A stretch of 64,000 nucleotides of DNA from Helianthus annuus (Eukaryota; Streptophyta; Magnoliopsida; Asterales; Asteraceae), in NCBI RefSeq assembly GCF_002127325.2, contig NC_035444.2:81395870-81459869 (forward strand), in the 5' to 3' direction. The translations under genes and the position numbers were made by a program. Below are positions 1-64,000 of the stretch, in pieces; positions within the stretch are counted from its first letter, which is position 1; each line of letters starts with the position of its first letter. The notes below the pieces were generated by a model. The model ran no database searches. It saw only the letters and a list, made by a program, of their open reading frames with translations, and had not been told where the DNA came from.

Positions 1-3000
1 ATTTCCGCCCGTACAATGCCTCGAACGGAGCTGCCTGAATACTTGTGTGGTAGCTGTTGTTGTAGGAGAACTCTATTAACGGCAAGTGTTTCTCCCACCC
101 CTTCCCAAAATCGATCACACATGCCCGCAGCATGTCTTCAAGCGTCTGAATAGTGCGCTCACTCTGACCATCCGTCTGTGGGTGGTAAGCGGTGCTCATG
201 TCGAGTTTCGAACCGAACAATTTATGCATAGACTGCCATAGTTCAGAAGTAAAACGCGGATCTCGATCTGAGATGATAGAAGTTGGCACTCCGTGCCTAG
301 CAACTACCTCCTTAAGATACACTGCTGCAAGTTGCGAAAACTTATCTGTTTCCTTAATTGCTAGGAAGTGCGCCGATTTCGTGAGTCGATCAACAATTAC
401 CCATATAGTATCGTTTCCAGCCTGAGTCCTTGGTAATCCAGTAACGAAATCCATAGCGATCTGTTCCCACTTCCATGTGGGTATTTCTGGCTGCTGCAGT
501 AGACCCGAAGGCTTCTGATGTTCCGCTTTAACTCTAGCACAAGTTAAGCATTTACTGACGTATGTGGCTATGAGGGCTTTCATATTCGGCCACCAATACA
601 TAACTTTAAGATCGTGATACATTTTGTCCGACCCCGGGTGAATAGAATATCGTGACTTGTGTGCTTCATCCATTACAAGTTCTCTAAGATCACCAAACAG
701 AGGAACCCATACTCTTTCCATGATGTAGTAGATACCATCAGATCTCTGCTCAAGCTGCTTTTCCATACCGCGTAAACCCTCAGCTTCGATGTTCTCTTCC
801 TTCAATGCCTCAGTCTGAGCCGTACGAATCTTATCAGGAAGGTTGGAATGAATAGTGAGTTGTAATGCGCGAACACGTTTAGGCTTTGTCTCTTTGCGGC
901 TGAGTGCATCAGCTACTACGTTAGCTTTACCTGGGTGGTATTTGATGGCACACTCGTAATCGTTGAACAACTCTACCCAACGACGCTGTCGCATATTCAA
1001 TTCTTTTTGGTCAAAGATGTGCTGAAGGCTCTTGTGGTCGGTATAGATGGTGCATTTCGTGCCGTATAAATAGTGTCTCCAAATCTTCAGCGCAAACACC
1101 ACTGCTCCTAACTCCAAGTCGTGTGTCGTATAGTTCTTCTCGTGAACTTTCAATTGTCGAGAGGCGTAAGCTATCACCTTCTCGCGTTGCATCAACACGC
1201 AACCGAGACCCTGAATCGAAGCATCACAATAAACTACAAAATCCTCAGTGCCATCTGGTAGAGATAAGATTGGCGCGCTGCATAACCTTTGTTTCAAAAG
1301 CTGGAAAGCATCCTCCTGCTTCGCCCCCCAGGAGTAAACTACTTTCTTCTGTGTTAACGAGGTGAGTGGCTGTGCAATCTTTGAGAAGTTCTGTATGAAA
1401 CGACGATAATACCCTGCTAGACCGAGAAATTGTCGCATCTCCGAAGGGTTCCTCGGTGCCGCCCAATTTCTAATGGCGTCAATCTTGGCAGGATCCACAT
1501 GTATGCCCATCTCGTTAACTATATGCCCCAGAAAATGTACCTCCCGTATCCAAAAATCGCACTTCGAAAATTTCGCGTACAACTGCTCCCTCCTCAGGAG
1601 TTCTAGGATAAGGCGTAGATGCCGTTCGTGATCCTCCTTGTTCTTGGAGTAAATTAGGATGTCGTCAATAAAAACGATAACGAAGTCATCAAGGTATGGC
1701 TTGCACACGCGGTTCATGAGGTCCATGAAGACCGCTGGTGCGTTGGTTAACCCGAATGGCATAACCAAGAACTCATAGTGACCGTATCGCGTCCGAAACG
1801 CGGTTTTGGGAACGTCTTCTTCCCTGACTCGCACTTGATGGTAACCCGACCTTAAGTCGATCTTGGAGTAAAAACTTGACCCTTGCAGCTGGTCAAACAA
1901 GTCGTCGATACGAGGTAAAGGATAACGGTTTTTGATTGTCATCTAGTTGAGCTCGCGATAATCTATACACATTCGTAAGGACCCATCCTTCTTCTTCACA
2001 AATAAGACTGGAGCTCCCCAGGGGGAGGAGCTAGGTCGGATGAAACCCCTATCCAACAGCTCTTGGAGTTGGTTTGATAGTTCCTGCAGTTCTCCTGGTG
2101 CAAGACGATAAGGAGCACGAGCAACCGAGGCTGCCGCTGGGGCGAGGTCGATCTGGAATTCCGCCTGACGATGTGGAGGTAAACCAGGGAGTTCCTCAGG
2201 AAATACGTCAGGATATTCACGGACAACTGGAAGATCTTCAATCTTCCTTTCGTTAGACGGTGAATCAGTGACAAGAGCTAAAATAGCAGGATAGCCCTTA
2301 CGCAAATACTTCTGAGCCTTCATTGCCGAAACAATACTAACTGGGGTCCCACTGCGATGACCCTGAACTGATAAAAATTCCCCACTAGGAAGGGGAACAC
2401 GTATGATCTTCTCCTTACAGAGAATCTCCGCTTGATACTTGGACAACCAGTCCATTCCAACGATCACGTCGAAGCTTCCAAGAGTAATAGGTATTAAGTC
2501 AATGTCGAATACTTGACCCAGAAGATCGATTTTACACCCAAATAGGACATGTGTAGCTTCGATTGTTTTACCATTTGCGATTTCTACTATGTGTTTCATT
2601 ACGAGAAGTGTAGGACTTAACCCTAACTGAGAACTAAATTCTAAAGACACGTAACTCCAGTCGGCACCAGAATCAAATAAAATAGAAGCAATAACACCGT
2701 TCACTGAAAACGTACCAGTAACCACGTTGCCGTCGTTCCGCGCTTCCCCAGCTCCCAACACAAACCCGCGCCCACGCGCGACATTACCCGCATTGTTCCC
2801 CGCATTGTTGTTCCCGTTACTACCCCCTGTGTTCTGCTTCAGCTGAGGGCAGTCTCGCTTGAAGTGCCCCTCGGCTCCACACTGATAACACCCTCTCTGA
2901 GTACCCTGATTTTGTTGAGATTGTTGCCTACCCAACTGCTGTGATGGCTGCTGCTGAGCTGGAAAAGTGGCCCTACAATCCCTAGCCATATGCCCTGGTC

Positions 3001-4072
3001 GATTACATCGATGACAAACCCGAGCACACTGTCCCTTGTGATGATAGTTACACTTGCTGCACAAGGGTAGCTTCCCCGCATATGATCCCTGCCCTGATTT
3101 GTTACTCGAGTTCTGATTCACTGATGCTGTCTGACTGGAACTGCGGGTGCTGCCAGTATCCGTCTTCTTCTGAGGCTGTGCAGAGTTGGACCCCTTGTCC
3201 GTATCGTTCCACTTACGTTTGCTATCAGCAGCAGATGCAGTGGAAGTAGTGGCAGCTGTGGTAGTGCTAGAAATACGAGGTGGCAATGAGTCGCTCTCCA
3301 CCTCCTGGTCAACGATCTTATGTGCCAATCTAACAATCTGAGTTAGGTTATTGAGGTTCGCTGCTGTAACTAAACCCTTCACCCGTGGAGGTAACCCCTT
3401 AATAAACAACTCGATTCTTCGGGACATGGGTCGGGACAAGGTCGGACACAAATCAGCTAACTCATACGACCGCTTCACATACGCTTCAATTTCAGACCCC
3501 ACCATTTTCAGATCATAGTACTCATTCTCTAACTTCTGTATTTCGTCTCGAGGACAGTATTCCTCTCTCATCAGTTCTTTAAAATCGTCCCACGTAGTGG
3601 CGTTCGCCGCCTCAATACCTAGCAGTTGAACCTGGGCATTCCACCAGGTCAAGGCACCATCCTCAAGCGTGCCTGCTGCAAACTTTACTCTATCCCCAAC
3701 CGGGCAGTTACATATTGCGAACACTGACTCCGCCTTTTCGAACCAGCGTATAAGTCCTACAGCCCCTTCAGTGCCACTGAAGGTCTGTGGCTTGCAATCC
3801 ATGAAAGTTTTAAATGTGCAAACCGGTGGGTGAGGCTGGTTTTGTGGCGCCGGCTGACCTATTAACGAGAGAAAATATACCAACAAGTAAGACTCAAATT
3901 TACGATTCAAAGGAAAGGAATGTCTGGTACATGTCATACCAGCCTGATAAGCTGCCAAGGCTGCAGCCACCTGGGTGTTGAGTAATTCTTCTAGCTCAGC
4001 TTGGGTCATATGGATTTCGCCACGCCCACCACCGCGGCCTCCACCACGACGACCTCCACCACGTCCGTTCAT
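1..4072 (-). pseudogene. gypsy I gag-pol polyprotein with one in-frame amber codon
   Basis: The start at 4072 opens a Gly/Arg-rich gag N-terminus. Two CCHC knuckles follow (residues about 352-365 and 395-408), then the retropepsin motif FDSGAD near 467 and the start of reverse transcriptase. The reading frame stops at TAG (1943-1945) directly after CIDYREL-N, where relatives carry a sense codon, usually Lys. After it the same frame continues with [10 protein letters not shown] and stays open to base 2, covering RT (FIDDIL intact), RNase H (first Asp present, YCDAS) and integrase to FEALYGRK. The two ends are in the same frame, so no net frameshift exists. The protein would act in the cytoplasmic virus-like particle. 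It is otherwise well preserved, so the lesion is probably recent. Confidence 0.9.
3859..3939 (-). other. candidate 81-bp in-frame intron within gag I
   Basis: On the minus strand this stretch starts GTATGACATG and ends TTAATAG. It is exactly 27 codons long and open. It interrupts an Ala/Gln-rich gag segment with an unrelated hydrophobic stretch (about residues 46-72), and flanking gag resumes with QPAPQNQ. It could be a spliced or retained mini-intron, or simply a lineage-specific insertion. Confidence 0.3.
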
Positions 4073-4615
4073 GATTCTACAAGTATGGGAAGAAGGAACG
4101 AATTAACAGACCATTTCAAGCGGATGTCAAGTATTGCTATAGTATTCACAGTTTTCGAGATTCTAATACAAGATTGACTAACAACGTGGGATTCCTTTTT
4201 CACACTTGTCGAGATTTACTGGGACTCACATGCACCCCACGTTGTTATTATGTGTGCACCCATAATAATAACCCGATTTGCATGCTTATCTCAGTTCCTC
4301 CCTACTCATGTTAAAAGGTTTCCCCAAATTCATGCAGTACGACCGACGACATCACAACATAGAGCATGTATGTTCAAGTAGAGTCCTACCCTTAAAACAC
4401 GTAGCATAAACAGATAGCATAGTAATTCGTATTGTAATATCAAGTGTGCGTTCGGGTGTGATACTAATCATGAGTATGTGCTAACTATGCTATGCAATAG
4501 TAAACAAGAGACGAACCTTGCTGCCTGGAGCTGAGTGTCATGGTCAATGTCGTATCAGTTCAGTTATAGTCTGGTTTTATAAATCATTTTTAAAACCAAA
4601 TTCACTATAACCAGT
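4073..4615 (-). other. gypsy I untranslated leader
   Basis: This is the non-coding leader between primer site and gag start. No ORF or recognisable motif is seen in it. Confidence 0.6.
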
Positions 4616-4628
4616 GGCTCTGATACCA
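4616..4628 (-). promoter_or_regulatory. primer-binding site, tRNA-iMet (gypsy I)
   Basis: The minus strand reads TGGTATCAGAGCC, complementary to the 3' end of plant initiator tRNA-Met. It lies three bases inside the LTR boundary at 4632. Confidence 0.92.
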
Positions 4629-4631
4629 AAC

Positions 4632-6574
4632 TGTCACACCCCTAATTTACCACCTAGGGAGCGTCCCTGTTAGGCGTGTGACAACAAGCTAGGAGCCACC
4701 AATTACATTGAATCACAAGTTCAAAACAAAGATTCATAAATTATTAGTAATAAAATTCAAGCACAAGTTGTTCGAAACCATTAAGTTCAACGGAAGCATC
4801 AACGTATCCCAAAGTATATGTTTCACACAACCAAAGTAAATAAATGTTTGTTAAATAACTCATCAATGCAACCATGACCACTCGCACCCTCCAGCCAGCA
4901 AGTTCCTGCGTTCCAAGTACCTAAGGACCTGCGAGCATGTAACACGTGTATCAGACAAAGCTGGCGAGTTCACAGTTTTAGAAAACGTTTGTTACCCGTT
5001 GTATGTAAAACAGTTCAATAACCAATGCAAGTAATATTGTTAATATCTCAATTCCGAACAATGACGGCTCCTGAAATACACGACTGCCCTTCCCACGTAC
5101 TCCTATCTAGTACTGGGCCAGACTGGGTCATTAGTTCACCTCCGTCCTCTACAGGAGCGGTGTGAGGGTGCCAAACCTAAGTAGCGCTACTAACTAATAC
5201 CCGATGAGGGACTTACAAAAGATGATAGGTGAGAATATTAACCAATATACCCGTTTTACCCAAAGACTTATCCCCCTATGGGATACCCCCTGACTGTCCC
5301 CAACCACTGGGACACATGCTCGAATGTAGTGAACTCACCTTGGATTGCTCGGTAGAATTAATTACTCGTTTAACAACAGTGATTTACCAAGCCCTATGAT
5401 AGTTACACATAACAGTCAGTTTGCATGCAAGCACAACACGTATCATTTCTCATTTAATCATCAGTTGGTGTACACGAATACAAATGTTCACATTCATCAC
5501 TAGGCATGGTATACCAATTAGTCAAGCACAATATCTTCCGGTTCACATTTATCCTTCGGTTCACAGTTATCGTTCGACACATCAGTCATCTTTCGACACA
5601 CTCATCTTTCGGTTCACAGTTATCATTCGACACATTAGCTATCATTCGACACATCAGTTATCTTTCGACACCACAGTTATCTTTCGGTATCTAACTGCTA
5701 TCATTCGATCAACAGTTATGAAACAAAACCCTAATGGACATCAAGCATAACAGTAAACAGGTATCCAGATCTAACCAGTTTGACCCAGCAGTTTATGTTG
5801 TGCCGCCTAACAAGACAAGACTTTTATCGAAACCAACATCCATGCTAACTAGTCACCAAGATTTAACGCATAATGTCTAACGATCTAATCCACATACACA
5901 TTCATCATATCAGAATTATTCACTAAAGTCATCGGCACAAGACATGTCGGTTCATCATCATCATCGTGATAAACAATAATCGAAATTGAACGCCAAATAC
6001 AATCACATGCATAATCAGTCATGACCTAATCGCACATATATTCGATTCATGAACAAAATTGTTACTACATAAAATCAAGCAAATAATCATAATTGTTTTT
6101 AATCCACTAGGCGAACAAGAATCTCACTAACCGAAAGACAGGATCAACAGGTCGGTGCTTCGAGAGGGGAAAACCTATCTTCTGCCGTCGTACAATAAGG
6201 GGAGTCTAGGGTTTGTAATTGTGTAACTGATCCTATACGTAACTTTTATAATTTTTGCTGAGAGTTTAGGCCGGTCGTAAGTTGGGCCGAAAGTTAAGGC
6301 CTTTAATCGAAGGATTGGGTCTTGGCTCGAAGGATCCTTCTTAATCCGAAAGATTGTCGAAGGATCTTATTACATACGGTTGAAAGATCATCCTATGTCT
6401 TAAGGTCGAAAGGTTCTGGGTCGAAGGATTAGTATCAAGTGTTTAACGCGTTCAACAAGTTTGCAACGTAACCCCACTAGTTATAATACTCTTTTAAGAT
6501 TCCAAGAATATGTAAATACAACAAAAGAGTCGTGGAATAGGATAATACTAACCTTGGGAATTCGGGTTGTCACA
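4632..6574 (-). repeat. 5' LTR of gypsy I
   Basis: The plus-strand ends are TGTCACACCCC at 4632 and GTTGTCACA at 6574, giving TG...CA termini on both strands. The left end directly abuts the primer site. The right end is followed by unrelated sequence (CCATAAATC). The LTR carries short internal repeats at 5540-5720 and repeated CGAAGGAT words at 6300-6430. Confidence 0.85.
5540..5720. repeat. degenerate short tandem repeats inside LTR I
   Basis: Repeated variants of the words TTCGACACATCAGTTATC and TTCGGTTCACAGTTATC occur about eight times in 180 bp. The array sits inside the LTR and could serve as a regulatory repeat or be a replication-slippage product. Confidence 0.6.
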
Positions 6575-7997
6575 CCATAAATCTTCTTAACCACAGAATC
6601 TACTAATATCTCATCACTCATTGATAGTTCAATTTTAGGTATTCAACGTACATTGAAACTTGTAAAATAATACATATACAACAATTCATAAAAGCTAAGA
6701 TATGAATATATATTAAACAGATATTTTGTTTTTAAACATTTAAAACATACAATTTGTAATATTTGATAATGGAGACGTCTCAACAAAATCAGATGTTTGC
6801 TTAGTACTTCCAAAAGGAGTGTGATGTCCATTCCTTGATGAGATTTTTGTTGATGAATCTTATAAGACAAAAATATATAAAATAAATGAACAAAACTACA
6901 ATTCATAATTAAATTAAAATATATATATATATATATATGCAGTAAGTTTACCTTTTTCTTTTGTAGATGAGTGACACAAATTACTACTAATATTTGGAGT
7001 AGCATAAGCAGGAAGGTGATACACATTCCTTCTTTCAATATTGGTGGTTGAAACTTGTAAAATAGAACATATGTAAGTATTCCCAAAACGTAACATATAA
7101 ATATATATTTCTTTTAAATTTTGTTTACAAACCTATAACACATACCATTTGGAGTATTTGATAATGCAATCATTTCAAAAGAATCGGATGTTGATGTAGG
7201 ATGACAACCACTGTTGTTTCTCTTTTGTTGAAGAACACGCTTCCTTTTTCCCTTGCTTCATCACAACTTTGACTTTGACTTGCTTGAAGGAACAATTCAT
7301 ACTTACTTGAAATTATGTTATCTGTATCCATAATTTCAAATACCTAAATGAAGAAGATCTGTTGACCACTCGAGAAAAAGGACTTTGAAAGTATTGTGAA
7401 AATGACTTGAAATTACAAAAAAAATATCTGCAGTAAGTTTACCCTTTCTTTTTGTAGATGAGTGGCACAAATTATTACTAATATTTGGAGTAGCATAAGT
7501 AGGAAGGTGATATATATTCCTTTCAACATTGGTGGTTAAAACTTGTAAAATAGGACATATGTAAGGATTCCCAAAAGATAACATATAAATATATATTTCT
7601 TTTAAATTTTGTTTGCAAACCTATAACACATACCATTTGTAGTATTTGAGAATGGAATCCATTCAACAGAATCATATGTTGATGTAAGATGACAACCACT
7701 GTTGTTTCTCTTTTGTTGAAGAACATGCTTCCTTTTTTTCCTGGCTTCAGCAAAGCTTTGACTTTGACTTGCTTGAAGGAACACTTCATATTTACTTGAA
7801 ATTTTGTTATCTGTTTCCATAATTTCAAATTCTTGAATGAAGAAGATCTGCTGACCACTTGAGAAAAGGACTTTGAAAATGATTTGAAATATTTGATAAT
7901 ACAGATTTGAAATGGATACTATATTTTATATTTAAGGATAAAAATATGACAGCTGTATTAGGAGGTAAAATGTAATTTACTTATCTCAATGGCGGTA
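6575..7997 (-). pseudogene. duplicated exon-like blocks with LSN-x-TN motifs (possible Helitron helicase N-terminus)
   Basis: Minus-strand reading shows the same exon pattern two to three times. One exon carries a basic stretch (EARKKRKHVLQQKRNN) followed by a PFSNTTNG, ALSNTPNG or PLSNITN motif. A second exon carries YHLPxYATPNISxNLCHSSTK; copies lie at about 7523-7440 and 7037-6950. The blocks are separated by AT-rich, intron-like sequence with GTATGTG donors. Plant Helitron helicase N-termini have similar basic and 'LSNITN' repeats, which is the reason for the tentative call; no helicase core is present. A (TA)n run lies at 6921-6939. The region is bounded by gypsy I on the left and gypsy II on the right. 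Confidence 0.4.
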
Positions 7998-10900
7998 TGA
8001 CACACCCCAATATTTCCACGTATTACCGGTGGGGAGTATCGTGACGTAGTTGATATCATCATAGTCAAATAATCACAGTTCAATGCACAACGGAAGTCTA
8101 AAGTAAAAATATTACAAACCCATTCGAAAGTAACATAAAGTATTACACAACGGGTTGTAAAAAGATCCACAGGCGGATCTTAAAATAAAGAGAAATATTG
8201 TTCAACAGATTTAAGCATCAAAAGCTTGCAAGACTCTTTATTTGATACTAGGAGTAACCACCCCATTCCACGTAGTACCTGCACTTAACCTTTTTGGAAA
8301 ATACCTCAGTTTACACTAGTAAATACAATTAACCGACTCATTTTGAAAATATTTAAGAAAATTGATTTAAATGCACAAGACACAAATAATCTTTTATAAC
8401 TTGGGACAATTATTTTAAAAATAATCTTGTATACAAATTTATATGTTTGTCGTCCATTCAGGACCCGGTTAGAAGAGCCGGATTAGATTATATGACACCA
8501 CCACAGGTATATGCCCACAAGAGATGTGAGATACCGTTTATACATACGCAACTGTCAGGTGTATGCCTACACCCCGTGCTTAAGCCGTGGCCATTTAAAA
8601 ATGAGCCGAGGATATCCAGGACATGGTCATTAACCCCCAAAGCCATTGCATCAAACAAAACAGATTAAAACGGGTTATGTAAACATATTAATCACAATCC
8701 GATTTAAATAACTACATACCCGACCAAGCGGTATTATTATAATACCGTATCCCAAGCCTGTATAACGGAAAATAAGTTAAAAGTATTTACCTGAGCAAAA
8801 ATATAATTTTTATCCCAGCCGTATAACAATCAGCAAGTGCAAATAGATTTTACTGGGCTCCTAAATCTGGAACGAAGGTTTTAATAACCTATTAGATTCC
8901 TAACGGGTCTTACTTAAGTTTAAACTTAGACCGGTTAGTTTTAATGAAAGGTTTACGGTTCAAAACGCAAGATTAAGCGAAGACCGGATTAAAATGTGAT
9001 TTAGACCCGACAAGTATGAAGACTTGTATAATATGGGTAAACTAAACACATTCTGGATTTTTAGGTAAAAATGATAAGGTTTGACCCGTTTCGGTTAATT
9101 TATGCAAACTAGTTACATAAACCTTACCGAATGTGAAAAATGCATAACGGGTAACCAAATGAGTCATGAACAGGTTCCACAAGTTAATATGCTTTTAATA
9201 TGTTGTGATATCAGTAGGATACCTTCCATTATGCCCAAAACGAATTTAAAATCAATTTAAGCCCCGTAGGGGTATTTTGGTCATTTTAAAGATTATAAAA
9301 GAGGTTAAATGACAATCTGAGGTTCTGGTCTAAAATGACCAGTAAAAATATTTATTTTTGCAAGTCATATCAGTAAGATATTGTATATATGTGAAATTTA
9401 TCATTCATGGCCAAATTATGCAACGAAGGGGCATTTTGGTCATTTCATATAAGCTTTAAGGGTCAAATTTGGAAATCTGAGTTCAAAACTTTTACTTACT
9501 ATTAAAGTATAAAAATTTACTTATACTATCAGTAGGTAATGAGTTTTTAGGTGCCAAATATAGTTTTAACCCATACTATGCGTTTTAAAAGCGTAAAAGT
9601 CGATATTTGGCGATTTTTGGGTTGTTTAAGGAAATCTGAGTTTTTGATCAGTTTAAAGTTTAAAATATTTTATTTATTTAATATAAGAAATTAGTAGGAA
9701 AAGGTTTGGTATCAAAATGATATGTAAAACTCATTTTATCGAAGAAAAGGGCAATTTCGTCAATACTGAATTTACATTAAAACTCTATAATTTAATCAGT
9801 TTAAATTCATCAAAAATTTCCAAAAATCCCTAAATATTATATTATATCAGTAGGTATAAAGTTTGGTGACAAAAATTGGGTTTGAATATGATTTATGCTA
9901 AAAATGCCATTTAATTAATAAAAAGACTTCAATTTACGATATCGAGCATAACTCCTAATTTAGACCATAAAATGATGTCAAATTTTTAGGACATGCTTAT
10001 AAATCAGTAAGAAAGGTTTTTGTCCTCTCACATTTTGAAAAATCTCGTTTTTATATAAAAAGGGCATAATGGTCAACAATTAAGCATTTAACGGAAACAT
10101 GCAAATGATTTGGATTAAATAGGAACCATATAGTATAATCTCAGAGGGTTATACTAACATGTAATATGGTCCTAATGGAACCCTAAGGCATATCTAAACT
10201 AAGTTAAATCGGGTCAGAACTGAAAGTAAAAGCAAAATTCTACTTTTGCGACTTTCGGTTCCGAACCGAGCCTAAACTCATAATTGTCGGGTTGAACATG
10301 CCTAAACATGTTCTTATTTTATTTACCAAGTTATTTTAGTGTTTAAACATGTTCCATAACCACTGCATTACTAGTTATGATTTTATTTCAAAAACAGATT
10401 CTGTTGACTTTTTATTAATAAGTTTGACCCGACAATTGACCAAGTTAGAGTGGAAATCAGTAGGTGCCCTTTTAAGGGTTTATTACCTACATAATTACCA
10501 ACTCATAGCCACTTTCAATTCGAATAATGGCTGGACCATTAGTGATTAATCACTAAGTCAAAGCTTAATTACGATAGCTTTGACTTTTGGTCATTAAACT
10601 AATAAAACTTGAACTTAGGGAGCTAAGAACACTTACTAGGGTACTTAGCACGAGTATGGAGCTTTAGAAAACTTCCTTGAGCTCTAGGAGGCTCCAAAGA
10701 GTGAGTTTTGAAATAAAATTTCAAGTGTGCAAATGACAAGTGAACAACAAGTGCCTTATATAGGATTTCTAGAGCTCCAAGATCAATCCACATGCCGCTA
10801 CATTGATCCCAGATGTTACCAGGTGTCCCTAGTGCATGAAAAACTGTTGGCTCAGACCCTGGTATCGAAATTTAGCATGCAAAGGCGGTGGAACTGGCTG

Positions 10901-11544
10901 CAACATGTAGCTGTCATTGTTTTCTGTTACTGGCACTCTCACGCGGGTCGCGTAAGACTCATAGAGAGTCTACGCGGGCCGCGTGGCTCCTCTGTCACCG
11001 GAAAACAACTTTCAAACATTGCAGTTTTGGTCCCTGGTCCATAATAAGTTTATTTAACTTTCATTTATTGCATTTAGGACCCCCATAGTTAACTATTAAG
11101 GACCTTGGGTCTTAAACTAACTCCGTTAAGCTCCCGGATAGTTGTACGATCACCCGAAAAGTCTTTTTTTCATCGAAACTCCACAAAATTAATATCCAAT
11201 ATTCTTGAGAGTGAAATATACAATTCTTACAATGTTTTTGGGATCGTTAAAAGGTCACCCAGAGGTAACATTTAACATGTTGACACTTTTAACCCCTATG
11301 TTTCGTAAAATCCTTATTTTAAGCACAAACGACTTCCAAAGTTCGACAAATTATTCTTTAAAGAATACGAATGTCGTATGAGGTCAATCAGAGGCACAAG
11401 AATGGCATGTTGACACTTTGGATCCTTTTTCTAACATATTTACATTGTTTGACAATTTTAGTCCCTCCAGATCAATCCATTACACCTTTAAAGTCCATGA
11501 CATGTATCTTCATTATATCGGTCGTGATTTTACGAGGTGTTACA
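7998..11544 (-). repeat. 3' LTR of gypsy II (3.55 kb)
   Basis: The left end TGACACACCCC matches TGTCACACCCC at the right copy (19256). The right end GGTGTTACA (to 11544) abuts the polypurine tract, which on the minus strand reads AAGGGGGTGAGGA. The interior has no coding content despite its length. It matches the right copy in blocks (see 19256-21777). Confidence 0.85.
10929..10988. other. GC-rich hairpin in LTR II
   Basis: Two near-palindromic ACGCGGG(T/C)CGCGT blocks flank GACTC-loop-GAGTC, so the whole can fold into one stem with arms of about 19 bp. It stands out in an AT-rich LTR and recurs in the right LTR at about 20130-20183. Confidence 0.55.
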
Positions 11545-11580
11545 TCCTCACCCCCTTAAAAGAAATCTCGACCTCGAGAT
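11545..11580 (-). promoter_or_regulatory. polypurine tract and 3' untranslated end of gypsy II
   Basis: On the minus strand the stop codon is followed by a short tail ending TTTTAAGGGGGTGAGGA just before the LTR. This G-rich purine run is the expected plus-strand primer. Confidence 0.7.
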
Positions 11581-12949
11581 TTACTGAAACAAATGAGGGT
11601 ACTTCTGTTTCATTGTCGATTCAACCTCCCACGTGTATTCGGGGCCTCTACGTGCATCCCACTTTACCTTCACAATCGGTACGTGCTTCCTTCGAAGCTT
11701 CTTAACCTATCGATCCTCGATCGACAAAAGTTTCTCAACGAACTTCAAGCTCTCATCTATCTGCACGTCCTTATGCGACATTGCTAGCGATTCATCGGCT
11801 AGACATTTCTTCAAATTGCAGATGTGGAACACATTATGGATTCCAGTGAGCTCTTCAGGCACATTTAGCTTGTAAGCTACAGTTCCAACACATTTGATGA
11901 TTTCGAATGGACCTATGTATCTTGGGCTTAGCTTGGCCTTCTTGCCAAAACGCATCACCCCTTTCCAGGGTGATACCTTAAGTAGCACTTTGTCACCTGC
12001 CTCGAATTTCAGAGGTTTACGCCTTTTATCTGCGTAGCTTTTCTGCCTATCCCTGGCAGCTTTGAGACGATCTCGTATCTGCACAATCTTATCTGTCGTC
12101 TCCAGGACTATATCATGTCCTGTTAGTTGGACATCTCCAACTTCCGCCTAGCAAACTGGCGTCCTACACTTTCTTCCATACAAAGCTTCGAAACGTGCAG
12201 CTTGAATACTCGAATGATAGCTATTATTATATGAAAATTCAATCAACGGAAGATGATCATCCCAACTTCCAACTAAATCAATAACACAAGCTCGTAGCAT
12301 ATCCTCGAGTGTTTATATCGTACATTCGCTTTGACCATCCGTCTGAGGATGATATGCAGTGCTAAAATTTAATCTTATACCTAATGATTGCTGAAAGCTT
12401 TTCCAAAAGTGCGATGTGTATCTTGTATCCCTATCAGAGATAATAGACACTGCACTCCGTGAAGAGATACAATCTCATCCACGTACAGCTGAGATAACTT
12501 GTCGGAGCTGTGAGTTTCTTTAATCGGCAAGAAGTGGGCTTACTTGGTTAACCTGTCGACTATAACCCAAATAGTATCATTTCCACGCTTCGTCTTTGGT
12601 AACTTAGTGATAAAGTCCATAGTTACCATTTCCCATTTCCATGTGGGAAGTTCAGGCTGTTGTAGCAAACCTGACGGCTTTTGATGTTCGGCTTTAACCT
12701 ATGCACACGTCAGACATTTAGCCACATAAGTGGCTATAGATTTCTTCAAACCTATCCACCAATAATTTACCTTTAAATCTTGGTACATCTTATCACTGCC
12801 AGGATGAACAGAATATCTGGAACTATGGGCTTCTTGAAGGATCACATCCCTAAGTCCTCCATAGATTGGAACCCATATTCATCCATTCAATCTTAGAATT
12901 CCATCTTTGCCATATGATAACTGTTCAGCAGTTACGCCCAACTTCTCAT
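11581..12949 (-). pseudogene. gypsy II integrase and chromodomain, decayed
   Basis: Minus-strand translation gives the pre-integrase HHCC region ([15 protein letters not shown]), the integrase core, the C-terminal linker ([23 protein letters not shown]) and a chromodomain-like end (IVKVKWDARRGPEYTWE, KYPHLF) stopping at 11581-11583. At least three sense codons have become stops: near 12149 (Trp to TAG), near 12315 (Gln to TAA) and near 11705 (Gln to TAG). All fit C-to-T changes on one strand. The upstream end at 12949 is cut by a nested insertion between residues equivalent to ANYL and NEKLG. Confidence 0.85.
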
Positions 12950-12984
12950 TTGATCATCATGTGACTTTGAGGGGGACAATATTG
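12950..12984 (+). repeat. 35-bp inverted repeat, left arm
   Basis: This is an exact reverse complement of 16847-16881; it begins TTGATCATCATGTGACTTTG. It forms the very end of the nested element against gypsy II. Confidence 0.9.
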
Positions 12985-14620
12985 ATTGTCCTCAAGCAAC
13001 CATCACAAACAATACTCACCTTATTAACAAATCACCATTGAATCACTTACCGAATTAACAATTTAAGGTCCCAAGTCATACCCGTCCCATAGACTGACAC
13101 AATCGAGATTGACAATCTGACAAATATATAAACTTTAAGACTTGCCTAACTAAAACTAACATGCTTATGATATTACACACATGCCTCACGCCCCTCACAA
13201 TGATCACTCCTCTCGGCATAATCAAGACTAGCGTGTAATGTGCTAGTATATATTTCGCTCAAAACCAAATATGCTACCTTGTAATCATAAGCTTGTATTG
13301 TAATCATACCTCCACTGTATCAAATAACGTAACACATATCAAAAGGACTTTTGGGTTTTGGGTTAAAGGTAAAGGTAGGGATATATTTTTGGCTTTTTAT
13401 ATTTATATGGCGAACACAAAAGAACATACCAAACCATGACAACTTATTCACAATAATACTAATACTTTGGGTGATTTTCGACCCATTTATTTAACACGAA
13501 CATAACACTGATTTTTTTTCTTTTTCTTTCTTTTCTATTTTTTAACAAATATCTAACACACAATTGTCATTCATGGTTGGTAATCAAACGGGTCAAACAC
13601 GGTGTAACAAACGAAGGGTATAAGGCTCAACATGGTTAACTAAGGTGGATGAAATCAACAATCAACAAATAACACAATGGAAGGGATCCTAATGCCTTTA
13701 TCATTTATGTGCATACGCTAAATCACAGTCTCGACACGTATCAAACCACACAAGTTCTAACACAAAGCAACATATGGCCTACACTCAACAAATGAACATT
13801 TATAGCAATTTAACTATCAATCTAGTAGGCTCAAATATCTCACCGAACAAAAGGAATATGGGTTACCGACATATAGCATGTGTAATTCCTAAAGCATGTT
13901 ACCTCTAGTTAGGCATCTCTTCTCGACTATTTTCTAAAACTTGTCAAAAATACTCTCATGAAACTTAAAGAGACAACCATGACTAGGGATCTAAGTTAGT
14001 TTAATATCAGTAAGAAACCCTTTAGCGATTGAAAATGTTGGTTTTCATGAAGTTCAAGCATACTTGAGAAACAAAAATTTTCAACTTTTTTTTTCCTTCA
14101 AGCATTTAAGATCATCAATTATACCAACCCTTTTCTCGAGTTACCGCATCCCCACACTTGGGATACATTGTCCCCAATGTATGGTGCACTTTATAATCTA
14201 AACTCGAGAAATACCACCTACAAACCATGAACGGCTAATAGCTAGACGACTCAACATAAAGAAACCACTCCCAACACAAGAATTTCACACCACCAAATAC
14301 ACAAAACAAATAAAACAAAGGATAGAAAGACACATGCACCTGATCAGAAAACAAGTGAGTGTCTGTGACGGTGTAACTACTGCGATCTAACCGGAACATA
14401 CGCCCCTCATAGATTCTTTGAAATCTCACCGGGGATGTTGCCAAACATCCCCACACTTGATTCATTGCATCCGTGAAGATAGAATCGTAGGAACCTGTCA
14501 AAACACAAACACACCAAAACAAAACAAAAGAACAAATACAATACAATACTCTACATCCTCGGGCTGCCTCCCGAGAGCGCTAAGTTTAAAGGTCTTCAGC
14601 CAGACCATACCTGATATACG
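12985..14620. other. non-coding internal region of nested element
   Basis: AT-rich sequence with 'CCCCACACTTG' words (for example near 14148 and 14448) typical of the pol-to-LTR spacer in Athila/Tat-like elements. ORFs here are short and resemble nothing I recognise. Confidence 0.5.
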
Positions 14621-15676
14621 CTACGGTGGTCTCAATGCACACTTACCCACTGTATTTCCGATGAATGCTCGGAATTTTACATGCCATCTCCATATGTTTG
14701 TCAATATAATTGGCATGTTTAGAAAGCACATGCGGGTTTCCCTAATCCACTTCACAAGATATACACCGATGTCTTGTAGTTTCACCCTTTTCATCTTCTT
14801 CCTCGAACCCTCTTCCCCACACTTGTTAATTGAAATGATTGATATGGGAAGAGGTTCGGTACACACATTCATCTCATCAGACTGCTCTGCCTCATCATCC
14901 TCACACACCATCTGATCCACCAGTGACTCTTCATCAGATAAAGGATTCATTGGTGTGGTATTATCCTCCACAACCTCCTCCTCCATGTGAGAATAATCTT
15001 TAATGTCATCAGGTAATGGTGAGAGACGCTCTTCTATTTCTATCTTCATTTTTAACTTCTGACACTTGGAAACTAGGCAGCTGATTCGATCTTCATCGGA
15101 AAGGTTGGGTGCTGATAAATACTGCTCGAGTTTGGACAAACTCGCTTCCAACGTAGCAAGCTTTTTCTCCTCCTCGGTCTGATAAGTATAGACACCCTCG
15201 GGCTCAGGATATTCCTCGGGATGATACTGTCGGTATCCCTGATACGGTGTTGAGATGTATGCATCCATCATTTTTTTATTCCAATACTCTGGATTTTCCA
15301 AATACACCGCGCACACATCCTCATCATAAGAAGTATGATAACGACCGCAACAGAAACATCGTCCATCCGGCCTTGGCTCATAATAAGTATCCTCGTCCCG
15401 ATCCCATCCATCAGAGTAATAACCATCCTCCACCGTTGTATCATAATCATAAAAATATGGTGGAGGGGAAGGATTATCATAGCAAGGCATCGGTGGTTTT
15501 GCCAATTTCGCTCTTTCCCGTCTAAATCGGGCCTCGTGGCAACCGATACACGGGTGAAGTGGTTCCCTACACAAAATGCATCTAGAAGAGCCGCATAATA
15601 TTGTAAGATCTTTCATCCTGCACAAACACAAGCACACAAGCACCGCGCATAAATCTGAACAAAACAAAACTGACAC
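14621..15676 (-). CDS. orphan acidic Cys-rich ORF of nested element
   Basis: The open frame is 351 aa; the second Met, at 15616, opens a more plausible protein (MKDLTILCG). It has three Cys clusters (CGSSRCILC, PCIGC, CFCCGRYH), a Tyr/Asp-rich region, a coiled-coil-like Glu/Lys/Leu stretch (EEEKKLATLEASLSKLEQYL) and a strongly acidic middle, followed by a basic KKMKRVK patch. It starts about 60-120 bp after the primer site, where gag would be expected. I do not recognise the family. It may be a divergent structural protein or an ORF kept by chance; absence of stops over 1 kb in a decayed region argues for some recent function. Confidence 0.5.
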   Translation of the reverse strand: MSVLFCSDLCAVLVCLCLCRMKDLTILCGSSRCILCREPLHPCIGCHEARFRRERAKLAKPPMPCYDNPSPPPYFYDYDTTVEDGYYSDGWDRDEDTYYEPRPDGRCFCCGRYHTSYDEDVCAVYLENPEYWNKKMMDAYISTPYQGYRQYHPEEYPEPEGVYTYQTEEEKKLATLEASLSKLEQYLSAPNLSDEDRISCLVSKCQKLKMKIEIEERLSPLPDDIKDYSHMEEEVVEDNTTPMNPLSDEESLVDQMVCEDDEAEQSDEMNVCTEPLPISIISINKCGEEGSRKKMKRVKLQDIGVYLVKWIRETRMCFLNMPIILTNIWRWHVKFRAFIGNTVGKCALRPP

Positions 15677-15735
15677 TATTTTTGGATTTTTATTTTTTTT
15701 TACTAAAACTTAACACTAAACACTTTGCGCACGCC

Positions 15736-15753
15736 TCCCCGGCAACGGCGCCA
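15736..15753 (-). promoter_or_regulatory. primer-binding site, tRNA-Asp
   Basis: The minus strand reads TGGCGCCGTTGCCGGGGA, complementary to the 3' end of plant tRNA-Asp(GUC). It lies three bases from the LTR end. This primer is typical of Athila-type elements. Confidence 0.88.
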
Positions 15754-15756
15754 TTT

Positions 15757-17395
15757 TGATGTCTGTCGTTAAGGACATGCAAAAACCAACTAAACTATGT
15801 AGATAGGATAAGTCGGATATCGAACCAGAGGAGGATTGTGGAAAGTGTATAATGCTCAGTTTTTATTAACTACTATTAAAAAAAATAAAACTCAATTGTT
15901 GGATTTGATTGATTGATTAACTAGCAAATTACAAAAATAAAAAGTTGGAAACAATGGGAGAGAACAATGGTTCCTCCGGACTTTGGAATTGCAGTTAACT
16001 TCAATTATATGTTTAATCGAACACTTACATAGACATAAGTGGACTAACCTAATCAACTAATTGTGATAACCAAAGACTAAGTACTCCGGTCAATACATAA
16101 CGGGAGGTTATCTAGTGGTTACCAATCACAATTACCAACCCTAATCCCATAGCAAATATATCCCAATTACTAGAACTCTCGGGAACTGAATGATCAAAGA
16201 ATAAGGTTAAGCAAATGCAATCGATTACAAGTAATTAACTAAATCATAAGTGAAAAGCATCAAATGCTTAGATCACTGAGTCAAACGATTGTCACCAAAC
16301 ACATAAAATCTGTTAACTTACAAAACCCTTCATCCAGAGGAAACCATACAAAGACTAGCCGCTCATTAGGGTGGGATGATCTTCACAGCCGATCTCTATC
16401 TTCGTGCCCCTGTTTTTGTGTCTCCGTCCGGAGATGATAGATGATATCGAATGATGTAGGGGAATTGATTTTTTTTTTACCCAAAGATCTGGCCCAGCCG
16501 CCTACTATCTCAAAAAGTCGGCCCACATGAATTGATGTTAGAGCCCATGATGATGTCGGCCCATGTGAGAATGATGATTATTATTAAAAATCAAAATCCC
16601 TATCACCTTCTAAGATATGCCGCCAAAACAAAACCCTCATGTCTCTTGTCTTGCATGTGCCGTCTCCCAAAAAGAACCAATTATATGCGTGTAGATATTT
16701 ATGATCATATGGCAGCCCATCAAGTCCAAACTGCCAACCTATGCGTGTGTATGTATGTCTTCAAAATCGTGGGCCCCTTTCACAAGTCCAAGACTAATCC
16801 TCTTTTGATTATGAGTTATGTCATAATAATCATGAGCCACAAATCCCAATATTGTCCCCCTCAAAGTCACATGATGATCAATTAATTGCTGGAAATTAAT
16901 TATCCCCCATGTGTTGTTGATGATGTGATATTATTATAATTGTCCAATCAAGAAAATCCCTTCCAATCTCTAAACAAAAACGTGCGCTGCGCTGTCTTTT
17001 TCTTTATATCTCCACCGTAGCATTGCAATGTTGCTGAAATTTGTATGACTGACGGCTTCAACCGTAGGCTACGGTTATACATCCCAACTCCTTGTTAAGC
17101 TTCATTTAACCTTTAAATCTATGACGCACAGGCCCTGGACTTCGTTTTATCACATATTTCACACAGTTAAGTTATCTCTTCGACCCGAACATCTACCGAA
17201 TGACTTCTTTCGCAGTGTTTATCATCCCCTATAGTTCCGCTTCATCACTAAGCTCCCCAACTTCGTTGTATTATGTGTTTTACCTGTGAAATTACAAACA
17301 CACGTAGTTAACATATTCAAGGCATATTATCACTTAAACGACAATAAATCACACAAAATACGCACGTTAACACTTGGGTTTCACACCTTTTATCA
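15757..17395 (-). repeat. 5' LTR of nested Athila/Tat-like element
   Basis: The plus strand runs from TGATGTCTGTCG to ACCTTTTATCA, giving TG...CA termini. It lies between the primer site and the interrupted gypsy II frame. No second copy is present in the window. Confidence 0.7.
16847..16881 (-). repeat. 35-bp inverted repeat, right arm (inside LTR)
   Basis: Exact reverse complement of 12950-12984. Read on the minus strand it contains the G-run TTTGAGGGGGACAA. Confidence 0.9.
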
Positions 17396-17741
17396 GATAG
17401 TTAGCTTCTAGTACAGCTTCCTTTTGAGCGGCTAACAACCTTTCATTCAAGCTGTTCTTCAATTCAATGTGAGTTAACGATGTTAGAGGTGCAGCAATTC
17501 TTGAAAAGTTTTCAATAAAACGCCTATAATATCCTGCCAGGCCCAAAAAGCTGCGAATCTCTGTAGGAGTTTTGGGCGCTTGCCAGTTCATAATGGCTTC
17601 AATCTTAGCGGGATCCACCTGGATACCACGCTCGCTAACCATATGTCCAAGAAATTGGACTTCATGAAGCCAAAACTCACATTTTGAAAACTTGGCGTAG
17701 AGCTTCTCTTGCTGAAGAAGTTTAAGGATACATCGAAGGGG
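17396..17741 (-). pseudogene. gypsy II RT fragment fused to pre-integrase linker
   Basis: Minus-strand reading gives the end of RT ([20 protein letters not shown], then the region around the Met at 17642, [24 protein letters not shown]). This is joined directly to a linker normally found after RNase H ([20 protein letters not shown]). About 200 residues of RNase H are therefore deleted. On the upstream side, RT joins unrelated sequence at 17741, removing protease and the RT palm. Confidence 0.8.
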
Positions 17742-17875
17742 CTAAAATGAAAACACAAGTCCTCGCAGGGACTAGGTACATAAATAAATGTCCACACAGG
17801 GACTTAATTGAAAATTAAAAATTACAAAACAAATAAATAAGGAATTTCAATAATCCCTTCTGTTCTTCCCCTTGA
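17742..17875 (-). other. junction between gag and RT remnants
   Basis: Short stretch lacking coding similarity. It marks the internal deletion that removed protease and the first part of RT. Confidence 0.4.
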
Positions 17876-19105
17876 TTAAATCAGCCAAACCCTTAAGTAG
17901 ACCCCGACGACTTCTACGCTCCACCTAAACATCACGTTCCGCCTGGTTGAACCTCTGAAGGATCTCCTACTGCTGCGGTGGTTGGATCTGTGGTGGCTGC
18001 GGATGCTGCTGCTGTAGAGGTTGAGGAGGTGGTGGGTATTGATAACCATATACTGGGTATCCAGTGGGATACGTAGCCTGAAAGGGCCCTTCAGAATGAA
18101 GAGCATTGTAGTTCGCCGCCTCGAGATACGGGTCAACACTAGGGGCGTTGTAGTAGTTGTAGCCAGAAAAAGCCGGCTGCTCAAAAGGGTTATACGCCGC
18201 TGCACCGGCGTATGAAGGAATTGGGTTATCAAAACCCACGTGTGGTGGTGGTGGTGCAACTGGCGGAGATTCGACCTCTGAAACTGGCTTTGAAGGCCCA
18301 CCCATCTGTGGGTCTTCATACAGCGGCGGGTAGTGGCTGTTGCTGCTGTGTTGGAGGGGGGGGCTGAAGTGGAATCCCCCTCGCACGGACATCCGTGCAC
18401 CTGATCTCCTTCGCCTCGGTGGTTTTGAAGGCGGTTGCTGTACTGGCGGCGGCGGTGGTGGTGGCGTGACCGCTTCAAAGTGTAGGTCCTCTGAGGGGAC
18501 CTGTTGGTGTGGTGATGAGTGGTGGGAAGGTGTATACTCCCAGTGATAATTGCTCCACCATTGAGCAAATGGATCAGGACCTCTATAGATGATCCGTCTG
18601 AAATCTCTATTGGATGCGTGGGCGTCCTAGTTAGTGGCTTGGCAGGCTCTGGATCTGGATCCTCATCCATATCCATATCCTGGTCTCCAGGAAAGTGGTC
18701 TTCTGGTCCCAATGGGTTATGGCTCATTGGTTCTTCATTCACGTTCGCCGGGTTGAACCGGCTCTGAATGTACGGGGTCGGGTCCTGAAAAGCCCGATGT
18801 GAACTCGACCGGTGCAATGGAAGGTAGGAGTGGTGAGAATCATTGGGCTCGTTTTCTGATTGTGGCCCAAAGGAGTGGTGATACGAGGGCAAAGAGCTTA
18901 GCGAGACAGAACGCCTTGCGGGTTCCAAATATGTTCTCCAGTCTTCTTGAGGACTAGAGCTCATGGTTGCTGAAGGAGTTCGCCGGTGTGATGGCCCGGC
19001 CTCGTGGTCATGACTGGTGAAAACTGGGGCTTTTCCGCCTCTTCCTCTTCCTCTGATACGTGGCGGTTTTCTTGTTCCTGTCACAACAAACAAAAGAAAC
19101 AACAA
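17876..19105 (-). pseudogene. gypsy II gag-like ORF, frameshifted
   Basis: The frame starting near 19105 reads a basic RGRGRGG motif, then EAGPSHRRTPSA, a Ser/Tyr/Pro-rich segment and an acidic DMDMDEDPDPEP stretch. It then shifts frame: the natural continuation lies in another frame from about 18392 (Pro/Tyr-rich, ending in a Gln/Pro run at about 17967). No CCHC knuckle is left. Similar N-terminal gag regions occur in daisy-family gypsy elements (recollection). The short distance to the primer site (19241-19253) supports a gag role. Confidence 0.6.
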
Positions 19106-19240
19106 AGGAAAACAATAAAGGACAAAATAAAAGATTAGGATTAGTCCTAAGTCCGTTGCCTAGACTCGGAGGTCAAGGAATGTGCAAATGTGTCATTGAG
19201 ATTAAACACAAAAGGCTATTGTTTAATTCACTCAATGTTG

Positions 19241-19253
19241 GCTCTAATACCAA
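19241..19253 (-). promoter_or_regulatory. primer-binding site, tRNA-Met-like (gypsy II)
   Basis: The minus strand reads TTGGTATTAGAGC, one mismatch from the tRNA-iMet complement. It lies two bases from the LTR end at 19256. Confidence 0.85.
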
Positions 19254-19255
19254 CC

Positions 19256-21777
19256 TGTCACACCCCGATATTTCCACGTATTACCGGTGGGCCCGGTGGA
19301 GAGTAACGTGACGTAGTTGATATCATCATAGTCAAATAATCACAGTTCAATGAACAGCGGAAGTCTAAAGTAAAAAATATTACAAACCGATTCAAAAATA
19401 ACATAAAGTATTACACAACGGGATGTAAAAAGATCCACAGGCGGATCTTAAAATAAAGAGAAATATTGTTCAACAGATTTAAGCATCAAAAGCTTGCAAG
19501 ACTCTTTATTTGATACTAGGAGTAGCCAGCCCATTCCGCTTAGTACCTGCACTTAACCTTTTTGGAAAATACGTCAGTTTACACTGGTAAATACAATTAA
19601 CCGACTCATTTTGAAAATATTTAAGAAAATTGATTTAAATGCACAAGGCACAAATAATCTTTTATAACTTGGGACAATTATTTTAAAAATAATCTTGTAT
19701 TCAGATTTATATGTTTGTCGTCCATTCAGGACCCGGTTAGAAGAGCCGGATTAGATTAATTGACACACCACAGGTATATGCCCACAAGAGATGTGAGATA
19801 CCGTTTATACATACGCAACTGTCAGGTGTATGCCTACACCCCGTGCTTAAGCCGTGGCCATTTAAAAATGAGCCGAGGATATCCAAGACATGGTAATTAA
19901 CCCCCCAAAGGCATTGCATCAAACAAAACAGATTAAAACGGGTTATGTAAATATATTAATCACAATCCGTTTTAAATAACTACATACCCGACTAAGCGGT
20001 ATTATTATAATACCGTATCCCAAGCCCGTATGACGGAAAATAAGTTAAAAGTATTTACCTAAGCAAAAATATAATTTTATCCCAGCCGTATAATAATCAG
20101 CAAGTGCAAATAGCTTTTCTGTTACTGGCACTCTCACGCGGGCCGCGTAAGACTCATAGAGAGTCTACGCGGGCCGCGTGGCTCCTCTGTCACCGGAAAA
20201 CAACTTTCAAACACTGCAGTTTGGTTCCTGGTCCATAATAGGTTTATTTAACTTTCATTTATTGCATTTAGGACCCCCATAGTTAACTATTAAGGACCTT
20301 GGGTCTTAAACTAACTCCGTTAAGCTCCCGGTTAGTTGTACGATCACCCGAAAAGTCTTGTTTTCATCGAAACTCCACAAAATTAATATCCAATATTCTT
20401 GAGAGCGAAATATACAATTCTTACAATGTTTTTGGGATCATTAAAAGGTCACTCAGAGGTAACATTTAATATGGTGACACTTTTAACCCCTATGTTTCGT
20501 AAAATCCTTATTTTAAGCACAAACGACTTCCAATGTTCGACAAATTATTCTTTAAAGAATATGAACGTCGTATGAGGTCAATCAGAAGCACAAGAATGGC
20601 ATGTTGACACTTTGGATCCTTTTTCTAACATATTTACGTTGTTTGACAATTTTAGTCCCTCCAGATCAATCCATTACACGTTTAAAGTCCATATAAAAAT
20701 TTACTTATAATATCAGTAGGTAATGAGTTTTTTAGGTGCCAAATATAGTTTTAACCCATACTATGCGTTTTAAAAGTGTAAAAGTCTATATTTGGCGATT
20801 TTTGGGTTATTTAAGGAAATCTAAGTTTTTGATCAGTTTATAAAATTTAAAATATTTTATTTAACATAAGAAATTAGTAGGAAAAGGTTTGGTATCAAAA
20901 TGATATGTAAAACCCATTTTATCGAAGAAAAGGGCAATTTCGTCAATACCGAATTTACATTAAAACTCTATAATTTAATCAGTTTAAAATTCATCAAAAA
21001 TTTCCAAAAATCCCTAAATATTATATTATATCAGTAGGTATGAAGTTTGGTGACAAAAATTGGGTTTGAATATGATTTATGCTAAAAATGCCATTTAATT
21101 AATAAAAAGACTTCAATTTACGATATCGAGCATAACTCCTAATTTAGACCATAAACTGATGTCAAATTTTTAGGACATGCTTATAAATCAGTAAGAAAGG
21201 TTTTTGTCCTCTCACATTTTCAAAAATCTCGTTTTTATATAAAAAAGGCATAATGGTCAACAATTAAGCATTTAACGGAAACATGCAAATGATTTGGATT
21301 AAATAGGAACCATATAGTATAATCTCAGAGGGTTATACTAACATGTAATATGGTCCTAATGGAACCCTAAGGCATATCTAAACTAAGTTAAATCGGGTCA
21401 GAACTGAAAGTCAAAGCAAAAGTCTACTTTTGCGACTTTAGGTTCCGAACCGAGCCTAAACTCAGAATTGTCGGGTTGAACATGCCTAAACCTGTTCTTA
21501 TATTATTTGCCAAGTTATTTTAGTGTTTAAACATGTTCCATAACCTCTGCATTACTAGTTATGATTTTATTTGCAAAAACAGATTCTGTTGACTTTTTAT
21601 TAATAAGTTTGGCCCGACAATTGACCAAGTTTGACCCGACACTTTGGTTCCTTTTTCTAACATATTTACATTGTTGCTCCTCTGTCACCGGAAAACAAAT
21701 TTCAAACATTGCAGTTTTGGTCCCCGGTCCATAATAAGTTTATTTAACTTTCATTTATTGCATTTAGGACCCCCATA
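19256..21777 (-). repeat. 5' LTR of gypsy II, scrambled mosaic
   Basis: Compared with the left LTR (L), the blocks are: 19256-20113 = L 7998-8846; 20115-20691 = L 10920-11498; 20692-21631 = L 9509-10446; 21638-21675 = L 11413-11449; 21676-21777 = L 10986-11087. Order is changed, some L segments are missing and one is used twice. The true LTR terminus is absent. All blocks keep the same orientation. Confidence 0.8.
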
Positions 21778-22582
21778 ATTTTCAATGACTTCTCACATCC
21801 CTTTACAAAAATTGTTTCTCTGATCTCATGTAAAAGTGCTTCATTTTTTGATCACCGGTGTCCATTTAAATATTCAATCAGTCCACTTGAATACTTCTTA
21901 CTTTTGACATCATCAACAACTTCGATCAAGGTATAATATTATTTATTAAAATTTGTATGCACACGAGTTTCATATGCACATCATTAACGACTGTTATCAA
22001 GACTATGATCTTGTATTGAATGTTTTAGATCTTGTATAAATTTCATTTTACAATTTTTTATTTGTCATAATGTTTCCGATTCTAAGTTTTCTTTGATATG
22101 GTGCCACATTTAGTTACTTGAAACCAACGAATAGGCATATTTTGTTGTTTTTAATATTTGATATTAAATAATATGATCAAATGACCAATCTTTTGTTTAA
22201 GGACTTCTAAAAAATGTTATTTCCTTGTTGCTCGGTTCTATAGTCTTTTTGAGGAATCTTTATTTATGGATTTCCTCTAAGTAAATCGATAAATACTAAA
22301 TGCGTTATTTGAATGACATAAATATGTTATACATTTTGGGTTCATATTGTTATCACAGTCTTGATAAATAATGAAGTATCCGATAAAAGACATTGTTTCA
22401 TTGTTTCTTTGGTCTTTAGATAAACATCATATCTTGGAAGATGTCTTTTTACCAATATTTAGATTCTCTTAATTCCAAAATCTTGGTAAGATTATTACAT
22501 TAAAAACATTTTCTGTAGTTTTATTGTGAATGATTAATTCACATATAACACTTGCCAATGCTTAAATACTTGAACTCCACAG
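21778..22582 (+). other. AT-rich flank or 5' region of the B3 pseudogene
   Basis: No coding exon recognised. A possible 5' splice site (CAAG followed by GTATAAT) occurs near 21932, suggesting an untranslated first exon and intron upstream of the B3 exons. Confidence 0.35.
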
Positions 22583-23958
22583 ATAATACCACAAATCTTT
22601 GCGAATAATCATTTACACAATGAAGTTGCTGGTAATATTGTCGTTATAGAGTGTGTAAACGGTATGAGATGGGAGATCCGATTCTCAAAACACAATGGAA
22701 GTTTTGCTCTAAAAGAAGGATGGTCCTCAGTTGTCTCTGACCTTTCATTAACAGTAGGATCTCTATTGGTATTTAAAAAAATTACACCATATACATATCT
22801 GCTGACACCTTTTGAAAAAATTCATCACTATCTAACAAAACTACCAATGATTTCTATATTCACATCAATATCATTTGATAGAAACTTTGGATGTATGGAT
22901 TCATTCTCCCATAGTTTTTCTGATGCTTCTAAGGACGTGTTGGTAAGTTTTGGTATTTTAATCCTATACTTTTAATGTTACTGTACTAATTAGTGATATA
23001 CTTTGAAATTTACTGTATCTTTGTTGATTTCATAATAAAGTTTATATCTTTTTGTTCAGCTAATACCCAAGGACTTAGTTAAAATCAGTATTGGAGTTGG
23101 TAAACTTAAAGAGTCATTTAAGATTTATGTGAATCAGTGGGACTCTTTTGATGTAGTAATTCAGCCGGATCCTCTTCGTAATTGTTACTTTGTAACTGAT
23201 GGATGGGAAAAGATTGTACACTACATGGGTCTGCGTACAGGAGTTGTACTTGTTTTAAGATACGTAGCGGATTACATCTTTCAGCTTACTGTCTTTAATT
23301 TGAATGGATGTGAGATTGTTGCACCCAAAGCTGATGACAGTCCGAAAGTTGATACTTCCTCACCCAAATTAGAAGTTGCTCCAATTGCTGAAGATATGGA
23401 TCATCAATCGGATGTTGAAGAATCCAATGACGTAGATTCTGATAGTGATTACGTTGTATCCGATGAATCATCCGGTGATGGCGACGACGCAGATTTTGAT
23501 GCTGCTATCTCAGATTATGAAGCTGATCCTGATGTATGTCCCATAGAATTTGTATGGTACTACAAGAAACATTTTGTAAGTTTGTTCTGTTAATATCTTA
23601 TGCCTCATTCTTTCATTGTTAAATGTTTGTTACAATTAAATATTTTTTACTTTTCTTAAATACATTATTTATTTGTTATTGATTATTGTTATTTTATATT
23701 TATTTTAAGCGTCTTAATGTGAAAGTGGCGTTATTATAAAGGATTGATAGATCATTGAAGATGATAGTTCAAAATCTGAATGGAGTTGATACTGTAATTA
23801 ACTTTCAACCGGAGAAGCATGGCAAGAGATTTAGATACGTGGCTTGTCAATGGACCAAGATGTTTCTCAAGCCCAATTATATCTACAGAAATATGAAATG
23901 CAAATTTGTTTACTCTATAGACAAAGCCAAGCTGATCTTAAAGAAAGTCTACAAATAG
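22583..23958 (+). pseudogene. B3-domain (REM-like) protein gene, three exons, nonsense codon in the last
   Basis: Exon 22583-22942 encodes a B3 DNA-binding domain (IPQIFANNHL, NGMRWEIRF, FALKEGWSS, GSLLVF). Exon 23060-23575 encodes a second B3 domain (VIQPDPLRN, FVTDGWEKIVHYMGL, VLVLRY) and an acidic tail. Exon 23710-23958 encodes a third B3-like part (FRYVACQWTKMFLK, MKCKFVYSI) ending at TAG. All junctions are GT-AG and phase 0. TAA at 23737-23739 breaks the last exon nine codons in. A start codon is not evident upstream. B3/REM proteins are nuclear plant transcription regulators. It may be a captured copy rather than a locus gene. Confidence 0.75.
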
Positions 23959-24100
23959 TTATGGTTGTTGCTATTATCTCATGTGAGATAAAGTTATCCG
24001 ATGGTAATTATGAAACTTATATATTTTCCAAACTTCAGAATATTTAAATTATAATCATGTATGCTTATCTTTTTAGTTATATTAACTTAAATTTTTGTTG

Positions 24101-24840
24101 TACATTCATTATATTTTTAATCGGCTCTTCAAGATACATAAGCACATGTTGGTGATCAACATTTAAAAGGCGAAATAAATTTATGGCTGGTCATTGTCAT
24201 AATCTCACTTGAATTAAACTCTACAGCATCTAAATACAAATAACAGTCTTTTGAACATCTGCAACCAAAGGAATACACTCAACATCTATTTCGCTAAAGT
24301 CTGTCAAACCCAAATCTCCATTGAAGAGAAAATCTGTTGAAGCAAAGTCTATTGAACCAAACAACCTCTGCTGATAAACATAAAGACTGTTCATCCAAAG
24401 GTCTGCTGATGAAGACAAAAATATGATGCAGCTAAGGTCTGCTTTGTTGTACATTCATTATATTTTTGCTGTACATTCATTATATTTTTAATCGGCTCTT
24501 CATGATACATCAGAACATGTTGGTGATCGACATTTAAAAGGCAAAATAAATTTATGGCTGGTCATTGTCATAATTTCACTTGAATTTTACTCTACAACAT
24601 CTAAATACAAATAACAGTCTTTTGAACATCTACAACCAAAGGAATACACTCAACGTCGATTTCTGTAAAGTCTGTCAAACCCAAATCTCTATTGAAGAGA
24701 AAATCTGTTGAAGAAAAGTCTGTTGAACCAAACAACCTCTGCTGATAAACACAAAGACTGTTCATCCAAACGTCTACCAAAGAAAACCTCTGCTGATGAA
24801 GACAAAAGTATGATGCAGCTAAAGTCTGCTTTGGATCAAT
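24101..24840. repeat. 371-bp tandem duplication
   Basis: The word ATCGGCTCTTCA occurs at 24120 and again at 24491. The following sequence (ATTTAAAAGGC, TTATGGCTGGTCATTG, CAAATAACAGTCTTTTGAACATC) repeats with few changes. It leads directly into the 207-bp array. Confidence 0.85.
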
Positions 24841-25560
24841 AGATAATGCAGTTCAATAGAGCATGTTTAAGAGAAGATCTTTAACAGATAATGATCAACA
24901 GATGACAAGTTCTATTGAAGCAAAGTCTGTTGAACCAAACAACCTCTGCTAATAAACACAAAGACTGTTCATCCAAACGTCTGCCAAAGAGAACCTCTGC
25001 CGATGAAGACAAAAGTATGATGCAGCTAAGGTCTGCTCTGGATCAACAGATGATGCAGTTCAATAGAGGATGTTTTAGAGGAGATCTTTAACAGATAATG
25101 ATCAACAGATGATAAGTTCTGTTGAAGCAAAGTCTGTTGAACCAAACAACCTCTGTTGATAAACACAAAGACTGTTCAACCAAAGGTCTGCCAAAGAGAA
25201 CCTCTGCTGATGAACACAAAAGTATGATGCAGCTAAGGTCTGCTCTAGATCAATAGATGATTCAGTTCAATAGAGGATGTTTAAGAGAAGATCTTTAACA
25301 GACGATGATCAACAAATGATAAGTTCTGTTGAAGCAAAGTCTGTTGAACCAAACAACCTCTGTTGATTAACACAAAGACTGTTGAACCAAAGGTCTGCCA
25401 AAGAGAACCTCTGCTAATGAATACAAAAGTATGATGAAGCTAACGTCTGCTGTGGATGAACAGATGATGCAGTTCACCAAAGGATGTTTAACAGAAAAGC
25501 TTTAACAGATCATGATCAACAGATGATAAGGTCTGTTGAAGCAAAGTTTGTTCAACAGAT
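24721..25560. repeat. tandem array with exact 207-bp period, four units
   Basis: The marker TGTTGAACCA starts at 24721, 24928, 25135 and 25342, and the degenerate marker TGTTCAAC at 25549; every interval is 207 bp. Each unit contains AACCTCTGCTGAT, ATGATGCAGCTAA and TTTAACAGAT words. One forward frame is open for about 50 codons per unit before TAA, so no long ORF runs through the array. Confidence 0.92.
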
Positions 25561-25900
25561 CCTAATGTAGCTCAGATTCTAACAGTGCCTAGGGCTCATG
25601 AGATGTTAGGAATCTATAACAGTGGTTAGCCTCTAATAGATGTTAATGTATATCAGATCCTAACAGTTTTCCCACTAACCAATTCATTAAATTTGTATTC
25701 ATTCACTAACAATAATATATAACCCTACTACTTGTGAAATAAATGAATATCAACAATAATATAATAACAATAATATTCAAATTGTAGCAATTACATACCA
25801 AATCCATCAGTTTAGATGATTCAACTTGTAGCCATAACATACCAAACTTTTAAACCCAACATGTTAAAATAAAAGTTAAGAAACATAAATAAAAACCACA
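25561..25900. other. no feature recognised
   Basis: AT-rich sequence following the array, with a few CAGATCCTAACAG words echoing it. No coding signal seen. Confidence 0.4.
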
Positions 25901-25919
25901 AGGAGTCTTCAAAATAAGT

Positions 25920-27572
25920 TGTTTTTACTTTCCATTCAGACTTAATCCAGAATCCTTTTAGATTTCAACAGCTGAAAAGTCTTCCGTAACATCACCAATA
26001 TCCTTGCAGCAGATCACAAAGCAACTAATTAAAATTTATTCAACCTGTTATTATAATAGCAGAAATAAAGAGTATAGTTATGATTTACAGAAAGTAACAA
26101 AAATTACCTTTCCATTTCCTTACACTTTCCATGCTGTATAACAACCATCACATGCTCATGAGCTGCCATTTTAGAGATGAATTCGTTAAACTACAGAGCG
26201 TAATCATTCTACACAGTACATCGCAAAACCGTAACCCTACATGAAAACAATATTAATTTGACCAAAAACTAAACACAAATTTCTGACCAATTTTTCAGAA
26301 TCTAAAAAATCAAAACTAAAATTGAATGAATAACAACATTCAAGTAAAAGAAATTTATGACCATGTATTAAAGTAGTAAATGAGCAACAAATTAACTAAC
26401 ATATTCACTTGAAGAATAAATTATTGATCTCGTTTATTACCATGATTCCACATTAAATACCAACATTCTTGATTTCATTTATTAAGATCATTCCACACTA
26501 ACTACAAACAATCATTTGTCTTGAATATCGCTTTTCATCCTCTTAGTTTCTTTTGGAGGCCGGCCAACGAATTCAAGACCTCCACAACAAATAACAGATC
26601 CAACAACATCTACATGATCACATTATACAACAGAGTAAGTAAAAACCATACTCAACACCTTGCAAATATCTCACAAACACCAAATTTCAACAGAATAACA
26701 ACAACATCTTCTTGAAGTTGTCCATTCAAAACAGATATCGAGTGACTTTTAATACCTCCTTGAAACTTAGCACCCTGAAAAACATTTAAACAAAGTATTT
26801 TTTAGCATCCAAACCTAGAGGAACATTTATAATACAAAACTATAAAGCATAGAAACAGGAAATCACACATATACATCCATCGAAAAACTCAAATACACAT
26901 TACCTTTTCATCAATGAAGATGATCCTTGCTTTCATGTGCTACAAATCTTTCCCAGGATTCAAATCGTTAAAAAAACTAAAATAGTTAATCTCAACTGAT
27001 GTTGACAGACTTCTAATTCGGAAATCGGAATGAATTCAAATTTCAAAATACAAAAGCAGAGAACATGAGAGTGTAATAAAATATGAAGAGGGAAATGAAA
27101 AAAAAAAACTTTATATTAGAAGATGATTCGACAAAATAACATCTTCTTGAAGTTGTCCATTCAAAACAGATATCAAATGAGTTTTAATACCTCCTTGAAA
27201 CTTAGCACCCTGAAGAACATTTAAACAAAGTATTTTTTTTAGCATGCAAACCTAGAGGAACATTTATAATACAAAACTATAAAGCATAGAAACAGGAAAT
27301 CACACATATACATCCATGGAAAAACACAAATACACATTACCTTTTCATCAATGAAGATGATCCTCGCTTTCATGGGCCACAAATCTTTCCCAAGATTCAA
27401 ATCGTTAACAAAAATAAAATAGTTAATCTCAACTGATGTTGACAGGCTTCTAATTTGGAAATCGAAATGAATTCAAATTTCAAAATACAAAAGCAGAGAA
27501 CATGAGAGTGTAATTAAATATGAAGAGGGAAATGAGGAAAAAACCTTTATATAAGAAGATGATTGACAGAAG
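25920..27572 (-). pseudogene. RPA70-like exon fragments, partly duplicated
   Basis: Minus-strand reading at about 27385-27325, and again at 26960-26900, gives LGKDL-x-HMKARIIFIDEKG, which resembles the first OB-fold exon of plant replication protein A large-subunit-like genes. A following exon-like part reads GAKFQGGIKSHSISV. At about 26190-26115 it reads NEFISKMAAHEHVMVVIQHG. The exons are short, interrupted and duplicated (period 435 bp). RPA-like genes are frequent passengers or components of plant Helitrons. The family call rests on short motifs and is tentative. Confidence 0.35.
26704..27572. repeat. 435-bp tandem duplication
   Basis: ACATCTTCTTGAAGTTGTCC occurs at 26704 and 27139. The next roughly 420 bp repeat with scattered substitutions, including the RPA-like exon. 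Confidence 0.9.
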
Positions 27573-27782
27573 AGAGTGACTGACATACATTAATTGCAAA
27601 TTACGTATTCCCAGACATTTTGAATTTGAAATTACCGACAATTAACATATGCCAAATAGAGGCATTGTATGAACCTTCAACCTCTGTTGGCTTTAAAGCA
27701 TGGATGGATATGAGCAGAGGTTTTGACGGCAGAGTTTTAGATAGATTTTAAAGTGATTTTATATTAAGATTTATGATGCAAT

Positions 27783-27850
27783 CAATGACATAAGAAAAAC
27801 ATTGTTTGACAGCCTCTATGGCTGTTACATCAGCTTTTCTTATGTCATTG
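27783..27850. other. nested hairpin
   Basis: CAATGACATAAGAAAA (27783-27798) is perfectly complementary to TTTTCTTATGTCATTG (27835-27850). Inside its loop ACAGCC-TCTAT-GGCTGT forms a second stem. The flanks are AT-rich. Confidence 0.75.
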
Positions 27851-27879
27851 TGAGTTCTTCTTTTATAGAAAGTATAGAT

Positions 27880-28270
27880 ATTTCATAACAAAATCATTTT
27901 TATTTTAATAAACTATTGATTGATTTTTAATGAAATCCTCATAAATATTTTAATAGAATATTATTAATGAATTTGATAAGTAAATATAATAAATAAACTT
28001 TAGTATAATGCCATATATGTTTATAATATATTTTAACAAACTATTGGTTGATTTATAATGAAATCCACATATATATTTTAGTAGAATATTATTAATGAAT
28101 TTGATAAGTAAATATAATAAATAAGCTTTAGTATAATGCCATTTATTTTAGCAAACTATTGATTGATTTTTAATGAAATCCACATAAATATTTTAATAGA
28201 ATATTATTAATGAATTTGATAAGTAAATATAATAAATAAACTTTAGTATAATGACATAAATGTTTTAATA
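27880..28270. repeat. AT-rich tandem repeat, three units of about 115-128 bp
   Basis: The phrase ATGAATTTGATAAGTAAATA recurs at 27967, 28095 and 28210, and TTTAGTATAATGCCAT-like words follow each. It lies directly against the MITE left end. Confidence 0.85.
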
Positions 28271-28650
28271 TAATATAGAGTAAACTGTCAAAATAGTCCA
28301 TGAGGTTTGGTCACTTTTGCCACTTTAATCCAAAACTCAAACCTTTTAAATCTGGGTCCCTGTCATTAGTATATAAATGGTTTATTGGGGCGTTTAAAAT
28401 CGTTTTTTGACATGGTTTATGGACCGCCTCAACAAATAGGGAGTCAAAAAATAATGCTATCTTTTAGAACGGTTAAGAAACCGCGTCATTAAATAGAAAC
28501 AATAGCGTCATTAAGTAGAAACAGATGCGTCCAAAGCCACTTTAAATAGGGAGTCAAAAAATGAGGCTATCTTTTAGCGCGCGTTGAGAAACCACGTCAT
28601 TAAATAGAAACAACCGCATCATTAAATAGAGTTAACAAAACTTTCTAAGC

Positions 28651-28651
<1 letters not shown>

Positions 28652-28744
<93 letters not shown>
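28652..28744. repeat. (AAT)n microsatellite
   Basis: About 30 uninterrupted AAT units within the CACTA element, near its left end. Confidence 0.97.
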
Positions 28745-28746
<2 letters not shown>

Positions 28747-30540
28747 AAGTAACTTTTTATATTACCATAACAAAACAAAAATGAGTCGATAGATTCGAAA
28801 CAAACATAGATAAACACAATATTTTGCTACCAAATCACAATAGTCGAACTCTCACCTCAACACAAAATAAAAAAAAAACTTCAAAACTCCTACATAAAGG
28901 TATCTCCCACTTAAAGTGCAAACATAAAATGAAAAAACTTCAACACCTAAAGAAACAAATTTGCAGCAACAGTTCAAACACATAACGAAAAACTTCAACT
29001 TCAATTGTGGAACACCAACTTTGGCGTTTTGTTGTGCATTGCTCTCTTCTTGGTTTCCATTACCACACCAGTTTCTGACAAAATTTAAATCTAAATCAAT
29101 CAAGACTATATATATATATATGATAAAATCATATTAGTTATACTAACAATAAGCCTATATACGGGCTATACTATCAATAAAAGACTACATATGAGAATAG
29201 TATTCATTTTCTAATTATCTTAGGCTTGTTTACCATATTCGACATGTGTAAATGCATTTTACCTATTGTCATGCATGCCTCTGACCTGCTGGAAACACCC
29301 TACTGATAAACTGTGGCGTTAAGTCTAGGATCAGTTTGTCAATTTCTTTTTCCGGAATACATCCTTTTTCGTTCCAAAGCTAAAACAAATCAATAGAAAA
29401 CATGTAATTTGAAAAATATATAATTTAGTGCAATACACAAAGTATATAAAACACTTACTTTAATGGGAAGTCATGTTGAATAGTATTGACAAACTCATAC
29501 ATGTTTTGGATAACCATAAAACCACATTCCCAGCCATTATTTTGCTGCTTACACTGTATTAAATTAAGAATTAAGTATTTTAAATGCATGATAATAAATT
29601 GACAATAAAATAGAAAACATACATTCACCATATTCCAAAGAAATGGAAACCCAAAAGCTTCGTCAATGACAGATGTAAGAAGGTAACTATGCTGGTCTTT
29701 TTCTCTACTTATAGAGTCAATAATGTAGCCTCTCTCAGTTGAAGGACAAATGATAATTAGTGTCCAATGGTTACTACAAAAAAATTACACAATAATTAAG
29801 TATTTATGTGTGTGTGTGTATGTATGTATGGTGGAAGAACATAACTTACTTGGCTAAATATGGTGCAACAAAAAATGTTTTGTCAGTGATGGAACGTAAA
29901 CATATCTATGATGTGTTCTTGAACGCCTTCGAAATTTTTCGTGCACGAGTCACCTTTGATGTGGTGCGGATTAAAGAATGCACATCGTGATTTGTGTGTC
30001 TCATAAAAATACCTTAAATCAAGACCATATAAATATGATAAATTAGTAAACTTAATTGTATCTATAAAATGTTATTGTACCATATAAAACAATAATAAAA
30101 ACTTACATCGCAAACCAATGTATCACAGTGATGTCAAGCCAGTCATTAGAAAATAGTTGTCAGCTTCACCCACATATGGAATACTACCTCGAACCGTCTG
30201 GGGATACATCCTGGTTGGTGAAGAAATCTGAATTCTAAGGTTATCCCCAACGCACCTTGATAATAGTTCAACCATGTCTTGAATTGCACGAGGCCTAGTC
30301 TTTGTTCTTTCCAAAGCAGTAGTTACTTCAAGATCAACAAATGCTAAATCCGCGTTAGGAGCATGAGTACTTTGCATCTGTTGTGTTGGACCAAAATTAG
30401 GAGCATGAGTAGCTTGCATCTATTGTTGATATACATGTTGGGATAGTTCTTGTACTTGCATTAACTGAATAGGATTACAAAAACAATATTAGTAATTACG
30501 AATTGTTATAGTAACAAAAATCAGATTAGTACTCTTTATG

Positions 30541-30596
<56 letters not shown>
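30541..30596. repeat. (TA)n microsatellite
   Basis: Perfect TA run of about 50 bp at the left border of a MITE in a CACTA intron. Confidence 0.97.
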
Positions 30597-30598
<2 letters not shown>

Positions 30599-31009
30599 AC
30601 AAAGATCCGTTAGGAACCACCCTTTATTGCGAAAACCGCGAGAACCAATGTGAACACAACCAAAAATGCCTAAAAATAGCTAAAAAACACACAAATTTTT
30701 TTTTAATATTTTTTTATAAAAAAAGCACTACTTTTAGTAGCCAAAAAAAATTTTTTTTTGCTACTAAAAGTAGCGATTTTAACATAAAAAATATTAAAAA
30801 AAATTTTAGATTTTCTTTTTAGATTTTTTGGGGGTTTAGTTTTTAGCATTTTAGCTTGGGGGTGGGGGGGGGGGTAGGTTTTTTGGGGTTTTAGTTTTTA
30901 GCATTTAGCTTGGGGGGTTAGGTTTTTTTAAGGTTTTTTTTAGCTATTTTAGGTTGTGTTCATATTGGTTCTCGCAATAAAGGTGGTTCTCGCATGAACC
31001 TTACCCTAT
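30597..31009. mobile_element. foldback MITE, copy 1
   Basis: The left arm carries AGGAACCACC, TTTATTGCG and GAGAACCAATGTGAACACAA; the right arm has the inverse (TTGTGTTCATATTGGTTCTC, AAAGGTGGTTCTCGCATG). The centre has an inverted 'CTACTTTTAGTAGC' motif. It is flanked by TA-rich sequence, so a TA target site is likely. Confidence 0.8.
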
Positions 31010-31015
31010 ATATAT

Positions 31016-31409
31016 ATAGGGAGGGGCTCATGCGAGAACTCCATTTATTGCGAGAACCAATGTGAACACAACCTAAAATAGCTAAAAAAACCTAACCCCC
31101 ACCCCCCCAAGCTACCCCCCCCCCCCTCCAAGCTAAAATGCTAAAAACTAAACCCCCAAAAAACCTAAAAAAAATCTAAAAAAAATCTAAAAAAGTCAAA
31201 AAAAATAAAATTTTTTATGCTCAAATCGCTACTTTTAGTGGCAAAATTTTTTTTTTTTAATTTTTTTTGGCTTCGAAAAGTTGCGATTTTTATATACAAA
31301 ATATAAAAAAAAAATTGTGTGATTTTTAGCTATTTTTAGGCATTTTCGGTTGTGTTCACATTGGTTCTCGCGGTTGTCGCAATAAGAGGTGGTTCTCGCA
31401 TGATCTTCT

Positions 31410-31414
<5 letters not shown>
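31016..31414. mobile_element. foldback MITE, copy 2
   Basis: Same terminal sequences as the neighbouring copy (CATGCGAGAAC, GAGAACCAATGTGAACACAA and inverse), only a few TA-rich bases away from it. The right end runs into a second (TA)n tract (31414-31449). Confidence 0.8.
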
Positions 31415-31452
<38 letters not shown>

Positions 31453-32883
31453 GGAGAGAGAGAAAAGAAGAAAGGGAGAAAGAGATATGTGTGCGTGCGC
31501 GCATGTGTGGATTGTTACAAAAACAAGTTACTGATGTTTTACCATATTCATAAAACTCTGATCAGTGTTTTGTTGAATAGGCATTTCTTGCTCATATGGA
31601 TCGTCTACCTCAATCTAAAATAACAAAAAAAAAAGTGTTATACTATGAACAAATCAAACAAAATTTATATAAACTACCTATGGGTGATAACATGAAATCG
31701 CTGCGATGTCACCGGCTGTGATGCCACCGGCTTGTGTTTGAGGCGAGGCGCCTGTGTGGCTTGATGAACCGAGACTCGGGTTCGTTCTTTGGGCACTTAC
31801 AGACCTACTGGATGTTTCCTTGTGCATAATCTACAATTTAACATAAAAAAATAGAGTAAATATAAATATAATGTAATGTATAAACAAATATACCTTTAGT
31901 GCATCCCTTGTCCATTGAACACAACTATGAAGCATGTCTCCAACACGTTTAATGTCCACAGTTTTTGTTAATTCAAGAACCGGCATTTTCTCGCAACCTT
32001 CAATGACATTATCTACTTGAACTTTTACAAAACCCTCGCTTATTAGTTTGCCATGTAGAATCCTATTAGAAGTTGGCCATATTTGCCCTATAGCCACCGT
32101 CAATTCATCACTCAGTTGGTATGGAAAAAGCATCTCACAAGGTGTCAGTTTCTACAAAACCATAAAACATTTTTTAAAATATATATTATTTTTGTTTAAG
32201 AGCCTATAAAATATATTACCTCAATAGGTGCATAAGACATGTTCGGTCCACCAGAATTCTTGTCCACCCATGATACCGAGCCTCTCTTGTGGTTTGCATC
32301 CAAACTATTGCCGCTTCTTGCTCGCTTTTTACTACTATTGAACAATCCTCCATAAACATGTGTTGAACCTATATAAACTCAAAATCCAAAACTACATCAG
32401 CTTCTATAGATAAAATAAACTCATATAGATGTATATGTGTGTGTATGTGTATGTGTGTCATTACCTATAACCTCGGAGACTGCCCGTGTTCTTCCGCCGT
32501 GTTCACGTCCCATAATTCTAACAATTGGGTCATCATTTCCGGCGAAATAACTACCGTCTTCTATCATCTCTCTCTCAGTACGGACCTATAAAAAGATATT
32601 GTTAAATCATTTGTCTCTGATATATACAACTTTAAGGAATTAATCAAACACATCTACTTACCAAACGTTCTATTGTTTCATGCGAATCAGAAGCAAGTTC
32701 AAACAAGTTAGTTTCTGGGTTTTTTATTTTTTGACTCATTATCCATGCTTTTGCACGTTTATCTTGTATGGTTTTAAGATATGGATACTTTGCTTCAAGT
32801 AGAGGCCATATGGTATCGGCTTTAGCATCCAGTAAGTACGATCCATCTGCAAATTAAAATAAACAAATAAATCATATAATTGC

Positions 32884-32911
<28 letters not shown>
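32884..32911. repeat. (TA)n microsatellite
   Basis: Short TA run followed by (CA)n, in the 5' part of the CACTA gene. Confidence 0.9.
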
Positions 32912-32920
<9 letters not shown>

Positions 32921-32960
32921 TATGGTGTAAACCAGTGTTCTAAGGCGATGAATCCTAACC

Positions 32961-33169
32961 CACTTTTTGAATATTCTGTCTCATATGTATATATTTTAAA
33001 GAGTTGACTATTTAAGAAAAAATCGACAGCATTTCGCCTTAACTCCCCAAGTATGTGTATAACCCGCAAACTCGAAAGAGCTAAGGCGAAATGCTACCGA
33101 TTTTTTCTTAAACAACCAACCCGTTAAAATATATACACATCCTAATGAGATAGAATATTCAAAAAGCAG
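32961..33169. other. imperfect foldback, arms about 85-90 bp
   Basis: The left arm (32961-33044; CTTTTTGAATATTCT, AAGAAAAAATCG, GCATTTCGCCTTA) pairs with the right arm (33079-33169), with roughly four of five positions complementary. The loop is about 34 bp. It could be a decayed MITE or a small-RNA-producing hairpin. Confidence 0.7.
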
Positions 33170-33938
33170 TCCCAAAACAGGGACAATCCGAAATTTATCT
33201 CTGTTAGAAAATTTTCGGACGGGTATATTCTAAAGGTTATATATAACACATATAATACGTACATATTATTATACAATATATACCGATAACAATGTATAAA
33301 CAAACAACTAATATATAAATCTGAAAAATAATAGAATTTATCAACATTAGTTGCAATTTCCGTACCTTTGATGATAGAAGATAGAATTGAAGAATTCTTC
33401 AATGTTTTACTATAGTTAACAACATATAATCAATTAATATATAAATGAAATTAACTAAAAGTAAAAAAATTATATTATATATGTGAAAAAAATAAAATTT
33501 TCTAGCTTAAAGACGAAGGTTTTCCGTACCTTTAACTATGATTCTCCAATTTTTAACTACAATGGTTGTTGAATGGATTTGAAGCTGAAGATTTGAGAAT
33601 GGCTGATGATTGATAAACTGAAAACAGAATTAATTGGTGAGTGATTGGGAGTATATTTAGGTTTAATAAGATAAGGTTGGTTTGATTTTAAAATCAAAAT
33701 ACCACACGTGCCCACAACCCAAAAGTTTCACCGCCCCCAATATTAAATTGTTTAATTAACTTGATTATTTTTTAAACCGGCCTAATACTAGATTTGTTAG
33801 ACCCCCAATATTAAATTGTTTATTGACCCGCTTTTTTTTGTACACCGCGGCTTTCTTCGGGCTTTTTGACATGCTTTTTTCTAAACCGCCCCAAACTCAT
33901 TATTTCAACCGGCACATAAAACAATTTTTGTACTAGTG
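33170..33938 (-). other. CACTA 5' region
   Basis: No coding exon recognised between the foldback and the right terminus. A likely 5' untranslated exon of the CACTA gene lies near 33640-33530 (minus), ending at a GTACGG donor-like site. Confidence 0.4.
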
Positions 33939-34275
33939 TGTGGTTTCAATTTTGTTGTCATTTTCATCCAAAATCAAAATTTTGTTAGATTTTTTCAGTT
34001 AACATACATCTTTTTTTAATCTTTTTTCTCCTTTTTAATGAAGGGCAAAATGGTATTTTAACTTTTTATTATAACAAATTTAAAAAATTGACCATTTTAC
34101 CCTTCATTAAAAGGGAGGAAAAAGACAAAAAAAACTAGATGTTAACTAAAAAATATGACCAAATTTTGCTTTTGGATGAAAAGGGCAACCAAAACCACAA
34201 GGATCCAGATTTAAAAGGTTTGAGTTTTGGAATAAAGTGACCAAACCTCAAGTACCATTTTGGTAGTTTACTCTA

Positions 34276-34425
34276 TAATATAATATGATACGATACATTA
34301 TGATACAATATGATATAACATAACATGATACAATATCATATGATATAACATAACATAATATGATATGATATAATATGATATGCCATAATATGATACAATA
34401 TAATATCATAAGTTGATTATAAAAC
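34276..34425. repeat. AT-rich simple repeat
   Basis: Irregular repeats of ATAATATGATA and ATAACATA words directly outside the MITE right end. Confidence 0.85.
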
Positions 34426-35360
34426 CACATGCCTCAACAGAGTCATCGTCACATTTTAGCTGCATTTTTGGTGGTCACATTTCACGGGTGGTGTTACATT
34501 CTTCACTTATCTGGCCTTCTTTTTGCAAAGGATTTGAACGTCTGCTTCATCGGGTGAGAACATTTGATCGATTGACATTGTTGAAATCCATATCTTTTTA
34601 TCCATCTTAATTTCCAAAAAGGTCCATGCATTAACTATATTTCTTCTTGAAAAAAAATTTGATTATTATTTACCATTCAATCAACTTTGTGTAAAAGCAA
34701 GTTTGATTGTTTTGTAGAAAGTGGTCAATTATAAAGTTGTTGTTTGTATAGATGGTCTATAGTTAGATCTGTTTGCTATACATATGGTATTCTAATTATT
34801 TTTTTACATCGGATTTTGTATGCATTTATAGGTTGGCAGTAGACTGAAAAGAAGACAAACGTTGAGGTTTTGATGGGTTAGTTAATTATCTTATTTCCTA
34901 GGTGTTATTTTAAAGATCAGGTTTAATCTTGTTTGTGTTTTTGGGGGCTGATTATTGTTTTGATTTTCTTGTGAACTGCACGACTTTCATTATACATTTT
35001 ATGATGTTTAATTGTTTTCTCAAAATAATTTTATTCCTTTGGCCTACTTTTTCTCCAGAATTTTTTATAAAGTTGATATTATCAAGTGTTGATGTTCAGA
35101 TTTCTTTAGGTTGATGTAGATTTCTTATTGAAAAAATGATGGGTTTTTTACACTTTTTAGTTTGAAAAGATTGGTGATTTTTTCGTAATTTTTTTTCAAT
35201 ATAGATATTTTTGGCTTTATATATCTTCTATTTGATCCAAAAATGATTTACTTCCACTATGGATTTTGATTATATGGATCCGAAGAGGTCGACGCTCTCT
35301 TGAATGTTGGAAACGATTAAAGGACGGGTTTATTTAATACGTAAGAATCACAATCTTGTC
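34426..35360. other. no feature recognised
   Basis: T-rich sequence on the plus strand without a convincing ORF or splice pattern. It is bounded by the MITE on the left and a copia LTR on the right. Confidence 0.4.
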
Positions 35361-35780
35361 TGTTCCCCAAATTGATCTTTGATCTCTAGAACGTGGATGA
35401 TAAACTAAACTTTCATGTAACTTGAATTTGAATACAATGGAATGTTTTACAAATGAGAAATCTATCCCTATTTATAGTTTCTAATGGATGCGAGTGAATA
35501 GACGTGTCCTTTGATGAAGAGTCGTGTCTCAAGATCTTGTGGTTGTAATTAAACATGAATAGGTGTGTCTCTTGATCAAGAATCACATCTCTTGTCTTCT
35601 TCCTTTGTTGTTGTAGATCCAAAGAGTGTGACCCAAGGGACACATCGATTCCCTTGGGGTGCCGGTTACAAACTTCTGACTTGACACTTTTGGTCCCCGA
35701 ACTTCATATCTACCTTTAAACTTACTTTATACTAAATACTATTTAACCCTTGTACTTGAATGTGTATGATTAGCGTTTCA
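35361..35780 (-). repeat. copia 3' LTR
   Basis: 420 bp, plus strand TGTTCCCCAAATTGATC to TAGCGTTTCA. It is followed by the polypurine tract (minus AATTAGGGGGTGAA). Confidence 0.93.
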
Positions 35781-35788
35781 TTCACCCC

Positions 35789-38700
35789 CTAATTATGAAC
35801 ATCCTTGAGTTGTTGTAAATCTTGAACTCTAAGCAGTTCTCGCATTGTAGCAAACTTGACGCTTGCTAGTGCGTTCGTTAGTATGTCTGCCCGTTGTAGT
35901 TCTCCACTGATGTGTTCCACATTGATGTGTTCGTTCTCCACGCATTCCCTTATGAAATTATAACGTGCATCAATGTGTGTGCTTCTTCCATGAAAGACTA
36001 GATTCTTCATGAGTGCTATTGCAGAAAAATTATCCACCCTTAGTGTTATCTTCTCTTCCTTCCAGCATGTAACTTCACTTAACAATCTTTAAGCCGTAGT
36101 GCTTGGCATGTTGCTGCAGTGGCTGCTGATTCACATGATGATAACGCGACTGTCTGTTGCTTCTGTGTGCACCAGGTTATAGGTGATTCTCCAAAGTAGA
36201 ATACTAGACCAGTTGTACCTTTTCCTTGGTCTGTGGTAACTCCATAACTGCTATCACTATAACCTATGATCTTACATCCTCCTTGCTTCTTGTATATGAT
36301 TCCATGTTCTTTAGTTCCTTTGATATAACGTAGTACTTGCTTCACTGCTTTCAAGAGATGCTCCTTTGGTTCTTACATGAATTTACTAAGCAGACTGACT
36401 GGGTAACATAGATCTGGCCTTGTACGCAATAAGTACCTAAGAGAACCTATCAGGCTTATGTAATGCGTTGCATCTACTAGATCTCTTTCTTCAGTCTTAG
36501 TTAACTGTGTTCCTGAATTCATAGGAATCTTTGTGTCGTTGTAGGTTAACATATCAGCGTCTTTGAGTATCTTGTTAATATAGCCTGTCTGCTTGATGGC
36601 TATCTCACCCTCTGCTTGAATAACTTCTATTCTGAGATAGTATACTAGCAATCCTAGATCACTCATTTCAAACTTGTTCTCCATATGAGACTTGGAAATA
36701 CCTATCTCATTTCTTATTGTTCCAATGACTATCAAATCATCAACGTAGACTCCGACTATCAGTGTAAAAGTCTTACTTGTCCTTGTATAGATTGCTTGTT
36801 CTAAAGTGCGCTTCTTGAAGTTAAATGACTTTAGGATTTGATCTAACTTCGTATTCCAAGCACGTGGTGCTTGTCTCAATCCATACAGAGCCTTTGATAG
36901 TTTGTAGACTTTTCCTTCATCTCCTAGCTTTATAAATCCTTCAGGTTGTGATACATAGACCTCCTCCTTGAGATCTTTGTGTAAGAATGTGGACTTAACA
37001 TCTAAGTGATGTACCTCCCAACCTTGATATGTTGCTAAAGCTAACATTAGTCGAACTGTCTCTATTCGTGCTATTGGTGCAAAGACTTCCTCAAAGTCTA
37101 TCCCGTGTTGCTGAACATAACCTTTTGCTACCAGCCTTGCTTTGTATCTTATAACTGATATCCTTCTTAATTTTGAATACCCACTTTAATCCTATTGCCT
37201 TGTGATATCTTGGCAACTCTGTCAATTTCCAAGTGTTATTCCTGTTTATCGAGTCTAACTCAGCCTTCATTGCTTTAATCCATTTTCTGTTATTAGATGC
37301 TTCCTTGTAATTCCTTGGTTCTTCTTCAACAAGTAGTAATTCTTGTGGATCTACTTGAATTTCCTCCGTCTCTTCATATAGTTCTTCGAGACTTCTCAAC
37401 TTTACTGGAGTGTCATTAATACTCCCTGTTGTACTTTCAGATGTAGATGGACCTCTACTTGATAATCTGCTTGAACTTCCTGATGAGTTCTAATTGTACG
37501 AATGTGCTGGCGAGTTACATTGGAGTCTGGTTCTTCTGTCTGATCTACTCCTGAATCTTCATGATGTGACCCGCTACTATCAGGACTACTCAGTGCATTT
37601 TCTTCAAACTCTGGTGGGATGTCATCTTCTTGAATGACAAAGTTTGTCCATTCGGGATTCCCTGAATCTACCGTTTCCATATAACTATTCCAGTTCCATG
37701 GTTGACCTTCCATGAACTTTACATCTCTACTGACACATATCTTGTTCTTCGCCGGATAATATAATGTGTATGCCTTTGATCCTTCTTCTATTCCAATATA
37801 TATCATAGGTGCACTTCTATCATCTAACTTCTTTTGTTGAAGTGGTAGTACCTTAGCGTATGTTGTGCAGCCAAAAACCTTTAAGTGTTCCAGATTCGGC
37901 TTTCTTCCTTTCAATGCTTCATACGGGGTCTTGTTCACCAAAGCTTTCGTTGGAATCCGGTTTAATACGTATATCGTATGTCTTATTGTTTCACCCCAAA
38001 AATTCTATGGCTTGTTCATTTCCTTGAGCATACTACAAGTAGTTGACAACATCGTCCTGTTTCTTCTTTCCACTGCTCCATTTTGCTGTGGGGAATACAG
38101 CGTTGTAAGCTGTCTTGCTATGCCATTGTCTTTGCAATACTTGTTGAATTCAGCCGATGTGAATTCTCCTTCTCTGTCTATCCTTAACATTTTTAACTTG
38201 GTTCGAGTTTCTGTCTCCACTTTTTCTTTGAACTGCTTGAAAGTTTCGAACGCTTGATCCTTGGAAGTTAGTAGATATGCCTACATGTAGCGAGTACAAT
38301 CGTCTACAAGTAGGAATCTGTACTTCTTCCCAACATGTGTTTGTGGGGATATAGGACCACACAAATCTCCATAGACTAAATCCAGAGGTTTAAGGATCTG
38401 AATTTTGTCTAATTTAGAAATGGTGTCCTACTATGTTTTCTTAATAAGCATGCGTCACACACTTGACGGTCATGACTTATTTGAGGAACTCCATGTACCA
38501 AGTTCTTTCAAGTCATTTCTTTGATAGCATCGACATTTAAATGGCCTAATCTTGCGTGCCATAACCATGCTAAATTTTATGTGTTTGAGAGCAGGCAGAT
38601 TGGTTTTCTAATCATCAATTTTACTTTATACAGCCTGTTCTTCATTCTCCTGACTCGCATTAGTAACTTTCTATTTCTTTCACGAAGTGTTAGTAAGTTT

Positions 38701-40042
38701 CCGTCCATAACTACTTTGCAACCAATTTTCTATGAGTTGTCCGAGGGAGATATGTTGTTTTTCAGACTTGGAATGTAGTATACTTGAGAAACAATCTTCT
38801 GTTCTTGGTTCAGACATTCCAACAATATTGAACTTATACCTTTAATCTCTACGTGCGATCCGTCATCGAAACATACTTGCCCCGTCACCTTTTCATCTAA
38901 TTCTCTGAAGTGACTTCGCACACCTGTCATGTGGTTGCTTTCCCTGTTGTCTAAGTACCATAGACTTTCATCTTCTGTGGCGTACCTTACTGGTTCTATG
39001 CATTCTTCGTTTAACAGAACCCTTTCTTGAACAATGTTTTCTTCTTGTATTGCCATTAGCAATACGAGTGCTTCATCTTCTGGATAAGATTTGAGTGTTC
39101 TTGCACGAATTCTTTCTCGGGACAGTCTTTTTTAAAGTGTCCAAACTTTTGACACTTAAAGCCTTAGATCTTACTTGTGTTTGTTTGATTCCTTCTAAAC
39201 TTCCTCCAATTCCTAAAATTTCCACCTTTAGGTCTGTATGGAGATCCTTCATTCTTAGTGCCTTGCTTATCTTTAGTGTCTTGCTAATTTCCACGTGGTT
39301 GGTTGAACTTGCCACTCCCGCGGTTTCCAAAATGCCTTCCTCTGCCTGAATTGTTGTCATGATGTGTAAACATCAATCTATCTTGGCTATCTCCTAGCCT
39401 TCCTTTCTTTAACCTTAGCCTTTCTTCATAAGTCTTTAACCTTCCGACTGCTTCTTCTAGTGTCATTGTGTCTAGATCGGAGTATTGTTCCATGGAGGCG
39501 ACAATCTGAGTAAACTTATCTGGCACGACATTTAGGAGTTTTTGTACCAGAGTCGGTTAACTAAATGTTGTCCCTTATTCACTTGCCCCATTAACAACAT
39601 TGTTTATCTTTGCGGAGAAAGAGTCCATAGTGTCATCTTCTTTCATTTGCATTAATTCAAATTTTGACATTAGTGTATGCCAACGAGCCTTTTGGACCCG
39701 ATCCACACCAATGTGCTTTGTTTTCAAATTTTCCCAAATTTCTTTGCAGTCTTGCAACTTGCAATACAACATCTTTCGGTATTGCTTGGAACAGATAAGC
39801 AATTGCTGAATTATCTTTCTTAACATCCGTTTGTGTATTTCCTGCCGGTTCAATCATTTCCCAAAAGTCCATTCGCTTCTAAAATTGTTTTGATGCGAAT
39901 TGCCCAAACCGTATAGTTTTTCGGTTTCAAAATTGGACCCTGAAACTGGGAAAGAGAACTTCCCTCCTTTTGAATTACAATTTGTGGAGTTGGCCTGGTT
40001 GTTCCTGACATAACTTCTGACCGAACAATATTCACTTTTCAA
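35789..40042 (-). pseudogene. copia gag-pol, multiply disabled
   Basis: Minus-strand order: gag (from about 40042; SQFQGPILKPKNYTVWAIRI, IWENLKTKHIG), CCHC knuckle at about 39170-39130 (CQKFGHFKKDC), protease near 38950, integrase at 38760-37800 (GAVERRNRTM, NKTPYEALKG), RT at 37400-36370 (LKWVFKIKKDI, ALYGLRQAPRAWN, VYVDDLIVIG) and RNase H to 35789. The protease active site reads DNRES where copia elements have D-x-GAS, so it is dead. Frameshifts split gag, and several stops split integrase and RT. Confidence 0.9.
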
Positions 40043-40252
40043 TAAACTTTGCTTTTCCTTGGTTTCACTAAACCTTTAATCCTTAACCCGCGATTTCGTG
40101 AATCACGTCATAACTAAACTTTCACCGAAAATAAAACCTAGATTTCTAACCCCCTGGTTCGATACCCTTGAACCGAAAAGAAAACTAAACTTGCGAATTG
40201 AAAAGAATAATAAAACCTGATCACGAAAACCCTACGATTCGATGCGCCTAGA

Positions 40253-40271
40253 GCTTGATGCTCTGATACCA
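40253..40271 (-). promoter_or_regulatory. primer-binding site, tRNA-iMet (copia)
   Basis: The minus strand reads TGGTATCAGAGCATCAAG. It lies directly inside the 5' LTR, two bases from its end. Confidence 0.85.
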
Positions 40272-40273
40272 AT

Positions 40274-40693
40274 TGTTGCCCAGAATGATCTTTGATCTCT
40301 AGAACGTGAATGATAAAATAAACTCTCATATAACTTGAATTTGAATACAATGGAATGTTTTACAAATGAGAAATTTATCCCTATTTATAGTTTCTAATGG
40401 ATGCGAGTGAGTAGATGTGTCCTTTGATGAAGAGTCGTGTCTCTAGATCTTGTGGTTGGAATTAAACACGAATAGTTGTGTCTCTTGATCAAGAATCACG
40501 TCCCTTATCTTCTTCCTTTGTTGTCGTTGATCCAATGAGTGCGACCCAAGGGACACATCGATTCCCTTGGGGTGTCGGTTACAAACTTCTTACTTGACAC
40601 TTTTGGTCCCCGAACTTCATAACTACCTTTAAACTTACTTTATACTAAATACTATTTAACCCTTGTACTTGGATATGTATGATTAGCGTTTCA
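40274..40693 (-). repeat. copia 5' LTR
   Basis: 420 bp, TGTTGCCCAGAATGATC to TAGCGTTTCA on the plus strand; the same length as its partner, with scattered substitutions. Confidence 0.93.
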
Positions 40694-40950
40694 TTATTAA
40701 CATTTGGCAATTGTCTGTTACAAATGTATATACATATAGAATCATTGCAATGATAAATAGAACCACTGCGTTGATTCATGCTAACCTACCCATGTAATGT
40801 ACATAACTGTTGCTATACAAGCAAAATTACCTTATAAAAGCTATACATAATATACATAGTACGTATATTTATAGTGGATCTTATATAATCCAATATTCCC
40901 CCTAAGCTAGATCGGGTGTATTCCAAGCTTTCGTTTGAACCGGTTGATCC
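40694..40950 (-). mobile_element. remnant of another copia element (3' LTR part and polypurine tract)
   Basis: The minus strand reads AGCTTAGGGGGAATATTGGA, a typical copia polypurine tract and LTR start, followed by an AT-rich LTR-like stretch that ends at the neighbouring copia LTR. No second LTR is visible. Confidence 0.5.
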
Positions 40951-41294
40951 TGTTGGAATAACTCAGAACATGTATCAAGTTTATCCGGGTCAAGTAGCCT
41001 GTGGGTAGGATATGGGCAAATGGTTCATGTTAAAAAGAGACGTTGCATGGAATAAGAGGTTAGTTGTGTATGATCACGTCGCCTAGCTCCAACATTATTT
41101 TTCCAAGTTTATAGGAATTATCAGTTGTTTTACCTTGTTATTTAAGCAACGAATGCCCTAGCTTTGTTTTTATACTTTTTTTCAATTAGTCAAAGTAACT
41201 ATTAATTGTGCCGACTAGTTTGCTAATAAAGAAAGTTGCTTTCGATCAATTCTTGTTATTATTATCTTTGTGATGTTCTAATTATATGCCAACA
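40951..41294 (+). repeat. 5' LTR of plus-strand copia
   Basis: 344 bp, TGTTGGAATAACTC to ATATGCCAACA, directly followed by ATTGGTATCAAGGC. Confidence 0.75.
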
Positions 41295-41296
41295 AT

Positions 41297-41309
41297 TGGT
41301 ATCAAGGCA
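41297..41309 (+). promoter_or_regulatory. primer-binding site, tRNA-Met-like
   Basis: TTGGTATCAAGGC, close to the tRNA-iMet complement, three bases past the LTR. Confidence 0.65.
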
Positions 41310-41389
41310 AAGGTTTGTGTATGCCAAAGATAATTCGATTAAACACCATTAACATCGTAACTTCCACATCAAACACCCAAAAGGAAAAC

Positions 41390-41917
41390 GGAACCATAGC
41401 CATTCAATGCCCACTACTAATCTCTACAAACTATACTACTTGGGCCACCAGAATGGGGGAGTCCTAGATGCCCAAGGATTGTAGGAATTTGCAGAACCAG
41501 ATACTGATATAGTTGTAGATGAGAAGAAAAGCAAATTGACTAGAGCTTTCATATTTTAGGCGATACCGGAGGACATTCTATTGTAGGTGGCAAAGAAAAA
41601 GAATACTAATGAAATCTGGGATTCTCTGAAGGGTCATTACTTGGGAGCAGAGATAGTGCAGAAAGCATGTCTCAATACTCTCAAGAGTGAGTTTGAGAAT
41701 GAAGGAGGGGGAATCTATTGATGAGTATGCCAAAAAAATTACCAGGGATGATTTCTGGGTACATCAGTCTTGGTAAGACATTAACATATAGTGAACTAGT
41801 CAGGAAGCTACTGAAAAGTTCATTCATTTTATGGCATCAATGGAACAGTATTCTGATGTAGACAAAGTGGCGTTTGATGAAGCCAGTGGCCAATTCAAAG
41901 CATATGAAGACACACTC
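41390..41917 (+). pseudogene. copia gag, first part
   Basis: Readable fragments in the plus frames: KLTRAFIF, IPEDILL, EIWDSLKGHYLGAE, MASMEQYSDV, GQFKAYEDTL. Stops occur near 41470 and elsewhere. The last codons (Asp-Thr-Leu) continue after the insertion at 58193 with Lys-Leu-Arg-Gln. Gag of this family packages element RNA. Confidence 0.7.
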
Positions 41918-42484
41918 TGTTGGTATCATCGTCATCGGAAACCCAGGACCAGTCGGAACGGATTGAGTTGTGACCACATACACAATCACTTTCGAACAAA
42001 CCACAACCTTTACAATACTTCATCATGAATCAAACTAAGAGAACTTGCTGAATGATAATAACACTAACCGTAAACAAATCTGAACGAACTTGAACTTCTA
42101 ACAAACATAAACTTGCATTACAGATACTTTTAGAATGAGGATGGAGCCAAGTATTTATACCGAACGAATGGGTGTGAGTGAAAGGGTGCGACGATCAACA
42201 GAGGGGTACGTCTCCTCCCTCAATAACCGTATAAGCAGTTATACCTTCTTACTCACGCCGGTTCATGTAACATGGCCCAAACCTCATATGACCCAAACCT
42301 TTAAACCTACTGGACTACTAATTGTTTGACCCATATACATCACGTGGCCTCCGGCCCAAGTTCTAAACACAAATAATAAAACAGTAAACTGTTTTGACCC
42401 ATTTAGCAAAAACTAATAAACATAAATAACTACCGGGCCCGAAACCGGATTCATTCGGATGGACTTGATTATCTTTGGTCTTCA
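41918..42484 (-). repeat. ARID element LTR 1 (array left end)
   Basis: 567 bp, TGTTGGTATCATCG to TTTGGTCTTCA on the plus strand. Minus-strand termini TG...CA. Confidence 0.92.
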
Positions 42485-42525
42485 TTCACCGCCCTAAGCA
42501 AGAACATCCGAATCTTCAGCCTTGA
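42485..42525 (-). promoter_or_regulatory. ARID element 3' tail and polypurine tract
   Basis: The minus strand reads TTGCTTAGGGCGGTGAA just before LTR 1, a purine-rich tract in the expected place. Confidence 0.6.
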
Positions 42526-44199
42526 TTACTCCTTGCAGTTGTTGGTGACCTCTATCTTGACCACCACTTCGTCATCACTTGATTCTTCGAGCCAACCGTT
42601 GTTGTTAGAATTTCCAGCCATGACGTTTGCCTTTTTCCCACGCTCTTTCCTCATGAAGTCGAAATACCATTCGACTAGTTCCAAGTAGTAAATGTAGGCA
42701 ACCTTGACTTCGTATGCATCATCCGGCTCATAACCATACTTAGCCGCAATCACATCCCATAAATTCTTTTCCATTACTTCCTTGAATCCCCCGTTAAGCT
42801 TTACAATTCGATGTAACAAGATTAGACTAAGTTCACGGCCATCAATCAACTCGGGTGGCATTGCCTTTTCACATACGATTCCAAGAAAATCTGAAATGAA
42901 CCAAATCAAAATCTCTTCGAATGGAGCATCGAAGAACCTTTGATGATTCTTTAATTCTTCGTGCAAAGTTATGAGATCTTTCGGTTCTACACAACTTTCA
43001 ATGATCATGTTCTTTTTGATAACGTCTTCCTCGAGTTGTGAAAGAATTAACGCTCGTTCCCGGAGCGTTTCTTTTGACTCATACGGATTATCCTTTTCAC
43101 CTTCGATGTATATTAAAAGCGCCTTCTTTGCTTTCTTGGAGTAAACGATTTCTTTCTTTCTTGCCCTCGAACTTTCACCGTACGCCTTTTTCTTGTTCCT
43201 TTCCTTTTCGAATTCCCTCTCGTAGTAGTCTTCCAAACATTCTTTAAATTCCTTCTTTTCTTTCTTGTATCCGTTATCAACACCAAGATTATCATAAAAC
43301 GTGTTAAGATAATCTTGTTCTAAGTCGACCTCCGACTTATCTTCATAAATATCAAACCCTTTCGAGCGACTTCCAAACATCTTCTTTAGTAAACATGTAT
43401 CCCCCATTGTAACTGTTTCAATTCCTTGAAACAACAGTTGTTCTAGACTTAACACGTTCTTGTCTAGACTAGGAGCGTAACTTACACATGGGATTGTTTT
43501 GTCTTTACCATCCACCGGGACTCTAACTTCTCCAATACCATGCACAAACGAGAAATCCTTCCTATTCTCGTTTGTCACTAACCCAAAAGGCCTTTTGAAA
43601 CATTTGAACACATTCCGGTTTCCCGTCATGTGTGTTTTGTATGTAGGATCAACAACCCAAATCGAATCCCATTTACCGCCACATGTATCCTTAACCATAT
43701 AATCACTTTCAACCGGTAATGGCGATAAATTAACATACTTACTTGGGCAAATCGAGGCGATATGACCAAATTACTTGCACTTGAAGCAACGGATTCCCGG
43801 TTTCCTTGGTCTTCCCACCGGTGCACTTGCCTTCATTCCGGACTTCTTCACAAACCCATTTGGAACCATTTTCATTGGAAACTTCTTTACCGGTGACTTC
43901 CCGGTTCGTATGGTTGGCTTCCCCTGCGCGTACTCATTCATCTCTTCTGCCGCCCGGCCGCACTTTCCACTACGAACAACATCTACACCGTAGTCGGTCT
44001 CAAATGATTTTCCCTTGTCTCCTCGTAAACGGTTTCCATCATTGTCACAACCCTTTCCTGTTCCTGTTAAACCTTTGGCTCTGATACCAATGTTGGTATC
44101 ATCGTCATCGGAAACCCAGGACCAGTCGGAACGGATTGAGTTGTGACCACATACACAATCACTTTCGAACAAACCACAACCTTTACAATACTTCATCAT
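42526..44199 (-). pseudogene. ARID retroelement ORF, unit A (one ochre codon)
   Basis: The frame starts at 44199 inside LTR 2 with MMKYCKGCGLF. It reads through the primer site (DDTNIGIRAK) into a basic region, an AT-hook-like GRPRKP and a CCHC knuckle. TAA at 43771-43773 replaces the Gln of CFKCKQFGH. After it, the 390-aa remainder holds the protease-like domain (WDSIWVVDPTYKTHMTGN), a Lys/Glu-rich coiled-coil-like middle and an ARID domain near the C-terminus (PPELIDGRELSLILL, NGGFKEV, NLWDVIAAKYG). About ten residues differ from unit C. Confidence 0.85.
44077..44090 (-). promoter_or_regulatory. primer-binding site, tRNA-iMet (unit A)
   Basis: The minus strand reads TTGGTATCAGAGCC directly at the LTR 2 edge. 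It is at the same time coding sequence of the ORF. Confidence 0.9.
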
Positions 44200-44657
44200 G
44201 AATCAAACTAACAGAACTTGCTGAATGATAATAACACTAACCGTAAACAAATCTGAACGAACTTGAACTTCTAACAAACATAAACTTGCATTACAGATAC
44301 TTTTAGAATGAGGATGGAGCCAAGTATTTATACCGAACGAATGGGTGTGAGTGAAAGGGTGCGACGATCAACAGAGGGGTACGTCTCCTCCCTCAATAAC
44401 CGTATAAGCGGTTATACCTTCTCACTCACGCCGGTTCATGTAACATGGCCCAAACCTCATATGACCCAAACCTTTAAACCTACTGGACTACTAATTGTTT
44501 GACCCATATACATCACGTGGCCTCCGGCCCAAGTTCTAAACACAAATAATAAAACAATAAACTGTTTTGACCCATTAAGCAAAAACTAATAAACATAAAT
44601 AACTACCGGCCCGAAACCGGATTCATTCGGATGGACTTGATTATCTTTTGGTCTTCA
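44091..44657 (-). repeat. ARID element LTR 2
   Basis: 567 bp. It serves as 5' LTR of unit A and 3' LTR of the stub unit B, and it encodes the first 36 residues of ORF A. Confidence 0.92.
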
Positions 44658-44709
44658 TTCACCGTAGTCGGTCTCAACCGATTTTCCCTTGTCTCCTCGT
44701 AAACGGTTT
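44658..44709 (-). mobile_element. ARID stub unit B, left piece
   Basis: It starts TTCACCG like the polypurine side of unit A, then jumps to TAGTCGGTCTCAA, which in unit A lies about 1.5 kb further on after another CACCG (43989 region). The last five bases GGTTT are the target-site duplicate of gypsy III; the rest of the stub lies at 55401-55455. Confidence 0.85.
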
Positions 44710-47288
44710 TGTGACACCTCGTATTTTCGATCTTTCCATTTTTGGCAAGTCTACTTGTACTTTCTATTTTTGTAAGTTGTACCTTTGTGGTATTTGGTTT
44801 TATTCCCAAATTGTACCTCGAGACTTGAAATCATAATGAAAGTGCATTATTTTATTCATATTTGTGTTTGAATACTATGTATTGTCAAAACAATTAATAA
44901 CATGTTAAACTATGTTAAACACGTAAAAACAGTGAAAATACATCTTAATCTCAGCTCTCAAATTCATCACTGCCTAGAGATTACCCTAAACCGTACAAAA
45001 ACCGGGAATTTATACGTTGATTCGGTAAAAATATCAAAATTTGGGTTAAAATAATTTTTATATTATTTTATTAATATTTTAAATAAGTAAACTAATAATT
45101 AAAATTAAATAAATAAATATTTTAAACTGAATTTTTAATGATTTTTGTTAGTTTTGGTTAGTTAAACTAACTCAGTTAGTGAAAACCCAGTTAAATCAGC
45201 TAACTGGGTTAATTTTATCAAAGGGCAGCACTAACTGAGTTAGAAAACTCAGTTAGTGACTAACCCAGTTAGTCAGACTAACTGTTAGTAAAAAAGGGGG
45301 TCTCCTGGGTGAGAACCGGCCCTTGTGCGGGTTCGAACCCGGGTCTCTCGCATAACATACACGCGTTCTAACCACTCGGCCGGGCATGCCACATCCGACT
45401 TATATTGAAATCAAATTATATTTAACATCATATTAAATGCGAGAATTTAAAATAAAAACCGCCCAAACCATCCATCTTCTCCGACCCTTGAGTTTGTTAC
45501 CGGAAAATTTCGACCCTCCACCTTCGTAACTGAAGTGGTCCGATCGATCACCCTGCACTCTTTATAACTCGACCAACCCTCAAGATTTTCGGTCCCTCAC
45601 CACATAATCGCTTACCAGAACTCGAAGACGACTCGCCGGAAAAACTCATCGGGAACCATGGATTCTTTACTTTCGTTCCGATAATATGAACACGTCGGAA
45701 CTCGTTTCTTCGCCGAAGTCGTGCGGTGATCGTCAGAGATATTTCTTCATCTTGTTCGGTACACCCTTACCATTCGATCCATTTGTTTGTTTTTCTTATC
45801 ATCTCTAAAATATATATATCATGACTGAAGCAAGAAAAAAAAAGGGAAAACGGGACCTTAATTTATTACATATACAGTTATGCATGTTTTTATAAATGGA
45901 GAAGATTACCACCTAAATTGTTTTCTTGTATACAAATGAAACAACACGATTTCGATCAGAATTATGATTTTGTTTTAAATTAATGGTCAACTATTAGGAT
46001 AAGAAATCAAATACATGCACATACAGTTTCTGTAGTTGGTTTATTTATGAAGAAGACTACAAAACAGTTCATGATAAAAAGCATTATCAACCCATTTTAT
46101 ATATATATATATATTTTTATATATATACACATTTGATCCATGTGCATATGCACATTACGTAGACTTAGTCCCCACCACTCAAATTTAGCTAAATGACTAT
46201 ATTATCATCATTTCTATATTTTAGGTTAGGTTATTTAATTTTATAACTAAAGACTAAAACTTGTTATTTTGATAGGATACGTGGTGCTTCTATAATAGGA
46301 GGTGCTTATTTCCATTTCTTTTTTTAAGCATCCTAAGAATTTAATAAAAACAAATAATAAATCTAATATAATTCTCTTATATCAAGAAAGGTATTATGAG
46401 ATAAATTATATTATGCAAAATAATTATGCTGTAAAACATAAAATATTAGGAAGGTTATTTAAGGTACAATTATTAACTCGATCAATATGTGAAAGTCTAG
46501 GTTAATCGCTCTCGCTCGTTCTCTTGGATTTTATTCTCCATCTTTACTCGTACGTTCTTACACGAAAGCGCAACGCAATCAATGTGAGTATACATGACCC
46601 ATTTTCTATTTTATCACATTTTGGGTGCTGTATGCATTTCTATATCAAACACACTATGTTAAACATTTTTGCACCCTCAATCCACATTTCATGTGAATCT
46701 ATTTGACTCATGTTAATCACGTTATGCTACTGTTAAACATTTATGACTGTGTGTTCATTAACTTTGCAAGCCTCCCCTAACAATGGCAGCGCTGTAGGTT
46801 GAGAAACGCCCCTCCCATAATATTATGGGTATTGTTAGGTTTATTCTATGTTACTCATTTACCACCCTTCTAGGGTTAGGCTATGTTAATTGCGTTAAAC
46901 TTTGGTTTGAACACATAGATTTCATCATTACGAGTATAACTGTTAATATGAACTCATGTAGTCACGTGGATTTGAGCATGTTAAACTATTTCAAACATAT
47001 TATACTATATTCAAACTTGTATACTCGTCAACATGTTTTGTTGACTTTATTTTAAATGCATACTGCAGGGTGAGGAAGTCAAGATTTGAAGAAATGAATA
47101 GGATGGCCTAGAAACCCACTTCTGAAATAGACTATGTTTAATGTTTGTTATTTCCTTTTATGACAATGTATGAAACTTTGCAATTTTAATAAATGAAATT
47201 TAATTATATTGTCACATGTAGTGTTATGATGTTTTGAGCAATTTGTTCGTCTCATCCCGATGTTTCCGCCATCGGTTGGGGTGTGACA
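44710..47288 (+). repeat. 5' LTR of gypsy III
   Basis: TGTGACACCTCG to GGGTGTGACA. It contains blocks of (C)TAACTGAGTTAG-type repeats at 45160-45290, a tRNA-like segment, and a (TA)n run near 46100. Confidence 0.96.
45305..45392 (-). other. tRNA-like segment in LTR III (5' copy)
   Basis: On the minus strand an A-box-like GGCCGAGTGGTTA (45369-45381) is followed by a 5-bp anticodon-like stem (CGCGT/ATGCG) with a 7-nt loop. A perfect B-box-like GGGTTCGAACCC (45329-45340) comes next. The acceptor stem does not pair well. It resembles the head of a tRNA-derived SINE or a decayed tRNA gene and could act as an internal RNA polymerase III promoter. Confidence 0.5.
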
Positions 47289-47291
47289 GAT

Positions 47292-47304
47292 TGGTATCAG
47301 AGCC
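47292..47304 (+). promoter_or_regulatory. primer-binding site, tRNA-iMet (gypsy III)
   Basis: TGGTATCAGAGCC, three bases after the LTR end. Confidence 0.95.
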
Positions 47305-48285
47305 ATAACTATAGGGAATTAGGAAAAGTAGGAATGCTTTTACCTAGTCTGTAGTTTAGAAGCTTTCTCATTTATTTGCTGTTTAAGACAATATTCCCTT
47401 CTCTCTTCCTTGCTTCCCTCTATTCTTTTGGACTTCTAATATACAAGCCTTTCCTAAGGCTAACACAATACACACATGGAAGCTGTGAAGACACTCATGT
47501 AACACAATCGAAATGATTCATCAAAACAGGGGTGATTCCCATATTTGGTGATGATTCTCATTCAGCTTAAATTTGATTTTTGCACGAAATCTACCCTCAA
47601 GTTAGGAGTGACATCCATACCTTGATGGGAATTTCCATTTCATATTCTAGTGGACCCTCATCTTTGGATGAGTACCAACCACATCAGGGTACGATGTTAT
47701 CAAGTTAGAGGTGAAACTCGCATCTTGTTAACTAGTCCCATTCGTTGATTTTCGATCTCGCCAAAGTTTCGATTTTCCCAATCGATTAAGGACGTGTAGT
47801 AACTGGAAGGACAGATATCGTTAGTCGCTCCTCGATGAGAGTATTTGTCTATTAGGCCAAAGCACGTCTCCTTAATTCGAAAAGGATTTCGATTCACTTT
47901 GGATAGTCTTATGTTACGTTCCGTGACAATCCATATTTTTATGATAAATCTCTTTTTATGTTATCTCAATTATCATGTGATTTACATTTGAGCGTTATCT
48001 TCATTTCAAGTTTGGGAACACGAATCACGTTATTATCGCAATCTAAAACAATTAATAATTACTCCTTCGTGAACAAATAAATTTATCTTGCTTTCATCAT
48101 ACATGATATTCTATGTGTAACATCATGTTATTCTATGTGCAATGCTATGTTATTCTATGTGAAACTATTTGGCGATTCATGTGAAAAAAAAAACAATGTG
48201 CTATGTGATGCATACATGAAATCAATTTTCCTAAACAAAAACATTATGATTAAAGTCTCATCCATTCCTTGTTTTGAATTTCTAG
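47305..48285 (+). other. gypsy III untranslated leader
   Basis: About 1 kb without a plausible ORF between primer site and gag start. No motif recognised. Confidence 0.6.
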
Positions 48286-51200
48286 ATGTCGTCATCTCGC
48301 CAGTACTCTCACTCTCCCAGAAAATCCAAGGCTAACTCCAAAAAGAAAATGCTGACGTTCATGGCAAATCAGATTGCCAGAATCGTGCCAAAGATAGTGT
48401 CTGAGATTCAAGCCTCCAGCACTCCCAATCATTCTGGCGATTCTCACGTAGTACAGCCTAAACCAGTCTCGTTCAACTACAAACACTTCACTGCCTGTAA
48501 CCCCAAAACTTTCACTGGGAAGGATGGAGTGACAACTATGTTGGAATGGTTTGATAGCATGGAAGTCACGTTCATAAATAGTGAATGTCCAGAGGAACTC
48601 AAGGTGCGAAGTGCCACTGGTGTTTTCCAAGCCAGGGCACTAGACTGGTGGACTAACGAGAGAAACATTTGATCCAATGAGCTAGCTTACGCGTTGTCTT
48701 GGGAAGAGCTCAGACAGCTTATGATGGAGGAATTCTGCCCTCCTCATGAGCAGCAGAAGTTAGAAGAAGAGTTCTAGACCCTCAAACAAGTTGGGGATGA
48801 AAACCTTGCATACACTACCCGGTTCAAGCAGTTGTGTTTTATCGTGCCTCATTTGGTGTTGACCACAGAACGCACCATTCGGAAGTATATCAATGGGTTG
48901 CCTCCTACGATGCGTGATACCATCGAGGCGGCTAGGTTGGATAATATTGAGGATGTGTACCGCCTCGCGGCAAGTTTGAATAATAATCGAGTTCGTGATA
49001 AACAAGTCGCAGCAGCATCTAAACCTACATCCTCCTCAAAACCTGCTCATCAAATCACCCACAACAATAGGGGAAAGAAGCGTGCTCACCAATCCTCAAT
49101 TTGCAACGCTGTTACACCAGTTGAAAATCCAAAACCTAACCCAGCAAACCCAGAAAAGAAGCAATACACAGGAACAAACCCTAAGTGCACCACTTGCCAC
49201 TTTCATCACCCAACTACGAGCCCATGTAGACACTGTACCTCCTGCAATCGCTATGGGCATTTGGCAGCATACTGTCGCAATAACCCAACGACAGCCCAAA
49301 ACTCAAAGCCAGCAAATGTGGTCAGGGCATGTTTCAAATGTGGGGATCCAACTCACCTACGACCTCAGTGTCCTCAATTGAGGCAAGATTTACAGCAGAA
49401 GGCACCACAAGGCCGTGCATTTGTTATCAATGCTCAGCAAGCGCGCAACGACAATGAGGTCGTGAACGGTACGTTCCTCTTTAATAATTTGTATGCTTCT
49501 ATTCTATTTGATACTGGTGCAGATAAATGTTTTGTATCTGTAGAATTTGAACCATTGTTAAAATGCACACGCTCAAAACTACCTAAGTCATTCCCAGTCG
49601 AAGTTGCCAATGGCAAGTCTATTCGTGTCGATTCTGTTCTTCGTAATTGTACTCTCACTTTGAATGATCATGCCTTTTCAATTGACCTCATACCCATGGA
49701 GTTGGGTAGTTTCGACATCATAGTAGGCATGGATTGGCTTCGAAAGAACCATGCTGAAATTGCCTGTTTCGAAAAATACGTTCGTTTGCCTCTTCCATCA
49801 GGCGATACCCTACATGTTTATGGGGATCGACCTTCCAAAGGTCTAAAGCTAATGTCGTGCACACAAGCGAATAGATACTTACGTAAAAAGTACTTTGCCT
49901 TTTTAGCCCACGTAGTGGAAGAAAAGGGCAAGGGAAAATGCGTAAGCGATGTTCCGGTTGTACGTGAATTCCCAGAAGTTTTTCCTGAGGATTTACCTGG
50001 TCCTCCTCCTCCTCGATCAGTTGACTTTCGTATCGACCTTGTGCCTGGTGCAACTCCTGTTGCACGAGCTCCCTATCGCCTTGCACCATCTGAGATGCAA
50101 GAGCTTTCCAGCCAACTCCAGGAGCTTCTTGACAAGGGTTTCATTCGACCCAGTACCTCTCCTTGGGGTGCTCCTGTTCTATTCGTTAAAAAGAAAGATG
50201 GTTCGTTTCGAATGTGTATCGATTATCGAGAGCTCAACAAGCACACTATCAAAAATCGATATCCACTACCTCGAATCGACGACCTCTTTGATCAACTCCA
50301 AGGTGCAAGTTATTTCTCCAAGATTGATCTTCGATCTGGCTATCATCAACTTCGTGACCTCGAAGAGGATATCCCAAAAACCGCATTTCGAACACGCTAT
50401 GGACACTACGAGTTCGTAGTCATGCCTTTTGGTCTGACTAACGTGCCCGCCGTGTTCATGGATTTGATGAATCGTGTTTGCAAACCTTATCTAGATCGAT
50501 TCGTGATTGTCTTCATTGATGACATCCTAATTTATTCAAAATCTCGAGTCGATCACGAGCGTCATTTACGTCTCATACTCGAACTTTTGCGAAGTGAACG
50601 TTTATACGCAAAGTTCTCAAAGTGTGAATTCTGGATCAAGGAAGTCCAATTCCTTGGACATGTCGTTAGCGAAAAAGGTATTCATGTCGACCCTGCTAAA
50701 ATTGAAGCTGTCAAAAGTTGGATTGCACCTAAAAACCCATCAGAAATTCGTTCATTCCTAGGATTGGCGGGTTACTACCGTCGATTCATCTCAAATTTTT
50801 CTAAGATAGCTGTTCCCCTCACTATGTTGACCCAAAAGGAAAAACCTTTCGTTTGGAGTCACGAGCAGGAAGAAGCTTTTCAAACCCTCAAGGACATGCT
50901 TTGCAATGCTCCTATCTTAACCCTACCTGACGGAAATGATGACTTCGTAGTATATTGCAATGCATCAAATCATGGTCTTGGTTGCGTCCTTATGCAACGA
51001 GGCAAGGTCATTGCATACGCTTCTCGCCAATTAAAGATTCATGAGAAAAATTACACTACTCACGATCTTGAACTTGGTGCTGTCGTCTTCGCATTAAAAA
51101 TATGGCGTCACTATCTATATGGTACGAAATGTGTTGTATACACTGATCACAAAAGTCTACAACATATCTTCAATCAAAGAGAATTAAATATGCGTCAACG

Positions 51201-52773
51201 TCGTTGGGTGGAATTACTTAACGACTATGACTGCGAGATTCGCTACCATCCTGGAAAGGCGAATGTCGTAGCTGATGCCCTGAGTCGTAAGGCTCATTCC
51301 TATCGTATGCGTTGTTTTCAAGTGTCAAGTGATCTTCACAATTGTATTCGTGAAGCTCAGTTTGCGTCAGCTAACGAAGGAAGTTTGCTCGTCGAAATCC
51401 GTGGTGCCTCTATGGATCAACTTGTGACGAAGTCAGACGGACTTCAATATTATCTTAATCGCATTTGGGTACCAAATCGCGACAATCTTCGTGAATTTAT
51501 CATGAACGAGGCTCATAAGTCTAAATACTCAATACATCCTGGTGCTGATAAGATGTATCATGATCTTCGAACATCTTATTGGTGGCCTGGTATGAAGAAT
51601 GATATAGCCTTGTATGTCTCAAAATGTCTTACATGCTCGAAGGTTAAAGCAGAGCATCAGCGTCCCTCTGGTTTGCTCGAACAACCAGAAATTCCTGTTT
51701 GGAAGTGGGATAGTATTGCAATGGACTTTATAACTAAACTTCCTCGAACCTCATCTGGTAATGATAGTATTTGGGTCATCGTTGATCGTTTGACCAAGTC
51801 AGCCCATTTCTTACCTATTCGGGAAGACTTCAAAGTTGAAAAACTTGCTCGAGTCTATACTGATGAAATCATCTGTCGTCATGGCATACCTCGTGACATC
51901 ATTTCAGACCGTGATGGTCGTTTCACGTCTCGCCTATGGCAAACTTTTCAATCAGCCATGGGTACTTATTTAAATCTTAGTACAGCCTTCCATCCTCAAA
52001 CAGATGGACAGACTGAGCGTACCATTCAAACTCTCGAAGATATGCTTCGATCCTGTGTCATTGACTTTGGTGGTAGTTGGGATGTGCATTTGCCTCTGGT
52101 CGAATTCTCGTACAATAACAGCTATCACTCCAGCATTCAAATGGCCCCATTCGAAGCATTATATGGGCGAAAATGTCGATCACCAATCAGTTGGCACGAA
52201 ATTGGTGATAAGCAATTTACTGGTCCTGAGCTTATTCAAGAAACCACGGACAAGATTCTTCAAATCCGTGACAATTTACTCAAGGCCAGGAATCGACAAA
52301 AGAGTTACGCAGATAAAGGACGCAAACCCATGGAATTCAATGTTGGGGATCAAGTATTACTTAAAGTATCTCCATGGAAAGGGGTTGTTCGATTCGGTAA
52401 AAAGGGTAAACTTGCCCCTCGTTGCGTTGGACCCTTCAAAATCCTCGAACGAGTTGGCAAGGTAGCGTATTTGGTGGATCTACCACAGGAACTGAGTAAT
52501 GTTCATCCGACATTTCACGTTTCAATTCTCAAGAAATGTCTAGCTGATGAAGGACTTCATGTCCCAGTCGACGACTTGCAAATCAACGATACGCTTCATT
52601 TCGTGGAAAGACCAGTTGAAATTGTGGATCAAGGTACCAAGCAGCTCAGACGCAGCAAAATTCGCATTGTAAAAGTACGATGGGAAGGCAAGCGTGGTGC
52701 TGAGTTTACTTGGGAACTCAAAAGTGACATGATGGCAAAGTATCCACATCTCTTCGATCAGTCTTCTTCTTAA
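48286..52773 (+). pseudogene. gypsy III gag-pol with two nonsense codons in gag and a mutated RNase H site
   Basis: Start ATG 48286. Gag is interrupted by TGA at 48670-48672 (after NERNI) and TAG at 48775-48777 (after EEEF, where relatives have Trp). The rest is open (1313 aa from 48832): knuckles [14 protein letters not shown] and [14 protein letters not shown], retropepsin FDTGAD, RT (FIDDIL), RNase H, integrase with HHCC finger and D965-x60-D1026-x35-E1062, and a chromodomain-like end ([23 protein letters not shown]). In RNase H the first catalytic Asp is Asn (YCNAS, codon AAT at 50959-50961). The same frame joins all parts. Confidence 0.93.
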
Positions 52774-52809
52774 GATTTCGAGGACGAAATCTCCTAAAGT
52801 AGGGGAGAC
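52774..52809 (+). promoter_or_regulatory. gypsy III polypurine tract
   Basis: AAAGTAGGGGAGAC directly precedes the 3' LTR. Confidence 0.85.
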
Positions 52810-55395
52810 TGTGACACCTCGTATTTTCGATCTTTCCATTTTTGGCAAGTCTACTTGTACTTTCTATTTTTGTAAGTTGTACCTTTGTGGTATTTGGTTT
52901 TATTCCCAAATTGTACCTCGAGACTTGAAATCATAATGAAAGTGCATTATTTTATTCATATTTGTGTTTGAATACTATGTATTGTCAAAACAATTGATAA
53001 CATGTTAAACTATGTTAAACACGTAAAAACAGTGAAAATACATCTTAATCTCAGCTCTCAAATTCATCACTGCCAAGAGATTACCCTAAACTGTACAAAA
53101 ACCGGGAATTTATACGTTGATTCGGTAAAAATATCAAAATTTGGGTTAAAATAATTTTTATATTATTTTATTAATATTTTAAATAAGTAAACTAATAATT
53201 AAAATTAAATAAATAAATATTTTAAACTGAATTTTTAATGATTTTTGTTAGTTTTGGTTAGTTAAACTAACTCAGTTAGTAAAAACCCAGTTAAATCAGC
53301 TAACTAGGTTAATTTATCAAAGGACAACACTAACTAAGTTAGAAAACTCAGTTAGTGACTAACCCAGTTAGTCAGACTAACTGTTAGTAAAAAAGGGGGT
53401 CTCCTGGGTGAGAACCGGCCCTTGTGCGGGTTCGAACCCATGTCTCTCGCATAACATACACGCGTTCTAACCAGTCGGCCGGGCATGCCACATCCGACTT
53501 ATATTGAAATCAAATTATATTTAACATCATATTAAATGCGAGAATTTAAAATAAAAACCGCCCAAACCATCCATCTTCTCCGACCCTTGAGTTTGTTACC
53601 GGAAAATTTCGACCCTCCACCTTCGTAACTGAAGTGGTCCGATCGATCACCCTGCACTCTTTATAACTCGACCAACCCTCAAGATTTTCGGTCCCTCACC
53701 ACATAATCGCTTACCAGAACTCGAAGACGACACGCCGGAAAAACTCATCGGGAACCATGGATTCTTTACTTTCGTTCCGATAATACGAACACGTCGGAAC
53801 TCGTTTCTTCGCCGAAGTCGTGCGGTGATCGTCAGAGATATTTCTTCATCTTGTTCGGTACACCCTTACCATTCGATCCATTTGTTTGTTTTTCTTATCA
53901 TCTCTAAAATATATATATCATGACTGAAGCAAGAAAAAAAAAGGGAAAACGGGACCTTAATTTATTACATATACAGTTATGCATGTTTTTATAAATGGAG
54001 AAGATTACCACCTAAATTGTTTTCTTGTATACAAATGAAACAACACGATTTCGATCAGAATTATGATTTTGTTTTAAATTAATGGTCAACTATTAGGATA
54101 AGAAATCAAATACATGCACATACAGTTTCTGTAGTTGGTTTATTTATGAAGAAGACTACAAAACAGTTCATGATAAAAAGCATTATCAACCCATTTTATA
54201 TATATATATATATATATATATTTTTATATATATACACATTTGATCCATGTGCATATGCACATTACGTAGACTTAGTCCCCACCACTCAAATTTAGCTAAA
54301 TGACTATATTATCATCATTTCTATATTTTAGGTTAGGTTATTTAATTTTATAACTAAAGACTAAAACTTGTTATTTTGATAGGATACGTGGTGCTTCTAT
54401 AATAGGAGGTGCTTATTTCCATTTCTTTTTTTAAGCATCTTAAGAATTTAATAAAAACAAATAATAAATCTAATATAATTCTCTTATATCAAGAAAGGTA
54501 TTATGAGATAAATTATATTATGCAAAATAATTATGCTATAAAACATAAAATATTAGGAAGGTTATTTAAGGTACAATTATTAACTCGATCAATATGTGAA
54601 AGTCTAGGTTAATCGCTCTCGCTCGTTCTCTTGGATTTTATTCTCCATCTTTACTCGTACGTTCTTACACGAAAGCGCAACGCAATCAATGTGAGTATAC
54701 ATGACCCATTTTCTATTTTATCACATTTTGGGTGTTGTATGCATTTCTATATCAAACACACTATGTTAAACATTTTTGCACCCTCAATCCACATTTCATG
54801 TGAATCTATTTGACTCATGTTAATCACGTTATGCTACTGTTAAACATTTATGACTGTGTCTTCATTAACTTTGCAAGCCTCCCCTAATAATGGCAGCGCT
54901 GTAGGTTGAGAAACGCCCCTCCCATAATATTATGGGTATTGTTAGGTTTATTCAATGTTACTCATTTACCACCCTTCTAGGGTTAGGCTATGTTAATTGC
55001 GTTAAACTTTGGTTTGAACACATAGATTTCATCGTTACGAGTATAACTGTTAATATGAACTCATGTAGTCACGTGGATTTGAGCATGTTAAACTATTTCA
55101 AACATATTATACTATATTCAAACTTGTATACTCGCCAACATGTTTTGTTGACTTTATTTTAAATGCATACTGCAGGGTGAGGAAGTCAAGATTTGAAGAA
55201 ATGAATAGGATGGCCTAGAAACCCACTTTTGAAATAAACTATGTTTAATGTTTGTTATTTCCTTTTATGACAATGTATGAAACTTTGCAATTTTAATAAA
55301 TGAAATTTAATTATATTGTCACATGTAGTGTTATGATGTTTTGAGCAATTTGTTCGTCTCATCCCGATGTTTCCGCCATCGGTTGGGGTGTGACA
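52810..55395 (+). repeat. 3' LTR of gypsy III
   Basis: 2586 bp, a near copy of the 5' LTR with about 23 substitutions and a longer (TA)n tract at 54198-54220. The tRNA-like segment is at about 53405-53492; there its A box has CAGTCGG for CACTCGG while the B box stays intact. Confidence 0.96.
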
Positions 55396-55400
55396 GGTTT

Positions 55401-55455
55401 CCATCATTGTCACAACCCTTTCCTGTTCCTGTTAAACCTTTGGCTCTGATACCAA
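55401..55455 (-). mobile_element. ARID stub unit B, right piece with primer site
   Basis: Continues CCATCATTGTCACAACCC after the gypsy III target duplicate, up to the primer site TTGGTATCAGAGCC (minus, 55442-55455). Together with 44658-44709 it makes a 107-bp internal region, so LTR 2, stub and LTR 3 look like a TRIM element. Confidence 0.85.
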
Positions 55456-56021
55456 TGTTGGTATCATCGTCATCGGAAACCGAGGACCAGTCGGAACGGA
55501 TTGAGTTGTGACCACATACACAATCACTTTCGAACAAACCACAACCTTTACAATACTTCATCATGAATCAAACTAACAGAACTTGCTGAATGATAATAAC
55601 ACTAACCGTAAACAAATCTGAACGAACTTGAACTTCTAACAAACATAAACTTGCATTACAGATACTTTTAGAATGAGGATGGAGCCAAGTATTTATACCG
55701 AACGAATGGGTGTGAGTGAAAGGGTGCGATGATCAACAGAGGGGTACGTCTCCTCCCTCAATAACCGTATAAGCAGTTATACCTTCTCACTCACGCCGGT
55801 TCATGTAACATGGCCCAAACCTCATATGACCCAAACCTTTAAACCTACTGGACTACTAATTGTTTGACCCATATACATCACGTGGCCTCCGGCCCAAGTT
55901 CTAAACACAAATAATAAAACAGTAAACTGTTTTGACCCATTAAGCAAAAACTAATAAACATAAATAACTACCGGCCCGAAACCGGATTCATTCGGATGGA
56001 CTTGATTATCTTTGGTCTTCA
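55456..56021 (-). repeat. ARID element LTR 3
   Basis: 566 bp, same termini as the other LTRs. It encodes the first 36 codons of the truncated unit B ORF (start at 55564), which now runs into gypsy III. Confidence 0.92.
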
Positions 56022-56062
56022 TTCACCGCCCTAAGCAAGAACATCCGAGTCTTCAGCCTTGA

Positions 56063-57735
56063 TTACTCCTTGCAGTTGTTGGTGACCTCTATCTTGACCA
56101 CCACTTCGTCATCACTTGATTCTTCGAGCCAACCGTTGTTGTTAGAATTTCCAGCCATGACGTTTGCCTTTTTCCTACGCTCTTTCCTCATGAAGTCGAA
56201 ATACCATTCGACTAGTTCCAAGTAGTAAATGTAGGCAACCCTGACTTCGTATGCATCATCCGGCTCATAACCATACTTAGATGCAATCACATCCCATAAA
56301 TTCTTTTCCATTACTTCCTTGAATCCCCTGTTAAGCTTTGCAATTCGATGTAACAAGATTAGACTAAGTTCACGGCCATCAATCAACTCGGGTGGCATTG
56401 CCTTTTCACATACGATTCCAAGAAAATCTGAAATGAACCAAATCAAAATCTCTTCGAATGGAGCATCGAAGAACCTTTGATGATTCTTTAATTCTTCGTG
56501 CAAAGTTATGAGATCTTTCGGTTCTACACAACTTTCAATGATCATGTTCTTTTCGATAACGTCTTCCTCGAGTTGTGAAAGAATTAACGCTCGTTCCCGG
56601 AGCGTTTCTTTTGACTCATACGGATTATCCTTTTCACCTTCGATGTATATTAAAAGCGCCTTCTTTGCTTTCTTGGAGTAAACGATTTCTTTCTTTCTTG
56701 CCCTCGAACTTTCAACATACGCCTTTTTCTTGTTCCTTTCCTTTTCGAATTCCCTCTCGTAGTAGTCTTCCAAACATTCTTTAAATTCCTTCTTTTCTTT
56801 CTTGTATCCGTTATCAACACCAAGATTACCATAAAACGTGTTAAGATAATCTTGTTCTAAGTCGACCTCCGACTTATCTTCATAAATATCAAACCCTTTC
56901 GAGCGACTTCCAAACATCTTCTTTAGTAAACATGTATCCCCCATTGTAACTGTTTCAATTCCTTGAAACAACAGTTGTTCTAGACTTAACACGTTCTTGT
57001 CTAGACTAGGAGCGTAACTTACACATGGGATTGTTTTGTCTTTACCATCCACCGGGACTCTAACTTCTCCAATACCATGCACAAACGAGAAATCCTTCCT
57101 ATTCTCGTTTGTCACTAACCCAAAATGCCTTTTGAAACATTTGAACACATTCCGGTTTCCCGTCATGTGTGTTTTGTATGTAGGATCAACAACCCAAATC
57201 GAATCCCATTTACCGCCACATGTATCCTTAACCATATAATCACTTTCAACCGGTAATGGCGATAAATTAACATACTTACTTGGGCAAATCGAGGCGATAT
57301 GACCAAATTGCTTGCACTTGAAGCAACGGATTCCCGGTTTCCTTGGTCTTCCCACCGGTGCACTTGCCTTCATTCCGGACTTCTTCACAAACCCCTTTGG
57401 AACCATTTTCATTGGAAACTTCTTTACCGGTGACTTCCCGGTTCGTATGGTTGGCTTCCCCTGCGCGTACTCATTCATCTCTTCCGCCGCCCGGCCGCAC
57501 TTTCCACTACGAACAACATCTACACCGTAGTCGGTCTCAAACTATTTTCCCTTGTCTCCTCGTAAACGGTTTCCATCATTGTCACAACCCTTTCTTGTTC
57601 CTGTTAAACCTTTGCTCTGATACCAATGTTGGTATCATCGTCATCGGAAACCCAGGACCAGTCAGAACGGATTGAGTTGTGACCACATACACAATCACTT
57701 TCGAACAAACCACAACCTTTACAATACTTCATCAT
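56063..57735 (-). pseudogene. ARID retroelement ORF, unit C (471 aa intact C-terminal part)
   Basis: From Met 57478 an uninterrupted 471-aa frame runs: AT-hook-like GRPRKP (43-48), CCHC knuckle C52-x2-C55-x4-H60-x4-C65, copia protease-like domain (about 91-185; VVDPTYKTHMTG, where active copia enzymes have D-S/T-G), charged Lys/Glu-rich middle (200-310), ARID domain (about 340-427; PPELIDGRELSLILL, FKEVMEKNLWDVIASKYG) and an acidic tail. The N-terminal part from 57735 in LTR 4 is cut by a one-base loss in the primer site (57614 region) and TAG at 57542-57544. ARID domains bind DNA, mostly AT-rich, in nuclear chromatin proteins. Inferred role: nuclear DNA-binding protein of a non-autonomous element. 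Confidence 0.87.
57614..57626 (-). promoter_or_regulatory. primer-binding site, unit C (one base shorter)
   Basis: The minus strand reads TTGGTATCAGAGC, then AAAGG; one C is missing relative to units A and B. This also shifts the ORF. Confidence 0.85.
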
Positions 57736-58192
57736 GAATCAAACTAACAGAACTTGCTGAATGATAATAACACTAACCGTAAACAAATCTAAACGAACTT
57801 GAACTTTTAACAAACATAAAGTTGCATTACAGATACTTTTAGAATGAGGATGGAGCCAAGTATTTATACCGAACGAATGGGTGTGAGTGAAAGGGTGCGA
57901 CGATCAACAGAGGGGTACGTCTCCTCCCTTAATAACCGTATAAGCGGTTATACCTTCTCACTCACGCCGGTTCATGTAACATGGCCCAAACCTCATATGA
58001 CCCAAACCTTTAAACCTACTGGACTACTAATTGTTTGACCCATATACATCACGTGGCCTCCGGCCCAAGTTCTAAACACAAATAATAAAACAGTAAACTG
58101 TTTTGACCCATTAAGCAAAAACTAATAAACATAAATAACTACCGGCCCGAAACCGGATTCATTCGGATGGACTTGATTATCTTTGGTCTTCA
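57627..58192 (-). repeat. ARID element LTR 4 (array right end)
   Basis: 566 bp, ending TTTGGTCTTCA against copia gag sequence GACTCAAGCTG. Confidence 0.92.
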
Positions 58193-58650
58193 GACTCAAG
58201 CTGAGACAAAGCCATGCAACAAGTGACTGAAGTTTGTTGTTTATCAAGTCAGAGAACCAAACAACACAAAAGAGATTTAGTAGAGGTTCCAGCAACAATG
58301 GAAGGGGCCATGGATCTTGTAATTATCTAGGTGGTCGTGTTGGTTCAAGAGGAAGAGGATCAAGCCATGGTCGAGGCGATCGATCAACACATGGTGCACA
58401 ACAAGAAAACTCGAATATAAGAAACAAGAAAGACAAGAAGCACATACAATGTTTTACATGTCCAAATTATTGATATTGCTTCTGAATGCAAAATGAATAA
58501 AGAGAAAGCTGATGAAGTACACTTGACTGAAAAACATGATGATGAACCTGCCTTGATGCTTTCAATAATTGGTGAAGAGCACCCTACCATGGACTTAATG
58601 GAGAAAAGGTGTTCCCAAATAATCTAGGTTCCTTAACCTTAGATGGTGAC
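58193..58650 (+). pseudogene. plus-strand copia gag, second part
   Basis: Continuation of the gag at 41390-41917: Gly/Arg/Ser-rich SRGSSNNGRGHG, RGRGSSHGRG, then a decayed knuckle (HIQCFTC followed by a stop) and an acidic pre-protease stretch (EADEVHL-like, EEHPTMDLM). The frame is broken several times. Similarity is lost after about 58650. Confidence 0.7.
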
Positions 58651-58732
58651 ATAATAGATGAAATGGGTTTTATTTTTTTCGTTGTTGGTTGCATACGATG
58701 TAGTTTGTGGTGTAAATGTCCCTATATCGTCA

Positions 58733-58791
58733 CTCTCATTCTCTATCATCACTCTCATTCTCTATCATCACTCTCATTCTCTTGAGGTTGG
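58733..58791. repeat. 19-bp minisatellite, three units
   Basis: TCACTCTCATTCTCTATCA repeated three times with the last unit incomplete. Confidence 0.9.
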
Positions 58792-58899
58792 AGTTCACCA
58801 CCCATTGAAATGCATGAATTCTATGTCTTCTGATTGTTCATCCCTACTTGTGCTTACATCTACACATCTATGCTAATTATAACCTAATTAACATTGTTT

Positions 58900-59100
58900 T
58901 CTTTGTCTTGTTATCTAGTTTGCTACGTTTTCTTATAAGGAATATGATAGGCTACCAAACATCCTTAAGTGTTCTACACTAGACTTCAGTCCCTCCATGC
59001 TTCTTGAGAAGGCAAATCGGCACACTCTTTGTGGTGGTTCTATTTAACAAATAGGTTACACATGCTATTGCTTCTGCCCAATAAATACTTGACAAACTAG
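58900..59100 (-). pseudogene. copia integrase fragment
   Basis: The minus strand reads IYWAEAIACVTYLLNRTTTK then, in a shifted frame, EAWR and VEHLRMFGSLSYS-like residues. This is the region of copia integrase just before RT. The fragment is short and frameshifted; neighbouring parts are not recognisable. Confidence 0.6.
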
Positions 59101-59577
59101 TATAATCTACTGAGATTCTTTGAAAGTGCATTCTTATCCCTAATATGTGAATTGTCCCAGTAATATCTTGGTACAGAAGATACAATACCTTCTCATCCCT
59201 TCCTTAATTTGTTTTCCTTATAGCCGTTTACAAGTGCTGGTGTTCCTTTGGTTGGTTCCATTACAATACTCAATAAATCCTGCGATTCGAATAAGACTTT
59301 CATTTGAATGCTCCAGTGATAATAATTTTGTCCGTTTAGCTTAGGAAGTTGAGTTCGGATGGCATTATATATCTGTTGATTAATTAAATTAAAAGGTTGT
59401 GTTGATTGATGATCTTTACCAAGCCAATGTAATGCACAAGCAAATGAATACTTTAATAACTGGATTCATTTATGGCATTCATGTTGTGTTTTACTTTAGC
59501 CAGCCAAGATAATCCTAATAAGTTTACATTTATTTTCATTCTAATAATAATAAGCTTAAGTTGCTTATTTAATAGAG
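59101..59577. other. no feature recognised; possible upstream region of the G3BP-like gene
   Basis: AT-rich sequence without convincing coding potential. It directly precedes the first exon at 59578. Confidence 0.35.
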
Positions 59578-61016
59578 ATGACAAGAAAGATAGGAGTTTA
59601 TATAGCTTCAACCTTCCAAGTCTTCGGGGACTACCACTCCGTCCAAGTTGCGGATTCTTTTGCAAGACGATACTATAACACTCTCTGCCATTCTCCACAA
59701 AATACTTACCAACTTTACAAGGATGAAAGCATCCTATCCCGTCCAGGGGACCATGGAATGCGTTCAATTACAACTATCAAGGTATGCAATCAAGAAACAC
59801 TTAGTTTGGTCTATGAGTAATTAATGAATTAGAACTTACATTATCAATATTTCTTCTATTTTAAGCAGTTTTGATAGTAGTAATTTGTTTGCTCTAGGGG
59901 TGCATAAATTTGCATAACGAACGTATGCATTTGGTTTTGGTTCAGGAAATAGAAAAGGAGATAGCACTTTCTATTATGACGAGCACGACCATCATTCTGT
60001 TCACTATGCATGCTCAAGAAACGATAGGAAAGTCTATTATCGTTGGTGTCACGGGCTTGTTAACCAAAGATGGCATGTCAAAAGGCTTCTCCCAAAACCT
60101 CTTGTTAGCACCACAACCTAGAGGGTTTTATGTGAAAAATGACTTCCTTTGGTTTACAGATATGAGCCATCTTGTCCCCATTGGTATATATAATTTGTCA
60201 TGTTATCTATTTACTCCAGGCGGGTGTATTCTGGTTTCATATTATCAAATTTTCTATTTTGTTTAGTGGAATACAATGTGGTTTCTATGGAAGAAAATGA
60301 CACCTCTAGAGATGAAGATGTTGATGCTCTCAATCAAATTGAAAGCTCAACCGTTGTCCCCTCACTAGCATCCGAGCAGATTTTGGAAAATAATAGCTCA
60401 AACATTGTTCCTGCGACAACCGAGTCATCCACTGTCATTCAGGCCCGGGAAGGTATCTCCGGATAACATTTATATGAACCAAATTCTTTGGTTATCTTCA
60501 CTTTAAGTGGTGGCATTGATTTTGCACTAAACTCTCTTTTCATACATATTGCAGCTAAGATGATCTTAGTAAGAGACTTACCACCACAGGTCGATCGCAA
60601 ATCACTGGCCCTTGCACTTAAGGATTTCGGATCTGTCAAGTATAGGAACATCCAGATTAGAAAATATAATGTACGATCAAGCTTATTTTTTTCTTTCTTG
60701 TGTCTAACAATGTTGTATAGTATATTTCTGAGACATTAATGTTGTGTAGGATGGTTATCATTATGCTATTGTGGAGTTCAATAGCTCAAGAGCTGCAAAC
60801 CAAGCTGTTCAGGTATGTCTTTAAACAAAGATGAGCTCCCTTTTGGTGAATTGATGAAAAACTGTGTTATCCTAACTACTTAAAAGTCATAATTAAGTAT
60901 TATTCAACATTAGGCTCTATAATCTTATAGTTATAAGTTTTGTTTTTCTTTTATTGTAGGCTGGCTCTATCAGTTTGGATGGTCGCGAATGCTTTGTTGA
61001 ACCTAAGAAAGCTTAG
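59578..61016 (+). CDS. NTF2 + RRM protein (G3BP-like RNA-binding protein), six exons
   Basis: Model: 59578-59781, 59946-60183, 60267-60452, 60555-60670, 60750-60812, 60960-61016, all GT-AG with agreeing phases; 287 aa. Exons 1-2 encode an NTF2-like domain (VQVADSFARRYYNTL, LSRPGDHGMRSITTIK, GVTGLLTKDG, SQNLLLAPQPRGFYVKND). Exon 3 is an acidic Ser/Glu linker. Exons 4-6 encode an RRM (ILVRDLPPQV as RNP2, YHYAIVEF as RNP1, SLDGRECFVEPKKA). Plant G3BP-like proteins bind RNA in cytoplasmic granules and usually end in an RGG tail, which is missing here. The start of exon 2 is divergent, so a decayed copy is possible, but no stop breaks the model. Confidence 0.7.
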
Positions 61017-62486
61017 AGATTGAATGCATGCCCAGCGTTTGTTGAGTTATTTTCTTCTCCACATGTTCTTGTGGAGTTAATATCTATATCAACTATAGTG
61101 GTCTGAAGCTCTATTTTAAAGATCACGTATTCGTTGGGCTTTTGATATTTGGCTATGTTACTGTGTTTTACTAGATCCGCGCTCGAATTTACAACTTATT
61201 TCTTACTTTTAAACGTTACATGCGAGTCCATTGATGAATATTAGAATCTCTTTAACTATGAGTACTTTTTTTAGGAAACTATAGATGTCATATATTTTAG
61301 TTCTTGTTATTTTTTATTGTCAATAAAAAATGATCAAAATGGAAAAGAATGTTAATGATCCTGATGAAACTCTTACGCTAAGGTCGACTACTCGACGGTC
61401 GCCAACCTCCAACCGCCTGAAGGCACGACAGTGGAATAATCGGTAAAACCTCACCTCCCATCCAAGACGAACCGGCGCCACCCGTATTCGCCCTTCACCT
61501 GGATGCTGCAGAAAATAATGGGGAGATCGAGTGGGAGTCTAACCTAGGTCACAAAAACATCTTTTAGTAAAGACATTTACCTTGAGGGAACCTATTTATT
61601 CCATTCAAAGGAGAAGAGATTATTGGAGAGACAATGACGATTTATAATGGATTGGATGGATTTGACTGAAAAGTAGCAGTGCGATTCTCCAGCCCTTAAC
61701 CATTTGTTCGGTAGATCGGAGATAACGATGCTTATGAGAAGAGAAGTATAGAGACGCAATTCCAATAATGACATATATAACTATATATTTCAAATGTTAT
61801 ACACACATATTTTGGTTCGGTTTACACAGCTGGTTTCAAGTTCCAAACTCACTGAACGAACTATTTGGATCTCAAGCCGTCAAACCAACCGACTTGCCTG
61901 ATTTGGAAGGTTCAGTTGATTACAACGATTTATCAAAACCCCTAGTGTCCACATTTTTGTTTTCTTGTTAGCCCGTCCACTATCAACAATCCTTTGACAA
62001 CTATGCAAGCTAGCATCAAGATGTCGATTCTCTTGTTGTATGACCGTATCCGCGTAGTCCTAATCCTAATCTTTGAATCATGTTTCATAAATTGTTTAGA
62101 TGTCATCTCGATCTGCCGGCCTTTTTTAACCCTTCGTGTTCACGCACAAGAAAAAGTAAAAAAAAAAAAAAAGGCAATACGAGTTTTCCTTCCTATATAT
62201 TTAAACAATATAAAGATGCTTATTTTAAATCTCATATGCTTTTCCGAATATAATACAAATTATATATTCAAGAAACCCTTCTAAAAGTACTAGTGGGAAT
62301 GCCCACGCGTTACGGCGGGTGTCCGACTGATATCTGATTAAATTATGATGTGTATTACGAATCATAGCCATTCCAAGTTCCTAACATTTTCATTCCATAA
62401 CCCGCGCGATGTGAGGCGGCACATTTTAAAACACAATGGAGTTGCCACGACCGGAATGTAAATTTCAAATCTTTTTCGTGCTTACT
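61017..62486. other. intergenic, no clear gene
   Basis: Holds the 3' flank of the G3BP-like gene, a GC-richer stretch at 61380-61550 without recognised similarity, and a 67-codon plus-strand ORF at 61768-61971 (WFQVPNSLNELFG, DLPDLEGSVDYNDLSKPLV) that may be a captured exon of unknown origin. A poly-A run of 14 lies near 62160. Confidence 0.4.
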
Positions 62487-62830
62487 TTCTGAAAATGACC
62501 AACTTGATTTGTGCTATCAACAAGATGAGCAGCTTTCCCAAAGAGCATGTAGACCTCGGTACTGATAACCGCCTCAAACCTTTTGCAAGTCGAACCAGAA
62601 TACACACCATCCCCGGAACCTTTTGTGACCGGAATGGACTCACCAGTTAGAGCCGACTACAAAAGTAGGTTCACCGGTTCAGTAAAAAATACTAAAACAT
62701 GATTAAAAAACAATTTTACATAATCGCAAACGTTTGACCACTAACCTAGACAATCTTTAAGGGTTCGCCATCGAGCAAACGAGCATTAGCTGGAATAATA
62801 TCTTCATCATTCCATTTACCATCTCGCAAA
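62487..62830 (-). pseudogene. plasma-membrane H+-ATPase (P3A) gene fragment
   Basis: Exon-like 62830-62745 reads LLRDGKWNDEDIIPANARLL then DGEPLKI. Exon-like 62655-62487 reads [44 protein letters not shown]. These are the actuator-domain region (TGES motif) of plant proton pumps, with a GT-AG intron between. A segment of about 15 residues is missing between DED and IIPANARL, and a few residues after CKR. No other exon of this roughly 950-aa protein is in the window, so this is a captured or relic fragment. Confidence 0.85.
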
Positions 62831-62904
62831 AGTCTTAAAAGTCTTTTTATATAATCACTTTGAAATTATAGTTGTTATAGTCTAATTTAATATATTAATT
62901 ATTA

Positions 62905-63235
62905 AAGATTAAAGATAATTAAAAAAAATGAACAAAGTATAGGCCAAACCAGCTGATACGGATTCATTCTGACCTGTTAGTCCGTTACCCAGTCTGCCCA
63001 TTTGCCACCACCAAAAAAAAATAATAATAATAAAAGCCTTAAATGAAATCTCACAATTTGTTGACGAATTTTAAAAGATTGAAGATAATTAAAAAAAAGG
63101 ATAAAGCATAGGCCAAACCAACTGGTATTGATCCATTCTGACCCGTTAGCCCGTTACGCAATCTGCCATTTGCCACCACTAAATAAAACACAAAAAAAGC
63201 CTTAGATGAAATGTCACAATTTCTTGACGGATTTT
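62905..63235. repeat. 169-bp direct duplication
   Basis: AGGCCAAACCA(G/A)CTG, CATTCTGACC(T/C)GTTAG, TTTGCCACCAC and TCACAATTT(G/C)TTGACG recur in order at about 62942 and 63111, with several substitutions. Confidence 0.85.
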
Positions 63236-64000
63236 TGTTGCTTGGTTGAATAGCAGCATTCTTTACGTTGGTCAACATTGAAATGAGAGATCTTACCTGC
63301 AAATGCATAAACCTTTAATCTAAAACTTTAACGCAACATAATTACCAAAAGTAAAATGACTCTTTTTGGAGCTGTTAACTGATGGCAAAAGAAAATATAT
63401 GTCAAAAATTTAAGAATTCTACACATTGTCTATCCAAATGTATACGCGTGTTTGCTCACCGAGTCATGATACTGCAACTTGATGTAATAGTTAATGTAAA
63501 TTTAAAAACACCACTTGAAGTCAGCAAAGCCAATGTACAACATACCATGGGGTTGACGACCTCTTTGATTGTCAAATTTATTAATCTTTTAAATCTGAAG
63601 ATGTGATAAGAATTGTTTCTTCTTCTTAGAGGTGGCCGTTTCATACTTTCAACCCATTTCCAAATGGGTCGTTTTAGGTTATGTTTTATCTTTAACACAA
63701 AATTAAAAAAAAAAAACTGAACGAAAAAGGTTTAAAGTCATCCTAAGTGTAATAGACTGGTCGAAATACACTGGATTTGGCCTTTAAAAAGTGACTTTTG
63801 TTCATGTTACAAACCTAAAATTCAACAAAAGGAGTGTACCTTTGCTTGCCCTTGGAGGTTTCCGAACACCGGTTTCCAACACTGAGTTCTATGAGCTCAA
63901 GAAACTTAGGTGTAATGAAAAACGGTTTATTACGCATCAAAAGCCCACAACAAAACCCATTTCCAACGGATAAACTAACAAATTGTGCATGCAAATGGGA
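63236..64000. other. no feature recognised
   Basis: AT-rich sequence with short ORFs only. No splice pattern or family resemblance was seen. Confidence 0.4.

Follow-up and report, generated by a model that had tools for sequence, protein, structure and literature searches.

A 64,000-nucleotide stretch of Helianthus annuus DNA, here called the window, contains between positions 41918 and 58192 retroelement-derived coding sequence joined to an ARID-type domain, which is otherwise typical of chromatin proteins. This raises the questions of what kind of element the region represents and whether the ARID part does anything for it. The preliminary description regarded the region as a non-autonomous LTR element with two near-identical ORFs bounded by LTRs. 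The span coincides with the outer ends of an array of four LTRs of 566-567 bp, and it most likely represents a single insertion, in the Helianthus genome, of a non-autonomous LTR element derived from copia.

The array is oriented along the minus strand and starts with L1, the 5' LTR of unit A (57627-58192, 566 bp, TG...CA), followed directly by the primer-binding site TTGGTATCAGAGC (57614-57626), which we take to be of the initiator Met tRNA type. The broken ORF of unit A (56063-57735) has its ATG inside L1 and its longest open piece at 56063-57541; downstream, a degenerate polypurine tract GCTTAGGGCGGTGAA (56022-56036, recognised by eye) precedes the internal LTR L2 (55456-56021). The middle unit is represented by an upstream piece comprising a primer-binding site and leader (55396-55455) and a downstream piece from which the ORF is gone (44658-44709), with CGGTG at the junction, a microhomology noted by eye. 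Between them, on the plus strand, lies a Ty3/gypsy insertion (44710-55395, exact ends placed by eye) with LTRs at about 44710-47288 and 52810-55395, an RT/integrase ORF (48778-52773) and the target site duplication (TSD) GGTTT (AAACC on the minus strand), one copy of which occupies 55396-55400. The second internal LTR, L3 (44091-44657), the broken ORF of unit B (42526-44199, ATG inside L3) and L4, the 3' LTR of unit B (41918-42484), complete the array. A TATA box was seen by eye in the LTR. The single outer TSD reads CACTC on the left (41913-41917) and GACTC on the right (58193-58197) on the plus strand, 4/5 bases being alike. The TG...CA LTRs, the primer-binding site immediately behind the LTR and the TSD are those of an LTR retrotransposon. 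The insertion site resembles a decayed gag gene of a copia element, although no match to copia gag was obtained with the right-hand flank by itself.

Two independent insertions were rejected, because element sequence connects the internal LTRs and a TSD is present only at the outer ends. The region thus holds one ORF type in two copies, as the preliminary description had it, and LTRs are indeed present, but both copies are broken descendants of an original of about 556 aa, their ATGs lie inside the LTRs, and the LTRs form an array of four rather than flanking two elements. The complex multi-LTR insertions described by Sabot and Schulman (2007, PMC1950507) likewise consist of units sharing LTRs with one TSD round all of them; those in the available text have three LTRs, whereas the present array has four, and its outer pair is not the most similar one. 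The TSD agrees, in 4/5 bases, with a complex insertion formed by template switching. L1 and L4, the outermost LTRs, are the most divergent of the six pairs, with 9 substitutions between them in about 566 bp, which lends template switching no support. The private substitutions of the four LTRs (5/2/1/3) give a star-like pattern except at one site; one base is common to L2 and L4, against L1 and L3. Probably the array originally comprised three almost identical units in tandem, formed either by template switching or by unequal exchange soon after insertion, and the middle unit would have lost its ORF later and received the gypsy element. The mean LTR divergence is 1.09% (37 substitutions, six pairs, about 566 bp), which at an assumed rate of 1e-8 per site per year would correspond to about 0.5 million years.

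Apart from LTRs, primer-binding site and degenerate polypurine tract, one ORF of about 556 aa is what remains of the element. It starts inside the LTR (57735 in copy A, 44199 in copy B) and reads through the primer-binding site, which is translated in frame as ..IGIRA... The encoded protein consists of an LTR-coded four-cysteine N-terminus, a basic linker, a CCHC knuckle, a protease barrel and a C-terminal half with the ARID domain; it includes a basic GRPRK-containing stretch, and the GRPRK motif occurs in many family members. An intact ORF in the window is ruled out. Copy A has lost 1 nt where the primer-binding site ends, carries an in-frame TAG at codon 65 and has Arg within the conserved GG of the ARID domain; in copy B, CAA has become TAA at codon 143 (43771-43773), inside the zinc knuckle, which is therefore split between two open pieces. 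Between the two copies, 13 nonsynonymous and 4 synonymous changes were counted against a neutral expectation of 2.7 : 1, and the changes look neutral, as expected of dead copies.

In the open piece of copy A (56063-57541, minus strand), Pfam recognised zf-CCHC (4.3e-5; 57278-57328), Pol_BBD (2.5e-10), a model which presumably represents the copia protease, with the protease-like beta-barrel at 56966-57196, and ARID (7.5e-7; matched part 56219-56392). The open piece of copy B (42526-43770, minus strand) matched Pol_BBD (3.1e-10) and ARID (1e-9). The gag-like CCHC knuckle of the preliminary description is thereby borne out in copy A, its counterpart in copy B being the one interrupted by TAA. 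No gag capsid, integrase, RT or RNase H domain was found in the element: neither ORF has a Pfam match to RT or integrase, no capsid-type family was matched by copies A and B at E up to 1, and none is among the four Pfam families matched by 30 family members at E up to 0.01. The earlier claims of non-autonomy and of missing RT and integrase hold; the RT/integrase ORF of the span belongs to the gypsy element. The Ty1/copia affiliation is supported by the homology of the CCHC-protease part to copia Gag-Pol, seen in Pol_BBD and in the in-register alignment with a copia Gag-Pol (P0045; 28% over 172 columns). The family is, with high confidence, a copia-derived non-autonomous LTR retrotransposon of Helianthus.

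An active copia protease carries D-S/T-G/A at its catalytic site. Both window copies read D-P-T, as had been noticed from the sequence, Pro occupies the second position in 34/34 clusters covering the site, the active form was found in 0/34, and P0045 reads D-N-G-A. This supports the earlier proposal that the protease site was lost before the family spread.

The ARID assignment suggested initially was sustained by the Pfam scores, 29.9 bits for copy A and 39.1 bits for copy B against a curated cut-off of 24.1 bits, and 27/30 family members match ARID at E<=0.01. When folds were ranked against the modelled C-terminal piece of copy B, solved ARIDs came out on top; this piece is predicted to adopt a helical ARID fold over residues 77-168 (42649-42924, minus strand). 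Foldseek gave no significant E-value. Modelling at full length gave a poor result (pLDDT 43.9), and no confident model of the barrel was obtained. The net charge of the ARID domain is -5 to -11 in 30/30 sequences, compared with +1 to +6 over the matching stretches of five solved ARID fragments, which are five fragments and not a survey. Such acidity speaks against plain AT-rich DNA binding, and the initial suggestion that the domain may bind host chromatin, for targeting or silencing escape, found no support. A search for the host donor with the ARID of P0026, in which exact shared 5-residue words were required, returned P0026 and P0030 alone.

Among the best 7992 candidates by shared words, with lengths of 0.55 to 1.75 times the query, 44 of the 45 relatives found were Helianthus clusters, which stand for 277 member sequences and bear out the claim of an amplified family; outside Helianthus, the same candidates yielded P0045 alone. 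In viral contigs, 414 stretches matched a pattern and 0 were relatives. The primer-binding-site type of peptide is present in 26/44 family proteins, which are gene models of a kind that favours open frames. In conservation, barrel and knuckle rank best, ARID lower and the tail least, with the difference between ARID and tail failing for P0016 (p=0.14) and that between barrel and ARID failing for P0030 (p=0.33). The test for conservative replacements in ARID was significant in 1/5 comparisons.

Several known systems resemble this family in part. TR-GAG and other TR- non-autonomous plant LTR elements, known in sunflower, have two LTRs round a single retroelement-derived ORF and no pol, as far as described in the available text (PMC9784723). 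Each window unit likewise has LTRs and one ORF without pol, although broken in both; unlike TR-GAG, no capsid-type gag domain was found here, the ORF starts inside the LTR, the dead protease is kept and an ARID half is added. Gene-transducing LTR elements of the Bs1 type also carry foreign coding sequence in sense orientation, according to the accessible part of PMC7264820; in the present case the added sequence forms an in-frame fusion that diverged members have retained, and its donor gene was not found. A further parallel is provided by the chromodomain integrases of chromoviruses, in which a plant LTR element bears a chromatin-protein module. The chromodomain is located on a gypsy integrase, whereas the present ARID is on a stand-alone copia-derived protein. 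No report of a retroelement-encoded ARID was found in the literature surveyed.

How such an element might work can be proposed as follows. An autonomous copia partner would provide the particle and the enzymes in trans, and selection on moving lineages would keep the element protein because it aids the RNA or cDNA in riding with the partner. The basic segment (+19) and the knuckle may bind the RNA or cDNA of the element, the inactive but well conserved barrel may dock onto the protease or Gag of the partner, and the acidic ARID-fold domain may have a nuclear role, with protein contact more likely than plain AT-rich DNA binding. No such partner was found, and entry into the particle is assumed, no capsid domain having been found. 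We regard this trans-mobilised element with its own nucleoprotein adaptor as a tentative reading, at slightly less than even chances, and for identity and proposed working taken together the chances are about even. A more specific version, in which the dead copia protease is a conserved docking barrel joined to a host-type ARID fold as a dedicated adaptor that either guides the RNA or cDNA of the element towards a partner in chromatin or protects it against silencing, is rather doubtful. If true, it would represent a retroelement-encoded ARID translated from an LTR ATG straight across the primer-binding site.

The proposal must be weighed against the possibility that the ARID half is a captured fragment of a host gene without a role, the family being moved by its LTRs and the enzymes of a partner, and the open frames reflecting recent bursts. 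Gene capture is common in plant LTR elements according to the available text of PMC7264820 and PMC13317346, the window copies decay neutrally, and in neutral simulations at 90% identity 17/300 runs remained without a stop, so that open frames in near copies prove little. However, the reading frame persists, and ARID is still matched, in members whose identity to the window protein is about 57-65%, and conservation differs between regions, which makes a purely passive passenger unlikely. The family could also be an internal-deletion derivative of a larger autonomous copia with CCHC, protease, integrase, RT and ARID. The length limit of the search leaves room for this, since a long polyprotein would have been missed, but the protease runs on into the ARID half with no INT or RT match even in P0001 and P0026, which are 57% identical, and such a parent appears improbable.

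Lower still stands a domesticated family of host regulators with CCHC, barrel and ARID, which LTR elements would duplicate or take along. In its favour, the source annotation of 39/44 clusters is of the type 'chromatin remodeling ARID family' or 'putative transcription factor interactor and regulator CCHC(Zn) family', and the available text of PMC9784723 describes in sunflower domesticated GAG fusions (HadGAG1-3, Ctrg10) in which a retroelement protein is joined to another domain. These are described there as genes of 4-10 exons without LTRs; the window copies still belong to an array of LTRs flanked by a TSD, their ORF begins in the LTR and crosses the primer-binding site, and the corresponding peptide recurs in 26/44 family proteins. 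A regulator of its own LTRs, with ARID and the basic segment binding AT-rich LTR DNA and raising or restraining transcription, would suit the predicted ARID-like fold, the GRPRK-containing stretch and the TATA box, but is very unlikely given the acidic ARID in all 30 sequences and the lack of a Pfam AT-hook for the window ORFs (E up to 1).

Should ARID work for the element, as the trans-mobilised reading supposes, it would constitute a route beyond integrase chromodomains by which a plant LTR element without its own enzymes has obtained a chromatin-protein module. The dead protease, which together with the knuckle is better conserved than the rest of the protein, would offer a testable case of a binding pseudo-protease. 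A practical point concerns annotation, most Helianthus clusters being named as transcription factor or chromatin-remodelling families. In the accessible parts of PMC9875907 and PMC13164398, the annotation name of most clusters recurs among genes listed close to mapping signals in sunflower, the match being at the level of the annotation name.

The array at 41918-58192, which is derived from copia and lies on the minus strand, contains two ORFs at the positions assigned to them in the preliminary description. In hmmscan, the copy A ORF (56063-57541) matches zf-CCHC (4.3e-5), Pol_BBD (the copia protease-like domain, termed here the barrel; 2.5e-10) and ARID (7.5e-7), and the copy B ORF (42526-43770) matches Pol_BBD (3.1e-10) and ARID (1e-9). 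The ARID domain first proposed from sequence alone is confirmed, scoring 29.9 bits in copy A and 39.1 bits in copy B against the Pfam cut-off of 24.1. The claim that RT and integrase are lacking also held, as hmmscan detected neither domain in the two ORFs; an RT-integrase ORF at 48778-52773 is part of a gypsy element nested within the array region. The ARID profile match and the supporting fold ranking, together with the ORF content, are counted as established.

The array has four LTRs of 566-567 bp, all on the minus strand (TGAAGACC...ACCAACA): L1 (57627-58192), L2 (55456-56021), L3 (44091-44657) and L4 (41918-42484). Three of them are directly followed by TTGGTATCAGAGC, which we take to be the usual plant initiator-Met primer site, and the fourth by the flank. 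Units A and B each carry the ORF, and in both the 3' LTR is preceded by GCTTAGGGCGGTGAA, a degenerate polypurine tract as read by eye. The middle unit has lost its ORF and retains only ~100 bp, with CGGTG at the junction; the gypsy element (44710-55395, target-site duplication GGTTT/AAACC) is inserted in this remainder. The structure of the element is established.

The 16.3 kb array is most likely a single insertion within a degenerate copia gag gene, because of its flanking target-site duplication, the Gag match of the left flank and the frame of the joined flanks. The outer flanks, CACTC (41913-41917) and GACTC (58193-58197), are identical at four of five bases. Three pieces of the left flank, on the plus strand, match the Gag part of P0045, a copia Gag-Pol protein, and the last piece (41813-41917) ends at the array. 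Joining the flanks with one five-base copy lengthens the P0045 match by three residues and leaves ten open codons before a stop (…KAYEDTL/KLRQ…). The right flank searched alone gave no Gag match; further right of the junction, inspection by eye shows a stretch rich in Gly and Arg and a motif resembling a knuckle. The probable degenerate gag-like gene lies on both sides of the array on the plus strand, at 41414-41917 (P0045 match) and from 58198 onward (by eye).

Private substitutions of L1, L2, L3 and L4 number 5, 2, 1 and 3, nearly a star, and at one site L2 and L4 share a base not found in L1 and L3. The internal regions of A and B differ at 18 positions and by one indel over ~1605 bp, a depth similar to that of the LTRs, and the gypsy LTR pair differs at 24 of 2582 positions. 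The substitution pattern fits an origin as three nearly identical units. Complex insertions with target-site duplications are described by Sabot and Schulman (2007, PMC1950507) as template-switch products whose outer LTRs are very similar, whereas here the outer pair, L1-L4, is the most divergent of the array; unequal exchange soon after insertion is therefore as likely as template switching.

The family protein has ~556 aa and starts at an ATG inside the LTR, at 57735 for unit A and 44199 for unit B; from there the ORF runs out of the LTR and through the primer site, whose translation is ..TNIGIRAKG... In unit B the frame is open from the ATG to the knuckle, where TAA replaces CAA. Unit A shows a deletion of one base at the primer-site end, has a TAG stop at codon 65 and carries Arg within the ARID GG, which is invariant in 30 aligned rows (copy B and 29 homologues). 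Judged by these stop codons, the deletion and the altered GG, both copies are dead. They differ by 13 nonsynonymous (two nonsense) and 4 synonymous substitutions, the neutral expectation being 2.7 to 1.

A profile search, in which scoring was restricted to the 7992 candidates with most words in common, returned 45 proteins, P0045 and 44 Helianthus clusters from H. annuus, H. anomalus and H. debilis (277 member sequences by column sum, among the matches listed), and the spread of the family within Helianthus is established. These proteins are annotated gene models, biased to open frames, and several are without internal stretches, as though spliced around lesions. The primer-site peptide IGIRA occurs in 26/44 clusters, and 25/44 cover most of the 35 LTR-coded residues; the four cysteines encoded in the LTR are retained in 21/25, 26/26, 22/24 and 22/26 of the rows with a residue there. 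In P0039 (H. debilis), a MYB-type gene model is joined to the N-terminal part of the element ORF, through either insertion of the element into a MYB gene or a faulty gene model.

Over the knuckle and protease, the family protein P0001 is identical to P0045 in 49/172 columns, with WVVDPTFKTHMTGNRNVF opposite WYLDNGASNHMTGNRNFF; the P0045 site is D-N-G-A. The site is covered by 34 of the 44 clusters, the other 10 having no coverage in the alignment. Its first position is Asp in 32, Tyr in one and Glu in one, and the second is Pro in all 34, which bears out the earlier proposal that the dead protease is older than the amplification. Loss of the protease site is established.

In neutral simulations of a 471-codon piece (300 runs per identity level), no run was stop-free at 57% or 63% identity (mean stops 9.9 and 8.7), one was at 75% and 17 were at 90%. 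Since open frames are so rare among diverged neutral sequences, the diverged open members point to selection on replicating lineages, on the basis of open frames and not of dN/dS. Between P0001 and P0026, identities are 19/35 in the LTR-coded part, 18/46 in the linker, 25/32 in the knuckle region, 66/85 in the barrel, 74/124 in the middle, 50/91 in ARID and 9/42 in the tail (barrel versus ARID, p=0.002; ARID versus tail, p=3e-4). The regional tests cover P0016, P0025, P0026, P0030 and P0037, five of ten compared members, all against P0001, so that they are non-independent, and p values are uncorrected. ARID versus tail was significant in four of five comparisons (exception P0016, p=0.14) and barrel versus ARID in three of the four computed (exception P0030, p=0.33). 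In the comparisons with P0016 and P0025 the barrel was the most conserved of the tested regions; in those with P0026 and P0030 it was the knuckle region. For the ARID, one comparison of five showed significant conservative replacement.

The ARID net charge is -5 to -11 in 30/30 sequences, three with incomplete coverage of the stretch. Five solved ARID fragments compared over the corresponding stretches have net charges of +1 to +6, against -2 to -4 for copy B (n=5, not a survey of ARIDs). In P0001 the net charge is +19 over residues 93-155, which include the knuckle, and -9 over the ARID (residues 425-515). With this distribution of charge, it is likely the basic half of the protein that binds nucleic acid, and it is doubtful that the ARID binds DNA directly. 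The element may be mobilised in trans by a copia partner; the basic half would bind RNA or cDNA, the barrel would serve docking and the ARID would make nuclear contact.

No report of ARID in an LTR element was found among the titles and abstract openings listed in literature searches, and the word 'ARID' is absent from the main texts of PMC7264820, PMC13317346 and PMC9784723. Sunflower GAG fusions and TR-GAG elements are described in PMC9784723, and these TR-GAGs may include the present element, its ARID unrecognised there. The fusions include HadGAG3, a GAG-NTF2 protein. An ORF at 59898-60263, ~1.7 kb from the array, matches NTF2 (6.3e-7).

A further copia element (36376-39933, minus strand; RVT_2 1.2e-75, SH3_retrovirus 6.2e-26, P0045 matches) is perhaps bounded by a direct repeat (93%) with copies at 35361 and 40274. 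Two plus-strand ORFs at 22574-23593 match the B3 DNA-binding domain (8.1e-10 and 0.0014, the latter below the cut-off). Direct repeats at 8105-11325 and 19373-21783, mostly 92-98% alike with most pairs ~11.2 kb and one 9.2 kb apart, are perhaps LTRs or a duplication; the ORFs between them (14624-15709 and 17879-19159) gave no Pfam hit with E of 0.01 or less. Tandem repeats lie at 24704-25556 (period 207 bp, 4.1 copies), 26703-27568 (437 bp, 2.0 copies), 6933-7878 (488 bp, 1.9 copies) and 27901-28272 (115 bp, 3.0 copies). A minus-strand gypsy element at 2-4102 has two abutting ORFs, one for gag-protease and one for RT-integrase, and the window edge truncates the second.
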